Below, one piece after another: positions 1-64,000 of a stretch of 64,000 nt of DNA. Under the pieces are notes generated by a model, which worked only from the letters and a program-made list of their open reading frames with translations, made no database searches and was not told the origin of the DNA. The position numbers and the translations under genes are program-made. Numbering within the stretch: position 1 is the first letter of the stretch; each line of letters starts with the position of its first letter. Origin of the DNA: Flavobacteriaceae bacterium (GTDB lineage Bacteria > Bacteroidota > Bacteroidia > Flavobacteriales > Flavobacteriaceae); assembly GCA_017852395.1 (NCBI GenBank), contig JAFMLE010000003.1:12190-76189 (forward strand). Direction: 5' to 3'.

Positions 1-1085
1 CCGACATTAGCTATCCCACAACTGCGTGCGGGATCTGATGGTGTATTGATTAAAACATTTGGTGTAGTTCTCAGAGCCGATGTCCAATAATTTTGTAGAA
101 AACGCAGGCGCTTTTCTTTTCGAAGCGGACCCATCCACTCGAGATAATCCATTGCATCGTGGATGGCCAGATTGGTATGTACAGGATGGGTTCCGATATG
201 GTTTAGCCGTTTGATATCTGAAGTATCTTTGATATAGTCTGCCAGCAAAGGCCAAATTTTGGCCGTTCTTTTTTTATTGATATACAGCAGTCCTGCACCC
301 AATGGAGTAGCAAGCCATTTGTGCAAACTAGACCCATAATAGTCGCAGTCCAAATCATTTAATGAATACTCAAAATGTCCTACACAATGGGCGCCATCAA
401 CCATGACTTCAACACCGTGTTTATGTGCCATAGCACATATTTTTTTAATGGGTAAAATTTGTCCTGTAATATTGATCATATGACACACCATGATCAATTT
501 TGTTTTGGAGGTGATTTGTGATTCATAGAGTGCTACGATTTCATCATCCGATTTTGGGTGATTGGGGACCGATACCACTTTATTGACTATACCATGTCGT
601 GCCGCAACTTGCTCAAACATCACTTTCATTGCCCCATAGTCTTGATCGGCATAGATCGCTTCATCACCTTTCTGCCACGGATAACCCGCTATGATCAAAT
701 CCAATGATTCTGTGGTGTTTCTAGTGATCACCAGCTCTTCATGGTCGCAATCCATCCAAGCGGCCATTCGCTTTCGCAAAATGAGCTTGTCATTATTCAA
801 TTGATTGCGCATATAGTAGGAACCTTCAATATTTACCTGTTTTATGTGGCCAACAAATTTTTGCAGTGTTGGTTGCGGAATGATGTTGTAGTACCCACTT
901 TCTAAGTTGATATAATCGGGCTTGAGGTCGTAGTGACTTCTCACAGTTTCCCATAACGTTTCCTCGTCCTCAATGCGGGAGGGCAAAGTATGATCTAAAG
1001 GGGTGTTTGTAAAGCCGTTTGCGGGCCATGCCCAAGCAGCCATTCCAAGGCCACCCATCTGTTTTAAAAACGATCTTTTATCCAT
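1..1085 (-). CDS. Aminotransferase class V-fold PLP enzyme (partial, 3' end outside window)
   Basis: The first 361 codons are present and the C-terminus runs off the left edge. The product resembles the isopenicillin-N epimerase/cysteine desulfurase-like branch of fold-type I PLP enzymes. The start of the barrel (YINLESGYYNIIPQP), the NTTESLDL segment, the VDGAHCVGHF motif with the cofactor-binding Asp, and SLHKWLATPLGAG with the probable Schiff-base Lys are all visible. The N-terminus (MDKRSFLKQMGGLGMAAWAW) looks like a Tat-type leader, but with Lys-Arg instead of twin Arg, so export by Tat is likely though not certain. It is divergent from the M20 peptidase gene at 1184, with 98 bases between. 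The substrate cannot be told from the sequence; an amino-acid epimerase or lyase role is possible. Confidence 0.8.
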   Translation of the reverse strand, partial: MDKRSFLKQMGGLGMAAWAWPANGFTNTPLDHTLPSRIEDEETLWETVRSHYDLKPDYINLESGYYNIIPQPTLQKFVGHIKQVNIEGSYYMRNQLNNDKLILRKRMAAWMDCDHEELVITRNTTESLDLIIAGYPWQKGDEAIYADQDYGAMKVMFEQVAARHGIVNKVVSVPNHPKSDDEIVALYESQITSKTKLIMVCHMINITGQILPIKKICAMAHKHGVEVMVDGAHCVGHFEYSLNDLDCDYYGSSLHKWLATPLGAGLLYINKKRTAKIWPLLADYIKDTSDIKRLNHIGTHPVHTNLAIHDAMDYLEWMGPLRKEKRLRFLQNYWTSALRTTPNVLINTPSDPARSCGIANV

Positions 1086-1183
1086 AATAGTTTATTTAGT
1101 CTCAAATTACAAAATTTGAAATTGATGCCCTCAATTTTATAAAAAACAGTAAGTTAGAAGTGTGATATACTAAATAGATTTTT

Positions 1184-2689
1184 ATGATTCGATTAATTAT
1201 AATCAGCTTGTTAATAAGCTTCAGTTATGGCTACGGTCAGCGTTCATATCAAGAGGTTGCTCAAAATTTGGGAATTGAAGGGATGGATGATTTTATCGCT
1301 TTTTTATCAATACCCAATGACGGAAAAAATCGTGACGAACTTCAAGCTAATAAGTTGTGGAGTGAACAAAAACTCAAAGCATTAGGCTTCGAAATACAAA
1401 CCCTCGAAACCTCCGCTTTTCCATTAGTTCTTGCCACTTTAGAGGTCAACCCTCAATTGCCCACAATTGCCTTTTATATGCACTTGGATGGTCAAGCCGT
1501 AGATTTTTCAAAATGGAATCAAGAAAGCCCCTGGAAACCCGTTCTTAAGCAACCTGAAGCGGATGGTTTTAAGACCGTTTCTTGGGACAATCTAAAAGGG
1601 CCGGAGGTTGAAGATTTGAGGATTTTTGCTCGTTCTACATCGGATGACAAAGGTCCGTTTGTCATGTTTCTACACGCATTAAAATTTTTACAAAAAGAAA
1701 AAATAAAAGCCGCTTATAACATCAAGTTGATCTTGGATTATCAAGAAGAGCAAAGTTCGCCCGGTTTACCGGAAGCAGTGGCCAAATATAAAAACCAACT
1801 TGCGGCAGATTTGTTGTTGATATTGGATGGTCCAGTACATACATCTGGCGAACCCACTTTGGTTTTTGGTAACCGCGGAATTGCAACCTTAACCCTTACC
1901 ACATATGGCCCCAAAATTCCACAACACAGTGGACATTATGGCAATTATATTCCCAATCCTGCACTAAACCTTAGCCAGTTATTGGCCTCTATGAAAGACG
2001 ATCAAGGTCGCGTCACAATTGCTGGGTATTATGACGGCATTATGCTAGATACAGCCACAAAAGCGCTGCTTGAAGCGGTACCTCAAGAGGAGCAAGCCAT
2101 AAAACAAAGAACCAAAATAAATGCTGTTGACGCTGTAGGAAACAACTATCAGGAGTCTTTGCAGTTTCCTTCACTTAATATACGAGGCATGCAAAGTGGG
2201 TGGGTAGGTAATGAAAAAAGAACCATTGTCCCGGCTACTGCTACGGCAGAGATTGACATTCGGTTGGTGTTGGAGTCACAACCCGAAAGACTCATTGAGC
2301 GGATCATACAACACATAGAAAGTAGGGGTTATACGGTATTGGACCACGAACCTTCTGACGATGAACGGATGCAATATCCAAAAATAGCACGGCTAAATTA
2401 TGGGATACACTATCCGGCATTTAGAACTCCTGTATCAGGACCTGAAGGTCAGTGGCTCTCAAAATTGATGACCGATTATTTTCAAAAAGCACCCGTAAAA
2501 ATCCGAACCAGCGGAGGCTCAGTTCCGATTTCGCCATTTGTCAATCAGCTGGGGATACCGGCTATTGGGCTACCGACAGTAAATCTTGATAACAACCAAC
2601 ACAGCCCTAACGAAAATTTGCGCTTAGGAAATTATTTTCAGGGTATAGAGATTTTTATCCACGTGCTGCAATCTCCATTTATAAAATGA
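1184..2689 (+). CDS. M20 family secreted dipeptidase/carboxypeptidase
   Basis: A 501-residue zinc exopeptidase of family M20, presumably periplasmic or outer-membrane associated. A short hydrophobic signal peptide ending near GYGQ is followed by the catalytic domain. The expected di-zinc site pieces are present in order: His100 and Asp102 (MHLDGQ), Asp154 (TSDDKGP) and the Glu188-Glu189 pair (DYQEEQSSPG). A dimerisation (lid) domain lies in the middle, and a C-terminal GGSVPI...GIPAIGLP segment leads to the last ligand His (NNQHSPNENL). Length and layout fit the M20 dipeptidase-like proteins of Bacteroidota. The gene stands alone and ends just before a bidirectional terminator shared with the convergent M13 gene. 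Substrate preference (dipeptides or N-acyl amino acids) is not visible. Confidence 0.88.
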   Translation: MIRLIIISLLISFSYGYGQRSYQEVAQNLGIEGMDDFIAFLSIPNDGKNRDELQANKLWSEQKLKALGFEIQTLETSAFPLVLATLEVNPQLPTIAFYMHLDGQAVDFSKWNQESPWKPVLKQPEADGFKTVSWDNLKGPEVEDLRIFARSTSDDKGPFVMFLHALKFLQKEKIKAAYNIKLILDYQEEQSSPGLPEAVAKYKNQLAADLLLILDGPVHTSGEPTLVFGNRGIATLTLTTYGPKIPQHSGHYGNYIPNPALNLSQLLASMKDDQGRVTIAGYYDGIMLDTATKALLEAVPQEEQAIKQRTKINAVDAVGNNYQESLQFPSLNIRGMQSGWVGNEKRTIVPATATAEIDIRLVLESQPERLIERIIQHIESRGYTVLDHEPSDDERMQYPKIARLNYGIHYPAFRTPVSGPEGQWLSKLMTDYFQKAPVKIRTSGGSVPISPFVNQLGIPAIGLPTVNLDNNQHSPNENLRLGNYFQGIEIFIHVLQSPFIK

Positions 2690-2703
2690 TTGGGTATAAA
2701 AAA

Positions 2704-2730
2704 AGCCTCTTTTAAAGAGGCTTTTTTTTT
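2704..2730. terminator. Bidirectional intrinsic terminator between M20 and M13 genes
   Basis: A perfect hairpin (AGCCTCTTT on one arm and AAAGAGGCT on the other) sits between two convergent stop codons at 2689 and 2740. It is flanked by an A-run on the left and a T-run on the right, so it can stop transcription from both sides. Confidence 0.85.
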
Positions 2731-2739
2731 TAAAATATT

Positions 2740-4797
2740 TTACCAAATATAAACCCGTTGTTCTGGAGCTAAATAAACGGAGTCTTGTTCTTTGATGTTG
2801 AACGCTTGATAAAAAGCATCTATATTTCTTAGTGTCTGTACTGCACGTTGTCTGCCAGGAGCATGCGGGTCTACACGTACTTGATTTTTCAATGCTTCGT
2901 CTCTTATCTTGGTTCGCCAAACTGTTGCCCACGAGATAAAAAAGCGTTGCTCAGAAGTAAAACCATCGATAGGCTCTGGGGTGCCATTTTTTTCATGGTG
3001 GAGTTTCAGAGCATCATAAGCGGCATTAACACCGCCCAAGTCACCAATATTTTCACCAAGGGTAAATTTTCCGTTGATGTACACATCGGGGAGCACCGCG
3101 ATAGCACTGTATTGGTCAGCTAACTTTTGCCCAAGGTCATCGAACTGTTTGAGATCTTTATCGGTCCACCAATTGACCAGACTACCATCTGCATCATAAT
3201 CTGCACCAGAATCGTCAAAGCCATGTGAAATTTCATGGCCGATCACAGCCCCAATTCCTCCATAATTTACAGCCGCATCGGCGTTGAAATTAAAGAAGGG
3301 GGGTTGTAAAATTGCTGCAGGAAAAACAATCTCGTTATACAAAGGATTATAATAGGCATTGACCGTTTGTGGGGGCATAAACCACTCGGTTTTATCGACC
3401 GGCATATCGAGTTTTTTGAGATCATCATAAAAATTAAACGCCGAAATGGCCATCATGGCATCAAAATATGTAGCATCTTGACCCGGGTTTAGATTGAGGC
3501 CACCATAGTCTTTCCATTGATCTGGATAGCCCACTTTAATGGTCATTTTCTCCAATTTTTCGATGGCTTTTTTCTTGGTTGCTTCATCCATCCAATCCAG
3601 TTTTTGAATCCGAATGGTATAGGCCTCTATGAGGTTGGCAACCATTTCTTCCATTTGAGTTTTAGCTTCTGGAGGAAATTTTTCGGCCACATACAGCTTG
3701 CCCAGGGCTTCGCCAAGGGTCCAGTCTACGGTCTGTAAAGCCCGTTTGTCTAGTGGTCTTTGTGTTTTTGCTCCGCGCAATATTTTGCTATAAAATTCCC
3801 AATCCGCTTGTTCCATTTCTTGGGTTAGATAGGATGCCGATCGGTTGATGAGCGTCCAACGCAAATACGATTTTAGATCCGTCAATGCATTGCTGTTTAG
3901 GATTTGATCTAGGGTATTGTAATAACCTACATCAGAGACATTAAAAGTCTCTTTTTCAATTCCAATTTGACTAAAAAAGCGCTTCCAGTCAATGGTTTTG
4001 GTCATTTTTTGCAGATCTTCAATCGCTGTAGGATTATAAGTTTTGTTGGGGTCTCTACGACTTACCTTATCCAATTTTGCTGCTGCCATTTTGGTTTCGA
4101 GTGCAACGATGTTTGCGGCTTGGTCACCTGCGTTTTCAGCATTTGGATCTACAATAAGTAGCATGCGTTCTACATGTGTTTTGTATTGCTCTTTAACTTT
4201 TTTGGATCCTTCGTCATCGGACAAATAATAATCCCGATCGGACAATCCTAAAGAGCCGGGGCCGAGGTAGGTGATTTTTTTGTTGCTGTCTTTAGAATCG
4301 GGTGATACACCAAAACTTAAAAAACCACCACCTCCATAAGGTTCCATCGCGGCCAAATAATCTTGTAGATCACTTAAGTTTTGAATGTTTTCAATCTTTT
4401 CTAAAAAAGGTTTAAGAGGCGCAATTCCATTTTGATCGCGACTCAGCGTGTCGGTGATCAGCTCAAAAAGTTGTACGGCTTTTTGCTGATCGCTGAGGTT
4501 TTCATAATTGTTGTCTAAGGTTTTTTTCAATTCTTGAGAAGCTTTTGTGACGATACTCATCATATCGTTGCTTGTCATTTCTCGAAGTTCATCAAAACTT
4601 CCCCAGCGTGTTCGATCATCGGGTATTTCAGCATCTTTGTACCAGGATCCGTTTACATAACTGAAAAAATCTTCACCAGGGGATACATTTTTATCCATCA
4701 ATTGGAGGTCAATCCCTTTTGTTTGTTCGACTTCTGACGCACACCCTAAAATCAGGGAGGCCATAAATAGGCTTTTTATAAGATTCGTTTTACGCAT
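2740..4797 (-). CDS. M13 family zinc metalloendopeptidase lipoprotein (PepO/neprilysin-like)
   Basis: A 685-residue neprilysin-family peptidase with a lipoprotein leader (LILGC at residues 15-19), so it is probably anchored to a membrane on the periplasmic or outer side. The zinc motif HEISH is at residues 521-525 and the third ligand lies in ENIGD (Glu582, Asp586). The substrate-binding NAYY motif and the C-terminal CxxW-like end (RVYIW) of the family are also present. The N-terminal part (residues about 35-430) is the M13_N cap domain that limits access to small peptides. Length matches bacterial PepO proteins. It is transcribed leftward alone, with a 136-base divergent spacer to the acylase gene at 4934. 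The likely role is cleavage of oligopeptides after larger secreted proteases. Confidence 0.93.
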   Translation of the reverse strand: MRKTNLIKSLFMASLILGCASEVEQTKGIDLQLMDKNVSPGEDFFSYVNGSWYKDAEIPDDRTRWGSFDELREMTSNDMMSIVTKASQELKKTLDNNYENLSDQQKAVQLFELITDTLSRDQNGIAPLKPFLEKIENIQNLSDLQDYLAAMEPYGGGGFLSFGVSPDSKDSNKKITYLGPGSLGLSDRDYYLSDDEGSKKVKEQYKTHVERMLLIVDPNAENAGDQAANIVALETKMAAAKLDKVSRRDPNKTYNPTAIEDLQKMTKTIDWKRFFSQIGIEKETFNVSDVGYYNTLDQILNSNALTDLKSYLRWTLINRSASYLTQEMEQADWEFYSKILRGAKTQRPLDKRALQTVDWTLGEALGKLYVAEKFPPEAKTQMEEMVANLIEAYTIRIQKLDWMDEATKKKAIEKLEKMTIKVGYPDQWKDYGGLNLNPGQDATYFDAMMAISAFNFYDDLKKLDMPVDKTEWFMPPQTVNAYYNPLYNEIVFPAAILQPPFFNFNADAAVNYGGIGAVIGHEISHGFDDSGADYDADGSLVNWWTDKDLKQFDDLGQKLADQYSAIAVLPDVYINGKFTLGENIGDLGGVNAAYDALKLHHEKNGTPEPIDGFTSEQRFFISWATVWRTKIRDEALKNQVRVDPHAPGRQRAVQTLRNIDAFYQAFNIKEQDSVYLAPEQRVYIW

Positions 4798-4933
4798 GTT
4801 TAAAATTTTGAATAAATGTAGCTAATTCGCTTCAATAGTCGGATTTTTCTAATTTGTTTTAACACATTGCAAACACCTATTCGGGTATATTCAATTAAAA
4901 TTCTTAATTTTTCTTTTTTGAAAGACTATAGTT

Positions 4934-7336
4934 ATGACCAAACATATTTCATCCATCTTTTTATTTTTTGTGGTTTTTTCTTGTCAAAATACCAAAGAAC
5001 AGCAGGTTTCGATTGCCGGATTGGAGGCTCAGGTAAATATCATTAGAGATCAATGGGGCATCAATCATATTTATGCAGAAAATCAACGCGATTTATTTTT
5101 CGCACAAGGTTATGCCGCAGCAAGCGATCGTCTTTTTCAATTTGAGATTTGGCGTAGGCAAGCTACGGGTACTGTTGCCGAGATTTTAGGAGAAAAAGCG
5201 CTCGAGCGTGATTATGGCACCCGCCTGTTTCGTTTTCGGGGGGACATGCAAGAAGAAATGGCACATTATCATCCCGATGGAGTCGAAATTATAGAGGCTT
5301 TTGTGGCCGGAGTAAATGCATATATCGATCAGATTAACCAAACTCCAGAGCAGTTGCCCGAAACCTTCAAAGCCATGGGCATACAACCCCAACGTTGGAC
5401 CCCAGAGGTCGTTATTTCGAGACATCAAGGGCTTCTTGGAAATATCGGCGAAGAATTGCAAATCGGTCGTGCGGTAGCCACTTTGGGTCCCGAAAAAGTT
5501 AAGGAGTTACTTTGGCTACATCCCCAAGACCCTGATTTGGTTCTGGATCAGCGAATCCCTAAAGAATTGCTCTTTGAAGATTTATTAGCCCCGTATTATG
5601 CCTATCGATCAGCCCTGCGTTTTGAGTTAGAAGATGTTGTACCCGAATACCGTGCAGAGACGCAACTCATGGCGCTCAACGATTTTCAGTCCAACCGTAT
5701 CGATTCGTTGCACCTTGGAAGTAACAACTGGGTTGTAAGTGGTAAAAAAATGAAAAGCGGCATGCCCTTTATGGCCAATGACCCACACCGAACCGTAGCA
5801 ACGCCCTCATTGCGCTATATGGTGCATCTCAACGCTCCAGGATGGGATGTTATTGGAGGTGGAGAACCCGAAATACCCGGGGTTTCAATCGGACACAACA
5901 CCCATGGTGCATGGGGTTTGACTGTTTTTAGAACAGACGGAGAAGATCTTATGATTTACAGACTTAATCCCCAAAACCCCGACCAATATTTATATCAAGG
6001 AAAATGGGAAAATTTTGAAAAAGAAACCACCACCATTGCAATAAAAGATCAAGAACCTGTAGTGAGAACGCTGATGTATACCCGTCATGGTCCGGTTACT
6101 TATATCGATAAAGAAAAACTACAAGCTGTCGCAGTCAGATGCGCATGGCAGGAGGTTGGAGGGGCACCATATTTGGCCTCTTTGCGTATGGATCAGGCAA
6201 CGGATTGGGAAAGTTTTAGGGCGGCATGCAACTATAGCAATATACCGGGAGAAAATATGATTTGGGCCGATCGGCAAGGCAATATTGGTTGGCAAGCTGT
6301 AGGAATTGCACCCATTCGAGAAAATTTTAGTGGACTGGTGCCCATACCTGGTGATGGTTCTTATGAATGGGCCGGCTATCTGCCCATCATCGAGAAGCCC
6401 CATGCCTACAACCCACCTTCTGGTTTTATAGCAACGGCAAATCAAAATGTAACACCATCAGACTATACCCATTGGAATGCCATTGGCTACTCCTGGTCCG
6501 ATCCCTATCGCGGGGATAGAGTCAATCAAGTGCTTGCCCAACAAAAGAACTTTAGCATGGAGGATATGCGGCAACTGCAAGTAGATTATACCTCACTTCC
6601 TGCACAGATATTAGTCCCTTTACTTTCCGATATTGCATTTGAGCAACCCGAAGTTTTGGCCGCCATGATGTACTTTAAAAACTGGGATTATCAATTGACA
6701 CCTGACGCAATTGCTGCGGCTATTTATGTGAGTTGGGAGCAAGAATTGTTGCAAGAAGCACACCGGCGCTTTGTACCGGAACAAGCGCAACAATACATCC
6801 GTTCTTTACAACTCAAAAAAGTCATCGATCTGCTCACCAACCCGACATCGTCACTATTTGGAAAAAACCCCCAAGCCGCTCGAAATGAATTTTTAAAAGA
6901 GACTTTTAAGCAGGCGATTTCTGAGTTAGAAAAACGGTTGGGAAAAGACCCGTCGGGCTGGCGCTACGGACAAGCAGATTTCAAGCATAGTGCGATTACC
7001 CATGCCTTGGGAACGGTTGTGAAAAAACAATTAGCAGAAAAGCTCAATCACCCTGCACTCCCAAGAGGTGGCAACGCCTATACTCCGGGTTCTACAGGGT
7101 CTAACGATCGTCAATCTAGCGGAGCTACTTTTAGAATATTGGTTGATACCAATGATTGGGATATGACTCTGGGAACAAACAGCCCTGGACAATCCGGAGA
7201 TCCAGAAAGCCCCTTCTACAATAACTTGTATAAAGACTGGGCAGAAGACCGTTATTTTCCCCTATTTTTTTCAAAGGAAAAAATAGAAGAAACATCAAGT
7301 CATACACTCCGGTTGGTACCGACAGTTTATGAATAA
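4934..7336 (+). CDS. Penicillin acylase family lipoprotein (S45, Ntn-hydrolase)
   Basis: An 800-residue member of the S45 Ntn-hydrolase family, which includes penicillin G acylase, acyl-homoserine-lactone acylases and other N-acyl amide hydrolases. The leader ends in a lipobox (FFVVFSC). The alpha chain starts with the conserved RDQWGINHIYAEN stretch. The autocatalytic processing site is GSNNW, where Ser263 would become the N-terminal nucleophile of the beta chain, and the beta chain carries the oxyanion-hole region (NDPHR) and IWADRQGNIGWQAVG. The C-terminal RGGNAYTPG and SPGQSGDPESPFYNN segments are typical. It ends convergent to the CotH operon with only 9 bases between stops. The substrate could be a lactone signal or N-acyl peptides; the sequence does not decide. 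Confidence 0.92.
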   Translation: MTKHISSIFLFFVVFSCQNTKEQQVSIAGLEAQVNIIRDQWGINHIYAENQRDLFFAQGYAAASDRLFQFEIWRRQATGTVAEILGEKALERDYGTRLFRFRGDMQEEMAHYHPDGVEIIEAFVAGVNAYIDQINQTPEQLPETFKAMGIQPQRWTPEVVISRHQGLLGNIGEELQIGRAVATLGPEKVKELLWLHPQDPDLVLDQRIPKELLFEDLLAPYYAYRSALRFELEDVVPEYRAETQLMALNDFQSNRIDSLHLGSNNWVVSGKKMKSGMPFMANDPHRTVATPSLRYMVHLNAPGWDVIGGGEPEIPGVSIGHNTHGAWGLTVFRTDGEDLMIYRLNPQNPDQYLYQGKWENFEKETTTIAIKDQEPVVRTLMYTRHGPVTYIDKEKLQAVAVRCAWQEVGGAPYLASLRMDQATDWESFRAACNYSNIPGENMIWADRQGNIGWQAVGIAPIRENFSGLVPIPGDGSYEWAGYLPIIEKPHAYNPPSGFIATANQNVTPSDYTHWNAIGYSWSDPYRGDRVNQVLAQQKNFSMEDMRQLQVDYTSLPAQILVPLLSDIAFEQPEVLAAMMYFKNWDYQLTPDAIAAAIYVSWEQELLQEAHRRFVPEQAQQYIRSLQLKKVIDLLTNPTSSLFGKNPQAARNEFLKETFKQAISELEKRLGKDPSGWRYGQADFKHSAITHALGTVVKKQLAEKLNHPALPRGGNAYTPGSTGSNDRQSSGATFRILVDTNDWDMTLGTNSPGQSGDPESPFYNNLYKDWAEDRYFPLFFSKEKIEETSSHTLRLVPTVYE

Positions 7337-7345
7337 TTTTTTGCA

Positions 7346-8785
7346 CTAAAAGCCTCCAATGGTGCTGTCCATCCAATCCAATCGGTTGGAGAGATAGGTT
7401 TTGAGCGCGTTGACACTTTGCTCATAATCAACGCTAATGCCAGTCCAACGGGTATAGTTTCGGTCTATGAGGCCATTGTCGATGAGCGAATTTGCCGTTT
7501 GGTCCACTTTGCCCAATACATTTGAAGTATTGAGAGCTCCTTGACGATATTCTTGCCAGCGATTTTTTACCGTATTTCTAAACACAGGATCCTGCAAAAG
7601 CCGCGGCCACCAAAAAGGGACCATCCACGCATCCCGATCAACATAGTTGTTGTAGTTCGCAATCCAATCCGTTACGGGAACACGACCTTGTCTTCCATAG
7701 CCGATATTCAAGTCCCAGAGGGGCCCCATTTTGAGTAAGCCGTCTCGATCTTTATGGAGATAAGTGCTCAAGCGGTAGGCATCTATATTGCCTGTCAATT
7801 CATTGAGAATAAAATAATCAGCAAAACTTTCTAGGTCGATATAATCCGTGTAGGTACGGGTTTCAGATTCGAAATCATCTTCTAAGAGGGCTTTTTCAAA
7901 ATTGAGGATATAGTTTTGAATATATTCTTTTTGTATCGCTGTGATGTCTTCGGCTTTTGGATGTTCGTATAAGAAATAGGTTTCTAAATACTGTTCTGCA
8001 TGGTAGGGTGGACCAAATGGTGGAGTGCTCAACGGATTGCCAAAGATGTCGAACTGTGATCTAAACCCAAGGTATTCACTATACTTGGCGTCGTCATCCC
8101 AGTTGTTTTCATAGTATTCTAAGGGTTGATCGGCGGCGACATCACTTCCCGAAGTTTTATCAATTTTAAGAATGTATCCACCCGTAATCCGCTCGGGGTC
8201 TGTATCATCTTCATCGAGCTTTTTGATGTCAATTCGGTTTTTGTCTCTTTTGAGTTTTTCCATAAAAATATAGGCCCCTTTATAATCCCCATTGACCTCT
8301 AGTTCTACATATTTGCCTCTGCTGGCATACCGACCAACAGCTCGTGACAACTCGTAACCCAAATAGTGATGCATCAAGGTAGGATCAAAAATCGTATTGG
8401 TGGACGCACGGTACACATGCCCCATCAAAATCCAGTCTTCTTCTTCAGGAAAATCTAAAAGTGACACTGAAACGTCTTCTCCAGCCTCATCCCAAGTTTC
8501 TACGCCATAGGATTTTTTGTCTGATAAGCGATAGGATGTAGACCCTCGATATTCGATCCCAATTGTGGTTTTGAACTGTTCCTTGCCTTCTACATAAACT
8601 GTTAGTGTCCCCGGAACCTTAGGTTCATTTTGGATGGTTTCATCAGTCTGCACGACAAGATACGGTAAACTACTGCCCAGAGGATCAACGGCAAAAATTG
8701 AGGATTTGTCCGATCCATTGGGTTCTTTTTTGCATCCTAATAGGATTAGGAATAGGAGTATTAAAATTTTCTGAGTTCGTAGCAT
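7346..8785 (-). CDS. CotH kinase family lipoprotein
   Basis: A 479-residue CotH-domain protein; CotH members are atypical protein kinases known from Bacillus spore coats and also found as secreted proteins in many bacteria. The start at 8785 is chosen because it gives a clean lipoprotein leader (ILILLFLILLGCKK) and lies 5 bases after the upstream stop at 8791; a longer reading would overlap the neighbour and spoil the leader. Features seen are RGSTSYRLSDKKSY, the GAYIFMEKLKRDKNRIDI stretch and GPLWDLNIGYG, which carries the Asp expected in the active site. It is the last gene of a four-gene operon with two M28 peptidases and a cytochrome. Whether it phosphorylates surface proteins is inference. 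Confidence 0.85.
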   Translation of the reverse strand: MLRTQKILILLFLILLGCKKEPNGSDKSSIFAVDPLGSSLPYLVVQTDETIQNEPKVPGTLTVYVEGKEQFKTTIGIEYRGSTSYRLSDKKSYGVETWDEAGEDVSVSLLDFPEEEDWILMGHVYRASTNTIFDPTLMHHYLGYELSRAVGRYASRGKYVELEVNGDYKGAYIFMEKLKRDKNRIDIKKLDEDDTDPERITGGYILKIDKTSGSDVAADQPLEYYENNWDDDAKYSEYLGFRSQFDIFGNPLSTPPFGPPYHAEQYLETYFLYEHPKAEDITAIQKEYIQNYILNFEKALLEDDFESETRTYTDYIDLESFADYFILNELTGNIDAYRLSTYLHKDRDGLLKMGPLWDLNIGYGRQGRVPVTDWIANYNNYVDRDAWMVPFWWPRLLQDPVFRNTVKNRWQEYRQGALNTSNVLGKVDQTANSLIDNGLIDRNYTRWTGISVDYEQSVNALKTYLSNRLDWMDSTIGGF

Positions 8786-8790
8786 TTGTA

Positions 8791-10344
8791 TTAATTCTGG
8801 GTACCGTCTCTTCTCGGCTTCCTTGGATTGGGCCATTCTTCTTGTTCGTTTGTTCTTTGGTTTATTGGCATAACTCTTTTTTCTCTAGAAGTGGTTTCTT
8901 CGTCGCTGCTTGCCTTGTAGGCAAGAATTGCCGTCAAAATAGCATTGGACCGCAAGTCATCAAAAACGATTTTATCATAGGTATCTCGGTTTGTATGCCA
9001 AGTATAATCCCAGTAGGACCAGTTTAGGGCACTAAGATTAAAAGCAGGTACACCAGCGGCCAAAAATGAGGCATGGTCTGTTCCCCCGCGGCTGGGCATA
9101 CCTGGAAAATCGGTCTCTATCTCATTGTTTATCTCTTTGGGCACTTCGGCCAACCAACGACCCAGATAGTCATACGCATTGACAAATCCTGAACCTGAAA
9201 TTCGCACAACCCTACCTGTTCCATTATCCTGATTGAATACAGCTTGAATATTAGAAAGCATTTCGGGGTGGTCTTCGACAAACGACCGTGAACCGTTTAA
9301 TCCTTGTTCTTCACTTCCCCAATGTCCTACAAGAATCGTCCTTTTGGGATTGGGATAACTTTTTTTGAGAATTCGCATGGCTTCCATCATGACAAGCGTT
9401 CCAGTACCGTTGTCTGTAGCTCCTGTACCGCCATCCCATGAGTCGAAATGTGCGGATAAGATGACATATTCGTCTGGTTTTTCGACCCCTTCAATTTTTG
9501 CAATGGTATTGAACGTGGGTACTTCGCCCAAATCTTTTGAAAGTGCAAGGATCTTGACAGTGGGTTTTTGGTTGCTCTCATAAAGACGGTAGAGCATGCC
9601 ATAGTCTTCGAGCCCCATGTCAATCATAGGAATTTTTTTGGTACGGGCGCTAAATACTTTATTTACACCAAATCCTCTTGACCAATAGCTTGAGATAATC
9701 CCGGCTGCACCTGCATTTTCGAGAACTTCGATGATACTACGGGAGTTATAACCCGTTAGCTCGATGTTGTCATTCCATGCTTTGACTTGAGCTTCTCTCT
9801 GGTTTTTCATTTTTTCAAAAGAAGCTAAAGTGGCAAATTCTTCCCAGTTATAGTCGGGTCTTCCTGTAGGTTGTGGCATTGAGACAAGGATATGCTTCCC
9901 TTTAATTGTTGTAAGCCAACGTTGAAAACTTAAGGAGTCTTTAACATTTGGCAAGCCAATTACTTCTGCGGTAACTCCTTTTTTTGAGGTGCTGGGATTC
10001 CAGGCCAACTGGCGCCCTTCTAGGGTTTGAAATCGGGGAGTGAGCATGTCAAAATGCGAACTACCACGTTCCCATCCTTTCCATTTGCCCCATTGTTCTT
10101 TTTGTGCTTGGATGCCCCATTGCTGGTATTTTGATATGGCCCAGTCATGTGCCTTTAGCATTTGTGGTGTGCCTACCAATCGAGGTCCAATACCGTCCAA
10201 AAGTTCATGTGCGAGGTTCTCTAATTGGGAGTTATTTTGCCCCTCCTCAATGATTTTTTTGACGATCGGATCTTGTTGTCCCATCAAACTTTGTTGGGCG
10301 AGTATAAAGGAGCAGCTTAGCAGTAAAATGATTTTTAGTTTCAT
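8791..10344 (-). CDS. M28 family peptidase, carboxypeptidase Q-like
   Basis: A 517-residue secreted metallopeptidase with a cleavable signal peptide (ending near LMGQQ). The di-zinc ligands of M28 are recognisable: His299 and Asp311 (SAHFDSWDGGTGATDNG), the Glu pair in GSEEQG, Asp in NQDNGTG and a C-terminal His in GGTDHASF. An inserted PA-like region precedes the catalytic part (about residues 130-270). The pattern matches the plasma glutamate carboxypeptidase/carboxypeptidase Q subgroup, which removes terminal amino acids from dipeptides. It lies 27 bases after the other M28 gene and 5 bases before the CotH gene, so it is likely co-transcribed. The C-terminal tail is basic and proline-rich (NPRKPRRD). 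Confidence 0.9.
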   Translation of the reverse strand: MKLKIILLLSCSFILAQQSLMGQQDPIVKKIIEEGQNNSQLENLAHELLDGIGPRLVGTPQMLKAHDWAISKYQQWGIQAQKEQWGKWKGWERGSSHFDMLTPRFQTLEGRQLAWNPSTSKKGVTAEVIGLPNVKDSLSFQRWLTTIKGKHILVSMPQPTGRPDYNWEEFATLASFEKMKNQREAQVKAWNDNIELTGYNSRSIIEVLENAGAAGIISSYWSRGFGVNKVFSARTKKIPMIDMGLEDYGMLYRLYESNQKPTVKILALSKDLGEVPTFNTIAKIEGVEKPDEYVILSAHFDSWDGGTGATDNGTGTLVMMEAMRILKKSYPNPKRTILVGHWGSEEQGLNGSRSFVEDHPEMLSNIQAVFNQDNGTGRVVRISGSGFVNAYDYLGRWLAEVPKEINNEIETDFPGMPSRGGTDHASFLAAGVPAFNLSALNWSYWDYTWHTNRDTYDKIVFDDLRSNAILTAILAYKASSDEETTSREKRVMPINQRTNEQEEWPNPRKPRRDGTQN

Positions 10345-10371
10345 GATTTAAATATTAGTTCAAATATGGGC

Positions 10372-12477
10372 TTATAGGCTGTTAGTTAGTGTTTGCATTT
10401 TTTGGTTTAGAAGTTGAATGGCTTCGGTATATCTGCGATCCCATTCTTCTAGGCGGTTGGTAGCTTGAAGTGCAATTTCGTATTCTAGACCAGGTAAAAT
10501 CCATGCAGCATAGCCACTAAAAGGGTCTGATGATGCGTAAAGGGATTGATACCAACGACCAAAATACATTCCTTTTTGGGATAAAAAACTTTTTTCGAAA
10601 TCCAATAATTGTCGATTGATTGCCTTACGTTTTTTTGTACTGATCATGTCGCTGGATAGTTGTTGATCGAGTGCTATGGTGAGTTGTTGCGAAGTTATTT
10701 TTAGTTGGGTAATCGCATCTTGTGCTTGAGTAAAGCCGGTAAAATCGGGTTGGTATTTTTGGATTTTAGCAGTTGCGTTATCAAAATGCAATTGAAGATC
10801 AGTTGCATAACGATTGAGGTTGTAGGGAATTAGCGTTCCATTGGCCAATCGTAGGGCCATGATTCCTGCCATTTTTTCGACCATAGGGCCCATTTGAAAT
10901 TCGGGATCTACAAAACGTTGATAATATTCGAAACTGTCATAGTTAGAATGGTAAACTGTGGGTCCTCCTGCGCCTCCGCTAAGCGATGGGATACCAGCAT
11001 GCATATAAAAGGCAATGTGGTCCGAGCCGCCTCCTAAGTTGCCAATATTGGGTTCATGGAGCTTGTCTTTTTTCCAAAATTCGAATAAGGACTGTTGGGT
11101 GTAGGGATAGTTTACTTTTTTAGAAGCTTCCACGAGGAGCTTTTTTAGGGTAGGTGCTGCGGAAGCACCAAAATTTTTACCGGAAACGCCCCCGTCAAAA
11201 TTCATATATGCAACAGCTTTGGCTTGTAATTGGTCTTTTAGTTGTTCGACCCATTCGCTCGATCCAATGACGCCAAATTCTTCGGCATCCCAATGTGCTA
11301 TAAGAATGGACCTTTTTGGGCGAAATCCTTTTTTGGCCAGTTTGCCAAGTGTTTGGCTAAGGTTTAATAACATTGCCGTTCCACTATTTGGATCGGTTGC
11401 CCCAAAACCCCAAGCGTCATAATGGCATCCTAAGATGACCCACTCATCTGGAAATTCGGAGCCCTTAAGTACACCAACAATGTTGCGGGCCCGAACAAAA
11501 TCTATTTTTTGATCCACTTTTAGGCGCAGCTGCAACGAAGCTCCACCCTCTAGACGATAGGTAAATGGCAATCCACCCTGCCACGATGGGGGTACAGGAG
11601 CGCCTTTCATTTGTTCCATTATTTGGTTTGCGGCGCTGTACGATATTGGTGTGACCGGGATGTGATGCAATTGGGCGTCTTTGGGATCGATACGTTTTAT
11701 TTTTTTCTTACCATCTAAAGGTAGTGCGGGTTCAAAAGGCGTGAGGGGGTCTCCGGTGAAGTCTGTGGTTAAGAGGGATCCTCTTTGAATCGTACTTTCG
11801 TTATAATAGGGCCCTTCCGGATAGACAAGCCCTTTGGTATAACCGCTGTCTTTTGGATCGGTAAATATGATTAGCCCAGCAGCGCCATAGGCTTCTGCAA
11901 ATAGGGCTTTATATCCTCTAAAATTGCCGCCATAGCGGGCCAATACTATTTTTCCTTGAATTTCAATTCCCATGTTTTTGAGCGTTTCAAAATCTTCTTT
12001 TCGCCCATAATTGGCATAGACCACCTGTGCCGTCACATCACCACTACCCGAAAAGGCGTTCCAACCTTTCCATAACAATGGGTCATTAGAAAAGGGGTCT
12101 TCGGATAGTATGTTTTCTTGTTGATTGATTGTTGCTCGGGTGGGTGTAACGATTTCGATGACTGAGGTGCCTGGTTCTTTAGGGATATACACATCGTAAG
12201 GATAGGGGGTTACTTCAAACCCTGCTTCGGACATTACCTTAGTAAGGTATTGCTGTACCGCCTCGTTGGTTTTACTACCGGCAACATGAGGTCGAGCGGT
12301 TAAGGTTTTAAGGTGGGTTTTAAAAAGGGTAGTGTCTATCGTACTTAGAAAAACACCTTCTGTTTCTAACTGCTTTTGCCAATCTTCTATTGAATACCCC
12401 TCGTAGGGACTTTGTGCAAACAAGGGTGTCATAAAACTCGATACCCCCAAAATAATTACAAGCATGTTTTTGATCAT
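10372..12477 (-). CDS. M28 family peptidase, glutamate carboxypeptidase II-like
   Basis: A 701-residue peptidase with the three-part layout of glutamate carboxypeptidase II/transferrin-receptor proteins: a PA domain (about residues 100-280), an M28 catalytic domain (about 300-560) and a C-terminal helical dimerisation domain. Metal-binding pieces are GCHYDAWGFGATDPNSGT, DAEEFG, NFDGG and GGSDHIAF. The start at 12477 is preferred over an upstream Met because it gives a good signal peptide (MIKNMLVIILGVSSFMTPLFAQ) and begins one base after the TAG of the cytochrome gene. It precedes a second, differently built M28 gene, so the operon encodes two complementary exopeptidases. The usual substrates of the family are acidic or N-acetylated dipeptides. 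Confidence 0.9.
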   Translation of the reverse strand: MIKNMLVIILGVSSFMTPLFAQSPYEGYSIEDWQKQLETEGVFLSTIDTTLFKTHLKTLTARPHVAGSKTNEAVQQYLTKVMSEAGFEVTPYPYDVYIPKEPGTSVIEIVTPTRATINQQENILSEDPFSNDPLLWKGWNAFSGSGDVTAQVVYANYGRKEDFETLKNMGIEIQGKIVLARYGGNFRGYKALFAEAYGAAGLIIFTDPKDSGYTKGLVYPEGPYYNESTIQRGSLLTTDFTGDPLTPFEPALPLDGKKKIKRIDPKDAQLHHIPVTPISYSAANQIMEQMKGAPVPPSWQGGLPFTYRLEGGASLQLRLKVDQKIDFVRARNIVGVLKGSEFPDEWVILGCHYDAWGFGATDPNSGTAMLLNLSQTLGKLAKKGFRPKRSILIAHWDAEEFGVIGSSEWVEQLKDQLQAKAVAYMNFDGGVSGKNFGASAAPTLKKLLVEASKKVNYPYTQQSLFEFWKKDKLHEPNIGNLGGGSDHIAFYMHAGIPSLSGGAGGPTVYHSNYDSFEYYQRFVDPEFQMGPMVEKMAGIMALRLANGTLIPYNLNRYATDLQLHFDNATAKIQKYQPDFTGFTQAQDAITQLKITSQQLTIALDQQLSSDMISTKKRKAINRQLLDFEKSFLSQKGMYFGRWYQSLYASSDPFSGYAAWILPGLEYEIALQATNRLEEWDRRYTEAIQLLNQKMQTLTNSL

Positions 12478-12478
12478 A

Positions 12479-13459
12479 CTACTTGGTTTTAGTGATTTGA
12501 TATTTTTCTTTGTAGTAGGCAATTATTGGTTGGTAAGGGCCCAATTGATGTTGTTCTATCGAAAAATCATCCGCATAGGGTGGGTAGGGGGTAGATACGG
12601 GTTTTTTGATCAGGGTTGGAAAATCTTTTTCGAGCAGGGCTCTTTGTGGACGTTTTTGCTGATTGATATAACCGGCTACATCATACGCTTCTTCGTCGGT
12701 GAGTATGGGGGCATCATGGGATATCCCAAAGGGCATGTTGTATTTTATAAATTGTGCTGCAGTAATCACCCGGTTCATTCCGGCGCCATTATTGTACGAA
12801 TGGTTGCCCCAAAGTGGTGGGTATATATAGGTGTTGTTCTCGGGGGATTTTTGACCCTGCCCGTCGGATTTATGGCATAGTGCACAATGTTTTTGATAGG
12901 CGTCTGCACCAGCGATCAAGTTTACTTTTCGGTTGGGTAAGTCGATTGGTTTTAGTCCGTTGCCAAACTCGACATCTTTGGGTGGCATAAACTGATCCAG
13001 CCAACCAATATAGTGTAGCATGGCGCTCATCTCTTCAGAGTTTTCATCCAAAGAAATACCATTCATGCTGCGTGTAAAACAACCATTAATACGTTCTGCC
13101 AAGGTGCCTATTTTATCTTCTCGGCCACGGTATTGTGGAAACCGTTCTGTCACACCATAAAGCGGTATTCCATACGGTTTGATCCCATCGTTTAGATGAC
13201 AACTGGTACATTGTAGGGCATTACCCGTAATTTGCTTTTCGACTTTTGAGGCTCGTGGCCCGATGAGCTGATCTGTAGCTGTAAATAGGGTATAGCCATA
13301 AATGAGTTTTTGATCTTCGGATTGCAAAACAAGTGCTTCTATATCCAATTCATCAGGATAATCTGTTTTGTGGGTTTCGGATGGCTGTGTGTCCAGATAA
13401 ATAATACTACTAAAGAGTAGTATAACCATACTTATAAAGATAAGATAGGTCTGCGCCAT
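12479..13459 (-). CDS. Dihaem cytochrome c, TsdA-like (thiosulfate dehydrogenase/tetrathionate reductase family)
   Basis: A 326-residue exported protein with an N-terminal hydrophobic anchor or signal (residues 4-21) and two haem motifs, Cys84-Thr-Ser-Cys87-His88 and Cys192-Ala-Leu-Cys195-His196. The sequence between them (GVTERFPQYRGRE, ERINGCFTRSMNG, EEMSAM) follows the TsdA family closely, and Cys127 in RINGC sits about where TsdA places its rare His/Cys haem ligand. TsdA enzymes interconvert thiosulfate and tetrathionate in the periplasm. Here the gene heads an operon of peptidases, not sulfur genes, so the actual substrate is open. It is preceded by a 357-base non-coding stretch that should carry its promoter. 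Confidence 0.82.
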   Translation of the reverse strand: MAQTYLIFISMVILLFSSIIYLDTQPSETHKTDYPDELDIEALVLQSEDQKLIYGYTLFTATDQLIGPRASKVEKQITGNALQCTSCHLNDGIKPYGIPLYGVTERFPQYRGREDKIGTLAERINGCFTRSMNGISLDENSEEMSAMLHYIGWLDQFMPPKDVEFGNGLKPIDLPNRKVNLIAGADAYQKHCALCHKSDGQGQKSPENNTYIYPPLWGNHSYNNGAGMNRVITAAQFIKYNMPFGISHDAPILTDEEAYDVAGYINQQKRPQRALLEKDFPTLIKKPVSTPYPPYADDFSIEQHQLGPYQPIIAYYKEKYQITKTK

Positions 13460-13816
13460 TTTTTTTCCAAAGGCTTTAAAATCAGTATTTCCAGCTTCTT
13501 TCTCGATGATGGTTGTGTTTTTGATGATCTAAATATCTATCAACACAATATACTAAACAAATCAAAGGAAATGTTTTTGAACCAAAAGCAATTTTAGAAC
13601 GGGTTTTAAAATTAAAACGATGCATTGCATATTAGGGCTAAAAAGTCCTAAAAATTCAATTCTTCCATAGTGCACTACGGTTCAAATCCTGATGGATCTG
13701 TTTTATAGTTTATCTAATTGGTACAGTTTTAATTTAGGGTGCATGAAACATCTGATTTGATGTTTTAAAATCCCATTATAACCTCACAAGAATCGGGTTA
13801 TGATCAATTGATAAAG
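13460..13816. other. Non-coding spacer with three small inverted repeats
   Basis: No convincing gene is seen in these 357 bases between the cytochrome operon start and the tmRNA 3' end. Three short hairpins are visible: 13633-13650 (7-bp stem with one G-T pair, AAAA loop), 13746-13765 (AAACATC/GATGTTT, perfect 7-bp stem) and 13778-13801 (ATAACC/GGTTAT). The last, read leftward, lies just after the tmRNA and may be its terminator, though its following T-run is short. The leftward promoter of the cytochrome operon must lie here too, but I cannot place it. Confidence 0.4.
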
Positions 13817-14214
13817 TGGAGTCGGCGGGAATCGAACCCGCGTCCAAACAAGCTTTAAAAGAGCTTTCTACAAGTTTAGTTTTTGTTTGATTTTCGTCAA
13901 GATGCTGACCAAAAACTGCCTACACCTTGCTTAGTGTCTAAAGTTGAAAAACACCTCCGACACGCCAGTGTTTCGATGTTGACTTTTATGGTGCCTCAAA
14001 GTAGATCGCCGTCAACAAGGGCTATCCTGAGACATCCAGCTTCCCGACCTAGTCGGGACTTGGCATTAACGTACTATAATTCAGTTAATTATGCAGCTAG
14101 AGCGTAATTATTTTCGCCATTTAAAAAAGTTGAAACATAAGATTTACGAGCTGTGTATCAGCGCTCGACTTGCTTACCGTTCTAAACAACCTGCTGTCAA
14201 AACCAGTCGACCCC
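13817..14214 (-). ncRNA. ssrA: tmRNA (transfer-messenger RNA)
   Basis: The 398-base RNA rescues stalled ribosomes by trans-translation. The 5' end GGGGUCG (at 14214) pairs with CGACUCC near the 3' end, and the T-arm sequence GGGTTCGATTCCCGCC precedes it, forming the tRNA-like domain. The tag reading frame is at 14118-14089. The 3' CCA is not encoded: the discriminator A at 13817 is followed by CTT, so CCA must be added enzymatically. The gene lies between the cytochrome operon and divergent typA. Confidence 0.95.
14089..14118 (-). CDS. tmRNA proteolysis-tag reading frame
   Basis: Inside the tmRNA, the codons GGC GAA AAT AAT TAC GCT CTA GCT GCA TAA encode GENNYALAA followed by stop. The terminal ALAA is the degradation signal read by ClpXP-type proteases, and GE-N-NYALAA is the tag form expected in Bacteroidota. 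The alanine added from the charged tmRNA itself would precede it. The frame is not translated independently. Confidence 0.88.
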   Translation of the reverse strand, partial: GENNYALAA

Positions 14215-14255
14215 AAATTTCAATGAACATTTGCCTACAGGCAAATAATATGCCA

Positions 14256-14263
14256 CAAATATA
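14256..14263 (-). promoter_or_regulatory. Possible tmRNA promoter -7 element
   Basis: Read leftward, TATATTTG matches the Bacteroidota -7 consensus TAnnTTTG, 42 bases upstream of the mature tmRNA 5' end, which would leave a leader for RNase P to remove. The nearest upstream TTG (14290-14288) gives a spacing of 24, longer than ideal. Confidence 0.35.
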
Positions 14264-14438
14264 CGCATTTTGCACGCGCGATCACTACAAACAATCAACG
14301 GTTATTTTAGGTTTGCGCAGCGGTAATTTGTGCACAGAAATCAGCCATCAGCTTTCCTGTGCTAAACGGTCTAATCATCTTTCTAGAAGCTGCTAATTTT
14401 TTGCCGATAAAATACGACTGCTACTGGTTTTAATCACC

Positions 14439-14446
14439 TATATTTG
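14439..14446 (+). promoter_or_regulatory. Possible typA promoter -7 element
   Basis: TATATTTG is a perfect TAnnTTTG match ending 16 bases before the typA ATG at 14463, implying a very short leader. I do not see a good TTG -33 element at the usual distance, so confidence is limited. Confidence 0.4.
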
Positions 14447-14462
14447 CCGCAAAATTTTTTTG

Positions 14463-16265
14463 ATGTCCAATTTGAGAAATATTGCGATCATTGCCCACGT
14501 TGACCACGGCAAAACTACTTTAGTTGACAAAATATTGCATCACTGTGCGCTCTTCGAAGCACACCAAAAGACAGGTGAACTCATTTTGGATAATAACGAT
14601 CTTGAAAAAGAACGTGGTATAACAATTCTATCAAAGAATGTTTCGGTAACCTATAAGGGTGTAAAAATCAATTTGATTGACACACCCGGCCACGCTGATT
14701 TTGGAGGTGAGGTAGAACGTGTGCTCAATATGGCCGACGGTGTTTTATTGCTCGTCGATGCTTTTGAAGGACCGATGCCGCAAACACGGTTTGTCCTTCA
14801 AAAAGCCATAGACATGAAGTTGAAACCCTTGGTTGTGATCAACAAGGTAGATAAAGAAAATTGCACGCCCGATATGGTACAGGATGCAGTTTTTGATTTG
14901 ATGTTTGACCTTGGAGCAGAAGAATGGCAATTGGACTTTCCTACCATCTATGGATCAGCCAAAAACGGATGGATGGCCCCAGACTGGAACGCTCCAACTT
15001 CAGACATTGCCCATTTGTTGGATATGGTTTTGGAACACATCCCTGCCCCCAAAACTTTAGAAGGCGCTGCACAGATGTTAATTACTTCCTTAGACTTTTC
15101 TTCTTACACCGGTCGTATAGCCATCGGAAGATTGCATCGCGGAAATTGGTCGGCCAATCAAGCAGTTGCTTTAGTAAAGCCCGACGGGACTATTGTAAAG
15201 TCACGCATCAAGGAGCTGCACGTTTTTGAAGGGATGGGCCGCAAAAAAGTCGATCATGTACAAACCGGTGATCTATGTGCTTTGGTTGGGCTAGAAGATT
15301 TTGATATTGGAGATACCATAACCGATCTTGAACATCCCGAAGCATTGCCTACAATAGCCATTGATGAACCTACGATGAGTATGCTTTTTACCATCAACGA
15401 CTCGCCATTTTTTGGACAAGAAGGCAAATTTGTCACCTCGCGACACATCAAAACACGTTTAGAACGTGAGTTAGAAAGAAACTTGGCCATGCGTCTAGAA
15501 GAAACCCAATCGTCGGATTCTTTTTTGGTTTTTGGTCGAGGGGTGTTGCACCTATCGATTCTTATCGAAACCATGCGTCGTGAGGGATATGAACTTCAAA
15601 TCGGTCAACCTCAAGTGATTATTAAAGAAATTGACGGAAAAAAAAGTGAACCGATAGAAGAATTGACCATCGACTTGCCCGAGACACTTTCTGGTAAAGC
15701 GGTAGAAATGGTTACCCTTAGAAAGGGTGAAATGTTGAGCATGGTACCTCGAGGGGACCGTATGCTGATCGAGTTTAGTATTCCTTCGCGAGGCATTATC
15801 GGACTGCGCAACCAACTGCTTACGGCCACTGCCGGCGAGGCGATTATGAACCATCGCTTTAAAGCCTTCGAACCCTACAAAGGGACCATACCCGGCAGAA
15901 TCAACGGCTCGCTGATTTCGATGGAAAATGGCAAAGCCATACCATATGCATTGGACAAACTTCAAGAACGGGGCAAGTTTTTTGTCCATCCCAACGAACC
16001 CGTATATACCGGACAAGTAATCGGAGAAAATAGCCGCCCCGACGATATGGTTATCAATGTAACAAAAACCAAAAAGCTTTCTAACGTGCGTGCTTCCGGG
16101 AGCGATGATAAGGTAAAATTGGCACCCCCAATCAAATTTAGTTTAGAAGAAGCCCTAGAGTATATTCAGGCAGACGAGTATGTAGAGGTCACCCCCAATT
16201 CATTGCGATTACGAAAAATTTTCCTTAACGAAAACGACCGCAAGCGCCAGCAAGCGAAAGCTTAA
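14463..16265 (+). CDS. typA: Ribosome-associated translational GTPase TypA/BipA
   Basis: A 600-residue cytoplasmic GTPase of the EF-G-like superfamily that binds ribosomes and supports 50S assembly and stress adaptation. Motifs seen: G1 AHVDHGKT (residues 11-18), the switch-I RGITI, G3 DTPGHADF (73-80) and G4 NKVD (127-130). The domain II barrel, EF-G-like domain III, and the BipA-specific C-terminal part with [11 protein letters not shown] and [11 protein letters not shown]-like sequence follow. I start at the ATG at 14463, giving [10 protein letters not shown], and not at the TTG one codon earlier. The final four bases overlap the stop of convergent ftsE. Full length, no anomaly. Confidence 0.97.
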
Positions 16266-16945
16266 TTTTTTTGGGCCACTACTTCGAAAATCTGTTGATT
16301 TTCACATTGAAAAATTTTGCCGGGAAACTTCACGATCATGTTATAATCGTGGGTCGCCATAAGTATGGTCATTCCTTTTTGATGTAGGGTCTTAAAGAGC
16401 TGCATAATTTCTTTACTCGTTTCTGGATCGAGGTTGCCCGTTGGCTCATCGGCAATGATCAGCTGTGGCTCGTTGAGCAAAGCACGTGCAATAGCAATCC
16501 GTTGTTGCTCCCCACCCGAAATTTCGAAAGGATATTTTTTGGTATTGACATCGACCCCCACCAATTCCAAAACATCCTGAATTCTTTGGTTGATTTTGGT
16601 CTTATCCGTCCAACCTGTAGCCCGAAGCACAAAAGACAGGTTGTCATAAATGTCTCGATCGGGCAACAATTTAAAATCTTGAAAAACGACCCCTAAACTT
16701 CTTCTGAGATTCGGGATGTTTTTTTGACTTAGGGATTCCAAAGCATAGCCAGCCACATGACCCACACCAGATTTTAGTTTGAGGTCACCATAGAGGGCTT
16801 TGATCAAGCTACTTTTTCCGCTACCGGTTTTGCCGATGAGAAAAACAAACTCGCCTGGCAGTACTTCAAAATTGACATGATCCAAGACCACTTTATCTCT
16901 TTGGGCAAGGGTTGCATTGGTAAATGAAACGATGGCTTTGGACAT
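16262..16945 (-). CDS. ftsE: Cell-division ABC transporter ATP-binding protein FtsE
   Basis: A 227-residue ABC ATPase with Walker A GKTGSGKS (38-45), signature SGGEQQR, Walker [10 protein letters not shown] and the H-loop ATHDYN. The order and the sequence around the Q-loop ([16 protein letters not shown]) fit FtsE, which with FtsX controls septal peptidoglycan hydrolases. No ftsX lies next to it here, which agrees with Flavobacteriia where ftsX is commonly elsewhere. It is convergent with typA (4-base overlap) and divergent from the TPR gene at 17084. LolD-like exporters have a similar ATPase, so assignment rests on overall resemblance. Confidence 0.88.
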
Positions 16946-17083
16946 GTTTTGGCGTTTAAATTTTTATAAAAATACTGGATATTAAAAAGTTTTCTAAAAA
17001 ACTGATGAAAAAATATACCGAGTCCCAGTTTTTAACGTTAATTATGTAGGACAAAAAATTTAATCTTGTATCGTCAGAAAAAT

Positions 17084-20000
17084 ATGCGACCCTTTCTATT
17101 TTTTGTATTTCTTCTTTTTTTTCAGAATGGATTTTCTCAGTACCTCAATCTGGGCTATGATTTTGAAAATAGAGCAGCAACACGCTATCATTTAGAAAGT
17201 TATGCAACGGTACAGAATGCCTGGCATATAGTTCCCAAATATGGGTATACCCTTATGGATTTTGAGCAAGAGGACTATTATAAACTCAGTGCTGCATTGC
17301 GTCAAAATGTTCCTGGCGCAGAAAAAAAACGTCTTTTATTTTTGTCCGATTATCCCCAAAGTGAATTGGGCAACACCATTGCCTTGGACTTGGCACATTA
17401 TTATTTTAATAATGAAAAATACAGTTATGCACTCAAATGGTATCGTACCCTAACCCTAAAAAACATCACAAAATCCAAGCAGCCTCGATACAACTTCAAT
17501 TATGGTTATACCCTCTTTTTAACCAAAAATTACAACAAGGCCAAACCCTATCTAGAACGCGTAAAAAGCCATCCCAAGTTCGAATCGGATGCCCATTACT
17601 ATCTCGGACACATTGCCTATCAGTTAGACGACTATGAAGGTGCAAGCTCTTCTTTTTCTCAAGTTTCAAACCGAAGTAGAAAAACCGATTTGGGTTATTT
17701 TCAGGTAGACATGAATTTTAAAATAGGGCGTTTTGAAGAAGCCATTCGATTGGGCAAAATCCAACTCGAGAAAGCCGATGCCTCCAATACCTCGCAATTG
17801 TCCAAAATAATCGGTGAGAGCTATTTTAATCTCAAGCAATTCGAAGATGCCTTACCTTTTCTACAAGCCTATCAAGGCAACAGCAAGGGTTGGGAAGCCG
17901 TTGACTATTATCAATTGGGATATGTTTATTATCACATTGGGGACTACAACTCGGCCACGGCCCAATTCAACAAGATTATAAATTCTAAAACACCATTGGC
18001 GCAGAGTGCATATTATATGCTGGCCGATTGTTATCTGAAGTCTCAAAAAAAAATTGAGGCACTCAATGCGTTTAGAAGCGCAGCTCAAATGTCCTACGAT
18101 ACTGACCTTCAAAAAGATGCCTTGTTGCAATATGCCAAGCTTTCATATCAAATTGGCAATCCCTACGAAGACACAGCAGAGGTTTTACTCAGATATATAG
18201 AAAGGTATCCGGACGATTCTGAGATTGAAGCGTTAGAAAAACTGTTGATCAATTCGTACACCAATGGTGCCAACTACGAAGCAGCGCTAGCACTTCTTAC
18301 TTCAAAAAACAATTATCGCAATGCTGCATTACTTCAAAAAGTAGCATTTCTATACGGCATTGAGTGGTACACTTCAGGAAATTATACTCAGGCCTTTGAA
18401 TACTTAGAACAGGCTGCAAGTAGCAACGAGAACAAAACCATCAAAGCCCGCGCAACCTATTGGATGGGAGTTGCCGCCTATGAGCTTGGGCGCTATTCTT
18501 TAGCCATTGAGTCGTTTTTAGATTTTGAAAAACAAGGCAACAAAAGCACTCCAGAAGAAAGCAAACAATTCTACTACCAGTTGGGTTATGCCTATTTTCA
18601 ATTGCAAGATTATGCGCAAGCCTTAGCCGCTTTTGAAAAACAACTAAAACATCAAAAACCCCTTACAGCCACCTACCAAATTGATCTTTATACCCGTATG
18701 GGCGATGCGCACTTTGCGCTAAAAGACTATTGGCCTGCAATGGAACAGTACAATAAAGTTATTGCCTTGCGTCCCGAAAATTCTTTTTATGCATACTATC
18801 AAAAAAGCATCAGTTATGGATTTGTCGACCGCAATCAACAAAAGATTAGCACATTGGCAGCCTTGATTGAACAAACACAAAAAAATCCCTATCTGGACGA
18901 CGCACTTTATGAGCTGGCCAATACGTATGCCTCTACTCAAGACGCCAAAAATGCACTCATAACCTATCAAAAACTCATACAAAATCACCCTACAAGCCCC
19001 TACATACCAAGGGCGTTGCTCAATAAAGGGTTGGTGCACTATAACTTAGAACAACTCGACTATGCCAAAAATGATTTGGAAACCGTTGTTCTCAAATTCT
19101 CACGAGACCTTGCCGCACAACAAGCACTAACTACCCTTAGAGAAATTGCCATAGAGGAGGGGAGTACGGCTGCCTTCCGTCAATTTGTACAAACCCATCA
19201 GATCAGTTCCATCAGTGAGGTAGAGTTGGCACAAACCGCATTTTTAGCTGCCGAAAAATACTATTTGGACAACAGAACAAAGCAAGCACAAAAATTGCTG
19301 GTAGATTATATCGTCACCTATCCAAACAATCCCAACACACTAACCGCAAAATTTTATTTGGCCGAACTTTATTATGAGCAAGAGGATTGGAGCAACGCAT
19401 TAGATATTTATCGTGAAATAGGTTTTCTTCCAATAAATGAATATACCGAAAAAGCACTTGTAAAAGCTGCTATAGCAGCCACAAACACCCCAGAAAAGGA
19501 AGCTGCCATTCCGCTTTGGAGGCGTTTGGACAGCATCGCCAGCTTTGAAGAAAACAAAAGATATGCGCAATTCAATCTTATGAAAGCGGCTTATGAAACT
19601 CAAATTTATGAGGAAGCCAAAACACGATCGCAGCAAATAATTACATACCCAGACCTGGACCCCAAGATCAAATGGGATGCCTATGATATACTGGCGCATT
19701 CGGCACTTAAAGTAGGGGATAGTATACAGGCACAAGCCGCTTTTTTAGCCTTAGAAAATGCCCCTGATGACGTCCGAGCAGCAGAAGCCCTTTTCTTTAA
19801 AGCCACTCTGCAAGCCCAAAGAGGCGATTTTGCCGGCTCGAACACTACCATAGCTAGTATTTCGCAAAATCATAGCAATTCTGGAATATGGGGTGCAAAA
19901 AGCCTGTTATTGATGGCTCAAAATTTCCAAGCAACTGACGATCCATTTCAAGCTCAATTTATATTAGACACCCTTATTGAAAATTTTACAGCATATCCAG

Positions 20001-20092
20001 AAGTACAAGAAGCTGCGCAACAATTGAAGGCAAAAATCACCCTAGCTACATCCCAATCAGAAAACCAAAATTATACGCCCGATGAAAACTAA
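17084..20092 (+). CDS. Large exported tetratricopeptide-repeat protein
   Basis: A 1002-residue protein made almost wholly of TPR-type helical pairs (for example ALKWYRTLTL, SYFNLKQFEDALPFLQ, YYQLGYVYYHIGDYNSA, YAYFQLQDYAQALAAFEKQL). The ATG at 17084 is preferred over a TTG 18 bases earlier because it directly begins the signal peptide MRPFLFFVFLLFFQNGFSQ. No catalytic motif is visible; TPR solenoids act as scaffolds. The stop overlaps the next gene, an outer-membrane barrel protein, by 11 bases, so the two are translationally coupled and likely work together at the cell envelope. I infer a periplasmic scaffold for outer-membrane assembly or maintenance; the exact role is unknown. Confidence 0.85.
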   Translation: MRPFLFFVFLLFFQNGFSQYLNLGYDFENRAATRYHLESYATVQNAWHIVPKYGYTLMDFEQEDYYKLSAALRQNVPGAEKKRLLFLSDYPQSELGNTIALDLAHYYFNNEKYSYALKWYRTLTLKNITKSKQPRYNFNYGYTLFLTKNYNKAKPYLERVKSHPKFESDAHYYLGHIAYQLDDYEGASSSFSQVSNRSRKTDLGYFQVDMNFKIGRFEEAIRLGKIQLEKADASNTSQLSKIIGESYFNLKQFEDALPFLQAYQGNSKGWEAVDYYQLGYVYYHIGDYNSATAQFNKIINSKTPLAQSAYYMLADCYLKSQKKIEALNAFRSAAQMSYDTDLQKDALLQYAKLSYQIGNPYEDTAEVLLRYIERYPDDSEIEALEKLLINSYTNGANYEAALALLTSKNNYRNAALLQKVAFLYGIEWYTSGNYTQAFEYLEQAASSNENKTIKARATYWMGVAAYELGRYSLAIESFLDFEKQGNKSTPEESKQFYYQLGYAYFQLQDYAQALAAFEKQLKHQKPLTATYQIDLYTRMGDAHFALKDYWPAMEQYNKVIALRPENSFYAYYQKSISYGFVDRNQQKISTLAALIEQTQKNPYLDDALYELANTYASTQDAKNALITYQKLIQNHPTSPYIPRALLNKGLVHYNLEQLDYAKNDLETVVLKFSRDLAAQQALTTLREIAIEEGSTAAFRQFVQTHQISSISEVELAQTAFLAAEKYYLDNRTKQAQKLLVDYIVTYPNNPNTLTAKFYLAELYYEQEDWSNALDIYREIGFLPINEYTEKALVKAAIAATNTPEKEAAIPLWRRLDSIASFEENKRYAQFNLMKAAYETQIYEEAKTRSQQIITYPDLDPKIKWDAYDILAHSALKVGDSIQAQAAFLALENAPDDVRAAEALFFKATLQAQRGDFAGSNTTIASISQNHSNSGIWGAKSLLLMAQNFQATDDPFQAQFILDTLIENFTAYPEVQEAAQQLKAKITLATSQSENQNYTPDEN

Positions 20093-21821
20093 GCACCTTA
20101 TTTTTCTACTGTTTTTGTCTGGTGGAGTTCTTTGGGCTCAAGACCAAGAGAAACTGGGTATTCAAGAAGTGCAAGTAACCAAATCCTATACCCCAAGCCT
20201 TTCTGATGTGTTCAAAATTAGAGCGGTGCCCGAAGACATTGATTCATTAAAATCAATGAAAATACCAATCGATTTTAAGTTACTTGCAGTACCCGTAGTT
20301 TCAACATTTGTTCCCAACAAAGCCACACCACTTAAATTGCAACGTCAAGAAAGCACAATCCAATACAACAGTCTTTTGGAGTTAGGAGTTGGCAATCGTG
20401 GCCAACTCGATTTGGATTTTGGCACTTCAATAGCTTTAGATCGTCAACAGTTTTTGGGATTTGATTTTTTGAGACATCAGAGGCGTAATGTACCCAATAC
20501 CGTTTTGAAAAGTGGTCAATCGCAAACCCTTATTGGTGTTGCACACGACTATTATAACAACAACTCACACAGCTCACAACAACTTCGTTTTGAAACCCAT
20601 GGATTAAATTATTATGGTATTCCTACTACTAATGATTTAGTTGCTCAATTTCAATTTGAAAATTTGGACCCCAAACAGACCCGAAATTTTTTAAAAGGCG
20701 TATCGCACTGGGAGTGGTACGACAGTTTTGTGCAAAAAGCTACGCTATCACTTCAGCATACTTCTGACTATTTTGATACTTCAGAGCAGTTGGTCCATCT
20801 GAAAACCCAAATTAGAATTCCAATTTTTGATGCTTTTTTGGCAATAGATCCCGAATTAGATTTGGTGCATTCTGCCTTTAAGCGCGATTATTATGACAAT
20901 GAAGAACAAGCGTTCAAACAGCTCAACTTTGGAACGGGACTTCAAATAATCAATCTCAAAAATCGCTTCAAATATAAACTTGGGGTTCGTGCATACTACC
21001 TCAATTCGGGTCAAAGCGATGAGACTCAAAAGCTGTTTCTCTATCCAGATTTGACACTTTTATATCAAGGCAAAAAGAGTAAAATTAGACCTTATTTGAC
21101 TTTAGATGGCGCTCTAGAAAACAATAGTTATACGGCTTTTAGTGATCAAAACCCCTATATAGCTCCCAGTCTTGTATTGATGCCCACCGATCGGCAATGG
21201 GCAGCCAAATTGGGTTTTAATACGGTATTTGATACCGGAGTCTCTTTTGGTTTTGAGTCGTTCTATACCCAAAAACGTTGGGCACCGCTTTTTCAAAAAC
21301 TAGCTTTCAATCCCGTCACGCCCTTAGTTCCCTATGGATTTACGAACAGTTTTGAAGTGCTTTATGATCACCAAAAAACCTATGGGGCACGTATTCTTTC
21401 GAGTTTAGAATTGCAAGAAAACAATCGTATTGACATCAACATTGATTATGCCCATTACGACCAAGACACTCAGGTTGCAGCGTGGAATTTACCCAATCTA
21501 ACGGCCAATATCAAAGGTAATTTTTTGTTTTTTGACCGTATAGGACTCTTTGTCGATATGCACTATTTTGGAAATCGAACGGTGGCCAATCGTTCTGTTT
21601 TTCTCAATCAATCCCCTGCGTCAAACACTCCCGAGGCAGTGCGAATAAAAGGGGTTACTCAAACGCAAATCGAAAGCAATTATCGCTTAAACGATCAATG
21701 GAATGTTTTTGTAAAATCACAATTCTTTTTTGGCGAAAGTGCACAATTGTGGCACCATTTTCCCACCTATAATCGCCTCCTTTTGTTTGGTATTCGATAC
21801 CAATTTGATTTGACGCTCTAA
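20082..21821 (+). CDS. Outer-membrane beta-barrel protein (TonB-receptor-like barrel) paired with TPR protein
   Basis: A 579-residue exported protein with signal peptide (to about VLWAQ). A short conserved N-terminal motif (EVQVTKSYTPSLSDVFKI) is followed by many alternating amphipathic strands with aromatic girdles, ending in a C-terminal Phe-rich strand (LLFGIRYQFDLTL) typical of outer-membrane barrels. No clear plug domain or TonB box is visible, so it is not a complete TonB-dependent receptor. It overlaps the TPR gene by 11 bases, and the pairing itself suggests a joint envelope function. The Nudix gene begins 10 bases later. Confidence 0.75.
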   Translation: MKTKHLIFLLFLSGGVLWAQDQEKLGIQEVQVTKSYTPSLSDVFKIRAVPEDIDSLKSMKIPIDFKLLAVPVVSTFVPNKATPLKLQRQESTIQYNSLLELGVGNRGQLDLDFGTSIALDRQQFLGFDFLRHQRRNVPNTVLKSGQSQTLIGVAHDYYNNNSHSSQQLRFETHGLNYYGIPTTNDLVAQFQFENLDPKQTRNFLKGVSHWEWYDSFVQKATLSLQHTSDYFDTSEQLVHLKTQIRIPIFDAFLAIDPELDLVHSAFKRDYYDNEEQAFKQLNFGTGLQIINLKNRFKYKLGVRAYYLNSGQSDETQKLFLYPDLTLLYQGKKSKIRPYLTLDGALENNSYTAFSDQNPYIAPSLVLMPTDRQWAAKLGFNTVFDTGVSFGFESFYTQKRWAPLFQKLAFNPVTPLVPYGFTNSFEVLYDHQKTYGARILSSLELQENNRIDINIDYAHYDQDTQVAAWNLPNLTANIKGNFLFFDRIGLFVDMHYFGNRTVANRSVFLNQSPASNTPEAVRIKGVTQTQIESNYRLNDQWNVFVKSQFFFGESAQLWHHFPTYNRLLLFGIRYQFDLTL

Positions 21822-21831
21822 ACCGGTTGTT

Positions 21832-22476
21832 TTGACTTTAGTTGACTTACAAGACCTCATTCCAAAACTGCAACAGCTACATCTACCCGGAACCGCCGCG
21901 CAGAATCATATGGCGCCCCCCTCAAGAGCACGTTATGTAGCGATGGCTCAACGTCATTTTGATGAGCCCAAACAAGCGGCAGTCCTTTTGCTGTTGTATC
22001 CCAATCAATTTTCTAAGATTTGTTTTGCATTGATTCGACGCAATCAATACCCTGGGGCACATTCGGGACAAATTGGCTTTCCGGGCGGAAAAATCGAAAA
22101 ATCAGATGCTTCAAGTTGGGCGGCGGCCTTACGTGAAACGCAGGAAGAAATTGGAGTTGTTCAACATCAAATCAATTTGGTTCGTCCGCTAACCTCACTG
22201 TATATTCCGCCGAGCAACTTCAATGTTGCCCCTTATTTGGCATGGACATCAGAGCATCCAAAATTTAAATTGAATTCTAAAGAAGTAGCGGGTCTGATTG
22301 AGGTTCCTGTTCGTGATTTTTTGCGGTGCAAACCCCAGTGCTACCAAGACCAGTTGATTCAAAACGAGGCTGTTGAAGAGATCCCGTATTATGAGTTGCA
22401 AAATCAGCGTGTTTGGGGGGCAACAGCAATGATGTTATCGGAGTTTCAACAATTGATGTTGGCATTTGAAGGATAA
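21832..22476 (+). CDS. Nudix hydrolase, CoA pyrophosphatase type
   Basis: A 214-residue cytoplasmic Nudix hydrolase of the CoA-diphosphatase (NudL/CoAse) subgroup, which splits coenzyme A derivatives into 3',5'-ADP and phosphopantetheine. The Nudix box is GGKIEKSDASSWAAALRETQ followed by EEIG, preceded by the CoAse-type GAHSGQIGFPGGK motif. The start must be TTG at 21832: the segment before the first Met (LIPKLQQLHLPGTAAQNHMAPPSR) is conserved in the subgroup, and no ATG or GTG lies upstream in frame before the previous stop. It is the third gene of the TPR-barrel-Nudix-acyltransferase series. Confidence 0.88.
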   Translation: MTLVDLQDLIPKLQQLHLPGTAAQNHMAPPSRARYVAMAQRHFDEPKQAAVLLLLYPNQFSKICFALIRRNQYPGAHSGQIGFPGGKIEKSDASSWAAALRETQEEIGVVQHQINLVRPLTSLYIPPSNFNVAPYLAWTSEHPKFKLNSKEVAGLIEVPVRDFLRCKPQCYQDQLIQNEAVEEIPYYELQNQRVWGATAMMLSEFQQLMLAFEG

Positions 22477-22487
22477 TATTATATTTG
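22459..22487 (+). promoter_or_regulatory. Bacteroidota-type promoter before acyltransferase gene
   Basis: TTG at 22459-22461 and TATATTTG at 22480-22487 are 18 bases apart, matching the TTG/TAnnTTTG consensus. The -7 element ends 15 bases before the ATG at 22503. This also explains why the TTG at 22485, a possible start codon, is more likely promoter than start. Confidence 0.55.
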
Positions 22488-22502
22488 TTTGAATTTGAAC
22501 AT

Positions 22503-23306
22503 ATGCTGTTATTTGATAAGAATCCTTTTGGCCATTATTTAATTTTAAAAAAATGGCTCATTCGTTATATGGGGTTCATGACACACCGCCGCTATCGGGG
22601 ATTTAATGAGCTCAAAATCGAAGGTTCTGAAGTCATCAAAAAACTTCCAGACACCAACGTTCTTTTTATTTCAAATCATCAGACTTATTTTGCCGATGTT
22701 GTTGCGATGTTTCATGTATTCAACGCCAGCCTAAGTGGGCGAATCGATTCAATCAAAAATGTGGGTTATCTCTGGAATCCGAAGCTCAATATTTATTATG
22801 TAGCGGCCAAAGAAACCATGAAATCTTCAATGCTCTCAAGGTTGTTAGCCTATGCGGGATCGGTATCTATCGAGCGTACTTGGCGCGAAGCAGGTCAGGA
22901 CGTCAATCGCCCTGTCAAATTTTCGGATATTTCAAAAATAGGTACGGCACTTGAGGACGGTTGGGTAATTACTTTTCCGCAAGGCACAACAAAACCTTTT
23001 AAACCAATTCGTAAGGGTACGGCCCACATCATTAAAAAATACCAACCCATCGTGATCCCTATTGTGATCGATGGGTTTAGACGCTCTTTTGACAAAAAGG
23101 GCATCCTTATAAAAAAGAAAGGAATTTTGCAATCTATGGTTATCAAACCACCCTTAGACGTAGATTATGCCAATGATTCTATAGAGAAAATAGTAGAAAA
23201 AATCGAGTATGCGATTGAGCAACACCCTTCTTTTCTAAAAGTGATTTCCCAGAGTGATTTGGAAGCCCTAGAAAAACTTAACAAAACACGTCAATACGAA
23301 TTTTAA
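22503..23306 (+). CDS. 1-acyl-sn-glycerol-3-phosphate acyltransferase-like protein (PlsC family)
   Basis: A 267-residue lysophospholipid acyltransferase family protein that would add the second acyl chain in phosphatidic acid synthesis at the inner membrane. The catalytic His motif is NHQTYFAD, where five residues separate His and Asp, unlike the usual four (HX4D). The second motif reads FPQGTT in place of the typical FPEGTR. A hydrophobic N-terminal helix region (HYLILKKWLIRYMGF) suits membrane association. The start at 22503 follows a good promoter. An alternative role, for example acylation of another lipid, is possible given the motif changes. Confidence 0.82.
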   Translation: MLLFDKNPFGHYLILKKWLIRYMGFMTHRRYRGFNELKIEGSEVIKKLPDTNVLFISNHQTYFADVVAMFHVFNASLSGRIDSIKNVGYLWNPKLNIYYVAAKETMKSSMLSRLLAYAGSVSIERTWREAGQDVNRPVKFSDISKIGTALEDGWVITFPQGTTKPFKPIRKGTAHIIKKYQPIVIPIVIDGFRRSFDKKGILIKKKGILQSMVIKPPLDVDYANDSIEKIVEKIEYAIEQHPSFLKVISQSDLEALEKLNKTRQYEF

Positions 23307-23307
23307 T

Positions 23308-24048
23308 TTATTCGGTGATGATTCCCGCACAACTAATTCTAGCTCCCGCGGCTCCAGAAGGCTGCGATACCAAATCGTCTTGACCTTGATGAACGATGAT
23401 CGCTTTTCCGACAATATTTTTAACAGGGTCATCACAATCAAGACACCATAAATCGGTTTTAAAATTGACCATACCATGTCCGGACGCATCGGCTTCAAAA
23501 TTGCCAATATCACCACGGTGAAACCCATCGGTGCTTCCCCAAAATCCATGATTTTCGAAGGTTGGATTCCAGTGTCCACCCGTAGATGTGCCATCTTCGG
23601 AGCTACAATCTGCTGTTTCGTGTAGGTGGATGGCATGCGTTCCTTCTGACAGTCCATTGATGTGTGCTTCAAGCGATACCATACCATCTGCTTCTGTCAG
23701 GGTTACCATACCCGTGGTTTGTGTACCACTTTTGGCATTCAAACTGACTTTGATTTTTTTACGAATTTCGATTTCGATTGCTTCGCCATCTTTAGATTGG
23801 GTATATGCGGCTATTTTTTCTTTGACTTCAGCTTCTGGCCCTTGGTAAACCTCGATAGTTTCGGTTTGCTCACCTCTAGATTCTTTCTGGATGGTAACGG
23901 TTGCTTTTACGGTTTGATCGTCAACCCGTTCCATTTTGACCTTAACAGATTGTTTGACTTCTTTATTGTTAGAGCCACAACTTGTTAGGAGTACTAAAGT
24001 GCTTATTAGGGCAATACATAGGTGATTAAAATTTTTCATTTTTTTCAA
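23308..24048 (-). CDS. sodC: Cu/Zn superoxide dismutase lipoprotein
   Basis: A 246-residue lipoprotein (TLVLLTSCGSN) with a C-terminal Cu/Zn SOD domain (about residues 110-246). Metal ligands are seen in HAIHLHE, GGHWNP, NHGFWG, HRGDIGNFE and IIVHQGQDD, and the disulfide Cys pair in ADCSSEDG and ISCAG. It disproportionates superoxide in the envelope. An extra N-terminal region (residues 30-110) rich in charged residues and beta strands (KMERVDDQTVKATVTIQ) precedes the domain and resembles nothing I recognise. It starts 2 bases after the stop of the large propeller gene upstream, so they form an operon, and it is convergent with the acyltransferase (1 base between). Confidence 0.93.
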   Translation of the reverse strand: MKKMKNFNHLCIALISTLVLLTSCGSNNKEVKQSVKVKMERVDDQTVKATVTIQKESRGEQTETIEVYQGPEAEVKEKIAAYTQSKDGEAIEIEIRKKIKVSLNAKSGTQTTGMVTLTEADGMVSLEAHINGLSEGTHAIHLHETADCSSEDGTSTGGHWNPTFENHGFWGSTDGFHRGDIGNFEADASGHGMVNFKTDLWCLDCDDPVKNIVGKAIIVHQGQDDLVSQPSGAAGARISCAGIITE

Positions 24049-24050
24049 TT

Positions 24051-27000
24051 TTATTTGGTAAACGATAATTCTTCAGTTGATTTAAAGGGTGATGGAAGCT
24101 GCTTTTCCATCTCTGTTCTGAAAGGAGTCCATTGGTCTTTAAAAAAGGAATTGGTTGCTTTCAGTGCCTCGTTGAGCTGCTTTTGTGCGTGCTCTATGAG
24201 TGTTTTTTCGGTTTGTGTAATCCCCGATTTTCGGGTTTGTACATAGCGTGAAGCTCCGTATATACGGTTCATAACGGTTGGCTCCGGATTACGGGTAATT
24301 CCTTGACGTTTGTCTTCTTTGCCAATATAACGGGCCACTTCTTCATCAATGGTTTTAAGTAGGTCATCGCATTTTTCGATAACGGACTTATACTGCTCTT
24401 TATCTAATTCTTGCATCATCTTCTTAAGCTCCGTTACTGTTTTTTTGCTTTCAGCAAGCTGTTTGGTTGCCTTATGTGCCAATCCAACCATTTTTTCTAA
24501 ATCTTGTGCCGCATCATAAACGGACTTCAACGCATCTAAATCTGTTGGAATTCTTGGGTCGGTAGCTACCGTAATCCATTGTTCATTTTGTGAATCTCCA
24601 TATGACAAGATCGCTTTGTACTTTCCGGGTAAAACCGTTACACCGCTTGGTTCACGTGTTGATTTTCTTAGAGTACGAGAGGGGGAAGGACTTCCTTTCT
24701 CATCCATACGCCAGTACCAACGGTGCAGCCCTTTTTCTTTGGGCATTTTTTGTGTTAAGGTTCTTATCAGTCGCTCTCCGTCATAAATTTTTAGACGCAA
24801 AGTATCTGTAGATGATGCAGATTTTGGATTGGCAAAATAGGTAAACATTGCTCCAGATGCTCTATTGGTTCCGTTATACAGCGCATCACCTCCAAACCTT
24901 GAGCCTGTAGCTTGCTGGTAGGCCGCCAGATAGGCTGTTGGTGGTTCAAACAAATGTACGGTTTTGTCACTTATGCCCGAGTCTTGTGCGAGTGCTCTAA
25001 GGGGGCGTATGTCATCCAATACCCATGCCGCACGGCCAAAGGTTCCGATAACCAAATCGTGTTCTCTTGGATGAATAACGAGGTCTTTGGTTGAAACCGT
25101 TGGGAAAACTTTTTTATCAAATTTTTGCCAATGTGCACCACGATCTATTGATATGTAAAGACCGTCATCGGTGCCCAAAAATAGCAGGTTGGGAGTGACG
25201 GGGTCTTCTAATATTGAAAGTGTATAACTGGCAACGTCTTTTTCATCAACAATACGTTCCCATTTTTTACCATAATTGGTCGTACGATAAACATAGGGGG
25301 TATAGTTGAAACGTCTGTAATCATTGGCGACCAAAAGTGCTTCTCCTTTGTTTTTGTTAGAAGCTTTGATTTGGGTAATCCAACTTCCCTCAGGAAGATC
25401 CTTGAGTCCTTTGGAGACATCATTCCATTGTTTACCACCATCCATAGTAAGGTGTACTTTGCCGTCGTCGCTGGCGGTCCAGATTACATCTTTTTGAAGC
25501 GGATCGGGTTCGATGACCAGTAGGGTACAGTGATTTTCTGCACCGGTAGCATCCATGGTCAAACCGCCACTGTCACTTTGTTTTTGTTTTTCGGGATCAT
25601 TGGTGGTTAGGTCGGGTGAAATAACTTCCCAAGTCAACCCTTTATCGGTGCTTTTGTGTACAAACTGACTGCCAAAATATACGGTACTGTTATCAAAAGG
25701 GTCTTGGCCAATGGCGGCGTTCCAATTGAAGCGCAACTGTACATCTGGGTCCGGATGCGTGGGCCGAACGCCGTAGTTGTTTCCGGTAATCCAATCGTAT
25801 CGAACCACATTACCTTGTTGACTCATAGCATATCCATAGCGGGAGTCATCTCGGTCAGGTACGACATCAAAGCCATCGCCAAAGGCAATTTCTTGCCAGT
25901 AGCTGTTTCGGATGCCTTGATCACGCCATACGTATGCAGGGCCACGCCAAGAGCCATTATCTTGCATACCTCCATAGACGTTGTACGGATATTCATTGTC
26001 CACAGCAATGTGATAGAATTGAGCAACAGGAATGTTACCTACAAAACGCCAAGATTGACCGCGGTCTTTGGTAATGTTCATTCCTCCGTCATTGCCATCG
26101 ATCATAAATTTTCCGTTTTCGGGATGAATCCACCAGGCGTGGTGGTCGGGGTGTACTCCATTAGATACACCATAGGCAGGCATCAGTTCTTTAAAACTTT
26201 TTCCACCATCCTCGGAGACATTGACATATGTAAATACCGAATATACCCGGTTTTCATTTTGTGGATCTACAAAAATATCTGAGTAATAAAAGGGTCGATT
26301 TCCGATTTCGTCCTTGTCGTTTATTTTTTGCCACTTAAACCCGCCGTCATCAGAACGGTACAAGGCATTTTTTTGTGCCTCTACCAGCGCATATATTCGG
26401 TTAGGATCACTGGGCGCAATGGCCAAGCCAATACGGCCAAGGTCTCCTTTGGGTAAACCGTCTTTTTCAGTTTTTTTGCTCCATGTATTTCCACCATCAA
26501 AACTAATGTACAATCCACTTCCGGGTCCTCCGGAGTTAAAAAACCAAGGATCTCTTTTGTGCTCCCAAAGTGCCGCAATCAGCTTATTGGGATTGCTGGG
26601 GTCCATAACAAGATCTGCAGCCCCTGTTTGTTCATTTGCAAAAAGGATTCTCTTCCAAGATTGCCCTCCATCTGTGGTTTTGTAAACCCCACGCTCGGGA
26701 TGGCTGCCCCAGGGAGAACCTATGGCTGCTACATAAACTGTGTTGGGGTCGGTAGGGTCGATGATGATACGGTGAATATGCCTTGTTTTTTCGAGTCCCA
26801 TAGCGGTCCAGTTTCGACCGCCATCAAGAGATTTATATATTCCGTATCCGCCATTTAGACTGTTTCTTGGATTACCTTCACCGGTACCGATCCAGAGTAC
26901 ATCTGGATTGCTTTGCTGTATAGCAACAGCTCCTACCGACGCTGTAATTTGATCCTCAAATAATGGTTCCCATTTGATGCCACCACTGCTAGACTTCCAA

Positions 27001-27197
27001 AGCCCTCCAGAGGCCGTACCTACATACATGATGTCAGGTTGCTTATGAACGACATCAATTGCAGTTACTCGACCGCTCATTCCTCCAGGACCAATGTTTC
27101 GGGCAGGAGTTTGTTTTAACCAACTTGGATCAAAAGTTTGCCCATTGGAGATGGATGTAATCAATGCAACTAACAGAAATAATATGGTTTTTTTCAT
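24051..27197 (-). CDS. Secreted sortilin/BNR-type beta-propeller protein (VPS10-like glycosyl-hydrolase-fold family)
   Basis: A 1048-residue exported protein with a cleavable signal (ending near SNGQ). The first 720 residues hold repeated Asp-box-like turns (SSSGGIKW, SLDGGRNW, TTDGGQSW, SFDGGNTW, SDDGGFKW, SEDGGKSF, STDKGLTW, TMDGGKQW, STDRGAHW-like) that build one or two large beta-propellers of the VPS10/sortilin type. The remaining part has an FG-like beta domain and then a helical, possibly coiled-coil segment (about 880-990). Bacteroidota carry this family widely; it is often annotated glycosyl hydrolase but a catalytic site has not been visible to me. It shares an operon with sodC. A protein-binding role at the surface is as likely as catalysis. 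Confidence 0.8.
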   Translation of the reverse strand: MKKTILFLLVALITSISNGQTFDPSWLKQTPARNIGPGGMSGRVTAIDVVHKQPDIMYVGTASGGLWKSSSGGIKWEPLFEDQITASVGAVAIQQSNPDVLWIGTGEGNPRNSLNGGYGIYKSLDGGRNWTAMGLEKTRHIHRIIIDPTDPNTVYVAAIGSPWGSHPERGVYKTTDGGQSWKRILFANEQTGAADLVMDPSNPNKLIAALWEHKRDPWFFNSGGPGSGLYISFDGGNTWSKKTEKDGLPKGDLGRIGLAIAPSDPNRIYALVEAQKNALYRSDDGGFKWQKINDKDEIGNRPFYYSDIFVDPQNENRVYSVFTYVNVSEDGGKSFKELMPAYGVSNGVHPDHHAWWIHPENGKFMIDGNDGGMNITKDRGQSWRFVGNIPVAQFYHIAVDNEYPYNVYGGMQDNGSWRGPAYVWRDQGIRNSYWQEIAFGDGFDVVPDRDDSRYGYAMSQQGNVVRYDWITGNNYGVRPTHPDPDVQLRFNWNAAIGQDPFDNSTVYFGSQFVHKSTDKGLTWEVISPDLTTNDPEKQKQSDSGGLTMDATGAENHCTLLVIEPDPLQKDVIWTASDDGKVHLTMDGGKQWNDVSKGLKDLPEGSWITQIKASNKNKGEALLVANDYRRFNYTPYVYRTTNYGKKWERIVDEKDVASYTLSILEDPVTPNLLFLGTDDGLYISIDRGAHWQKFDKKVFPTVSTKDLVIHPREHDLVIGTFGRAAWVLDDIRPLRALAQDSGISDKTVHLFEPPTAYLAAYQQATGSRFGGDALYNGTNRASGAMFTYFANPKSASSTDTLRLKIYDGERLIRTLTQKMPKEKGLHRWYWRMDEKGSPSPSRTLRKSTREPSGVTVLPGKYKAILSYGDSQNEQWITVATDPRIPTDLDALKSVYDAAQDLEKMVGLAHKATKQLAESKKTVTELKKMMQELDKEQYKSVIEKCDDLLKTIDEEVARYIGKEDKRQGITRNPEPTVMNRIYGASRYVQTRKSGITQTEKTLIEHAQKQLNEALKATNSFFKDQWTPFRTEMEKQLPSPFKSTEELSFTK

Positions 27198-27306
27198 CGA
27201 TGATTTTTTTTAGTTTCTAAATATAACAATTAACCGGTCATTCAACCTAAAATTGATTTGGATCCTCATAGAATTTTGTTGCGTGATCTACTAAAGATTT
27301 ATCCCT

Positions 27307-27314
27307 TATCTTTG
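27307..27314 (+). promoter_or_regulatory. Possible -7 element immediately before DUF3089 gene
   Basis: TATCTTTG fits TAnnTTTG and ends only four bases before the ATG at 27319. If real, the mRNA would be leaderless or nearly so. TTG elements at 27276-27281 are too far upstream (about 25 bases), so this is tentative. Confidence 0.3.
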
Positions 27315-27318
27315 AGGC

Positions 27319-28332
27319 ATGAAAAAGAGTCTTATAATTATCATACTGATGCTGCTGTTATTGGGGTGTAAAAGCCCATACCAATCCATTAATTTTGATG
27401 TAAATAACCTCCCTGCTGCTCCAGATTATTCGCAGACAAAAAGCTGGGCTGTTTTGCCCCAAAATTATCCTCCATCACTTCTGAAGATTGTTGGGGAAGG
27501 TCAAGAGCACCAAACTGATGTTTTTTATATCTACCCCACCTTACTAACGGATCGGAATAACACCGACTGGAATGCCGATATTTGGGATCCCAAAATTCGC
27601 AATAAAGTATTGGGTTCGGCAATAAAATATCAGGCTTCGGCCTGGGGTGCAGCTGCCAATATCTATGCCCCGTTTTATCGACAAGCACACTATCGTGTTT
27701 TTGTCGAGCCTTTTAAGAGTCAGGGAGTTGCTGCTTGGGAAATTGCATATGAAGATGTCAAATCAGCTTTTTTGTACTATTTAGAACACTACAATAGTGG
27801 CAAACCAATCATCATTGCTGCGCATAGTCAGGGGAGTATGCATGCCAAAAGACTCCTCGCAGATTTTTTTGATGATAAACCCCTTCAGAAACAATTGGTT
27901 GCAGCCTATTTGATTGGCACCAAGTTGTCAAAAGATACCTATAAAACCATTCGACCAATGGAACAGCCCGACACCATAGGAGGTTTTGTTTCTTGGAATT
28001 CGTATAAGCTAAAAAAATTGCCCAAGTCCTACGAAACGTATTTTAAAAATAGTGTTACAACCAATCCCATTACATGGAATGGTTTAGATAAAACAAATTT
28101 TGAAGACCATAAAGGAGTACTTTACACCGACACCAAAATATATCCTCAAAGCCTCAAAATTGAACGTATCAATGGGTTGATATGGGTCAGTTTGCCCAAA
28201 ATCCCTAAACGATTGTTATTCTCGTTCATCAAAAATTACCACTATGCGGACATCAATTTATTTTGGGGGGACATTCGTGAAAACGCCAAACAACGTGCTG
28301 CAAATTGGCACAAAATTTATGGGGACGACTAA
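27319..28332 (+). CDS. DUF3089 alpha/beta-hydrolase-like lipoprotein
   Basis: A 337-residue lipoprotein (MLLLLGCKS) of the DUF3089 family. The family signature TDVFYIYPTLLTD...WNADI is present near residue 70, and a nucleophile elbow AAHSQGSMHA (about residues 173-182) carries the candidate catalytic Ser in an HSQGS version of GxSxG. The fold is alpha/beta-hydrolase, so an esterase or lipase-like activity is expected, but no member function is known to me. Its stop overlaps the start of the next gene by one base (TAATG), so it is translationally coupled to a PNPOx-like flavoprotein. Confidence 0.85.
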   Translation: MKKSLIIIILMLLLLGCKSPYQSINFDVNNLPAAPDYSQTKSWAVLPQNYPPSLLKIVGEGQEHQTDVFYIYPTLLTDRNNTDWNADIWDPKIRNKVLGSAIKYQASAWGAAANIYAPFYRQAHYRVFVEPFKSQGVAAWEIAYEDVKSAFLYYLEHYNSGKPIIIAAHSQGSMHAKRLLADFFDDKPLQKQLVAAYLIGTKLSKDTYKTIRPMEQPDTIGGFVSWNSYKLKKLPKSYETYFKNSVTTNPITWNGLDKTNFEDHKGVLYTDTKIYPQSLKIERINGLIWVSLPKIPKRLLFSFIKNYHYADINLFWGDIRENAKQRAANWHKIYGDD

Positions 28333-28868
28333 TGCTAACCGAAATTTTTGATTCTGCAATTAAGCAGTGGACTGCAGCACCAAAATATAGCAAACATCTA
28401 TTTCGATACCCTGTACTAGCTACTGTGTCAGAGACGGGTCACCCCGAAATGCGTACCGTTGTTTTGCGGGCATTTGATCCCAAAACAATGCAGTTTACGA
28501 TCTATACCGACAGCCGCTCTAACAAAATCAAATCCCTTAACAACAACCCCAATGCGCAGCTCTACTTTTACGATAAACGAAAGTTCTGGCAATTGTTGGT
28601 TCAATTAGAGCTAAAACAGCTGTCATCCCAACACGAGGATTTCAAGCAAATAACTGGAGCCGCCACAAAAGACTATACCAGCCTGCTTGCACCAGGCACT
28701 CCAATTGGAAACCCAAACGAATTAGCCTATTCTGATCAAAAAAATTATTTTATCAAAGTAGTTTTGCAAGCACAATCCATTGAGAGTCTAAAACTCAAAA
28801 GGCCAAATCATGTTCGGGTGCGTTTCGAAAAAAAATCAGCTTGGGCAGGAACCTATCTAAGTCCATAA
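28332..28868 (+). CDS. Pyridoxamine 5'-phosphate oxidase family flavoprotein
   Basis: A 178-residue cytoplasmic split-barrel flavoprotein of the PNPOx-related group. The FMN-binding strand MRTVVLRAFDPKTMQFTIYTD and SRSNKIKSLNNNPNAQLYFYD are typical, and the C-terminal FEKKSAWAGTYLSP resembles the family's dimerisation tail. It is shorter than PdxH and lacks its full C-terminal RR.R motif, so real pyridoxamine phosphate oxidase activity is doubtful; an FMN-dependent reductase is equally possible. The ATG at 28332 is chosen because it overlaps the previous stop as TAATG. Confidence 0.82.
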   Translation: MLTEIFDSAIKQWTAAPKYSKHLFRYPVLATVSETGHPEMRTVVLRAFDPKTMQFTIYTDSRSNKIKSLNNNPNAQLYFYDKRKFWQLLVQLELKQLSSQHEDFKQITGAATKDYTSLLAPGTPIGNPNELAYSDQKNYFIKVVLQAQSIESLKLKRPNHVRVRFEKKSAWAGTYLSP

Positions 28869-28871
28869 ATG

Positions 28872-28896
28872 GTTAAAATATTTTTTTTATTTTAAC
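28872..28896. repeat. AT-rich perfect inverted repeat upstream of Gfo/Idh operon
   Basis: GTTAAAATA at 28872 and TATTTTAAC at 28888 form a perfect 9-bp inverted repeat around a run of seven T. It sits between the PNPOx-like stop (28868) and the Gfo/Idh start (28913). It could be an operator or a weak terminator; nothing more can be said from sequence. Confidence 0.45.
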
Positions 28897-28912
28897 TAAA
28901 ATTTAGAGACTT

Positions 28913-30370
28913 ATGTCAGACACAAAACCAAATAATGATTCGGGCAGAAGGGACTTTATCAAAAAAGGACTTGCTGCCTCTACGCTGTTTATAGTCCCTC
29001 GAAATGTACTCGGAGGGATAGGGTATACAGCCCCAAGCGATCAACTTAATCTTGCTGCGATTGGCGCTGGCGGTAAAGGCCGATCAGACCTCATCAATTC
29101 TACAGTAAATGGGCGTGAGCGAGTTGCTGCCCTCTGTGACGTTCATTTTTCTGGACAACATGGTCCAGCGCAAACCGTAAAAGATTTTCCAGAGGCAAAA
29201 CGCTATGAAGATTTTAGAGAAATGCTGGACAAAGAAAAAGACATCGATGCGGTTACAATATCTACACCCGATCACGTTCATGGTATCGCAGCATCCTATG
29301 CAATGGAACGCGGAAAACATGTATATGTTCAAAAGCCATTGACACACAATATCAAAGAAGCCCGCCATCTCACCGAATTGGCCCGTAAAAAAAGAGTGGT
29401 CACTCAGATGGGTAATCAAGGAGCTTCAAACCCCGACTTAAAAACCGTCCAACGGTGGTTGGCAGAAGGTCAAATTGGTGCCGTTTCTCAAGTAAAAGTT
29501 TGGACCAACAGACCCGTTTGGCCACAAGGCATCGAGATGCCAGCACCCGATCCTACTAAAAAACCCAGTGATCTCAATTGGGACCTCTGGTTAGGCCCTG
29601 CGCAACAAACGCCTTATATCCCTGAAATGCACCCCTTCAATTGGAGAGGTTGGTGGGACTATGGTACCGGTGCCCTAGGAGACATGGGTTGCCATATCAT
29701 TGATGTACCCTTCCGTACATTAGGATTACACTATCCCACCGATGTAGAGTGTAGTGTGGGGACCATTTATTCTAGAATGTGGACACCCGATTATCGACCC
29801 AAAGGCTGCCCAGCCTCCTCATCGGTAACACTACATTTTGAAGCCACAGAAAAAAATGCCTCTCCTGTCGAAATGACCTGGACCGACGGTGGAATACGAC
29901 CCACCCACCCAGACTTAGTTCCGGCTAGTGAATCGCTTGGAGATCCCACAGGAGCTAATGGTGTATTGCTTATTGGTGATAAAGGTGTGATTTCTACGGG
30001 CGTTTATGGATTGTATCCAAAACTTTTCAGAAAAAATGAACCCGTTCAACACGCGCCAGAAGTGGTTGTTGATGAACCCGAATATGGACACCAACGCAGT
30101 TGGGTTGATGCATGTAAGGCCGGCTTTAATAGCCCCGAACATCAAGCGCTTACCTCGTCATTTGATTATGCAGGACCCATGACTGAGACCGTTTTGATGG
30201 GAAATATCGCTATACGCTCCTACCTATTAAGAAAGGAATCCGAAAATGGAGGACACGATTATTATGGTCGAAAAAAACTTCTTTGGGATGGCGAAAACAT
30301 GCGTATCACAAACTTAGAAGAAGCCAACCAATTTGTAGGTAGAGCCTACAGAGACGGCTGGTCATTATAA
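28913..30370 (+). CDS. Tat-exported Gfo/Idh/MocA family oxidoreductase
   Basis: A 485-residue NAD(P)-dependent sugar oxidoreductase-like protein. The twin-arginine leader reads GRRDFIKKGLAASTLF, so it is folded with cofactor in the cytoplasm and exported. The Rossmann part has LNLAAIGAGGKG, and the EKP-like dinucleotide/catalytic motif is VQKPL, where Gln replaces the more common Glu. The C-terminal domain has GTGALGDMGCHIIDVPF, typical for the secreted Gfo/Idh group common in Planctomycetes and Bacteroidota. It leads a small sugar operon with galE, an SDR and a TIM-barrel enzyme. Exported Gfo/Idh proteins often act as glycosidases or keto-sugar enzymes with tightly bound NAD; the substrate is unknown here. 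Confidence 0.88.
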   Translation: MSDTKPNNDSGRRDFIKKGLAASTLFIVPRNVLGGIGYTAPSDQLNLAAIGAGGKGRSDLINSTVNGRERVAALCDVHFSGQHGPAQTVKDFPEAKRYEDFREMLDKEKDIDAVTISTPDHVHGIAASYAMERGKHVYVQKPLTHNIKEARHLTELARKKRVVTQMGNQGASNPDLKTVQRWLAEGQIGAVSQVKVWTNRPVWPQGIEMPAPDPTKKPSDLNWDLWLGPAQQTPYIPEMHPFNWRGWWDYGTGALGDMGCHIIDVPFRTLGLHYPTDVECSVGTIYSRMWTPDYRPKGCPASSSVTLHFEATEKNASPVEMTWTDGGIRPTHPDLVPASESLGDPTGANGVLLIGDKGVISTGVYGLYPKLFRKNEPVQHAPEVVVDEPEYGHQRSWVDACKAGFNSPEHQALTSSFDYAGPMTETVLMGNIAIRSYLLRKESENGGHDYYGRKKLLWDGENMRITNLEEANQFVGRAYRDGWSL

Positions 30371-30386
30371 ACTTTATTCAAACAGA

Positions 30387-31397
30387 TTGGCAAAAATTCT
30401 TGTTACTGGAGGTTTAGGATATATAGGGTCACACACTTGTGTGGCCTTATTTGAATCTGGGCATGAGCCCGTTGTAATTGACAATCTATCAAACTCCGAA
30501 GCGCATGTTAAAAATCAAATAGAAGCCATAACCAACTCATCGATTTCACTAGAAGTATTGGACCTTTGTGACTTTGATGCCCTCAATCGGTTTCTAGAAA
30601 AAGAAAACGACATCGCCGGAGTGATTCATTTCGCAGCGCTCAAAGCAGTCGGAGAAAGCGTTGAAAAACCACTTTTGTACTATCAAAATAACATACAAGG
30701 GCTAATTAATCTTTTGACTGCTCAGAAAAATGCCATTCCCTTTATCTTCAGTTCTTCCTGTACGGTATATGGCGACAGTGATATTCTTCCACTTAAAGAA
30801 GATTTTCCTTTTCAAAAGGCCGTATCGCCCTATGGTAGCACCAAACAAATGGGGGAGGAGATTTTAAAATTTTCTGCCGGAAAGAACCACCAAGGCCCCG
30901 TAATTGCCTTGCGTTATTTTAATCCAATAGGAGCACATCCTTCGTCAAAAATAGGAGAATTGCCCCGAGGTATTCCCCAAAACCTTATTCCATACTTGAC
31001 GCAAACTGCCGCTGGAAAGCGAACGATTCTTAGTGTTTTTGGCGACACCTACCCCACCCATGACGGTACATGTATCCGTGATTATATCCACGTTATGGAT
31101 CTTGCAGATGCACATGTTTTTGCTCTTAATCGTCTTTTAGAAGGAAAAAACAAAAACAACTTTGAAGTCTACAATATTGGAACCGGCAAGGGATGTTCTG
31201 TTTTAGAGCTAATCCACAAATTTGAAAAAACCACTGGAGTTGCGGTTCCTCACAAAATCGCTCCGCCTAGGGCGGGTGATGTAACGGCTGCCTTTGCTGA
31301 CACCGAGTTGGCAGAGACGGTATTGGGATGGCGTGCCAAACGCTCTTTAGAAGAAGCCCTATTATCGGCTTGGAACTGGGAAAAGCAACTGCCATGA
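30387..31397 (+). CDS. galE: UDP-glucose 4-epimerase
   Basis: A 336-residue cytoplasmic extended SDR that interconverts UDP-glucose and UDP-galactose. NAD-binding GGLGYIGSH begins at residue 8, the catalytic SSSCTVYG and Y149-GST-K153 are present, and the GalE-specific GTCIRDYIHVMDLADAH and YNIGTGKGCSV segments follow. The start codon must be TTG at 30387: it alone supplies the complete first strand MAKILVTGG, and there is no ATG nearby in frame. It begins 16 bases after the Gfo/Idh gene and ends in an ATGA overlap with the SDR gene. UDP-GlcNAc/GalNAc activity cannot be excluded. Confidence 0.95.
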   Translation: MAKILVTGGLGYIGSHTCVALFESGHEPVVIDNLSNSEAHVKNQIEAITNSSISLEVLDLCDFDALNRFLEKENDIAGVIHFAALKAVGESVEKPLLYYQNNIQGLINLLTAQKNAIPFIFSSSCTVYGDSDILPLKEDFPFQKAVSPYGSTKQMGEEILKFSAGKNHQGPVIALRYFNPIGAHPSSKIGELPRGIPQNLIPYLTQTAAGKRTILSVFGDTYPTHDGTCIRDYIHVMDLADAHVFALNRLLEGKNKNNFEVYNIGTGKGCSVLELIHKFEKTTGVAVPHKIAPPRAGDVTAAFADTELAETVLGWRAKRSLEEALLSAWNWEKQLP

Positions 31398-32185
31398 AGC
31401 CGAAACGCATAATATGGATTACTGGAGCATCGTCGGGTATTGGAAAGGCCCTTGCCCTTGCGTACGCCGAACAAAAAGAAGTGGCGTTGATACTTTCGGG
31501 CCGTCGTGTAGCTGCACTAGAAAGCGTCAAAAAGGACTGTGAATTGCATTGCAAGGTAGCTGTATTGCCTTTTGATCTAACGGACACGGCTCACGCCCAA
31601 AAACACGTCCAAGAAGCCCTTTCATTTTTTGGTAGAATAGATGTACTGATCAACAATGGGGGCGTCAGTCAACGATCTAAAATAATGGATACGGACTTTG
31701 CGGTTTTTGAGCGGTTGATTCAAATCGACTACCTAGGCAGTGTGGCCCTTACACGAGCACTATTACCCTATTTTGTCCAACAACAATCTGGGCATTTTGT
31801 TACGGTCACAAGCGTAATGGGCAAGTATGGATCACCTTATAGATCGGGATATTGCGGTGCCAAGCATGCCTTGCATGGTTTTTTTGATGTCCTTCGGATG
31901 GAGCATAATAAGGATGGTATCGAAGTGACATTGATTTGTCCGGGCTTTGTTCGTACACAAGTAACGGTCAATGCGCTCACAGGTGATGGTTCTGCCTTAG
32001 GTCATGATGATCCCGCAACAGCCGCAGGTTTGGAAGTCCATGATGTTGCTCAAAAAATTATTCGTGCGGTAGCACAAAAAAAATGGGAAGTCTATTTTGG
32101 TAGAAAAGAAAAAATAGGGGTGTACCTCAAAAGAATTTCAAACAAACTCTTGCATCAAATCGTGATTCGCTCGAAGGTGCGTTAA
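31394..32185 (+). CDS. Short-chain dehydrogenase/reductase (DHRS7-like)
   Basis: A 263-residue classical SDR with the cofactor motif TGASSGIG (residues 10-17), INNGGVSQ, catalytic Ser in TVTSVMGKYG and the Tyr153/Lys157 pair (YCGAK). The C-terminal KKWEVYFGRKEKIGVYLKR is basic and hydrophobic, which suggests membrane association as in DHRS7-type enzymes. The ATG at 31394 overlaps the galE stop in ATGA, so translation is coupled; a longer in-frame reading from 31328 would lie inside galE and is not supported. The substrate is unknown; a lipid or keto-sugar would fit the context. Confidence 0.9.
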   Translation: MKPKRIIWITGASSGIGKALALAYAEQKEVALILSGRRVAALESVKKDCELHCKVAVLPFDLTDTAHAQKHVQEALSFFGRIDVLINNGGVSQRSKIMDTDFAVFERLIQIDYLGSVALTRALLPYFVQQQSGHFVTVTSVMGKYGSPYRSGYCGAKHALHGFFDVLRMEHNKDGIEVTLICPGFVRTQVTVNALTGDGSALGHDDPATAAGLEVHDVAQKIIRAVAQKKWEVYFGRKEKIGVYLKRISNKLLHQIVIRSKVR

Positions 32186-32196
32186 AATTTAATCTT

Positions 32197-33087
32197 ATGA
32201 ACAACAATTCACTATCTAGACGCAAGGCGCTAAAAAATATTGCAGGCGGTGCTACCACCTTATTGGCAGCTCCTTTTATCCAGGGGCATCAAGCGCCTAA
32301 AGAACAGGCGGTTAATGGCGTTTGGAAAGGAAACATAAACCACTCGGTATGTCGTTGGTGCTTTGACTTTATTCCGTTCGAAGATTTTGCCCAGCAAGTC
32401 AAAGCAATGGGATTGGTAGGCATCGACTTGGTTGGTCCAGAGGATTGGGAGCTTCTTAAGAAATACGATCTTACTTGTACCATGGCGCAAGGCGCAGAAA
32501 TTGGTCTTACGAAGGGCTGGAACGACGCTCAGTATCACAACAAACTGGTAGACAACTACAAAAAGCATATTGTTTTGACTGCCCAAGCAGGCTATAAAAA
32601 TTTGATTTGTTTTAGTGGCAACCGAAATGGAAGGGATGATGAACAAGGACTCATCGATTGTGTCAAAGGACTGCAAAAGATTTTACCACTTGCTGAAAAA
32701 CACGGTATTACCATACAAATGGAGCTGTTTAACTCCAAAGTAGATCACGCTGATTATATGTGTGATAACACTGCCTGGGGCATTGAGTTGTGTAAGCGAT
32801 TGGGTTCTGAAAACTTCAAATTGTTGTATGACATCTATCATATGCAAATCAGTGAAGGTGATATAATCCGGACCATTCGCGATAATCATCAATATTTTGG
32901 ACATTATCACACGGCTGGTGTACCTGGACGGAGAGAAATTGATGAAAGTCAAGAACTTTATTATCCTGCAATTATGCGCGCGATTGTAGATACGGGTTAT
33001 CAAGGCTATGTAGCGCAAGAGTTTTTGCCCTCTGATCGAACAAATTTGAAAACGCTAGAACAGGCGATTCAGATTTGTGATGTTTAG
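32197..33087 (+). CDS. Tat-exported hydroxypyruvate-isomerase-like TIM-barrel protein
   Basis: A 296-residue member of the xylose-isomerase-like TIM-barrel (sugar phosphate isomerase/epimerase) superfamily with a Tat leader (SRRKALKNIAGGATTLLAAP). Metal-ligand positions are recognisable: Glu in IQMELFNSKVDH, Asp in LLYDIYHMQ, His in FGHYHTAGVPGR and Glu in AQEFLP. This is the pattern of Hyi-type isomerases, but export argues against hydroxypyruvate as the substrate. In bacterial 3-keto-glycoside pathways, exported proteins of this fold act as epimerases or lyases on oxidised sugars, and the exported Gfo/Idh at the head of the operon makes that a reasonable inference. Confidence 0.85.
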   Translation: MNNNSLSRRKALKNIAGGATTLLAAPFIQGHQAPKEQAVNGVWKGNINHSVCRWCFDFIPFEDFAQQVKAMGLVGIDLVGPEDWELLKKYDLTCTMAQGAEIGLTKGWNDAQYHNKLVDNYKKHIVLTAQAGYKNLICFSGNRNGRDDEQGLIDCVKGLQKILPLAEKHGITIQMELFNSKVDHADYMCDNTAWGIELCKRLGSENFKLLYDIYHMQISEGDIIRTIRDNHQYFGHYHTAGVPGRREIDESQELYYPAIMRAIVDTGYQGYVAQEFLPSDRTNLKTLEQAIQICDV

Positions 33088-33301
33088 TTCGATTTAGGCA
33101 CGCATTTTACTTTGTGTGTACTGTGGAGGTCGATTGTTGTAAATTGAAATATATTGACGGGTAGCCATATTGCTTCAAGCATCTTTGGTCACAAGTTTTT
33201 GTGGGCATACAATTTTATTAATAACAAATATTGAATAAACGAATTAAGGACAAAAACATCCGCTATAAAACAGTCTAAGCTAAACCGAGGTTTTAAACGA
33301 T

Positions 33302-34801
33302 TTATTCGTACTTGGCAGGTTGTCCTTTGGGATCTGAATTACGTATAAATGTTCGGATGTCTTCGTTGGCTTTTATAAGATCTTCTTTACGGAGATACAT
33401 CATATGCCCACTACGATATCCTTCAAAGTGAAAGCGATCTTTCATTTTACCGCTAGGATCTACTTGCCACATGGTGTATTTGGCATTAAAATACGTTGTG
33501 GCTCCATCATAATAGCCCGATTGTATCAAAACGTTCAGGTATGGATTTTGTGCCATTGCCAAGCGCAAATTGTCTCTAACATTGTCGTTTTCGTTGTTCC
33601 AAGGGCGTACTGGGCCAAACATATTGTATTTGATGTCGGTAACAAATTTCAACTCTTTTTGGATGTAATGGTTGATCGCCGGTGTAAATGAGTGCAACCA
33701 GGAGTCGATTTCGGCATTATAGTCTGGGCGTACGCCAATATCTTTTTTGTCGATACCTATGTATCTAGAGTCTAATCGGCCGACCGTCTTGCCTTGATCA
33801 CGCAGGAGTTCTTTCCAAAAAAATGCGGTAGGAATGTCCAGGTTGTTTTGTAGGATAACTTCTTTTGAAAGCCCGGAATAATAGGCCATTTTTTCGGCTA
33901 CTTGATTTTTTTCCTCATCACTGATAAAGCCTCCTTTAGCAAGGGCTGGAATTACCGTATTGATGGTGTAGTTTTCTGCTTCAGGTAAGACTTCGGTTAA
34001 ATCTTTTTGTTGAAGGTCAGCAGGCAATTGTTTGTGATACCAAGCTGCAGCGGTATAATAGGGGAGATTAAGTGCTGAAGATACTGGCCCGCCTACTCGG
34101 ATGACTTTGTAGTCCGCAGGAGAAACCATAATCACTCCATTTAGAAACATCCATTGGCTTTCTTGTAATTCCAAAGAAAGTCCCATAACCCGAGTACCGC
34201 CATAACTCTCACCGATGATATATTTGGGAGATTCCCAGCGTTTTTTGCGATTGACAAAAGTGGTCATCCACTCCGCCAAATATTTGATGTCTTCATTGAT
34301 GCCAAAAAATTGTTTGCGATCCGCTTTTTTGCCATCGACTTCTAAAATTCTTGAATATCCCGTATTAACAGGATTGATAAATACGATATCGGCTACGTCT
34401 AAAATCGAATATGGATTGCTTTTGAAACCATAGGGTTGTACGGGATAACCTTCATCATCGATATTTAAAATTCGAGGTCCAGTATAGGCCATATGCATCC
34501 AAACCGATGCAGACCCGGGACCACCGTTAAAAGAAAAGATCAAAGGGCGCTCTGCAGGACTTTTTTCATTGGTTCTTCTATAGTAGGTATAAAACAAACT
34601 TGCAATTGGATTGCCATTTTCATCCCAAACGGGTTGTGTTCCTGTATCGGCTTGATAGGTTACTTTGGCTCCTTTTATTGTTGTAGTATGGTTGGTGATG
34701 ACCATAGTATCTACCGGCAATGTTCTTTTCTGAGCTGAAAGTAGTGAGGTATAAAGAATTCCGATTACAAGGGCTAGTCTAGAAAATTGAAATACTTGCA
34801 T
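33302..34801 (-). CDS. S10 family serine carboxypeptidase-like protein
   Basis: A 499-residue secreted alpha/beta-hydrolase peptidase with signal peptide (to about LLSAQ). The catalytic triad is recognisable: Ser199 in GESYGGT, Asp in SGYYDGATTYFNAK and His in YRSGHMMYL. The oxyanion region FNGGPGSASVW and NPVNTGYSR are standard for S10 enzymes, which remove C-terminal residues at acidic pH in eukaryotes; bacterial members are less studied. It is monocistronic, read leftward, with its promoter in the short gap to the OmpA terminator. Confidence 0.92.
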   Translation of the reverse strand: MQVFQFSRLALVIGILYTSLLSAQKRTLPVDTMVITNHTTTIKGAKVTYQADTGTQPVWDENGNPIASLFYTYYRRTNEKSPAERPLIFSFNGGPGSASVWMHMAYTGPRILNIDDEGYPVQPYGFKSNPYSILDVADIVFINPVNTGYSRILEVDGKKADRKQFFGINEDIKYLAEWMTTFVNRKKRWESPKYIIGESYGGTRVMGLSLELQESQWMFLNGVIMVSPADYKVIRVGGPVSSALNLPYYTAAAWYHKQLPADLQQKDLTEVLPEAENYTINTVIPALAKGGFISDEEKNQVAEKMAYYSGLSKEVILQNNLDIPTAFFWKELLRDQGKTVGRLDSRYIGIDKKDIGVRPDYNAEIDSWLHSFTPAINHYIQKELKFVTDIKYNMFGPVRPWNNENDNVRDNLRLAMAQNPYLNVLIQSGYYDGATTYFNAKYTMWQVDPSGKMKDRFHFEGYRSGHMMYLRKEDLIKANEDIRTFIRNSDPKGQPAKYE

Positions 34802-34866
34802 GTTTTGTTTTTTTATTTTAATCTAAATGTAATTTTTTTTGTTTAAATCGGAGAATATTTTTCAAA

Positions 34867-34898
34867 TCAAAAAAAAAGCCCTCCGATCGGAGGGCTTT
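34867..34898 (-). terminator. Intrinsic terminator of ompA-like gene
   Basis: A perfect palindrome at 34875-34898 (AAAGCCCTCC, loop GATC, GGAGGGCTTT) lies 20 bases after the OmpA stop. Read leftward it is followed by a run of nine or more T. Strong stem, typical Rho-independent terminator. Confidence 0.88.
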
Positions 34899-34917
34899 AA
34901 AAAATAATTTAGAAGCT

Positions 34918-36267
34918 TTAGTTTACTGCAATATCAACACGACGTGCAAAATCTACTCTTCTATTTTTTGAGCGACCTGCTCTAGTTGAATTTTTATCAA
35001 TGGGTTGGTTTTCGCCATATCCTTTAGCGTCGACACGGTCAGCATCAATCCCAGCAGCAATTACTGCATCTCTTACAGCGTTTGCTCTTTTCTCAGAAAG
35101 TTTTTGATTGTAAGCAGCACTTCCGTCGCTTGAAGCGTGTCCGGCAATGGTTACTTTAGCATTTGGATATTTTCTCAATAGGCTAACTAACTGACTTACC
35201 AATGATGCTCCTGCATCATTGATAGCTGCACTGCTGGCAGTAAAAAATATTTTAGAGTTTTCATCACCAATAAAATCGAGTAAGGCCTTTGGCGCTTCTG
35301 GACAACCATTGTTTGCGGCGTCACCAGCCTCGTTGGGGCATAGATCGTCTTTATCGGCTACACCGTCGCCATCAGCGTCTGGCCAAGGACATCCATTGTT
35401 TGCCGCCTCACCTGGTTCGTTAGGGCACTGATCATCTTTGTCAGCAACACCGTCACCATCTGCATCAGGACAACCATTCATCGCTGCAGAACCTGCAGCA
35501 TTAGGACATGCATCTTCACTATCGATGATTCCATCATTATCAGAATCTGGGCAACCGTTTAACTCGGGTTTTCCAGCTTCTTCAGGGCAAGCATCTTTGT
35601 TATCGGGTATGCCATCTCCATCCGTATCAGGACAACCTTGAAATTCTTTGAGACCTGGAACATCCGGGCAAACATCCTTTTTGTCTGACACACCATCTCC
35701 ATCTGCATCGCCAGCACCAAAATTATAATTGACACCCACAATATGTTGCAGGTGATTGTATGCATAATTTTCACTCGCAGCACGGTAAGAAGTACTTACA
35801 TTGGCTTGTAGTTGATCTGTTAGCTTAAAAGCGACTCCCGCACCTCCAAGTACTGTTTTGGATACTTCCTTAGATGGAAACATCCCATCGCTGTTGGTAT
35901 CTCCTTCGCTGAAGTTCGAATAGCCATAACCTGCAAATAGATATGGGCTTATGCTTTTACCTTCTCCCAAATTGTATTTTACAATACCATCTAGAGAATA
36001 ATAATCTAAATCTCCTCCGTTACTGGCTCCTTCTTTAATGGAGTTGTTGGCGTATTGTACGCCCAATGAAAATCCTCCAATAATGTATCTTGAAATACTT
36101 AAAGCTGGAATTCCTAAGCTTGTTTTTGCATCAACAGCGTCATCCTGGATACTAACAATGTTAGCACCAACACCAATTGCCCAAGGATTTTCTGCAGTTT
36201 GACCCATAACAGTTGAAGCGCAAACCAGCATAGATAATATTAAAAGTCTTTTATATAAATTGTTCAT
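34918..36267 (-). CDS. OmpA family outer-membrane protein with thrombospondin type 3 repeats
   Basis: A 449-residue envelope protein. The start at 36267 gives a clean signal peptide ([23 protein letters not shown]); a longer reading would run through the promoter. Residues about 24-185 form a small eight-strand barrel. Five calcium-binding thrombospondin type 3 repeats follow ([36 protein letters not shown], and two of [12 protein letters not shown]). The C-terminal OmpA domain (about 325-449) has the peptidoglycan-binding [10 protein letters not shown]...[12 protein letters not shown]. It links outer membrane and cell wall. Promoter and terminator are both visible, so it is a single-gene unit, probably highly expressed. 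Confidence 0.95.
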
Positions 36268-36287
36268 TTTGATGAATGTATAATGTT

Positions 36288-36314
36288 CAAAAATACTAAT
36301 TATTTCCTTATCAA
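36288..36314 (-). promoter_or_regulatory. Bacteroidota-type promoter for ompA-like gene
   Basis: Read leftward, TTG at 36314-36312 and TATTTTTG at 36295-36288 fit TTG/TAnnTTTG with a 16-base spacer. The -7 element ends 20 bases before the ATG at 36267. Confidence 0.5.
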
Positions 36315-36427
36315 AATACAAAAAAAAAGGAATTAATCAAACATCTTTTTTGGACTAAAATTCATGGATTAAAATCCTGATGGTTAATTGATTTTGAACG
36401 GGAAAAGCAACCGTTTTTAAATCTACG

Positions 36428-36757
36428 CTAGTCGTGTTTTGTACACCAGTCCTTGGAGCTTTTTACAACCCATGCATCGGACAGATTTTCTTTGTACCTA
36501 AAATCTGATGTCCCTTCATTAAATTGAAGTTCAGACACCGAAATTAATGTCCTCGAACAATTGATGTCGCAAAAGCAAAATACGGCATTGGATTCTAAAA
36601 AACCACTTTTTAAATATCCTATTTGACTTCCCCCATCAGTAGTTTCGTTAGTCAAAGTAACATAATTTACATTCTCAAATTCGGTATACTCCCCTTGATA
36701 TTCTTTTTCAGTTTGACAACTTAACAATAGGCCAAACAATAGGTAGCCGTATTTCAT
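36428..36757 (-). CDS. Small lipoprotein of unknown function
   Basis: A 109-residue predicted lipoprotein: MKYGYLLFGLLLSC is a compact signal with lipobox LLSC. The mature part has four cysteines in two groups (FCFCDINC and WC near the C-terminus), which could form disulfides or bind metal. I recognise no family. It is divergent from the large glycan locus at 36867 and separated from the OmpA gene by its own gap, so it looks like a single gene. The coding call rests on the leader and the absence of a better frame. Confidence 0.6.
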   Translation of the reverse strand: MKYGYLLFGLLLSCQTEKEYQGEYTEFENVNYVTLTNETTDGGSQIGYLKSGFLESNAVFCFCDINCSRTLISVSELQFNEGTSDFRYKENLSDAWVVKSSKDWCTKHD

Positions 36758-36866
36758 AGCATTTTTTTTATGACAAAGAACGCACCAATTTTTAATTTTT
36801 CAAAATCAAACAATATTTGTTTAACTTGTTGGTAGATAATTACACAATAAACAAACCAACTAGATA

Positions 36867-38177
36867 ATGAACTATAAAAAATCAAACTCAAGACGTACCT
36901 TTCTAAAAAATGCTCTTTTGGCATCAGGAGGGATTAGTATTGTCCCTCGACATGTATTGGGGCAGGGGTTTATTGCTCCCAGTGATCGTATAAACATTGG
37001 TGTTATCGGCGCGGGTACACAAGCTCGTGGTCTGTCTTCCATATTTGTGGGCCTCAAAGACACTCAAGTCATTGCTGCATGTGATGTCAATACCAAAAAA
37101 ATGGATGCCTTTATTGAAAGCTATCTAACGGCAACAGCAAAAAACAACCAACCAAAAACGGCGAAAGATCTGGCGCAATATCTCGATTATCAAGATTTGA
37201 TTGCACGAGATGACATTGACGCAGTAGTCATAGGTACCCCAGACCATTGGCATGCCAAACCCGCTATAGATGCAATGGCAGCAGGAAAACATGTGTATTG
37301 TGAAAAGCCATTGTCACATACCATACTTGAGGGTCGAGCCATGGTCAATGCTGCTCGAAAACATCAAAAAATATTGCAGACGGGGAGTCATCAACGTTCT
37401 ATAGAGCAATTTAGAAAAGCGTGCGAATTGATACGAAACGGCTATTTAGGCAAGGTAAAAAAGGTAACTGTTTCGGTAGGTAATCCGTATTCTGAATGCA
37501 AGCTACCCTATCAACCCACCCCAGATCATATTGACTGGGATCGCTGGGTAGGGCCTGCACAAATGCGACCCTATCATGAAACCATCGTAGAGGCCGATTT
37601 TTTCCCAAGATGGCGCTGGTTTAAAGAATTTGGTGGCGGAATTATTGCCGATTGGGGCGCCCACATGTTTGATATAGTACAATGGGCGTTAGGGACAGAC
37701 AATACGGGGCCAGTAACCTTTACACCGCCGAGGGAGCCCAATGCGGTTCGTGGACTATCAATGGTATATGCCGACGGAGTAGAAGTAGTTCATGAAGATT
37801 TTTGTAGAGGCAATGCCGTACGTTTTGAGGGCGAAAAGGGCGTACTCACAGTAAGTCGCGAGTTTTTGGATAGCAATCCAGCAAACATAGTTTCGGCGAC
37901 CATCGGAAAAAGTGAAACCCATCTTTACAAATCCGAACATCACCAACAAGATTGGATAGATGCCATAAAGCAAAATACGTTACCCGTCTGTGATGTAGAA
38001 ATTGGACACCGATCCGCTTCAATATGCCATATTGCAAACATTGCTTATGAACTCAATAGGCCATTGAGTTGGAATCCACAAGACGAAGTTTTTCTCGGAG
38101 ACGATGAGGCCAATCTCAAACGATCAAAGTTATACAGAAGTCCCTATGGAATTCCACAACTAAAAGCGCTGTTATGA
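36867..38177 (+). CDS. Tat-exported Gfo/Idh/MocA family oxidoreductase
   Basis: A 436-residue exported sugar oxidoreductase-like enzyme, first gene of the long rightward locus. The leader SRRTFLKNALLASGGISIVP is a standard Tat signal. The nucleotide-binding NIGVIGAGTQARG and the catalytic CEKPL (with the classic EKP) are present, unlike the paralogue at 28913, where the position is QKP. HWHAKPAIDAM and GGGIIADWGAHMFDIVQW follow the secreted Gfo/Idh group. It overlaps the DUF1080 gene by 4 bases, an established partnership in keto-sugar pathways: the Gfo/Idh member reduces or rearranges a 3-keto-sugar, while DUF1080 cleaves the glycosidic bond. Specific direction is inference. Confidence 0.9.
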   Translation: MNYKKSNSRRTFLKNALLASGGISIVPRHVLGQGFIAPSDRINIGVIGAGTQARGLSSIFVGLKDTQVIAACDVNTKKMDAFIESYLTATAKNNQPKTAKDLAQYLDYQDLIARDDIDAVVIGTPDHWHAKPAIDAMAAGKHVYCEKPLSHTILEGRAMVNAARKHQKILQTGSHQRSIEQFRKACELIRNGYLGKVKKVTVSVGNPYSECKLPYQPTPDHIDWDRWVGPAQMRPYHETIVEADFFPRWRWFKEFGGGIIADWGAHMFDIVQWALGTDNTGPVTFTPPREPNAVRGLSMVYADGVEVVHEDFCRGNAVRFEGEKGVLTVSREFLDSNPANIVSATIGKSETHLYKSEHHQQDWIDAIKQNTLPVCDVEIGHRSASICHIANIAYELNRPLSWNPQDEVFLGDDEANLKRSKLYRSPYGIPQLKALL

Positions 38178-38803
38178 GAAGTTTTGTTATAGCAGCATCA
38201 CTTTTGTTTTTTGCTTGTCAAAATCAAGAATGGACCCCGCTGATTGCGACCGATAATCCCCACAATGATTGGGTACAGTATGGAGGTAGCGCTAGTTATG
38301 AATTTGAAGGCAATACGGTCATAGGCACCTGCGTGCCGAACGCGCCCAATAGCTTTTTGGCAACCACAAAATCCTATGCCAATTTTGAGCTACAATACGA
38401 GGTGTTGATTGATGACAACATCAATTCGGGAGTTCAAATTAGGAGCCATACCCGACCCGAATATCTGAATGGAATCGTTCATGGGTATCAAATCGAAATT
38501 GACCCAAGTCCCCGTTCTTGGAGCGCCGGAATTTATGAAGAAGGAAAACGTGGTTGGCTTGCTTCACTTGCAGAAAATCCAGCTGCACGTAAGGCTTTTG
38601 TACCCAACCAATGGAATCACTTCAGGGTGCGAGCTCAGGGGCCAAATATTTCCACCTGGATCAATGGGGTGGCTGCAGCACAAATAAAGGATACGATGGA
38701 AGCCTCAGGGTTTATTGCCCTTCAGGTTCACAGTATTGAAGATTCGACTCAAATAGGAAAACAGGTAAGGTGGAAAAACCTTGAGATTAAAATTTTAGAA
38801 TAA
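38174..38803 (+). CDS. DUF1080 family lipoprotein (3-keto-disaccharide hydrolase family)
   Basis: A 209-residue lipoprotein (LLFFAC lipobox) with a single DUF1080 jelly-roll domain. Typical pieces are SYEFEGNTVIGTC, the NFELQYEVLIDDNINSGVQIRS strand pair, GYQIEIDP, GIYEEGKRGWL, WNHFRVRAQGPNISTWING and GFIALQVH. Members of this family were shown to cleave glycosides already oxidised to 3-keto-sugars, and the Pfam family carries the name 3-keto-disaccharide hydrolase. ATGA overlap with the Gfo/Idh gene shows translational coupling, and the GMC dehydrogenase that could make the 3-keto substrate is the next gene. Confidence 0.9.
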   Translation: MRSFVIAASLLFFACQNQEWTPLIATDNPHNDWVQYGGSASYEFEGNTVIGTCVPNAPNSFLATTKSYANFELQYEVLIDDNINSGVQIRSHTRPEYLNGIVHGYQIEIDPSPRSWSAGIYEEGKRGWLASLAENPAARKAFVPNQWNHFRVRAQGPNISTWINGVAAAQIKDTMEASGFIALQVHSIEDSTQIGKQVRWKNLEIKILE

Positions 38804-38876
38804 TACCCCCTGGGGATGTTTTTTTTACAAAATAATTTTTAAATTAAATTTTATTTCAAAATATATTTAAACTAAC

Positions 38877-40598
38877 ATGCAAATAATAGAAAACGATAAA
38901 AAGTACGATGTTGTTATTGTAGGATCTGGAGCAGGAGGAGGAATGGCAACAAAAATACTTGCAGAAGCGGGTCTAAGCGTTGCCGTTGTTGAAGCAGGAC
39001 CCTTTTTTGATCCCGCAAATCCAGAACAACAAACCCAACTCAAATGGCCCCACCAATCACCTAGACGTGGCGCAAGCACCTCACAAAGACATTTTGGTGA
39101 AATGGACATGGCCTATGGCGGTTGGCAGTTAGATGGTGAACCCTACAACCATGTGGGAGACACCAAGTTTGACTGGTTTCGTTCTCGTATGCTTGGTGGT
39201 CGTACAAACCACTGGGGCCGCATTTCGTTACGATTTGGACCTCGAGATTTTAAAAGTAAAGATCGAGACGGTATCGGAGAAAACTGGCCCATCGGTTATG
39301 AAGACATCAAGCCCTATTATGATAAAGTGGACAAGCTGATTGGTGTTTTTGGAACAAAAGAAAACATCTACAATGAGCCTGATGGATTTTTCTTACCCCC
39401 ACCAAAACCCCGTTTGCATGAGTTGTATTATAAAAAAGGAGCTGAGAAATCAAACGTTAAAGTGATGCCCTCTCGCTTGTCTATTGTTACAAAACGCATC
39501 AATGATCAACGTGGCGTATGCTTTTATTGCAATCAATGTAATCGGTCGTGTCAAGTATATGCAGATTTTTCTGCGGGATCATGTCTGATATTCCCAGCGC
39601 AAAAATCCAGAGGACAAGTAGATCTTTTCGTTAACTGTATGGTACGAGAAGTAACCGTCAATGATGAAGGACGCGCTACCGGAGTTTCTTACATCAACAA
39701 AGAAGATCGTCAAGAATATAAACTCAAAGGACGTATTGTTGTATTGGCCGCTTCTGCGTGTAGTACCGCACGAATCCTACTCAACTCAAAAAGTAAGCAA
39801 CATCCAAACGGTCTTGGAAACAGCAGTGATTTGGTAGGAAAATATCTTCATGATTCTACCGGTGCGGATCGTATGGCTTTTGTGCCCGAAATGATGAACC
39901 GAAAACGCTATAATGAAGATGGCGTAGGAGGAATGCACCTCTACTCTCCTTGGTGGTTAGACAACAAAAAACTCGATTTCCCAAGAGGCTACCACATTGA
40001 AGTTTGGGGAGGATTGTCGATGCCGGGTTATGGCTTTGGCTTCAATCCAAACGCACTCAATGAACATCTTGGACTCAAAGTCGGAGGTTATGGCAACGGA
40101 TTGCGTGATGACGTCAAAAAATTCTATGGTGCAACCATGGGGATGTCGGGACGTGGAGAATCGATCGCGCGTAAAGAAAATTATTGTGAAATCGATCCAA
40201 CGACCGTTGACGAATTTGGAATCCCAGTTTTGCGATTCAATTACAAATGGACCGATGCCGAGCGTAAGCAAGCCAAACACATGCACGACACCTTTGAAGA
40301 AATTATTCATAATATGGGGGGCATTGCATTAGGCGAAAAACCTGGAGCAGACAAAAACTATGGACTGCACAACCCCGGTGCTATTATTCACGAAGTAGGT
40401 ACTACTCGTATGGGAAGCGACCCCAAAAACTCCGTGGTAAACGAATTTGAACGTTTGCATGACGTTGACAATGTTTTTGTTGTCGATGCGGGACCCTTTG
40501 TTTCACAAGCAGACAAAAACCCTACTTGGACCATCTTGGCCCTCTCTTGGAGAACCTCAGAATTCATAATCGAAGAACTTAAAAAACAAAATATTTAG
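38877..40598 (+). CDS. GMC-type flavin dehydrogenase, probable glycoside 3-dehydrogenase large subunit
   Basis: A 573-residue GMC oxidoreductase related to gluconate 2-dehydrogenase and glucoside 3-dehydrogenase large subunits. FAD-binding IVGSGAGGGMATKILAEAG is near the N-terminus, RMLGGRTNHWGRISLRF covers the isoalloxazine region, and the C-terminal motif NPTWTILALSWRTSEFI closes the FAD site with a His near HEVGTTRMG. It has no signal peptide; export likely depends on the Tat leader of the small subunit encoded 2 bases downstream. An unusual cysteine group lies at residues 215, 218, 221 and 225, suggesting an Fe-S cluster. Predicted role: oxidise sugar hydroxyls in the periplasm and pass electrons to a cytochrome. 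Confidence 0.9.
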   Translation: MQIIENDKKYDVVIVGSGAGGGMATKILAEAGLSVAVVEAGPFFDPANPEQQTQLKWPHQSPRRGASTSQRHFGEMDMAYGGWQLDGEPYNHVGDTKFDWFRSRMLGGRTNHWGRISLRFGPRDFKSKDRDGIGENWPIGYEDIKPYYDKVDKLIGVFGTKENIYNEPDGFFLPPPKPRLHELYYKKGAEKSNVKVMPSRLSIVTKRINDQRGVCFYCNQCNRSCQVYADFSAGSCLIFPAQKSRGQVDLFVNCMVREVTVNDEGRATGVSYINKEDRQEYKLKGRIVVLAASACSTARILLNSKSKQHPNGLGNSSDLVGKYLHDSTGADRMAFVPEMMNRKRYNEDGVGGMHLYSPWWLDNKKLDFPRGYHIEVWGGLSMPGYGFGFNPNALNEHLGLKVGGYGNGLRDDVKKFYGATMGMSGRGESIARKENYCEIDPTTVDEFGIPVLRFNYKWTDAERKQAKHMHDTFEEIIHNMGGIALGEKPGADKNYGLHNPGAIIHEVGTTRMGSDPKNSVVNEFERLHDVDNVFVVDAGPFVSQADKNPTWTILALSWRTSEFIIEELKKQNI

Positions 40599-40600
40599 CC

Positions 40601-41299
40601 ATGAACAGAAGAGAAAGTATACGATCCATTGTTTTGGGTTCTATGGCAGGATCACTTGTCATCGAAAGTTGTGCCGGTGCCCCCGAAGAAGTAGTGGTTG
40701 ATAAGATATGGAAACACCAATACGGTAGAACCCCCAAAGAGGCCGCGATCAATGAAAAACTGCTTGCAGAGCAGTTTTTTATAAGTCACGAAATGCAAAC
40801 GATTACCACCCTGGCACAATTGATTCTTCCCCCAACAGAGGAAGGTACAATTGAACAAGCAGGAGTGCCCGAATTTATTGAGTTTATGGTTAAGGATTTT
40901 CCTTCCATGCAAACACCAATTCGTGGAGGCATCATGTGGCTCGATAACCATTGTAATAATGCCTATCAAAAAACCTTTGTAAACTGTTCTGAAGACGAAC
41001 AAAAAGAAGTTCTTGATCAAATTGCTTATCCCGATCCAAATACCAAAGTACAAAAGCAAGAAGTACAATTCTTTTCTTTGATGCGCAATTTGGTTATGAC
41101 CGGCTATTTTACCTCAGAGGTTGGAATCAAAGAGTTGGGATACCAAGGCAATCAACCCAATGTGTGGGACGGAGTTCCTGAAGATGTATTGGCAGATCAT
41201 GGAATGGAATATGACGCGGATTGGATGCCCAAATTTATCGATCAATCAAAACGAAATGACACGGCTGTATGGGATGATGAGGGAAATTTATTAACCTAA
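40601..41299 (+). CDS. Gluconate 2-dehydrogenase subunit 3 family protein (Tat signal)
   Basis: A 232-residue small subunit of the GMC dehydrogenase. The leader MNRRESIRSIVLGSMAGSLVIESC combines a twin-arginine pair with a lipobox-like Cys, so it can carry its large partner across by the hitchhiker route known for FAD-dependent glucose dehydrogenase. The domain body (QMITT-like helices, LAQLILPPTEEGTIEQAGVPEFIEFMV, FFSLMRNLVMTGYFTSEVGIKELGYQG) is typical of the family. It starts 2 bases after the large subunit. No haem motif is present, so electrons must leave through another protein, such as the cytochromes further along the locus. Confidence 0.9.
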   Translation: MNRRESIRSIVLGSMAGSLVIESCAGAPEEVVVDKIWKHQYGRTPKEAAINEKLLAEQFFISHEMQTITTLAQLILPPTEEGTIEQAGVPEFIEFMVKDFPSMQTPIRGGIMWLDNHCNNAYQKTFVNCSEDEQKEVLDQIAYPDPNTKVQKQEVQFFSLMRNLVMTGYFTSEVGIKELGYQGNQPNVWDGVPEDVLADHGMEYDADWMPKFIDQSKRNDTAVWDDEGNLLT

Positions 41300-41309
41300 A
41301 CACACTGTA

Positions 41310-43601
41310 ATGGAAAAAAGTAATGCTAAAAAGTTGCTTAGAACAAGTGCTTTTTTCATAGTCCCTTTTCTAATTGTTTGGATCTATAAAATTACACAAG
41401 CTCCAAGCGTCGAACAATTTAACACCACGATAGCAGAATCAGCACCATCGGGAATACCCGCGGTTGTTAACTACAATTTTGACGTCAAACCCATATTGTC
41501 AGACAAGTGCTATGCCTGCCACGGCCCCGACCAAGAAGCACTGCAAGCAAATCTCAGACTCGATACGGAAGCTGGAGCCTTTGGTTTTGCAAAAAATCTA
41601 TCTGAGTTACCCATCATCAAAAAAGGAGATCCACAGGGGAGTGCTCTGATTTTTCATATCAACAGTACCGATCCCAAAACTCAGATGCCCCCACCAGATT
41701 CTAATTTGTTTTTGACTGATAGACAAAAACAAATTCTTCAAAAGTGGATCGAGCAGGGGGCGCCGTGGGAAGGGCATTGGGCCTACCAAACTCCCAAAAA
41801 GCCCACGCCACCCGATGCTAAAAACAACAATTGGGTAAAGAATCCTATCGATCATTTTATCGCAGCAAAACTAAATACAATGGGGTTGCAACCTGCACCT
41901 CTTGCTGAAAAGGAAATTATTTTAAGACGCTTGTCTTTTGATCTTATTGGTTTGCCACCATCTATTGAATTGATGGACCAGTTTTTAAACGATACCTCAG
42001 AAGATGCCTACGAAAAAATGGTCGATCATCTGATGGCACAACCTCAATTTGGAGAACGAATGGCTTCCGTTTGGCTCGATGTCGCGCGGTATGCGGACAC
42101 TCATGGTTATCAAGACGACCTAGAACGGGTCATGTGGCCGTGGAGAGACTGGGTCATCAGTGCGTTTAATCGCAACATGCCCTATGATCAATTTATCACA
42201 TGGCAATTGGCAGGGGATCTTTTGGATGCACCAACTTTAGAACAAATCGTAGCCACAGGATTTAATCGCAATCACAAAATCACTCAAGAGGGGGGTGTGA
42301 TCGATGAAGAATACCGCGTAGAATATGTTGCGGATCGCGCCATCACCACATCAAAAGCACTTATGGGAATTACTGTAGAATGTGCCCGGTGCCACGATCA
42401 TAAATACGATGCAGTTTCTCAAAAAGATTTTTTTAGTCTCTATGGATTTTTTAATAATGTTGACGAAAAGGGACGGATAGAATATGGCGAAACTCCAGCA
42501 CCGTTTATTAAAATTGACCACAAAGTAGTAGAAAATGAGTTGCCGTTTATGCACCTGCCCGATAGTATACCATCGGTAGAATTGATGGTGATGGAAGAAG
42601 TGGCCAACCTTAGAAAAACATATACCCTAAAAAGAGGGGTCTATGACGCTCCAGATCAACAGGTAGATCCGGCCACACCAAATAGTATTTTAGCATTTGG
42701 CGATCAATACCCATCCAACCGTTTGGGGTTAGCGCAATGGTTTTTTGACGAAAAAAACCCCCTCACCACTCGTGTAGTGGTCAATCGTTTTTGGCAACAG
42801 TTTTTTGGTCGAGGCATCGTCTCAACACCTGATGATTTTGGCAATCAAGGAGCTCGTCCTACCCATCCTGAGTTACTCGACTGGCTCGCAGTAACCTTTA
42901 GGGTTGAAGACCAGTGGGACATCAAGGCATTTGTCAAGAGGCTGGTGACTTCGTCCACCTATAGACAGTCGAGTAAAACCAATTTTGAAGCGGTCCAACG
43001 CGATCCAGTAAACGCATATTTGGCTTTTTATCCAAGACAAAAACTACCTGCCGAAATGGTTCGTGACAATGCACTGGCAACCAGTGGCTTATTAAACTCT
43101 ACCATTGGCGGTCCCAGTGTAAAACCCCACCAACCCGAAGGGCTATGGGAAGAAACTACCTCTGGACAAGGATTAACCCAATACCAGCCCGATGGCGGAG
43201 TTAATCGTTATCGACGAAGCCTATACACATTTTGGAAGCGTACTGTACCTCCCCCCAACATGATTACTTTTGATGCGTCTACGAGAGATTTTTGTACCGT
43301 AGAACGTCAAAAAACCAGTACCCCTTTACAGTCTTTGGTACTGTTAAACGACCCCCAGTTTTTTAATGCTGCCGAGGCCTTAGCCCAAAGAATTAATGAT
43401 GCGGGATTGGATAATGACGCACAAAAAATTCAACATCTTTTTAGATCAATTACGCTTCGCATGCCCAGTGCCAAAGAACGGGAGTTGTTAGAAACCTATT
43501 TTGATCAAATCATAGAAAATAAGGAATCGGATGCTCAAAATCCCTACATCGATCTAGCCCTACTGATTTATAATCTTGACGAAACCACTCAAAAAAGCTA
43601 G
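41310..43601 (+). CDS. Planctomycete-type cytochrome c / DUF1549 / DUF1553 protein
   Basis: A 763-residue exported protein with an N-terminal anchor (residues 9-30). A planctomycete-type cytochrome domain has Cys67-Tyr-Ala-Cys70-His71, then the DUF1549 domain (about 160-375), which includes a second CxxCH (residues 358-362, [11 protein letters not shown]), and the DUF1553 domain (about 465-725). This architecture is a hallmark of Planctomycetes and occurs in some marine Bacteroidota. Its biochemical role is unknown. The spacing (10 bases after the dehydrogenase subunit, 3 before DUF1501) shows co-transcription. It could receive electrons from the GMC enzyme; that is inference. Confidence 0.9.
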
Positions 43602-43604
43602 TAT

Positions 43605-45071
43605 ATGGATCCATTACATCAGCATTTTTTAAATCAAAACAGAAGACATTTTTTACAAAAAATGGGTCTGGGAATTGGCGGATTGGCCTTAGGAAGTCTT
43701 ATGGATCCTTTTGGATTTGGCAAAACACCTTCTGCCAATGACCTGTTGCAAACCGGTCCTGTGCCACTACCGCATTTTGCCCCCAAAGCAAAAAGGATTA
43801 TTTATTTGTTTCAAAGTGGCGGTCCTTCTCAATTGGATCTTTTTGATTATAAGCCCTTGCTCAATAAAATGCGAGGGAAGGATTTACCAGAATCCATTCG
43901 AAACGGGCAACGACTTACAGGTATGACCTCTGGCCAAGATCAATTTCCACTCACGGGAAGCATTTATAATTTTAAGCAATATGGTGAGTCTCGGACATGG
44001 ATTAGCGACTTGATGCCCTATACAGCAAAAATTGCCGATGAGCTATGTTTTGTCAAATCCATGCATACCGAAGCCATCAATCATGATCCTGCCATCACTT
44101 TTTTTCAAACGGGTTCGCAGCAATCTGGCCGACCAAGTTTTGGTTCTTGGATGAGTTATGGGTTGGGAAGTCTCAACGACAATTTGCCGGCCTTTATTGT
44201 GATGCTTTCACGAGGTAGCGGTCGACCCAATGGTCAGCCATTATATTCTCGATTATGGGGCAATGGATTTTTGAGTTCGTTGCATCAGGGTGTTCAATTT
44301 CGCTCCGGAAAAGACCCCGTGTTGTACCTCAAAAACCCTGATGGTGTAACCCGTGCAGAGCGCCGTCAAATGCTCGATTATTTAGCCGCCATGAACGAAC
44401 AACAAGAACAATTTTTTGGTGACCCAGAAGTTGCCAATCGAATTGCGCAATACGAAATGGCTTACCGTATGCAAACCTCGGTTACCGATGTTATGAATAT
44501 CGAAGATGAGCCCGATCATGTTTTTCAAATGTATGGGCCTGATGCCTTAACGCCAGGGACATTTGCTGCCAATTGCATCTTAGCGCGCCGTTTGGTAGAG
44601 CGCGATGTACGATTTGTGCAGCTCTATCATATGGGTTGGGATCAGCACGACAATCTTCCTACTCAAATTGCAAAGCAGGCCAAAGATGTTGACCAAGCCT
44701 CTGCAGCACTTATAATGGACTTAAAACAACGTGGGTTGCTTGAAGACACATTGGTGGTTTGGGGTGGAGAATTTGGGAGAACTAATTATAGTCAAGGCGT
44801 TCTTACCGATACCAATTATGGAAGGGATCACCACCCAAGGTCATTCTCTATTTTTATGGCTGGCGGTGGTATAAAACCAGGTTTTACTTATGGTGAAACA
44901 GATGACTTTGGCTACAATGTGGTCAAAGACCCTATGCATGTTCATGATCTACAAGCCACGATTCTCAATCAATTTGGAATCGATCATACCAAAATGACCT
45001 ATAAGTATCAAGGAAGACGTTTTCGACTGACTGACGTAGCCGGAAATGTGGTTCACTCTATATTATCTTAA
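43605..45071 (+). CDS. DUF1501 family exported protein
   Basis: A 488-residue DUF1501 protein, related in fold to alkaline-phosphatase/sulfatase superfamily enzymes. The leader (NRRHFLQKMGLGIGGLALGSLM) is Tat-like. The domain shows AKRIIYLFQSGGPSQLDLFDYKP at the start, HDPAITFFQTG and SFGSWMSYGLGS in the middle, and VVWGGEFGRTNYSQG...GRDHHPRSFSIFMAGGG with probable metal-ligand Asp and His near the end. DUF1501 genes habitually follow DUF1549/DUF1553 genes, as here (3-base gap). Whether it is a hydrolase of sulfate or phosphate esters is not known. Confidence 0.9.
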   Translation: MDPLHQHFLNQNRRHFLQKMGLGIGGLALGSLMDPFGFGKTPSANDLLQTGPVPLPHFAPKAKRIIYLFQSGGPSQLDLFDYKPLLNKMRGKDLPESIRNGQRLTGMTSGQDQFPLTGSIYNFKQYGESRTWISDLMPYTAKIADELCFVKSMHTEAINHDPAITFFQTGSQQSGRPSFGSWMSYGLGSLNDNLPAFIVMLSRGSGRPNGQPLYSRLWGNGFLSSLHQGVQFRSGKDPVLYLKNPDGVTRAERRQMLDYLAAMNEQQEQFFGDPEVANRIAQYEMAYRMQTSVTDVMNIEDEPDHVFQMYGPDALTPGTFAANCILARRLVERDVRFVQLYHMGWDQHDNLPTQIAKQAKDVDQASAALIMDLKQRGLLEDTLVVWGGEFGRTNYSQGVLTDTNYGRDHHPRSFSIFMAGGGIKPGFTYGETDDFGYNVVKDPMHVHDLQATILNQFGIDHTKMTYKYQGRRFRLTDVAGNVVHSILS

Positions 45072-45074
45072 TCA

Positions 45075-46109
45075 ATGACCACGCGACGTGATTTTTTGAA
45101 TAGGAGTTTGGCCCTAGGAGCATCAGCTTTTGCTCCAAGTGTATTTTGGTCCTGCGGCAATGATGATCCCTTAATAATTGGACATGGCGAATATCGTTAT
45201 CGCATAATACCCGATTGGGGAAAACAAGATGCTTCAAAATTTCCAGTACAAGACTGCCATGAAATGGTTCAAACTCAGAACGGCGACTTGTATCTTCTGA
45301 CCAATCATACCCGAAACAATATATTGGTCTACTCGTTGGATGGAAAAATCAAAAACGCATGGGGTACCGTATTTCCTGGAGCACATGGATTGACCCTTTT
45401 TGATGAAAATGGTTCAGAAGTATTATGGATCACCGATTATGAAAGGCATCAAGTTTTTAAAATGACCTTAGACGGTCAGCTTTTGCTTACCATAGATGCA
45501 CCTCAAGATGTTTTGGCGTATAAGGATCCTACTAATTTTAAGCCAACAGAAACTGCAATTGCATCGGACGGAAGTATATATATCGCGGACGGTTATGGAG
45601 CACAACACATCCTTCATTATGATCCAAATGGGCAATTGTTGAATGTATTTGGAGGTTATGGAACCGAGGCTCATCTTTTTCAAAACGCACACGGAATCTG
45701 TATCGATGATCGAAAAAAAGATTCTCCCACACTTTTGATAACTGCTAGAGAACAACAAGCGGTAAAACGGTTTAGCCTAGAGGGCAAACACCTCGAAACC
45801 ATCAGTTTGCCCGGTGCCTACATTTGCAGACCGGTCATACACAATGAACAATGCTATTTTAGTGTCTTAAAATCCAAAGGCGTGGGCAATGCAGACTCTG
45901 GATTTGTTCTTATTATGGATCAAAATGATCAGGTGGTTTCTTGCCCTGGAGCAACCTTTGACTCTGAAAATAAAGCTGATTTTTTATACCATCAAACCAT
46001 GCGGGTGTTTCAATATCCACATGATGTTTGTGTGGATCGAGACGAAAATCTATATGTAGCGCAATGGAATTCTGGAAACACCTACCCGATTAAATTAGTA
46101 CGTGTATGA
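45075..46109 (+). CDS. Exported NHL-type six-bladed beta-propeller protein
   Basis: A 344-residue exported propeller. The leader MTTRRDFLNRSLALGASAFAPS is a Tat-type signal, followed by WSCGND, which could serve as a lipobox. NHL-like blades are visible (HEMVQTQNGDLYLLTNHTRNNILVYS, AHGLTLFDENG, ETAIASDGSIYIADGYGAQHILHY, NAHGICIDDR, YPHDVCVDRDENLYVAQWNSGNTYPI). Such propellers bind or sometimes lyse substrates; no catalytic residues are clear. The ATGA overlap with the next gene and 3-base gap to DUF1501 place it in the same transcript, so a role in the same glycan pathway is likely. Confidence 0.8.
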   Translation: MTTRRDFLNRSLALGASAFAPSVFWSCGNDDPLIIGHGEYRYRIIPDWGKQDASKFPVQDCHEMVQTQNGDLYLLTNHTRNNILVYSLDGKIKNAWGTVFPGAHGLTLFDENGSEVLWITDYERHQVFKMTLDGQLLLTIDAPQDVLAYKDPTNFKPTETAIASDGSIYIADGYGAQHILHYDPNGQLLNVFGGYGTEAHLFQNAHGICIDDRKKDSPTLLITAREQQAVKRFSLEGKHLETISLPGAYICRPVIHNEQCYFSVLKSKGVGNADSGFVLIMDQNDQVVSCPGATFDSENKADFLYHQTMRVFQYPHDVCVDRDENLYVAQWNSGNTYPIKLVRV

Positions 46110-46891
46110 TTTGGAGGGGTTTGTACTTTGGTGTTCTGTTGTTTGTTGGCTGCGCTCAAGAAACGATCTATCTAAAACCTGATGCGGTTCAACTTTCAAC
46201 TCCTGTCGTAGAAACTTCGACAATTTATTCAAATGGAGTGAATAAATTGACTGCCCCCAATCTTGACCCAGAAGCAACATTGGAAGTCGTACATCAATCG
46301 ACCGGAGGTCGCTTGACTATGGCATCTGGAGCATCACTAGATTTGGAGCTATCGGGTAAATACCAGATCCGTTCGCTTCGGCCGCCGTTACAACCCAGTG
46401 CGACAATAGAACTTCAGTTGCTGCCTGAGGGGCAGCTGATATCGAGTCTCACTTGGGAGACGCAACCGGAGCCTGAATATTTTAAGGGTGGAAGTGCCGT
46501 TTTGACTGATGGAAAAAGCGAAGGGCCATCCTTTCAATCGGCAGGATGGACGGGCGCTAACCGTCCTTTTGTTGTCTCTGTCGAAATGGCGCACGTCAAA
46601 GCAATCGACTCCATGGTATTGGGTGTATTGGCCGATGCAGGAGCTTGGATTTTTCCGAAGGCAAAAATGCAACTCACTGCAACTTCGGACAATGGTGCAC
46701 CAATTCAGAAAGAATTTATGCTAGAACTACCTTGGCAAACACAAGGACCTTCGCACCACTTTATATCGGTACCTTTAGGAATTCAGGCACAAACATTTAC
46801 CCTTCAGTTTGAGCCTGCACTGCTTCCAGAACAGCACCAAGGAGCCGGGCAGCCTGCCTGGTTATTTTTGGACGAATTGATAATTTATTAA
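46106..46891 (+). CDS. Exported protein with CHB_HEX-like and discoidin-like domains
   Basis: A 261-residue lipoprotein (YFGVLLFVGCAQE). The first half (about 25-115) looks like an FN3-associated, CHB_HEX_C_1-type beta domain. The second half resembles the discoidin-like (F5/8-type) module that ends the next two proteins, finishing with GQPAWLFLDELIIY. No catalytic domain remains, so it is probably a pure glycan- or surface-binding protein. It overlaps the propeller gene by 4 bases. I know no named family for the whole protein; the domain reading is by pattern only. Confidence 0.65.
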   Translation: MIWRGLYFGVLLFVGCAQETIYLKPDAVQLSTPVVETSTIYSNGVNKLTAPNLDPEATLEVVHQSTGGRLTMASGASLDLELSGKYQIRSLRPPLQPSATIELQLLPEGQLISSLTWETQPEPEYFKGGSAVLTDGKSEGPSFQSAGWTGANRPFVVSVEMAHVKAIDSMVLGVLADAGAWIFPKAKMQLTATSDNGAPIQKEFMLELPWQTQGPSHHFISVPLGIQAQTFTLQFEPALLPEQHQGAGQPAWLFLDELIIY

Positions 46892-46906
46892 TTTAAAAAC
46901 AACACT

Positions 46907-48925
46907 ATGACACCGTGGTTAGATTATTTAGGAAAGTTTCATCCCGTCGTGCTTCACCTTCCAATAGGTGCCATGGTATTTACTTTTGTTTTGGTACTTC
47001 TAGCCCTCAGAGACCAAAATCCCGCTACAGGGACCATCAAAATCGGATTGATATTCAGCTTTTTTGGGGCACTAATTTCTAGCCTACTGGGCTACTTATT
47101 GTACCAATCAGGCGGTTATGATGAGGCTTCTGTTCAAAACCATTTGATTTTAGGATGGGCATCAACCTTTGGAATAGGACTCTTGTGGTATCTATTGGAG
47201 CGGGTTGTTTTTCAAAAAGTATTTGCACCAATATTTTTTACAGTACTGGTTGCTATTGGGCTAACGGGTCATTTTGGAGGAACCATTACGCATGGAGAGG
47301 GGTATCTCGATTTTCCGGAACCCGCCCCTGTAGAAGTAGCGGTCAACCTTGACTCGATACAGCTTTATAGCCAGGCGGTTGCAAAAATCTTCGACAGCAA
47401 ATGTGTAAGCTGCCACAATTATTCGAAGCGAAAGGGCGGTTTGGCTATGCACCTTCCACAAGCCCTTTTAGAAGGCGGCGAGCGTGGCATGCCCTATGAA
47501 ATTGGTAATGTTGCAGAAAGTAGATTGATTCGTTATGCCAATCTTCCACTTGAAGACGATCTGCATATGCCGCCCCAAGGGCGCCCTCAATTGACCCCCA
47601 CCGAAATTGAACTGCTGAGCCACTGGATCGCTTCCGGCGCATCGTTTGACCATACGGTAGCATACGCACAACTGCCCGAAACAGTACAAGAAGCCATGGA
47701 TGTTTTTTTACCCAAACCCCTACCAGACGTACCTCCGCTATCGTCAGACGATGTATTGGCACTTCAAGAAAATGGCTTTCGGGTAAGCAGTTTTTTGGCT
47801 AATACCCCTTTTATCCAAGTCAAATTTGAAAAAAAGGAACTTGATCCAAAGGCTATTGGCGCTCTGGTTGATGTAGCGGATCAGCTTGTAGAACTCGAAT
47901 TGGCCAACACGACGATTGCCCCCCTTTTGTGGGACAAATTGCCCCAATTTAAGCAGTTACAAAAATTGCGACTCGACAACACCAATACCTCGGACGAACA
48001 GCTTCAAAAATTGATGGAGCTGCCCTTGCGTTCTTTAAATCTTGCCGGCACTTCGATCACAGCATCGGGCATTTCACTTTTGTCCGAACACCCCCAATTA
48101 GAACAGCTTTATGCTTGGAACACACAAGTGACACGTCAAGAAGAAAGTACACTCCAAGAAAAAACACCAATCAAATTGGTTTTTGGCGTTTTTGAAGGCT
48201 TTTCTGAGCCCCAACGTCTAAAACCTCCGATGTTGGATACCGAAAAAACACTATTTGAAACCGAGCAGCTTGTTTCTTTTTATGATAAAGTAAAAGGCAA
48301 TACGATACGCTATACCCTAGATGGCAGTGATCCGGATTCGACCTCCACACTATATCAAGATGCCATAGTCATCAATAAGAGCCTTACGCTCAAAGCGCGC
48401 GTCTTTAAATCGGGGTGGTTGCCCAGTCCGGTTTTTGAAGAACAATTTTTTAAAGTCAATAAAACCATCGCTGACTACACCATGGAAACCCGCCCGTCCA
48501 ATCGGTATTCTGGTGTACACAAATTGTTTGATTTTGAAGAGGGTTCTACCAACTTCGCCGACGGCAAGTGGTTGGGCTTTTCTGGAAACGATTTGGCATT
48601 TACTACCCAAGTCGCCGCTCATGAAACCATCAATAACATCACGGTGAGTTGTATGGAATCTATTGGTGGGTGGATCATCTACCCAAAACGTGTTCGTGTA
48701 TTGGGCCGAAAAGGATCGGGTACTTTTACAGAATTGGGACGCTACGAATACCGCCCCACAGAAATCCCCACAGAAACCACCAAAAAGAGTTTTACCGTCC
48801 CGGTCAAATTGCAACAGCATACCGAGCTAAAAGTGATCGTAGAAAACATCAAAAAATTGCCCCAATGGCATCCTGCCGCAGGAGAGGATTCTTGGTTGTT
48901 TGTTGATGAAATTTTATTTTGGTAA
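46907..48925 (+). CDS. Membrane DUF2231 - cytochrome c - LRR - CHB_HEX - discoidin-like fusion protein
   Basis: A 672-residue multidomain protein. Residues 1-130 hold about four membrane helices of the DUF2231 type (YLGKFHPVVLHLPIGAMVF). A planctomycete-type cytochrome domain follows with Cys166-Val-Ser-Cys169-His170 and the distal segment DLHMPPQGRPQLT that can supply a Met ligand. Residues about 260-420 are short leucine-rich repeats (LVELELANT, LQKLRLDNTNTSDEQLQKL, LRSLNLAGTSI). A CHB_HEX_C_1 module (IRYTLDGSDPDSTSTLY) and a discoidin-like C-terminus ending DSWLFVDEILFW close the protein. I infer a membrane electron acceptor whose outer part docks onto glycan or protein partners. Confidence 0.85.
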   Translation: MTPWLDYLGKFHPVVLHLPIGAMVFTFVLVLLALRDQNPATGTIKIGLIFSFFGALISSLLGYLLYQSGGYDEASVQNHLILGWASTFGIGLLWYLLERVVFQKVFAPIFFTVLVAIGLTGHFGGTITHGEGYLDFPEPAPVEVAVNLDSIQLYSQAVAKIFDSKCVSCHNYSKRKGGLAMHLPQALLEGGERGMPYEIGNVAESRLIRYANLPLEDDLHMPPQGRPQLTPTEIELLSHWIASGASFDHTVAYAQLPETVQEAMDVFLPKPLPDVPPLSSDDVLALQENGFRVSSFLANTPFIQVKFEKKELDPKAIGALVDVADQLVELELANTTIAPLLWDKLPQFKQLQKLRLDNTNTSDEQLQKLMELPLRSLNLAGTSITASGISLLSEHPQLEQLYAWNTQVTRQEESTLQEKTPIKLVFGVFEGFSEPQRLKPPMLDTEKTLFETEQLVSFYDKVKGNTIRYTLDGSDPDSTSTLYQDAIVINKSLTLKARVFKSGWLPSPVFEEQFFKVNKTIADYTMETRPSNRYSGVHKLFDFEEGSTNFADGKWLGFSGNDLAFTTQVAAHETINNITVSCMESIGGWIIYPKRVRVLGRKGSGTFTELGRYEYRPTEIPTETTKKSFTVPVKLQQHTELKVIVENIKKLPQWHPAAGEDSWLFVDEILFW

Positions 48926-48926
48926 T

Positions 48927-51110
48927 ATGAAACACACAATCTTTTATGTTCTTTTGACAGCGATCTGCATCGCTTGTTCTTCCAATTCGATACCCTTGAT
49001 ACAAAAGGGTAAAAGTACTTTTGGAATTTTACAAACCGAAGATCATAAAAGCATCTCGGATACCCTAAGTGTTTATTTGGAACAAGCAACAGGGGTGCGT
49101 TTGGCGGCAGTATCGGAAGGGGACACCGGGCCCAAAATCCGATTTGAAATCGATCCCAACACAACCGATTTTACAAAAGTCTATTGGCGGGAGGGCGACC
49201 TGATCTTTACGGCCAATTCTGAGAAGATGCTAACCAATGGGGTCTATGCTTTCTTAGAACAATCTCTAGGTGTGCGTTGGTACGATCCGCAAACGACAAT
49301 AGTACCCCAACAACAATCGGTTTTGTTGCCCCAAGGAGTGGTATTGGCACACACGCCACAAGTGACTACAAGAACCGTACATGCCCGACTCTTTTATGAC
49401 CATCCAGAATTTGCAGAAAAGCTACGTGTAACCCCCGTTGCTTTTCCGGACTATGTGCCTGAGGCACGTGTACATACCTTTCATAGGTTTATGCCCCATG
49501 AAAAATATTATCAAGACCACCCCGAATATTATGCGCTACGCAACGGAAAACGATTGCCCACCCAATTGTGCCTGACCAACCCCGATGTTTTTGATATTGT
49601 CAATGATGCGGTAAAAATATTGTTTGAGCGTTATCCCGATTATAAAGTCCTTTCGGTAAGTCAAGACGACAATACACAATATTGTCAATGTGAGGCTTGT
49701 GAAAAAATTCACCAAGAAACCGGAAGCCCTGCCGGGAGTATGATTGATTTTGTAAACAGAATAGCCGCCGGTTATCCTGACAAAACCATATCAACTTTGG
49801 CCTATCAGTATACCCGAAAACCACCAACAAATCGCCCTGCAGAAAATGTATTGATCACCCTCTGTTCTATTGAGTGCGACCGCAGTGTCCCCATTGCGGA
49901 GGGTTGTGCTGCTTTTGCACAAGATTTGGCCGGATGGTCTGCCCTGACAGACAACATCCGTATATGGGATTATACCACACAGTTTACCAATTTTTTGGCG
50001 CCATTTCCCAATTGGCAAACCCTACAGCCCAATATCGAATTGTTTGTTGCCAATAATGCCCGTTGGATTTTTGAGCAACACAGCAACCAGCCCAGCGAGC
50101 TTTTTGCCTTGCGCGCCTATATTACGGCGCAACTTTTGTGGAATCCCAACCAGGATTTGGACCTTTTATTAGCAGACTTTACCAATGGATATTATGGTGC
50201 CGCAGGCCCTTATGTATTGCAGTACATTACTGAAATTTCGGAAGCTATGGCTGATGCTCAACCGTTTTTTTTGTTTCTCTATGGCGATCCATCGCAAGGT
50301 TTTGACAGTTTCTTGAGTGCGCAACAGTTAAACAAGTATCATGCTTTGTTTGAGCAAGGCGCACAGGCCGTTGCAGGACAACCAGCCTTGGAGGCCCGAT
50401 TGGCAGAAGCCCAATTGTCCATAGACTATGCCATGCTAGAAGCCTATCGAAAGGGGCTAGAAGGATTTGAGATGCGCACCGACCAGACGGTCAATCCACG
50501 TGTTTTGGATGTGCTCAACCGATTTGAAACCGTAACCGCACAAAGAAACATTACGGCGATGAACGAAACCCGTTTTACCGTAGCGCAATATCTGACCGAC
50601 TATAGAAACATGCTCACACGCATGCAGACCCCCAATCGGGCAAAAGGTAGTCGGGTACAATTGTTGACCCAACCCAAAAAGTATGCGGATGAAAATCCAC
50701 AAACACTGACCGATGGCGCTTTTGGAGGCAGCAGTTTTTATGCAAATTGGTTGGGCTTTGAAGGTAACAATCTAGAAGCGGTCATTGACTTGGAGACGGT
50801 TATGGAGATTCATCAATTAGAAATTGCTTTTTTGCAGGTGACCAATCACATCGTATTTTTTCCGACACAGGTACAATTTTCGGTTTCTCAAGATGGCGTC
50901 AACTGGGTGGCTCTGCCCGCAATAGCCAACCAAGCACCGTTGCAGCCCGATAGCAAAATAAATGACCACCAGATTTTTGCTATAAAAAATGTAGAACAGC
51001 AAGCCCGTTATGTAAAAGTAGTGGGTCAAAACCCAGCAACAGCACCCTATTGGCACCATGCTGCCGGTCTTCCTTCTTGGGTGTTTGCGGATGAAGTACT
51101 CATTAACTGA
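48927..51110 (+). CDS. DUF4838 family lipoprotein with C-terminal discoidin-like domain
   Basis: A 727-residue lipoprotein (ICIACSS) of the DUF4838 family, related to alpha-glucuronidase/GH20-like TIM-barrel proteins. An N-terminal alpha/beta domain (about 30-130, GVYAFLEQSLGVRWYDP) precedes the barrel (FHRFMPHEKYYQDHPEYYAL, VLSVSQDDNTQYCQCEAC, IDFVNRIAAGYPDKTISTLAYQYTR). The C-terminal 140 residues form a discoidin-like module ending in LPSWVFADEVLIN. The ATG at 48927 is chosen because it begins the lipoprotein leader and lies one base after the previous stop. Asp and Glu candidates for catalysis cannot be fixed from sequence. It probably cleaves or binds an uronic-acid or amino-sugar glycan. 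Confidence 0.85.
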   Translation: MKHTIFYVLLTAICIACSSNSIPLIQKGKSTFGILQTEDHKSISDTLSVYLEQATGVRLAAVSEGDTGPKIRFEIDPNTTDFTKVYWREGDLIFTANSEKMLTNGVYAFLEQSLGVRWYDPQTTIVPQQQSVLLPQGVVLAHTPQVTTRTVHARLFYDHPEFAEKLRVTPVAFPDYVPEARVHTFHRFMPHEKYYQDHPEYYALRNGKRLPTQLCLTNPDVFDIVNDAVKILFERYPDYKVLSVSQDDNTQYCQCEACEKIHQETGSPAGSMIDFVNRIAAGYPDKTISTLAYQYTRKPPTNRPAENVLITLCSIECDRSVPIAEGCAAFAQDLAGWSALTDNIRIWDYTTQFTNFLAPFPNWQTLQPNIELFVANNARWIFEQHSNQPSELFALRAYITAQLLWNPNQDLDLLLADFTNGYYGAAGPYVLQYITEISEAMADAQPFFLFLYGDPSQGFDSFLSAQQLNKYHALFEQGAQAVAGQPALEARLAEAQLSIDYAMLEAYRKGLEGFEMRTDQTVNPRVLDVLNRFETVTAQRNITAMNETRFTVAQYLTDYRNMLTRMQTPNRAKGSRVQLLTQPKKYADENPQTLTDGAFGGSSFYANWLGFEGNNLEAVIDLETVMEIHQLEIAFLQVTNHIVFFPTQVQFSVSQDGVNWVALPAIANQAPLQPDSKINDHQIFAIKNVEQQARYVKVVGQNPATAPYWHHAAGLPSWVFADEVLIN

Positions 51111-51213
51111 TTTTTTTTTTGCAGATTCTTTAGAAAAAAGGAAAAGGATTTGTGAATATTATGTTAAAGTTTATTAACTTCACTATAATTAAACCATTAA
51201 AACTTAAACATTA

Positions 51214-54200
51214 ATGAAACCAAAACATCTTTTTTTTACGGTGCTGTTTGGTTTGTTTGCCACGCTAGCGCAGGCACAAACCATTACCGGTACTGTATCC
51301 GATGAGAACGGTATGCCCCTTCCAGGCGCAACTGTTCTAGTAGAAGGTACAAGCAATGGTGTTTCGACTGATTTTGATGGTAACTTTAGCATTGATGCCA
51401 ATGTTGGAGATACCTTAGTGATCAGTTTTGTCGGTTATGCTTCACAGAGTGTCTCTGTGTCGAGTGGATCGGCGATTAACATCTCTTTGGAACCGGACAA
51501 CAGTCTTGATGAGGTTATCGTTACATCCCTTGGGGTAAAACGTAACGTCAAGGCACTGGGTTATTCTGTAACGCAGGTTGAAGGAACCGAAGTAAGTGCC
51601 AACAAAACAACCAACGCAATTAACTCGTTGCAAGGAAAAATTGCTGGGGTTCAAATCACCGGAAATGCGGCAGGAGCCAAGGGTTCTAGCCGGGTGATCA
51701 TCCGTGGTAACAGTTCCTTGACCGGTAATAACCAGCCGCTCTACGTAGTGGATGGTATTACCATCAACAACTCCAACTTAGGTTCTGCTGGGGTTTGGGG
51801 AGGTGCTGATGCCGGGGACGGTATTTCTGCACTTAACCCAGACGAAGTAGAGTCGATCTCTGTCCTTAAAGGGGGTGCAGCTGCAGCGCTTTATGGATCT
51901 CGAGCTTCTAATGGTGTTATCATCATTACCACCAAGTCTGGTGCAGGAGCTGGAGAAGGGATGAGTGTCGAGATCAGCAGTTCTGCGCAGTTTGATGACA
52001 TTAGAAATGATCCTTATGATCCACAAACCACCTATGGTCAAGGTCGTGATTATTCTACCTCTTCAGACAATATCGATACCTATGCCAACTGGGGACCACG
52101 TATGAATGGTGCTAGCGTTGAGCAGTGGGACGGTGTTTCTAGACCGTACTCGTACAAAGGAAATAACTTGAGAAAATTTTATAGCACTGGAGAAACCTAT
52201 ATCAATACGATAGCGATCAACTCTGCTAGTAAAAATTCTAATACACGTCTTTCTTTTACCAATTTGAGCAACGTGGATATCATTCCAAACTCAACATTGA
52301 AGCGTAATTCTCTTGGTCTTAATACCACGCAGAAGTACAAAAAATTAACGGCTACATTAAACGTAAAATACGTTAATGACGATGCAGTTGGAGCGCCAAG
52401 ACTTTCGGACTCTCCAGGTAACGCCAACTTTGGTATCCGTTTGTTTGCGCCTTCAATTGATGTTAATGACATGCTAGGTGCTGGAGGATTAGGAACTAAC
52501 GAAGACGGAACCGAATTCCGTACCAGTGACAATACCTATTCTCAAAACCCTTGGTTTGCTGCCTATCAGTACTTTGACAATTCAGTAAAAGAACGCTTTA
52601 TTGGATCAGCAGACATGCGATTTGACCTTAACGATATTTTCTATCTAAGAGGACGTTTTGGGGTTGACCGCTATGACTACCACAGAACAAGCGGTACTCC
52701 TTATGGTACAGCGTATCAGCCACTAGGTAGTATGAGTGAGTATAAGTTGACCAACAACCAACACGATGCGGATCTTTTCTTCGGGATGAACAATTTTGAC
52801 ATCACCGATGATTTGTCTGTAACTGCTTTTGTGGGTATCGGTCAAAACTACCAGCGTGCAGAGTCAGTTTCTGCAAGTGGTAGCAACTTTATCGTTCCTT
52901 TCCTTTACAATGTTAAAAACACACAAAACCAAGGAAACTCGTATGGTTTTAGTGAAAAACAAATCAACTCTGCCTACGGTTCTGCCGAATTTGGGTTTAG
53001 AGATGCTATGTATCTAACATTGACTGCACGTAACGACTGGTTCTCTACCTTATCGTTGCCAAACAAAGAAACGCCTAACAACGACTTGTATACTTCTGCG
53101 AGTTTGAGTTTGGTGCTTTCAGATTTGATGACCCTACCCGAAGTAATCTCTTTTGCAAAACTTAGAGCAGGTTATTCACAAGTAGCAGGTGGTGCTGATA
53201 GTCCTTATCAGTTGAACCTAACTTATGGAATCTACGGACAAGGACATCAAAATGCTTCACTGGGTACGATTTCAAACGGTTCAATTCCTAATCCAGACAT
53301 CACTCCTTTTGAGAAAGATGAAACTGAGGTTGGTTTAGATCTTCGTTTGTTTGACAACAAAGTATCTCTTGATCTTACCTATTACTCCAACGAAACCAAC
53401 GGTGATATCGTAGGTGTAAGTGCTTCTCCAACTTCGGGTTATGGAAGTGCTTTAGCAAACCTTGGGGTGATTACTAACGAAGGTATTGAGGCCTTGGTGA
53501 ATTTCTCACCAATCAGAAACGAAGATTTTGCATGGGATGTTACGCTTAACTATTCTAACAACGAATCTACAATTGTTTCTACCAACGATGCCGGAACAAA
53601 CATCACACTTGACGAGCCACGTTCACGTAACCTCAATGTTACGCATATCGTAGGTGAGCGCTACGGTGCACTTTATGGTACTTCTTATGTGCGTGATGCA
53701 CAAGGACGTATCGTTCATAACATCGAGCCCGATGGAACTCCGATTCCACAGATTGGACCACGTAAAATCTTAGGATTTGGTGTATCACCAACATCTGTTG
53801 GTATTACCAATAGTTTCAGATACAAAAACTACACCATGAGCTTCTTAATCGAAGGTAAAAGTGGTGGTCAAATGTATTCTGGTACCAACGCCATGTCTAA
53901 GTATTTTGGAGCACACAAAGCTACTATCGATGCTGATGGCCGTGAAAACGGATTTACTGTATCTGGTGTAGATGCAAACGGAAACGCATTTACTACCTCT
54001 ATTGCACCTAACCGTATCGAAGATTACTGGAGACAAACGTATTCGATTGCTGAAGAAGCAATATACGATACCGATTACCTAAGACTACGTCAAATGTCTA
54101 TTGGGTATACACTACCAGATAGTGCACTCGAAGGAACACATATCGACAGTGCTACTGTATCTCTTATCGGAAGAAACCTTTTCTTCTTGAGTAACAGCGT

Positions 54201-54312
54201 TGAAAATGTGGACCCAGAGTCTGGATACAACGTGAGTAACTCACAAGGTCTTGAATGGTTCGGTATGCCCGTTCCACGTTCTTTAGGAATCAATGTGAAC
54301 CTTAAATTTTAA
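51214..54312 (+). CDS. SusC/RagA family TonB-linked outer-membrane transporter
   Basis: A 1032-residue TonB-dependent glycan importer. After the signal peptide (LFATLAQAQ) comes a carboxypeptidase-D regulatory-like domain (ITGTVSDENGMPLPGATVLV, about 24-100), the plug with VIVTSLGVKRNVKALGYSV and LYVVDGITI, the SusC-type ALYGSRASNGVIIITTKSG motif, and a 22-strand barrel ending PRSLGINVNLKF. A 103-base gap separates it from DUF4838, with no hairpin, so read-through or its own promoter is possible. SusD follows after 5 bases. Codon choice (CCA/CCT for Pro, GGT, AAC) differs from the flanking genes, which use more CCC and TTG; this fits high expression. Confidence 0.97.
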   Translation: MKPKHLFFTVLFGLFATLAQAQTITGTVSDENGMPLPGATVLVEGTSNGVSTDFDGNFSIDANVGDTLVISFVGYASQSVSVSSGSAINISLEPDNSLDEVIVTSLGVKRNVKALGYSVTQVEGTEVSANKTTNAINSLQGKIAGVQITGNAAGAKGSSRVIIRGNSSLTGNNQPLYVVDGITINNSNLGSAGVWGGADAGDGISALNPDEVESISVLKGGAAAALYGSRASNGVIIITTKSGAGAGEGMSVEISSSAQFDDIRNDPYDPQTTYGQGRDYSTSSDNIDTYANWGPRMNGASVEQWDGVSRPYSYKGNNLRKFYSTGETYINTIAINSASKNSNTRLSFTNLSNVDIIPNSTLKRNSLGLNTTQKYKKLTATLNVKYVNDDAVGAPRLSDSPGNANFGIRLFAPSIDVNDMLGAGGLGTNEDGTEFRTSDNTYSQNPWFAAYQYFDNSVKERFIGSADMRFDLNDIFYLRGRFGVDRYDYHRTSGTPYGTAYQPLGSMSEYKLTNNQHDADLFFGMNNFDITDDLSVTAFVGIGQNYQRAESVSASGSNFIVPFLYNVKNTQNQGNSYGFSEKQINSAYGSAEFGFRDAMYLTLTARNDWFSTLSLPNKETPNNDLYTSASLSLVLSDLMTLPEVISFAKLRAGYSQVAGGADSPYQLNLTYGIYGQGHQNASLGTISNGSIPNPDITPFEKDETEVGLDLRLFDNKVSLDLTYYSNETNGDIVGVSASPTSGYGSALANLGVITNEGIEALVNFSPIRNEDFAWDVTLNYSNNESTIVSTNDAGTNITLDEPRSRNLNVTHIVGERYGALYGTSYVRDAQGRIVHNIEPDGTPIPQIGPRKILGFGVSPTSVGITNSFRYKNYTMSFLIEGKSGGQMYSGTNAMSKYFGAHKATIDADGRENGFTVSGVDANGNAFTTSIAPNRIEDYWRQTYSIAEEAIYDTDYLRLRQMSIGYTLPDSALEGTHIDSATVSLIGRNLFFLSNSVENVDPESGYNVSNSQGLEWFGMPVPRSLGINVNLKF

Positions 54313-54317
54313 TTAAA

Positions 54318-55811
54318 ATGAAAAAGTTTTTAACCTTAATTATTGTAAGTTCACTATTCATTGCCTGTGATTTTGACAAAGGTTTTGATGAAATGAACAT
54401 CAACCCTACTAAGGCGGCAAAAATTGATGTAAACAACAAGTTGGCATCGGTATTTTTGAGAACCTCAGGGGAGCGTTATGAAAACTGGAGAGCAAGTTTG
54501 ATCTATTCTTCGATGATTGTTCAACACATGTCTTCTACAGCAACTTACTGGACCGGAAACTTCTACACCCGCAACGAGGGTTATGCAACGTCACTTTTTG
54601 ACCGCGCCTACCCACAGCAGGTGAAAGAAATTGAAGATATCATCTACCAGTTAAACGAAGAAGGAAACACCGGAACCGCTATGGGTATTGCCCGTATCTG
54701 GAGAGTGTTTATCTACCACAGACTTACAGATTTATACGGAGATATTCCTTATTCAGAAGCTGGAAAAGGATACATCGAAGGCATCTTAAAGCCTGTATAT
54801 GACGCACAACAAGACATCTATATGGATATGTTGGCAGAGCTCGAAGGCGGTGTTGCCCAATTGGGTGCCAGTACACTTGGTGTTTCTGACCTTATCTATC
54901 AAGGAGATGTGGACAAATGGCGTCGTTTTGGAAACTCGATGATGCTTCGTTTGGCGATGCGATTGACCAAAGCAGATGCTGCTACAGCTCAAGCTTGGGC
55001 AACCAAAGCAATCAGTGCTGGAACCATGGGTTCTAACGCTGACATCGCGTACGTTCAACATACTTTAGGCCCAGAAGGGATCAACAAAAATGGTCATGGA
55101 GAGGTGTTTAGTGCCGATGGCAACCCACGTCTTTCTAAGACTTTTGTAGATTTCTTACAAGGAGACCCACGTCTTCCTATTTTAGGTGCTCGAAGAAGCG
55201 ACGGAAGTACCAATCCTGCGGACCTAATTGGTTTGCCTAACGGATTGACTTCTGGTGCACTTGAGGCCAAATATGGAACTACTAGTGATCAATATGCAGA
55301 GCCTAACCGCGGCGTAATCACTAGTGAGGATGCTCCTATGGTATTCCAAACGTATGCAGAAGTTGAATTCTTAAAAGCAGAAGCTGCTACTCGCGGGTGG
55401 ATCTCTACAGATGCTGCAACACACTATAACAATGGTGTAAAAGCGGCCATGCAAATGTTAAGCATGCTCTATCCTAATGCTGCAGCCATTTCTGACGCAC
55501 AAGTTGCCGATTATCTTGCTGCACATCCGTTTGATGCTGCTAACGCTATGGAAATGATTCATACCCAATATTGGGCTGCAACTTTCCTAAACGAGTATGA
55601 AGCATTCGCTAACTGGAGAAGAACAGGCTACCCAACTTTACAACCTTTTGGTGGTGAAGCGGTATATGATGGTAACGTGACCAATGGTACCATTCCTAGA
55701 CGTCTGATTTATCCAAACGGCGAGGCAAGCACCAACCCCGAAAACTTCGAAGCTGCTCTTTCTAGACAAGGGCCTAACGAGTTTACAACTCGAGTTTGGT
55801 GGGATAAATAA
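54318..55811 (+). CDS. SusD/RagB family glycan-binding lipoprotein
   Basis: A 497-residue surface lipoprotein (LFIACDF) that forms a lid over its SusC partner and captures oligosaccharide. It belongs to the SusD-like group seen as short SusD_2 proteins: helical TPR-like segments (RIWRVFIYHRLTDLYGDIPYSEAG, WRRFGNSMMLRLAMRLTKAD, EFLKAEAATRGWI, EYEAFANWRRTGYP) and a C-terminal RLIYPNGEASTNPENFEAALSRQG. It lies 5 bases after SusC and is followed by a strong terminator, so the SusC/SusD pair can be a separate high-level unit. The ligand is not predictable from sequence. Confidence 0.95.
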   Translation: MKKFLTLIIVSSLFIACDFDKGFDEMNINPTKAAKIDVNNKLASVFLRTSGERYENWRASLIYSSMIVQHMSSTATYWTGNFYTRNEGYATSLFDRAYPQQVKEIEDIIYQLNEEGNTGTAMGIARIWRVFIYHRLTDLYGDIPYSEAGKGYIEGILKPVYDAQQDIYMDMLAELEGGVAQLGASTLGVSDLIYQGDVDKWRRFGNSMMLRLAMRLTKADAATAQAWATKAISAGTMGSNADIAYVQHTLGPEGINKNGHGEVFSADGNPRLSKTFVDFLQGDPRLPILGARRSDGSTNPADLIGLPNGLTSGALEAKYGTTSDQYAEPNRGVITSEDAPMVFQTYAEVEFLKAEAATRGWISTDAATHYNNGVKAAMQMLSMLYPNAAAISDAQVADYLAAHPFDAANAMEMIHTQYWAATFLNEYEAFANWRRTGYPTLQPFGGEAVYDGNVTNGTIPRRLIYPNGEASTNPENFEAALSRQGPNEFTTRVWWDK

Positions 55812-55837
55812 TGTTTAAAATTTATTCTTAAATTTAT

Positions 55838-55871
55838 GCGAAGGAGAATCATTTCTCCTTCGCTTTTTTTT
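55838..55871 (+). terminator. Intrinsic terminator after SusD gene
   Basis: An 11-bp perfect stem (GCGAAGGAGAA with TTCTCCTTCGC), loop TCAT, is followed by a run of eight T. It lies 27 bases after the SusD stop and 12 bases before the next gene, so it should strongly limit expression of downstream genes relative to SusC/SusD. Confidence 0.88.
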
Positions 55872-55882
55872 AACCAAATTGT

Positions 55883-58800
55883 ATGATGACGAGTCGACTA
55901 TATTCATTCGTGATATTCCTGCTTGCAGGGTATGTATCGGGTCAAGAAACCCTATTTACTTTATTAAACTCAGATCAAACCGGTGTTAATTTCGAAAACA
56001 CCATTGTGGACACTCCAGAACACAATATTTTGCTTTATGCCAATTATTATGGCGGTGGTGGTGTTGGAATTGCCGACATCAACAATGACGGGCTGCAAGA
56101 TTTGTATTTTACAGGAAATTTGGTTGGAGATCAATTGTATTTAAATCTGGGTGGTTTAAAATTTAAAAACATCACTATACAAGCCGGAATTATTGATGAC
56201 AATACCTGGTCATCTGGCGTCGCTATGGCCGATGTCAATGCCGATGGATTTGTCGATATCTACGTCAGCAAAGAACTTTATGATTTTGAGCCCGAACGAA
56301 GAAAAAACAAGCTTTATATCAACCAACAAAACGGCATGTTTGTAGAAGCAGCTGCCCAATGGGGGGTGGACAACGATGCACGTACCCGCCAAAGCGTCTT
56401 TTTGGACTATGATAAAGATGGCTTGGTCGATTTGTTTATGCTGATCCAGCCGCCCAATCCAGGAAGCTATTCTTCTTTTTTTGGAACCCCGCTATTGTTG
56501 CCTCAATACAGCTGCCGATTATACAAAAATACTGGAGATCGCTTTGTAGATGTAACCGAGCAATCTGGGCTTTTTAGAACAGGTTTTCCCAACAGTGTAG
56601 TGGCTGCAGACCTCAATGAAGATGGTTGGACAGATCTTTATGTTGCCAATGATTTTAATGCCCCCGATTTTTTATACTTCAACAACGGAGACGGAACGTT
56701 TAGTTACAAAACCGAACAAAGCCTTCGCCATACCTCTTTTTATAGTATGGGGGTCGACGTCGCAGATATAAATAACGACGGGCATTTGGATCTTCAAGTG
56801 TTGGATATGGTCGCCGAAGATAATTTTCGCTTAAAATCCAATATGAGTGGAATGAATATTGGCGCTTTTTGGAAAGTGGTCAACGAAGGGGGCTACTACC
56901 AGTACATGTTTAATACCCTACAACTCAACAACGGCAACGGGACTTTTAGTGACGTTGCACAGCAAACCCATACCGCGGCAACGGATTGGAGTTGGGCCAA
57001 TTTAATTGCCGATTTTGATAACGATGGGCACAAAGATATTTTTATCACCAATGGATTATTGCGGGATATACGCAATACCGATGCAGACAAAAAAGTAAGT
57101 GAATTTGTGGTTAACTATTCTAACGAATATGTAGAAAAGCATCCCAACGAAGGCGATATCGATTTGTTTGATATACTCCCGCTCGACAAAACCTTAGAAA
57201 TCTTACCCAGCGTACCGCTAAAAAACTATGCCTACCACAATCTGGGCGACCTCAATTTTGAAAACAAAGCCGAAGAATGGGGCTTGGCGCAGCCTGCTTT
57301 TTCAAATGGTGCTGCCTATGCCGACCTGGACAATGACGGCGATTTGGAGCTCGTAGTTAATAACGTCAACGAAAAAGCTTTTATTTATCAAAATAATACC
57401 GTAGAGAGAAACCAAAACAACTATTTGCGGGTACAATTAAAACACCCCAAACAAGAAAACCTTTTTGACACACGAGTCACCATCTACACTCAAGGAGCCA
57501 AGCAAACTGTTACGACAACAAGTGTACGTGGTATTTATTCGACTTCGGAACAGTTGGTGCATTTTGGTTTAGGCAACGCACAATTGGTAGACAGTCTTCA
57601 AATACGCTGGCCCGATGGAAGCATGCAACGTTATAACAACCTGTCCGCCAACCAGGTGCATGTTCTAAACTATGAAAAAACCGCACCCCAAATGGCCAAA
57701 AAGGACTCCCCTCTTTTGACCGATATTACCACCCGTTTTAACCCAGTTATTGTTCATGAAGAAAATGCTTTTGATGATTATGAGAAGCAAGTTCTCTTGC
57801 CACACAAACTATCACAATTTGGTCCGGCTCTGGCCACAGCAGACATCAACGGAGACGGCAGAGAAGATTTTTTTGTTGGGGGAGCACAAGGACATTTTGC
57901 ACAATTGTATGTGCAAGAGGCCAATGGGAGTTTTAGTACCCTTGAAAATGCCCCATGGTTACGCCATCGTACTTTAGAAGATGTTGATGCACTGTTTTTT
58001 GACGCTGATCAAGATGGCGATCATGATTTGTATGTAGTCAGTGGAGGTAACGAGTATGCTCCGGGACAAAGCCCATACCTAGACCGTCTGTACATCAATG
58101 ACGGACAAGGCAATTTCACCTTTGAGCGCGACCGACTACCAGCACTTTACAATAGTGGAAGTGTAGTAAAAGCCTTTGATTACGACGGCGATGGTGATCA
58201 AGATTTGTTTGTTGGCAATCGTATTACACCATGGAACTATCCCGAAGCACCCGACAGTTATCTATTGATCAATGAAGCGGGTCGTTTTACTTTGGATAAA
58301 AAAAATGAATCTGTTTTCAAACAACTCGGTATGGTCACAGATGCGATATGGACCGATTTTGATCTAGATGGTGATGTTGATTTGATTGTGGTAGGGGAGT
58401 GGATGCCCATAACATTTGTAGAAAACAATAAAGGAAAATTTAGAAAAATAAAAGCGCCAGTAGCCTTAGATCTAAAAGGCTGGTGGAACAGCGTCACCGA
58501 AGCCGATTTAAATCAGGACGGCAAACCCGACTATCTCTTTGGCAACCTTGGGACCAACTACAAATACAAAGCAACACCGGATCAACCCTTCGAATTGTAT
58601 TACAACGACTTTGACGACAACGGCAAAAAAGACATCGTTCTGACCTATTACAACTATGGCATTCAATACCCGCTTCGTGGATTTTCATGCTCCTCAGAAC
58701 AGGTCCCGGTTTTGAAAACCAAATTCAAAAAATACGACCTTTTTGCACAACTTAATGCCGAGCAAGTATATGGCGAAAAACAGTTAGAAGAAGCCTTCCA

Positions 58801-59197
58801 TCTCGAAGCGACCGATTTTAGAAGTGCCGTTTTGATGAGCACTCCAAGTGGGTATGCCCACCAACCTTTGCCTACAAGAGCACAATTGTCATCCATAAAC
58901 GATTTTACACTACTTGACATCGATGCCGATGGTGTTGAAGAGGTGCTATATGTCGGAAATTTGTACGTTTCTGAAATTGAAACCCCTCGAAATGATGCGG
59001 GTATAGGTGGCGTACTACGAATGAATAAAATGGGGGCTTTTGAGGTCTTACCGGTTAAAGAATCAGGGTTTTACACCCCCGGAGACGCCAAAAAAATCAA
59101 ACCACTTAGAGTGCAAGGACAAACCTATTTATTGATCGCCAACAACAATGATGTTTTACAAGTTTTTACAAAAAATCAAACGACTGGTGATGACTAG
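55883..59197 (+). CDS. Large VCBS/FG-GAP repeat protein with ASPIC/UnbV domain
   Basis: A 1104-residue exported protein (signal ending near YVSGQ). About fourteen calcium-loop motifs of DxDxDG or DxNxDG form are spread through it (DINNDG, DVNADG, DYDKDG, DLNEDG, DFDNDG, DLDNDG, DINGDG, DADQDG, DYDGDG, DFDLDG, DIDADG), marking FG-GAP/VCBS propeller blades on both sides of a central UnbV/ASPIC domain (about residues 515-600, LVHFGLGNAQLVDSLQIRWPDG). Such CRTAC1-like proteins accompany SusC/SusD loci in marine Bacteroidota. No catalytic motif is clear; binding or presenting glycan at the surface is the likely role. It overlaps the oxidoreductase gene by 8 bases. Confidence 0.92.
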   Translation: MMTSRLYSFVIFLLAGYVSGQETLFTLLNSDQTGVNFENTIVDTPEHNILLYANYYGGGGVGIADINNDGLQDLYFTGNLVGDQLYLNLGGLKFKNITIQAGIIDDNTWSSGVAMADVNADGFVDIYVSKELYDFEPERRKNKLYINQQNGMFVEAAAQWGVDNDARTRQSVFLDYDKDGLVDLFMLIQPPNPGSYSSFFGTPLLLPQYSCRLYKNTGDRFVDVTEQSGLFRTGFPNSVVAADLNEDGWTDLYVANDFNAPDFLYFNNGDGTFSYKTEQSLRHTSFYSMGVDVADINNDGHLDLQVLDMVAEDNFRLKSNMSGMNIGAFWKVVNEGGYYQYMFNTLQLNNGNGTFSDVAQQTHTAATDWSWANLIADFDNDGHKDIFITNGLLRDIRNTDADKKVSEFVVNYSNEYVEKHPNEGDIDLFDILPLDKTLEILPSVPLKNYAYHNLGDLNFENKAEEWGLAQPAFSNGAAYADLDNDGDLELVVNNVNEKAFIYQNNTVERNQNNYLRVQLKHPKQENLFDTRVTIYTQGAKQTVTTTSVRGIYSTSEQLVHFGLGNAQLVDSLQIRWPDGSMQRYNNLSANQVHVLNYEKTAPQMAKKDSPLLTDITTRFNPVIVHEENAFDDYEKQVLLPHKLSQFGPALATADINGDGREDFFVGGAQGHFAQLYVQEANGSFSTLENAPWLRHRTLEDVDALFFDADQDGDHDLYVVSGGNEYAPGQSPYLDRLYINDGQGNFTFERDRLPALYNSGSVVKAFDYDGDGDQDLFVGNRITPWNYPEAPDSYLLINEAGRFTLDKKNESVFKQLGMVTDAIWTDFDLDGDVDLIVVGEWMPITFVENNKGKFRKIKAPVALDLKGWWNSVTEADLNQDGKPDYLFGNLGTNYKYKATPDQPFELYYNDFDDNGKKDIVLTYYNYGIQYPLRGFSCSSEQVPVLKTKFKKYDLFAQLNAEQVYGEKQLEEAFHLEATDFRSAVLMSTPSGYAHQPLPTRAQLSSINDFTLLDIDADGVEEVLYVGNLYVSEIETPRNDAGIGGVLRMNKMGAFEVLPVKESGFYTPGDAKKIKPLRVQGQTYLLIANNNDVLQVFTKNQTTGDD

Positions 59198-61082
59198 TTT
59201 TCGGTTTGGCTTTTTAGGATGTTTTCTTTTTAGTTTCCTGGTCGCATGCTCCTCAAGGACCAACACAGCCGTTCTTGTTGTAGGAGGAGGAACAAGTGGC
59301 GTGTCTGCAGCATTGAGCAGTGCACGAGCAGGGGTTGCAACAACCCTTTTGGTCGAAGGCCCTTGGCTAGGGGGGATGCTAACTAGTGCCGGCGTCAGTG
59401 CGATCGACGGCAATGCTGAGTTGCCTTCTGGTTTTTGGGGCGAATTTAGAGACAGTCTTATTGCCCGATATGGAAGTGCAAAAGCACTGCAATCGGGTTG
59501 GGTAAGCAATCATTTGTTTGACCCCGAAGTGGGTGCACAGATTTTTCAAAATATGGTCAATCATGAGCCACTACTTGAGGTTCATTACCATCAAAATTTT
59601 AAAGCCATAGCAAAACGTACATCGGGTCTATGGGAAGTAAAAACACAAGATGATCGAGGTCGATCCAATCAATTTGTTGGAAAAATTATCATTGATGCCA
59701 CCGAACTTGGAGATGTGGCCGCCGCCGCAGGGATTCCTTATCAACAAGGGATGGACAGCACCAGAACTTTTGATGAGCAGATTGCGCCAGAAAATGCAAA
59801 TGATATTATACAAGATCTTACGTATGTAATGATTTTAAAAGACTATGGGAAAAAAGTACTTAGAAAAAAGCCTAAAGACTACGATCCCAGTTTATTTTAT
59901 TGTGCCGCTCAATATGACCTTTGCGACCCCAAACGCCTCAATGGACGCGTGTTATGGAGCAAAGAAAAAATGATGTCCTATGGCCAATTGCCCAGCGGCA
60001 ACATCATGGTTAATTGGCCAATTTTTGGCAATGATTATTATGTCAATGCCATAGAAATGTCTGAAGAAGACCGTCAAGCTGCGTTTCAAAAAGCCAAAGA
60101 CCGTTCACTTGCGTTTTTGTATTTTTTGCAGACCGAGTTGGGATACGACAGCTATGATTTATCGGATAGCACTTTTCCTACTCAAGACAGCCTGCCATTG
60201 ATACCGTATCATCGAGAATCGCGTAGAATTGAGGGTGTGGTTACTTTTTCACTCAATGACTTGGCACAGCCCTACAACCAAAACACTGCTTTGTATCGCA
60301 CGGGAGTTGCAGTAGGTGACTATCCGGTAGATCATCACCATGATCGCCATCCCGAAGTGGCGCAATTGCCAAAGCTTTATTTTTATCCCATTCCATCCTA
60401 TACACTACCACTGGGTAGTTTATTGCCCGCCACGCTAGAAAATTTTATTGTTGCCGAAAAGTCCATTTCAGTATCCAATTTGGTCAACGGGACCACACGT
60501 TTGCAACCTGTTGTCCTGCAAATTGGGCAAGTAGCAGGAAGTTTGGCGGCACTTTCAATTTTAGAAAACGCCACTCCAAAGTCTTTTTCAATTCGAAAAT
60601 TGCAACAACATCTATTGGACGTAGGAGGGTATTTGCAACCCCACTTGGATGTACCCAAAACACATCCGAGTTTCCAAAGTTTTCAACGCATCGGAAGCAC
60701 GGGAATTCTTAGAGCCATAGGGAAAAATGAAGGATGGAAGAATCAAATGTGGTTTTATCCAGAGCAAAGCATTGCGTTTGATGAACTGCAATCCGGCTTG
60801 GCAGACTATATCGATTTGTCACGTTTTAGATTGCCCGAAACCCTAACACAAGAGGCAACCCTCAATTGGTTGATGAATGTTGCAGCATTTTATCGTCCTG
60901 ATGCGCCAATATTGAAAGAAACAGATGGTATTAGAAACTTAATGATCCGGCATCAAATGCCGCTTTCTAATCCCAACAATTTGATGACTAGGGGCCAATT
61001 TGCCGTGCTCATAGACCAAATGCTAGATCCTTTCACATTAAAGCAAGTTTCTCATACAGGGGCATTGATTTCAAACGAATAA
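59190..61082 (+). CDS. FAD-dependent oxidoreductase lipoprotein (PF12831-type)
   Basis: A 630-residue exported flavoprotein with lipobox LVACSS. The ATG at 59190 begins the leader MTSFRFGFLGCFLFSFLVAC and overlaps the previous stop by 8 bases; a longer reading from 59148 is less likely. The dinucleotide fold AVLVVGGGTSGVSAALSSARAG and GGMLTSAGVSAIDGN fit the FAD-dependent oxidoreductase family common in polysaccharide utilisation loci, and a C-terminal LVNGTTRLQPVVLQIGQVAGSLAALS closes the FAD site. Substrate is not known; it may oxidise a sugar alcohol or uronic acid. The last 120 residues are an extra helical domain. Confidence 0.88.
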   Translation: MTSFRFGFLGCFLFSFLVACSSRTNTAVLVVGGGTSGVSAALSSARAGVATTLLVEGPWLGGMLTSAGVSAIDGNAELPSGFWGEFRDSLIARYGSAKALQSGWVSNHLFDPEVGAQIFQNMVNHEPLLEVHYHQNFKAIAKRTSGLWEVKTQDDRGRSNQFVGKIIIDATELGDVAAAAGIPYQQGMDSTRTFDEQIAPENANDIIQDLTYVMILKDYGKKVLRKKPKDYDPSLFYCAAQYDLCDPKRLNGRVLWSKEKMMSYGQLPSGNIMVNWPIFGNDYYVNAIEMSEEDRQAAFQKAKDRSLAFLYFLQTELGYDSYDLSDSTFPTQDSLPLIPYHRESRRIEGVVTFSLNDLAQPYNQNTALYRTGVAVGDYPVDHHHDRHPEVAQLPKLYFYPIPSYTLPLGSLLPATLENFIVAEKSISVSNLVNGTTRLQPVVLQIGQVAGSLAALSILENATPKSFSIRKLQQHLLDVGGYLQPHLDVPKTHPSFQSFQRIGSTGILRAIGKNEGWKNQMWFYPEQSIAFDELQSGLADYIDLSRFRLPETLTQEATLNWLMNVAAFYRPDAPILKETDGIRNLMIRHQMPLSNPNNLMTRGQFAVLIDQMLDPFTLKQVSHTGALISNE

Positions 61083-61133
61083 AATTGTAACTTTTATAAA
61101 ATATTTTAAACCTAAACCCATAAACCACTGAAT

Positions 61134-62303
61134 TTGTCCATCCATAGTTCTTTCCGATATTTCGCACTTGTACTCGCATTGACTTTTTTGTCTTGTAAGG
61201 ATGCGCTTGCCCCTTTTTATAACGAGCAAGCACTTTTTACCAATGGTACAGGGGGTTATGCCTGCTATCGTATTCCCGCAATTACGACGATGCCCGATGG
61301 CGCTTTGGTGGCTTTTGTAGAAGGCCGCGTTGCCGATTGTGGTGATTTTGGAAATGTTGATATTTTGATGGTTCGTAGTACAGACCAAGGCAAGACCTGG
61401 TCTTCACCGATTAAAGTGGTTGATAATGATACACTGCAAGTTGGCAATCCTGCCCCTGTGGTCGACATTATGGATCCAAATTACCCCGAAGGGCGTCTGT
61501 TTTTATTTTACAATACCGGGACCGCTTCGGAGTACGATGTACGTTTGGGAAAGGGGCGCCGCGGAGTTTTTTATAAAACCAGTACCGATGGCGGACACAA
61601 TTGGTCGAATGCTCAAGACATCACTTCTCAAGTTCATTTTAGTCAACCCAGCAGTTCGTTAGATTGGCGAACAAATGCTGTAACGCCAGGTCATGCATTG
61701 CAATTTACAGGCGATGCTTATAAAGGGCGTATATATGTGCCTGCCAACCATTCACAAGGGCCACCACAAGATGGATTTAACGAATACCGTGCCTATGGAT
61801 TTTATTCGGACGACCATGGGGTTAGTTGGTCTGTCAGTCCTGACATTGATGTACCTTCTTCCAACGAGGCCATAGGAGTTGCCCTCGAAGACGGCCATTT
61901 GATGCTCAACATACGAGAGCAAAATGGAGCAACCAAAAAACGTTTGGTCGCAATCAGCGAAGACGGCGGTGCAAGTTGGAAAGACACTTATTTTGACCCT
62001 GCTTTGATCTCACCGGTCTGTCAGTCCAGTATCATTGCTTGGCCCTATCAACAGGCAGAAGTGTTGTTGTACTCGGGTCCATACAGCACCACGACAAGGC
62101 ACAAAATGTCGGTGTTGGTCAGTTTTGATCAAGGAAAATCTTGGCCGATCAATAAACTTGTTTACCCCGGAACCGCTGCTTATTCGGACTTAACCGTGCT
62201 TGATGATAGTACCATTGGTCTTTTTTATGAACGGGATCAAGCAGGACTGTATTTTGCACGATTTAATTTTGAGTGGTTAGTCCGTGATTTTTCATCAAAT
62301 TAA
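61134..62303 (+). CDS. Sialidase-like exo-glycosidase lipoprotein (GH33 type)
   Basis: A 389-residue lipoprotein (LALTFLSC) with a single six-bladed sialidase propeller. The arginine-triad leader motif is YRIPAI (Arg46-Ile47-Pro48), followed by AFVEGR and CGDFGNVDI, matching bacterial GH33 enzymes. Five Asp-boxes are visible (STDQGKTW, STDGGHNW, SDDHGVSW, SEDGGASW, SFDQGKSW), and YSGP near the end may carry the nucleophile Tyr. The start must be TTG at 61134, since it is the only start codon giving the complete leader. GH33 enzymes release terminal sialic acids, but related propellers act on other acid sugars, so the precise substrate is uncertain. Confidence 0.82.
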   Translation: MSIHSSFRYFALVLALTFLSCKDALAPFYNEQALFTNGTGGYACYRIPAITTMPDGALVAFVEGRVADCGDFGNVDILMVRSTDQGKTWSSPIKVVDNDTLQVGNPAPVVDIMDPNYPEGRLFLFYNTGTASEYDVRLGKGRRGVFYKTSTDGGHNWSNAQDITSQVHFSQPSSSLDWRTNAVTPGHALQFTGDAYKGRIYVPANHSQGPPQDGFNEYRAYGFYSDDHGVSWSVSPDIDVPSSNEAIGVALEDGHLMLNIREQNGATKKRLVAISEDGGASWKDTYFDPALISPVCQSSIIAWPYQQAEVLLYSGPYSTTTRHKMSVLVSFDQGKSWPINKLVYPGTAAYSDLTVLDDSTIGLFYERDQAGLYFARFNFEWLVRDFSSN

Positions 62304-62309
62304 GTACCT

Positions 62310-63401
62310 ATGATGTATGTATTGAGTGCAACTTTTCAATTCGTTAAAAAAGGGTATTTGCTTACTGTTGTACTTCTTTTGATTTGTGCTTGTAAGACTT
62401 CAACGGCTTTTGAAGAAGAAGTACCCCTACCTAAATTGTATATTGCTAACTTTACCTCCCAAGCACCTAAAATTGACGGAGTTGTCGAACCCGGAATTTG
62501 GGACAAAGCCAGTTGGTCTGACCCCTTTATAGATATTGAAGGAAAAAAAACACCCAAATATCAGACACGCATCAAATTAGTATGGGATCAAGAGCATTGT
62601 TACATTCTGGCTCAGCTAAAGGAGCCCCATCTGTGGGGAAACCTCAAACAACGCGATACCGTTGTGTTTTACAACAATGATTTTGAGGTGTTTATAGATC
62701 CAGATGGTGACACCCACGATTATATGGAATTGGAGGTAAATCTGCTCAATACGGTATGGGATCTTTTTTTAGAAAAACCATATCGAAACAAAACGAAAGC
62801 CGATAGTGGTTGGGATATTGAAGGACTTCAAACAGCCGTTGGTTTGTCAGGAACCCTCAACGATCCCTCGGATATTGACAACTTATGGTATCTTGAAATG
62901 GCGCTTCCTTGGAAGAGTTTAGAACGTGGAAACCCTTCGGGGCAAATCCCTGAAAACAACTTTTGGAGGATGAATTTTTCTAGGGTCAACTGGGACCATG
63001 AACTTAAAAAAGGACGGTATTATCGAAAAAAAGATTCACTGGGCAACTACCTGCCAGAATACAATTGGGTATGGAGCCCACAGGGAGTAATAAATATGCA
63101 CGAACCCGAGCGGTGGGGCTATGTTTATTTCGCCAAATCTGAAAATACAGACACGATCACACTGCCCAAGGATGCAGCCTTGCTCCAATGGATGTATCAG
63201 CAATACCGCAGCCAATTGAAAAAAATTAAAACTAATCAAACTACAGACAGTCTAATAACCAGTACGCTAAATGGAAATACGATACAATTTAAGCGAATGA
63301 CTCAAAATGATACTGATTATTGGGAAACCCAAAGTCCACAAACCAAAATAATTTATAAAATTTTACACAATGGAAAACTTCTCGTATTTAAAAGCCCTTA
63401 A
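62310..63401 (+). CDS. CBM9-like carbohydrate-binding lipoprotein
   Basis: A 363-residue lipoprotein (VVLLLICACKT). The main domain (about residues 45-260) is of the CBM9-like beta-sandwich type: PKIDGVVEPGIWDKASWSDPF, TRIKLVWDQEHCYILAQL, NNDFEVFIDPDGDTHDYMELEVNLLNTVWDLFL, WDIEGLQTAVGLSGTLN and MNFSRVNWD. Such proteins bind sugars or sit beside glycosidases with no catalysis of their own. A charged C-terminal tail (about 290-363) is extra. It starts 6 bases after the sialidase gene, and its end overlaps the next gene by 32 bases, so all three are one unit. Adjacent ATGs at 62310 and 62313 leave the exact start open. Confidence 0.85.
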   Translation: MMYVLSATFQFVKKGYLLTVVLLLICACKTSTAFEEEVPLPKLYIANFTSQAPKIDGVVEPGIWDKASWSDPFIDIEGKKTPKYQTRIKLVWDQEHCYILAQLKEPHLWGNLKQRDTVVFYNNDFEVFIDPDGDTHDYMELEVNLLNTVWDLFLEKPYRNKTKADSGWDIEGLQTAVGLSGTLNDPSDIDNLWYLEMALPWKSLERGNPSGQIPENNFWRMNFSRVNWDHELKKGRYYRKKDSLGNYLPEYNWVWSPQGVINMHEPERWGYVYFAKSENTDTITLPKDAALLQWMYQQYRSQLKKIKTNQTTDSLITSTLNGNTIQFKRMTQNDTDYWETQSPQTKIIYKILHNGKLLVFKSP

Positions 63402-64000
63402 ACATGTGCTTTTTGGTGCTGCTTTTTTATTGTTCTCTTGCACCACACAACCCTCAGTCACTATCAAAGAGCCCTTTAGAGTAGGAGCGTGGATGGGAGT
63501 CAATGCCAACACCCCAAAAGAAAAATATGAGGCCACTTTTGCAAAACTGCAAAAAGCAGGTTTTACAGAGGTCCTAATCAATACTGGCACCAATCCTGAT
63601 ATTTTAGCTGCCGTTACACCTGTAGCCAAATCGTATGGTTTAGACGTGCATGCATGGATGTTTACGATGAACCGTCCTGGAGATCCGATAGCCCTAGAAC
63701 ACCCCGAGTGGTACACCGTAAGCCGTGAGGGCAAATCTTGTTTTGACACCCGTCCTTATGTCAATTATTATCAATGGTTGTGCCCCTCAAGACCCGAAGC
63801 TGTAAATCATATTTTGAGCTTGGTAGAAGGTTTGGCCGACGTGCCAGAGGTGAGCAGTGTCCACTTAGACTATATTCGTTTTGTTGACATTTTTTTGCCC
63901 ATCGGACTCTTGCCCAAGTACGATCTTGTCCAAAACCAAGAACTTCCCGAGTTTGATTTCTGTTATTGTGAAGTTTGTCGAAATAAATTTAAAGAAACCC
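63370..64000 (+). CDS. GH10-like glycoside hydrolase lipoprotein (partial, 5' part)
   Basis: The first 210 codons of a lipoprotein (GAAFLLFSC lipobox) of the putative GH10-like (GHL) TIM-barrel group. The barrel start is FRVGAWMGVNANTPKEKYEA, followed by LINTGTNPDI, HAWMFTMNRPGDP and SSVHLDYIRFVD, with a conserved CYCEVCRNKF at the edge. Its 3' end lies beyond the window. It overlaps the CBM9-like gene by 32 bases, suggesting coupled translation. Proteins of this kind are found in polysaccharide loci, with poorly defined substrates; the catalytic acids cannot be checked in the visible part. Confidence 0.8.
   Translation, partial: MENFSYLKALKHVLFGAAFLLFSCTTQPSVTIKEPFRVGAWMGVNANTPKEKYEATFAKLQKAGFTEVLINTGTNPDILAAVTPVAKSYGLDVHAWMFTMNRPGDPIALEHPEWYTVSREGKSCFDTRPYVNYYQWLCPSRPEAVNHILSLVEGLADVPEVSSVHLDYIRFVDIFLPIGLLPKYDLVQNQELPEFDFCYCEVCRNKFKET

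Follow-up and report, generated by a model that had tools for sequence, protein, structure and literature searches.

Gene sets that combine PSCyt1, PSCyt2, and PSCyt3 with PSD1 to PSD5 are known from Rhodopirellula and from freshwater Verrucomicrobia, and although their domain combinations have been described, their function was still stated to be unknown in 2017 (PMC5615132). R. baltica carries 41 copies each of PSD1 and PSC2 (PMC2754498). PSCyt proteins that bear carbohydrate-binding modules (Laminin_G_3 and CBM_6) have been reported previously, with F5_F8 given as a protein-interaction domain (PMC5615132). DUF1501 proteins are also found paired with another protein in the DUF1800/DUF1501 pairs that occur, for example, beside bacterial chitin synthase genes; no cytochrome partner is mentioned in the available part of the paper on those pairs (PMC5122149), and the link between DUF1800 and PSD1 is weak.

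We analyzed a 64,000-nucleotide stretch of a Flavobacteriaceae genome (contig JAFMLE010000003.1 of GCA_017852395.1; hereafter the window) that contains a cytochrome gene, here called T, downstream of genes for a PSCyt2-PSD1 protein (P) and a DUF1501 protein (Table 1). The set resembles the planctomycete-type sets in its PSCyt1 domain, in its operon with PSCyt2-PSD1, and in the presence of carbohydrate modules on PSCyt proteins. It differs from them in that T adds DUF2231 and leucine-rich repeats (LRR) and carries neither PSCyt2 nor a PSD domain, and in that, in Bacteroidota, T accompanies the set almost without exception. As fusions of PSCyt proteins to carbohydrate modules have already been reported, the joining of a sugar module to T is not wholly new in kind. 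Our literature search found no paper that ties DUF2231 to the PSCyt/DUF1501 system, and no biochemistry for any member of the system.

Table 1. Positions of T, its domains, and neighboring genes in the window
Feature	Position	Strand	Description
GMC oxidoreductase + Gluconate_2-dh3 small subunit	38877..41299	+	co-directional here; not conserved neighbors of T
Partner P	41310..43601	+	PSCyt1 + PSCyt2 (DUF1549) + PSD1 (DUF1553), 763 aa; CxxCH sites CYACH, CARCH
Partner DUF1501	43605..45071	+	488 aa; NRRHFL twin-arginine-type N terminus; weak sulfatase/phosphodiesterase-superfamily similarity
NHL beta-propeller protein	45075..46109	+	frequent operon member
Putative lipoprotein	46106..46891	+	261 aa; lipobox-like LLFVGC; free-standing relative of T tail
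Target cytochrome gene T	46907..48925	+	672 aa; DUF2231 + PSCyt1 cytochrome c + LRR + CHB_HEX/Fn3_assoc + discoidin-like tail
DUF2231 membrane domain of T	46928..47296	+	residues 8-130
PSCyt1 haem-c domain of T	47402..47581	+	residues 166-225; CVSCH haem site
Leucine-rich repeats of T	47744..48136	+	residues ~280-410
Fn3_assoc/CHB_HEX_C_1 module of T	48257..48448	+	residues 451-514
Discoidin/CBM32-like C-terminal domain of T	48524..48919	+	residues 540-671
DUF4838 (GH163-type) putative lipoprotein	48927..51110	+	T-type discoidin tail

Domain architecture and conserved residues of T

The original prediction held that one protein joins DUF2231 helices, a CxxCH cytochrome, LRR, a CHB_HEX_C_1 module, and a discoidin-like C terminus, and this architecture is borne out by profile searches, AlphaFold, Foldseek, and the relatives of T. 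The reading frame is open from end to end, and its whole length is conserved in relatives down to 24-36% identity (NCBI names T a "c-type cytochrome domain-containing protein"). Three Pfam matches to T lie well over cut-off: Fn3_assoc (E 7e-17), CHB_HEX_C_1 (7e-14), and PSCyt1 (PF07635, 1e-7), the last of which was matched in 21 of 21 full-length relatives. The CVSCH motif at residues 166-170 is the sole CxxCH in T. LRR_4 stays below threshold in the single sequence (0.011). A profile built from 25 short relatives, however, matched many LRR proteins among solved structures (best E 2e-37), and residues ~280-400 form the beta-alpha repeats of an LRR in the AlphaFold model, with pLDDT mostly 70-92; beyond these repeats and the tail the model is of low quality, and its confidence in the tail is only moderate. 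The prediction would have been refuted had profile searches not borne out the LRR or the CHB_HEX module; with the Fn3_assoc/CHB_HEX matches, the LRR profile, and the fold evidence, both assignments hold.

The DUF2231 domain (PF09990) is sub-threshold in the T of the window (0.11). It was matched in 17 of 21 full-length relatives when full-length proteins were searched, and in 43 of 44 members at E<=0.1 (best 9e-15) when the region was searched alone. A few DUF2231 members match Cytochrom_B561 or COX15-CtaA weakly, below cut-off, and comparison of a DUF2231 profile with solved structures in the PDB yielded no meaningful relative. The tail of T (residues 465-670) matches the C-terminal ~205 residues of BT0459, a beta-hexosaminidase of B. 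theta (PDB 6q63, E 7e-17), F5_F8_type_C is detected in 6 of 21 full-length relatives, and Foldseek matched the T model to BT0459, LRR proteins, CBM32, and F5/8 domains; on these alignments and the model, we assign a discoidin fold to the tail. BT0459, a GH20 enzyme, and the GH20 enzymes of related loci thus have a CHB_HEX/Fn3_assoc plus discoidin C terminus homologous to that of T. In contrast to them, T lacks a glycosidase domain and is a membrane cytochrome that bears the tail.

Residue conservation was assessed in 62 aligned T sequences, fusions included (see below). The CxxCH motif and Met221, the probable sixth haem ligand, are invariant, and five histidines of the membrane domain (H12, H17, H79, H122, and H129) are kept in 60-62 of the 62 sequences. 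The modeled helix order would place these histidines towards one face of the membrane. This face is probably the periplasmic one, given that the haem-c domain comes after the final helix and that a signal-peptide-like segment opens some relatives. It is possible, as a weak inference, that DUF2231 of T holds a b-type haem.

The membrane-cytochrome part of T is present in 33 of 149 Flavobacteriaceae genomes (matches limited to the tail being left out) and, at high score, in 37 of 296 Bacteroidota genomes. Both samples together gave 108 separate T genes, of which 29 are full length (at least 650 aa, which leaves room for the tail) and 79 are short; the tail was confirmed with Pfam in the 21 full-length proteins scanned, and length was used for the remainder. 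The count of similar architectures that accompanied the prediction as a check thus shows that the T architecture is recurrent. As T without a tail is commoner than T with one, the PSCyt/DUF1501 system does not require the tail.

Operon partners and natural fusions

Neighboring genes at T loci were labeled by comparison with the proteins of the window. T forms an operon with P and DUF1501 at 44 of 45 distinct loci (L037 and L039 are one contig), with DUF1501, plus PSCyt1-PSCyt2-PSD1 where the sequence allows, directly upstream of T in 44 of the 45. P and DUF1501 are therefore constant partners of T. The NHL propeller is often in the operon, and a free-standing relative of the tail occurs at most full-length T loci. 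A PSCyt2 gene lies no more than 9 kb away on the same strand for 97 of the 108 T genes, with T downstream in 96. The remaining 11 T genes have no PSCyt2 gene nearby, and at the exceptional locus (L043, genome G004) T adjoins an Asparaginase_2 gene and a sulfatase, with P and DUF1501 together on a different contig. The linkage of T to PSCyt2 is thus not absolute.

The distribution of the three proteins across genomes agrees closely. Among the 149 Flavobacteriaceae genomes, T is found in 33, PSCyt2 (PF07583) in 34, and strong DUF1501 matches (E<1e-70) in exactly the 33 that have T; the sole extra PF07583 genome (G112) contributes a fragment at a contig edge. In the Bacteroidota sample, PSCyt2 is present in 37 of 37 T genomes and T in 37 of 38 PSCyt2 genomes, the single genome without T (G413) having a diverged PSCyt2. 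Fisher p values for the co-occurrence of T and PSCyt2 are 2e-32 and 2e-46, and as they ignore shared ancestry, they are indicative only.

In nine proteins (L082-L090; 944-948 aa), the membrane and haem part of T is followed by PSCyt2-PSD1 in one frame, and each of them adjoins a DUF1501 gene. The three that were run through Pfam matched DUF2231, PSCyt1, PSCyt2, and PSD1, all over cut-off, and contain a sugar-binding-type Glyco_hydro_2_N (GH2_N) insert; this insert passes the cut-off in one of them. The fusions retain two CxxCH sites. No LRR was seen in the fusions, which suggests that the LRR of unfused T may serve docking.

Outside Bacteroidota, two large plasmids of Catenovulum adriaticum (Gammaproteobacteria; L102 and L103) carry T, DUF1501, DUF1553, and either a six-bladed propeller or a hypothetical gene. 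The order of T, DUF1553, and DUF1501 differs between these plasmids, one copy of which lies beside GH115 and GH98 genes, and a Haliscomenobacter plasmid has the order T-DUF1501-DUF1553. Gene content on plasmids is thus kept despite the changed order, which supports a functional link within the set.

Profile searches of the partners against solved structures matched P only to cytochrome domains (hydrazine synthase, 2e-5) and to LamG-type structures, and gave weak sulfatase/ENPP matches for DUF1501; PSD1 proteins give weak DUF1800 matches. The AlphaFold model of P reached a pLDDT of 37 and was discarded. Matches of P to CTI, a fatty acid isomerase, were short and below cut-off, and this candidate was set aside.

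Carbohydrate modules and glycan loci

Carbohydrate modules occur on P as well as on T. P proteins of ~1080 aa have a Laminin_G_3 domain between PSCyt2 and PSD1 in 8 of 15 members of set A3 (the position was located in the first member), and one P of the ~900-aa class has a CBM_6, below cut-off. Wherever a full-length T has a nearby P, that P lacks an insert (27 of 27); for the 70 short T proteins with a nearby P, the latter is insert-bearing by length in 51, without an insert in 12, and of intermediate length in 7. About three changes on the T tree account for this complementarity, and an independent-pairs test is powerless, so we regard it as a suggestive pattern that carries no statistical weight. 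One clade of short T proteins (L056, L060, L061, L067, L071, and L078) has a P with no insert; several of its members share upstream genes, including one for a short secreted protein that has a TSTVHDW motif and is possibly YceI-like, and no obvious glycan genes are seen in the clade.

Glycan genes lie clearly near full-length T in the window and at L034, L040, L041, L044, L045, and L049, and genes of other forms (sulfatase and the like) do so at L043, L048, and L051. At L040, L041, and L044 the operon stands amid GH92, GH20, GH29, and GH3 genes, with DUF4838 also at L040, and the GH20 enzymes scanned at L040 and L041 bear a T-type tail. GH92 is near the operon at L045, and a sialate O-acetylesterase and a sulfatase are near it at L049. 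The glycan-type genes of the window encode DUF4838, a sialidase-like BNR protein, and SusC/D. Glycan genes were not seen near T at L036, L037, L042, L046, or L047 (neighbors at the last three were judged by eye, and only part were scanned). The glycan setting on which the original prediction drew is therefore frequent at full-length T loci but is not the rule.

DUF4838 has been annotated as GH163 (PMC9870897), whose substrate is complex N-glycans, and BT0459 is an N-glycan GlcNAc-ase (PMC10154615). In several species the surroundings of the operon are of the N-glycan type (GH92, GH20, GH29, and DUF4838/GH163). For some members of the family, but not in general, it is plausible that the T operon is linked to GlcNAc-containing glycans. 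In the window, the 261-aa lipoprotein, T, and the DUF4838 protein are encoded by consecutive genes (46106-51110) and have homologous discoidin tails, as also found on GH20 enzymes at related loci; DUF4838 most likely begins with the ATG at 48927, a single base past the T stop. Further downstream, a SusC-SusD-ASPIC/VCBS-FAD oxidoreductase block (51214-61082) is syntenic with genome G004, in which the Asparaginase_2 neighbor of T is glycosylasparaginase-like.

Proposed role of T and alternative explanations

Taken as a whole, our results are best explained, and with reasonable probability, if T, anchored in the membrane, serves as the electron-transfer subunit of a periplasmic complex formed by PSCyt1/PSCyt2-PSD1 and DUF1501. 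That T is a membrane subunit is well supported by comparative genomics: we observe its architecture, its operon and co-occurrence with the partners, natural fusions, and conserved haem and histidine residues, from which we infer a physical complex, a quinone link, a b-haem, and glycan binding. In such a complex, the four-helix bundle of DUF2231 would anchor T in the membrane and would probably trade electrons with the quinone pool, possibly via a b-haem on the conserved histidines. The His/Met haem c of the PSCyt1 domain would pass electrons to or from the PSCyt2-PSD1 haems, and the partners would probably dock on the LRR. Glycan would probably be kept near the complex by the CHB_HEX-discoidin tail and the related lipoprotein, a task that probably falls in other lineages to LamG, CBM6-like, or GH2_N modules inserted in P.

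The original prediction had envisaged electron uptake close to bound substrate or dehydrogenase, and named the GMC complex as a partner. Electron transfer near carbohydrate by a haem protein with glycosidase-type modules remains plausible, but the dehydrogenase link is not supported. If T were the electron acceptor of the neighboring GMC/Gluconate_2-dh3 sugar dehydrogenase, in the style of gluconate and fructose dehydrogenases, it would resemble their cytochrome subunits in being a membrane-associated c-type cytochrome near such a pair, and the pair does lie just upstream of the operon, co-directional and with short gaps. PF13618 (Gluconate_2-dh3) is also enriched in T genomes (31 of 33, versus 48 of 116 Flavobacteriaceae genomes without T). 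However, the pair adjoins the operon in the window only and at no other locus examined, PF13618 is common without T (the 48 genomes), and the set of T genomes tracks PSCyt2 and DUF1501, not PF13618. The cytochrome subunits of known FDH/GADH carry three CxxCH, whereas T has one haem-c site, other domains, and no conserved linkage to the pair. We therefore reject GMC as a general partner of T and consider this explanation highly improbable. The pair is part of a run of genes directly upstream of the operon (36867-41299: GFO/IDH oxidoreductase, 3-keto-disaccharide hydrolase [PF06439], GMC, and Gluconate_2-dh3) that resembles a 3-keto-glycoside pathway. The window also encodes a 325-aa secreted cytochrome (12479-13459) that combines SoxA/TsdA-type with cytochrome c domains and may be dihaem.

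T might instead sense redox state or haem, or help to assemble the system, and carry no electrons in turnover. This reading would accord with its single haem c, with the frequent use of LRR and discoidin domains as protein-recognition modules, and with the hybrid two-component regulator that lies beside the operon in at least one locus (L050). We think it very unlikely, as T has no signaling domain, its conserved His/Met haem ligation fits electron transfer, and the fusions put its haem into one chain with PSCyt2-PSD1. A separate question concerns the tail, which might fix the complex to peptidoglycan, to membrane glycans, or to the related 261-aa lipoprotein instead of to substrate glycan. 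Discoidin folds bind not only sugars but also proteins, the lipoprotein bears a tail related to that of T, and several full-length T loci are without glycan genes; yet the closest solved relative of the tail is the N-glycan enzyme BT0459, and the neighboring GH20 and DUF4838 enzymes have the tail in common with T, so that we judge this role for the tail somewhat unlikely.

If T is the membrane subunit of the PSCyt2-PSD1/DUF1501 complex, a further step, which we put forward tentatively and consider unlikely, is that they make up a novel type of oxidoreductase, dependent on haem and coupled to quinone, that chemically modifies or cleaves periplasmic glycans, with glycosidase-type binding modules moved between subunits, and complements glycoside hydrolases. 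PSCyt, PSD, and DUF1501 proteins are present in dozens of copies per planctomycete genome, and have gone without a known function for two decades. What is new here is that, in Bacteroidota, these proteins have a membrane cytochrome as a nearly constant partner, and that natural fusions tie T to PSCyt2-PSD1. The single-copy sets of flavobacterial genomes open the function of the PSCyt/DUF1501 system to simple knock-out and purification tests.
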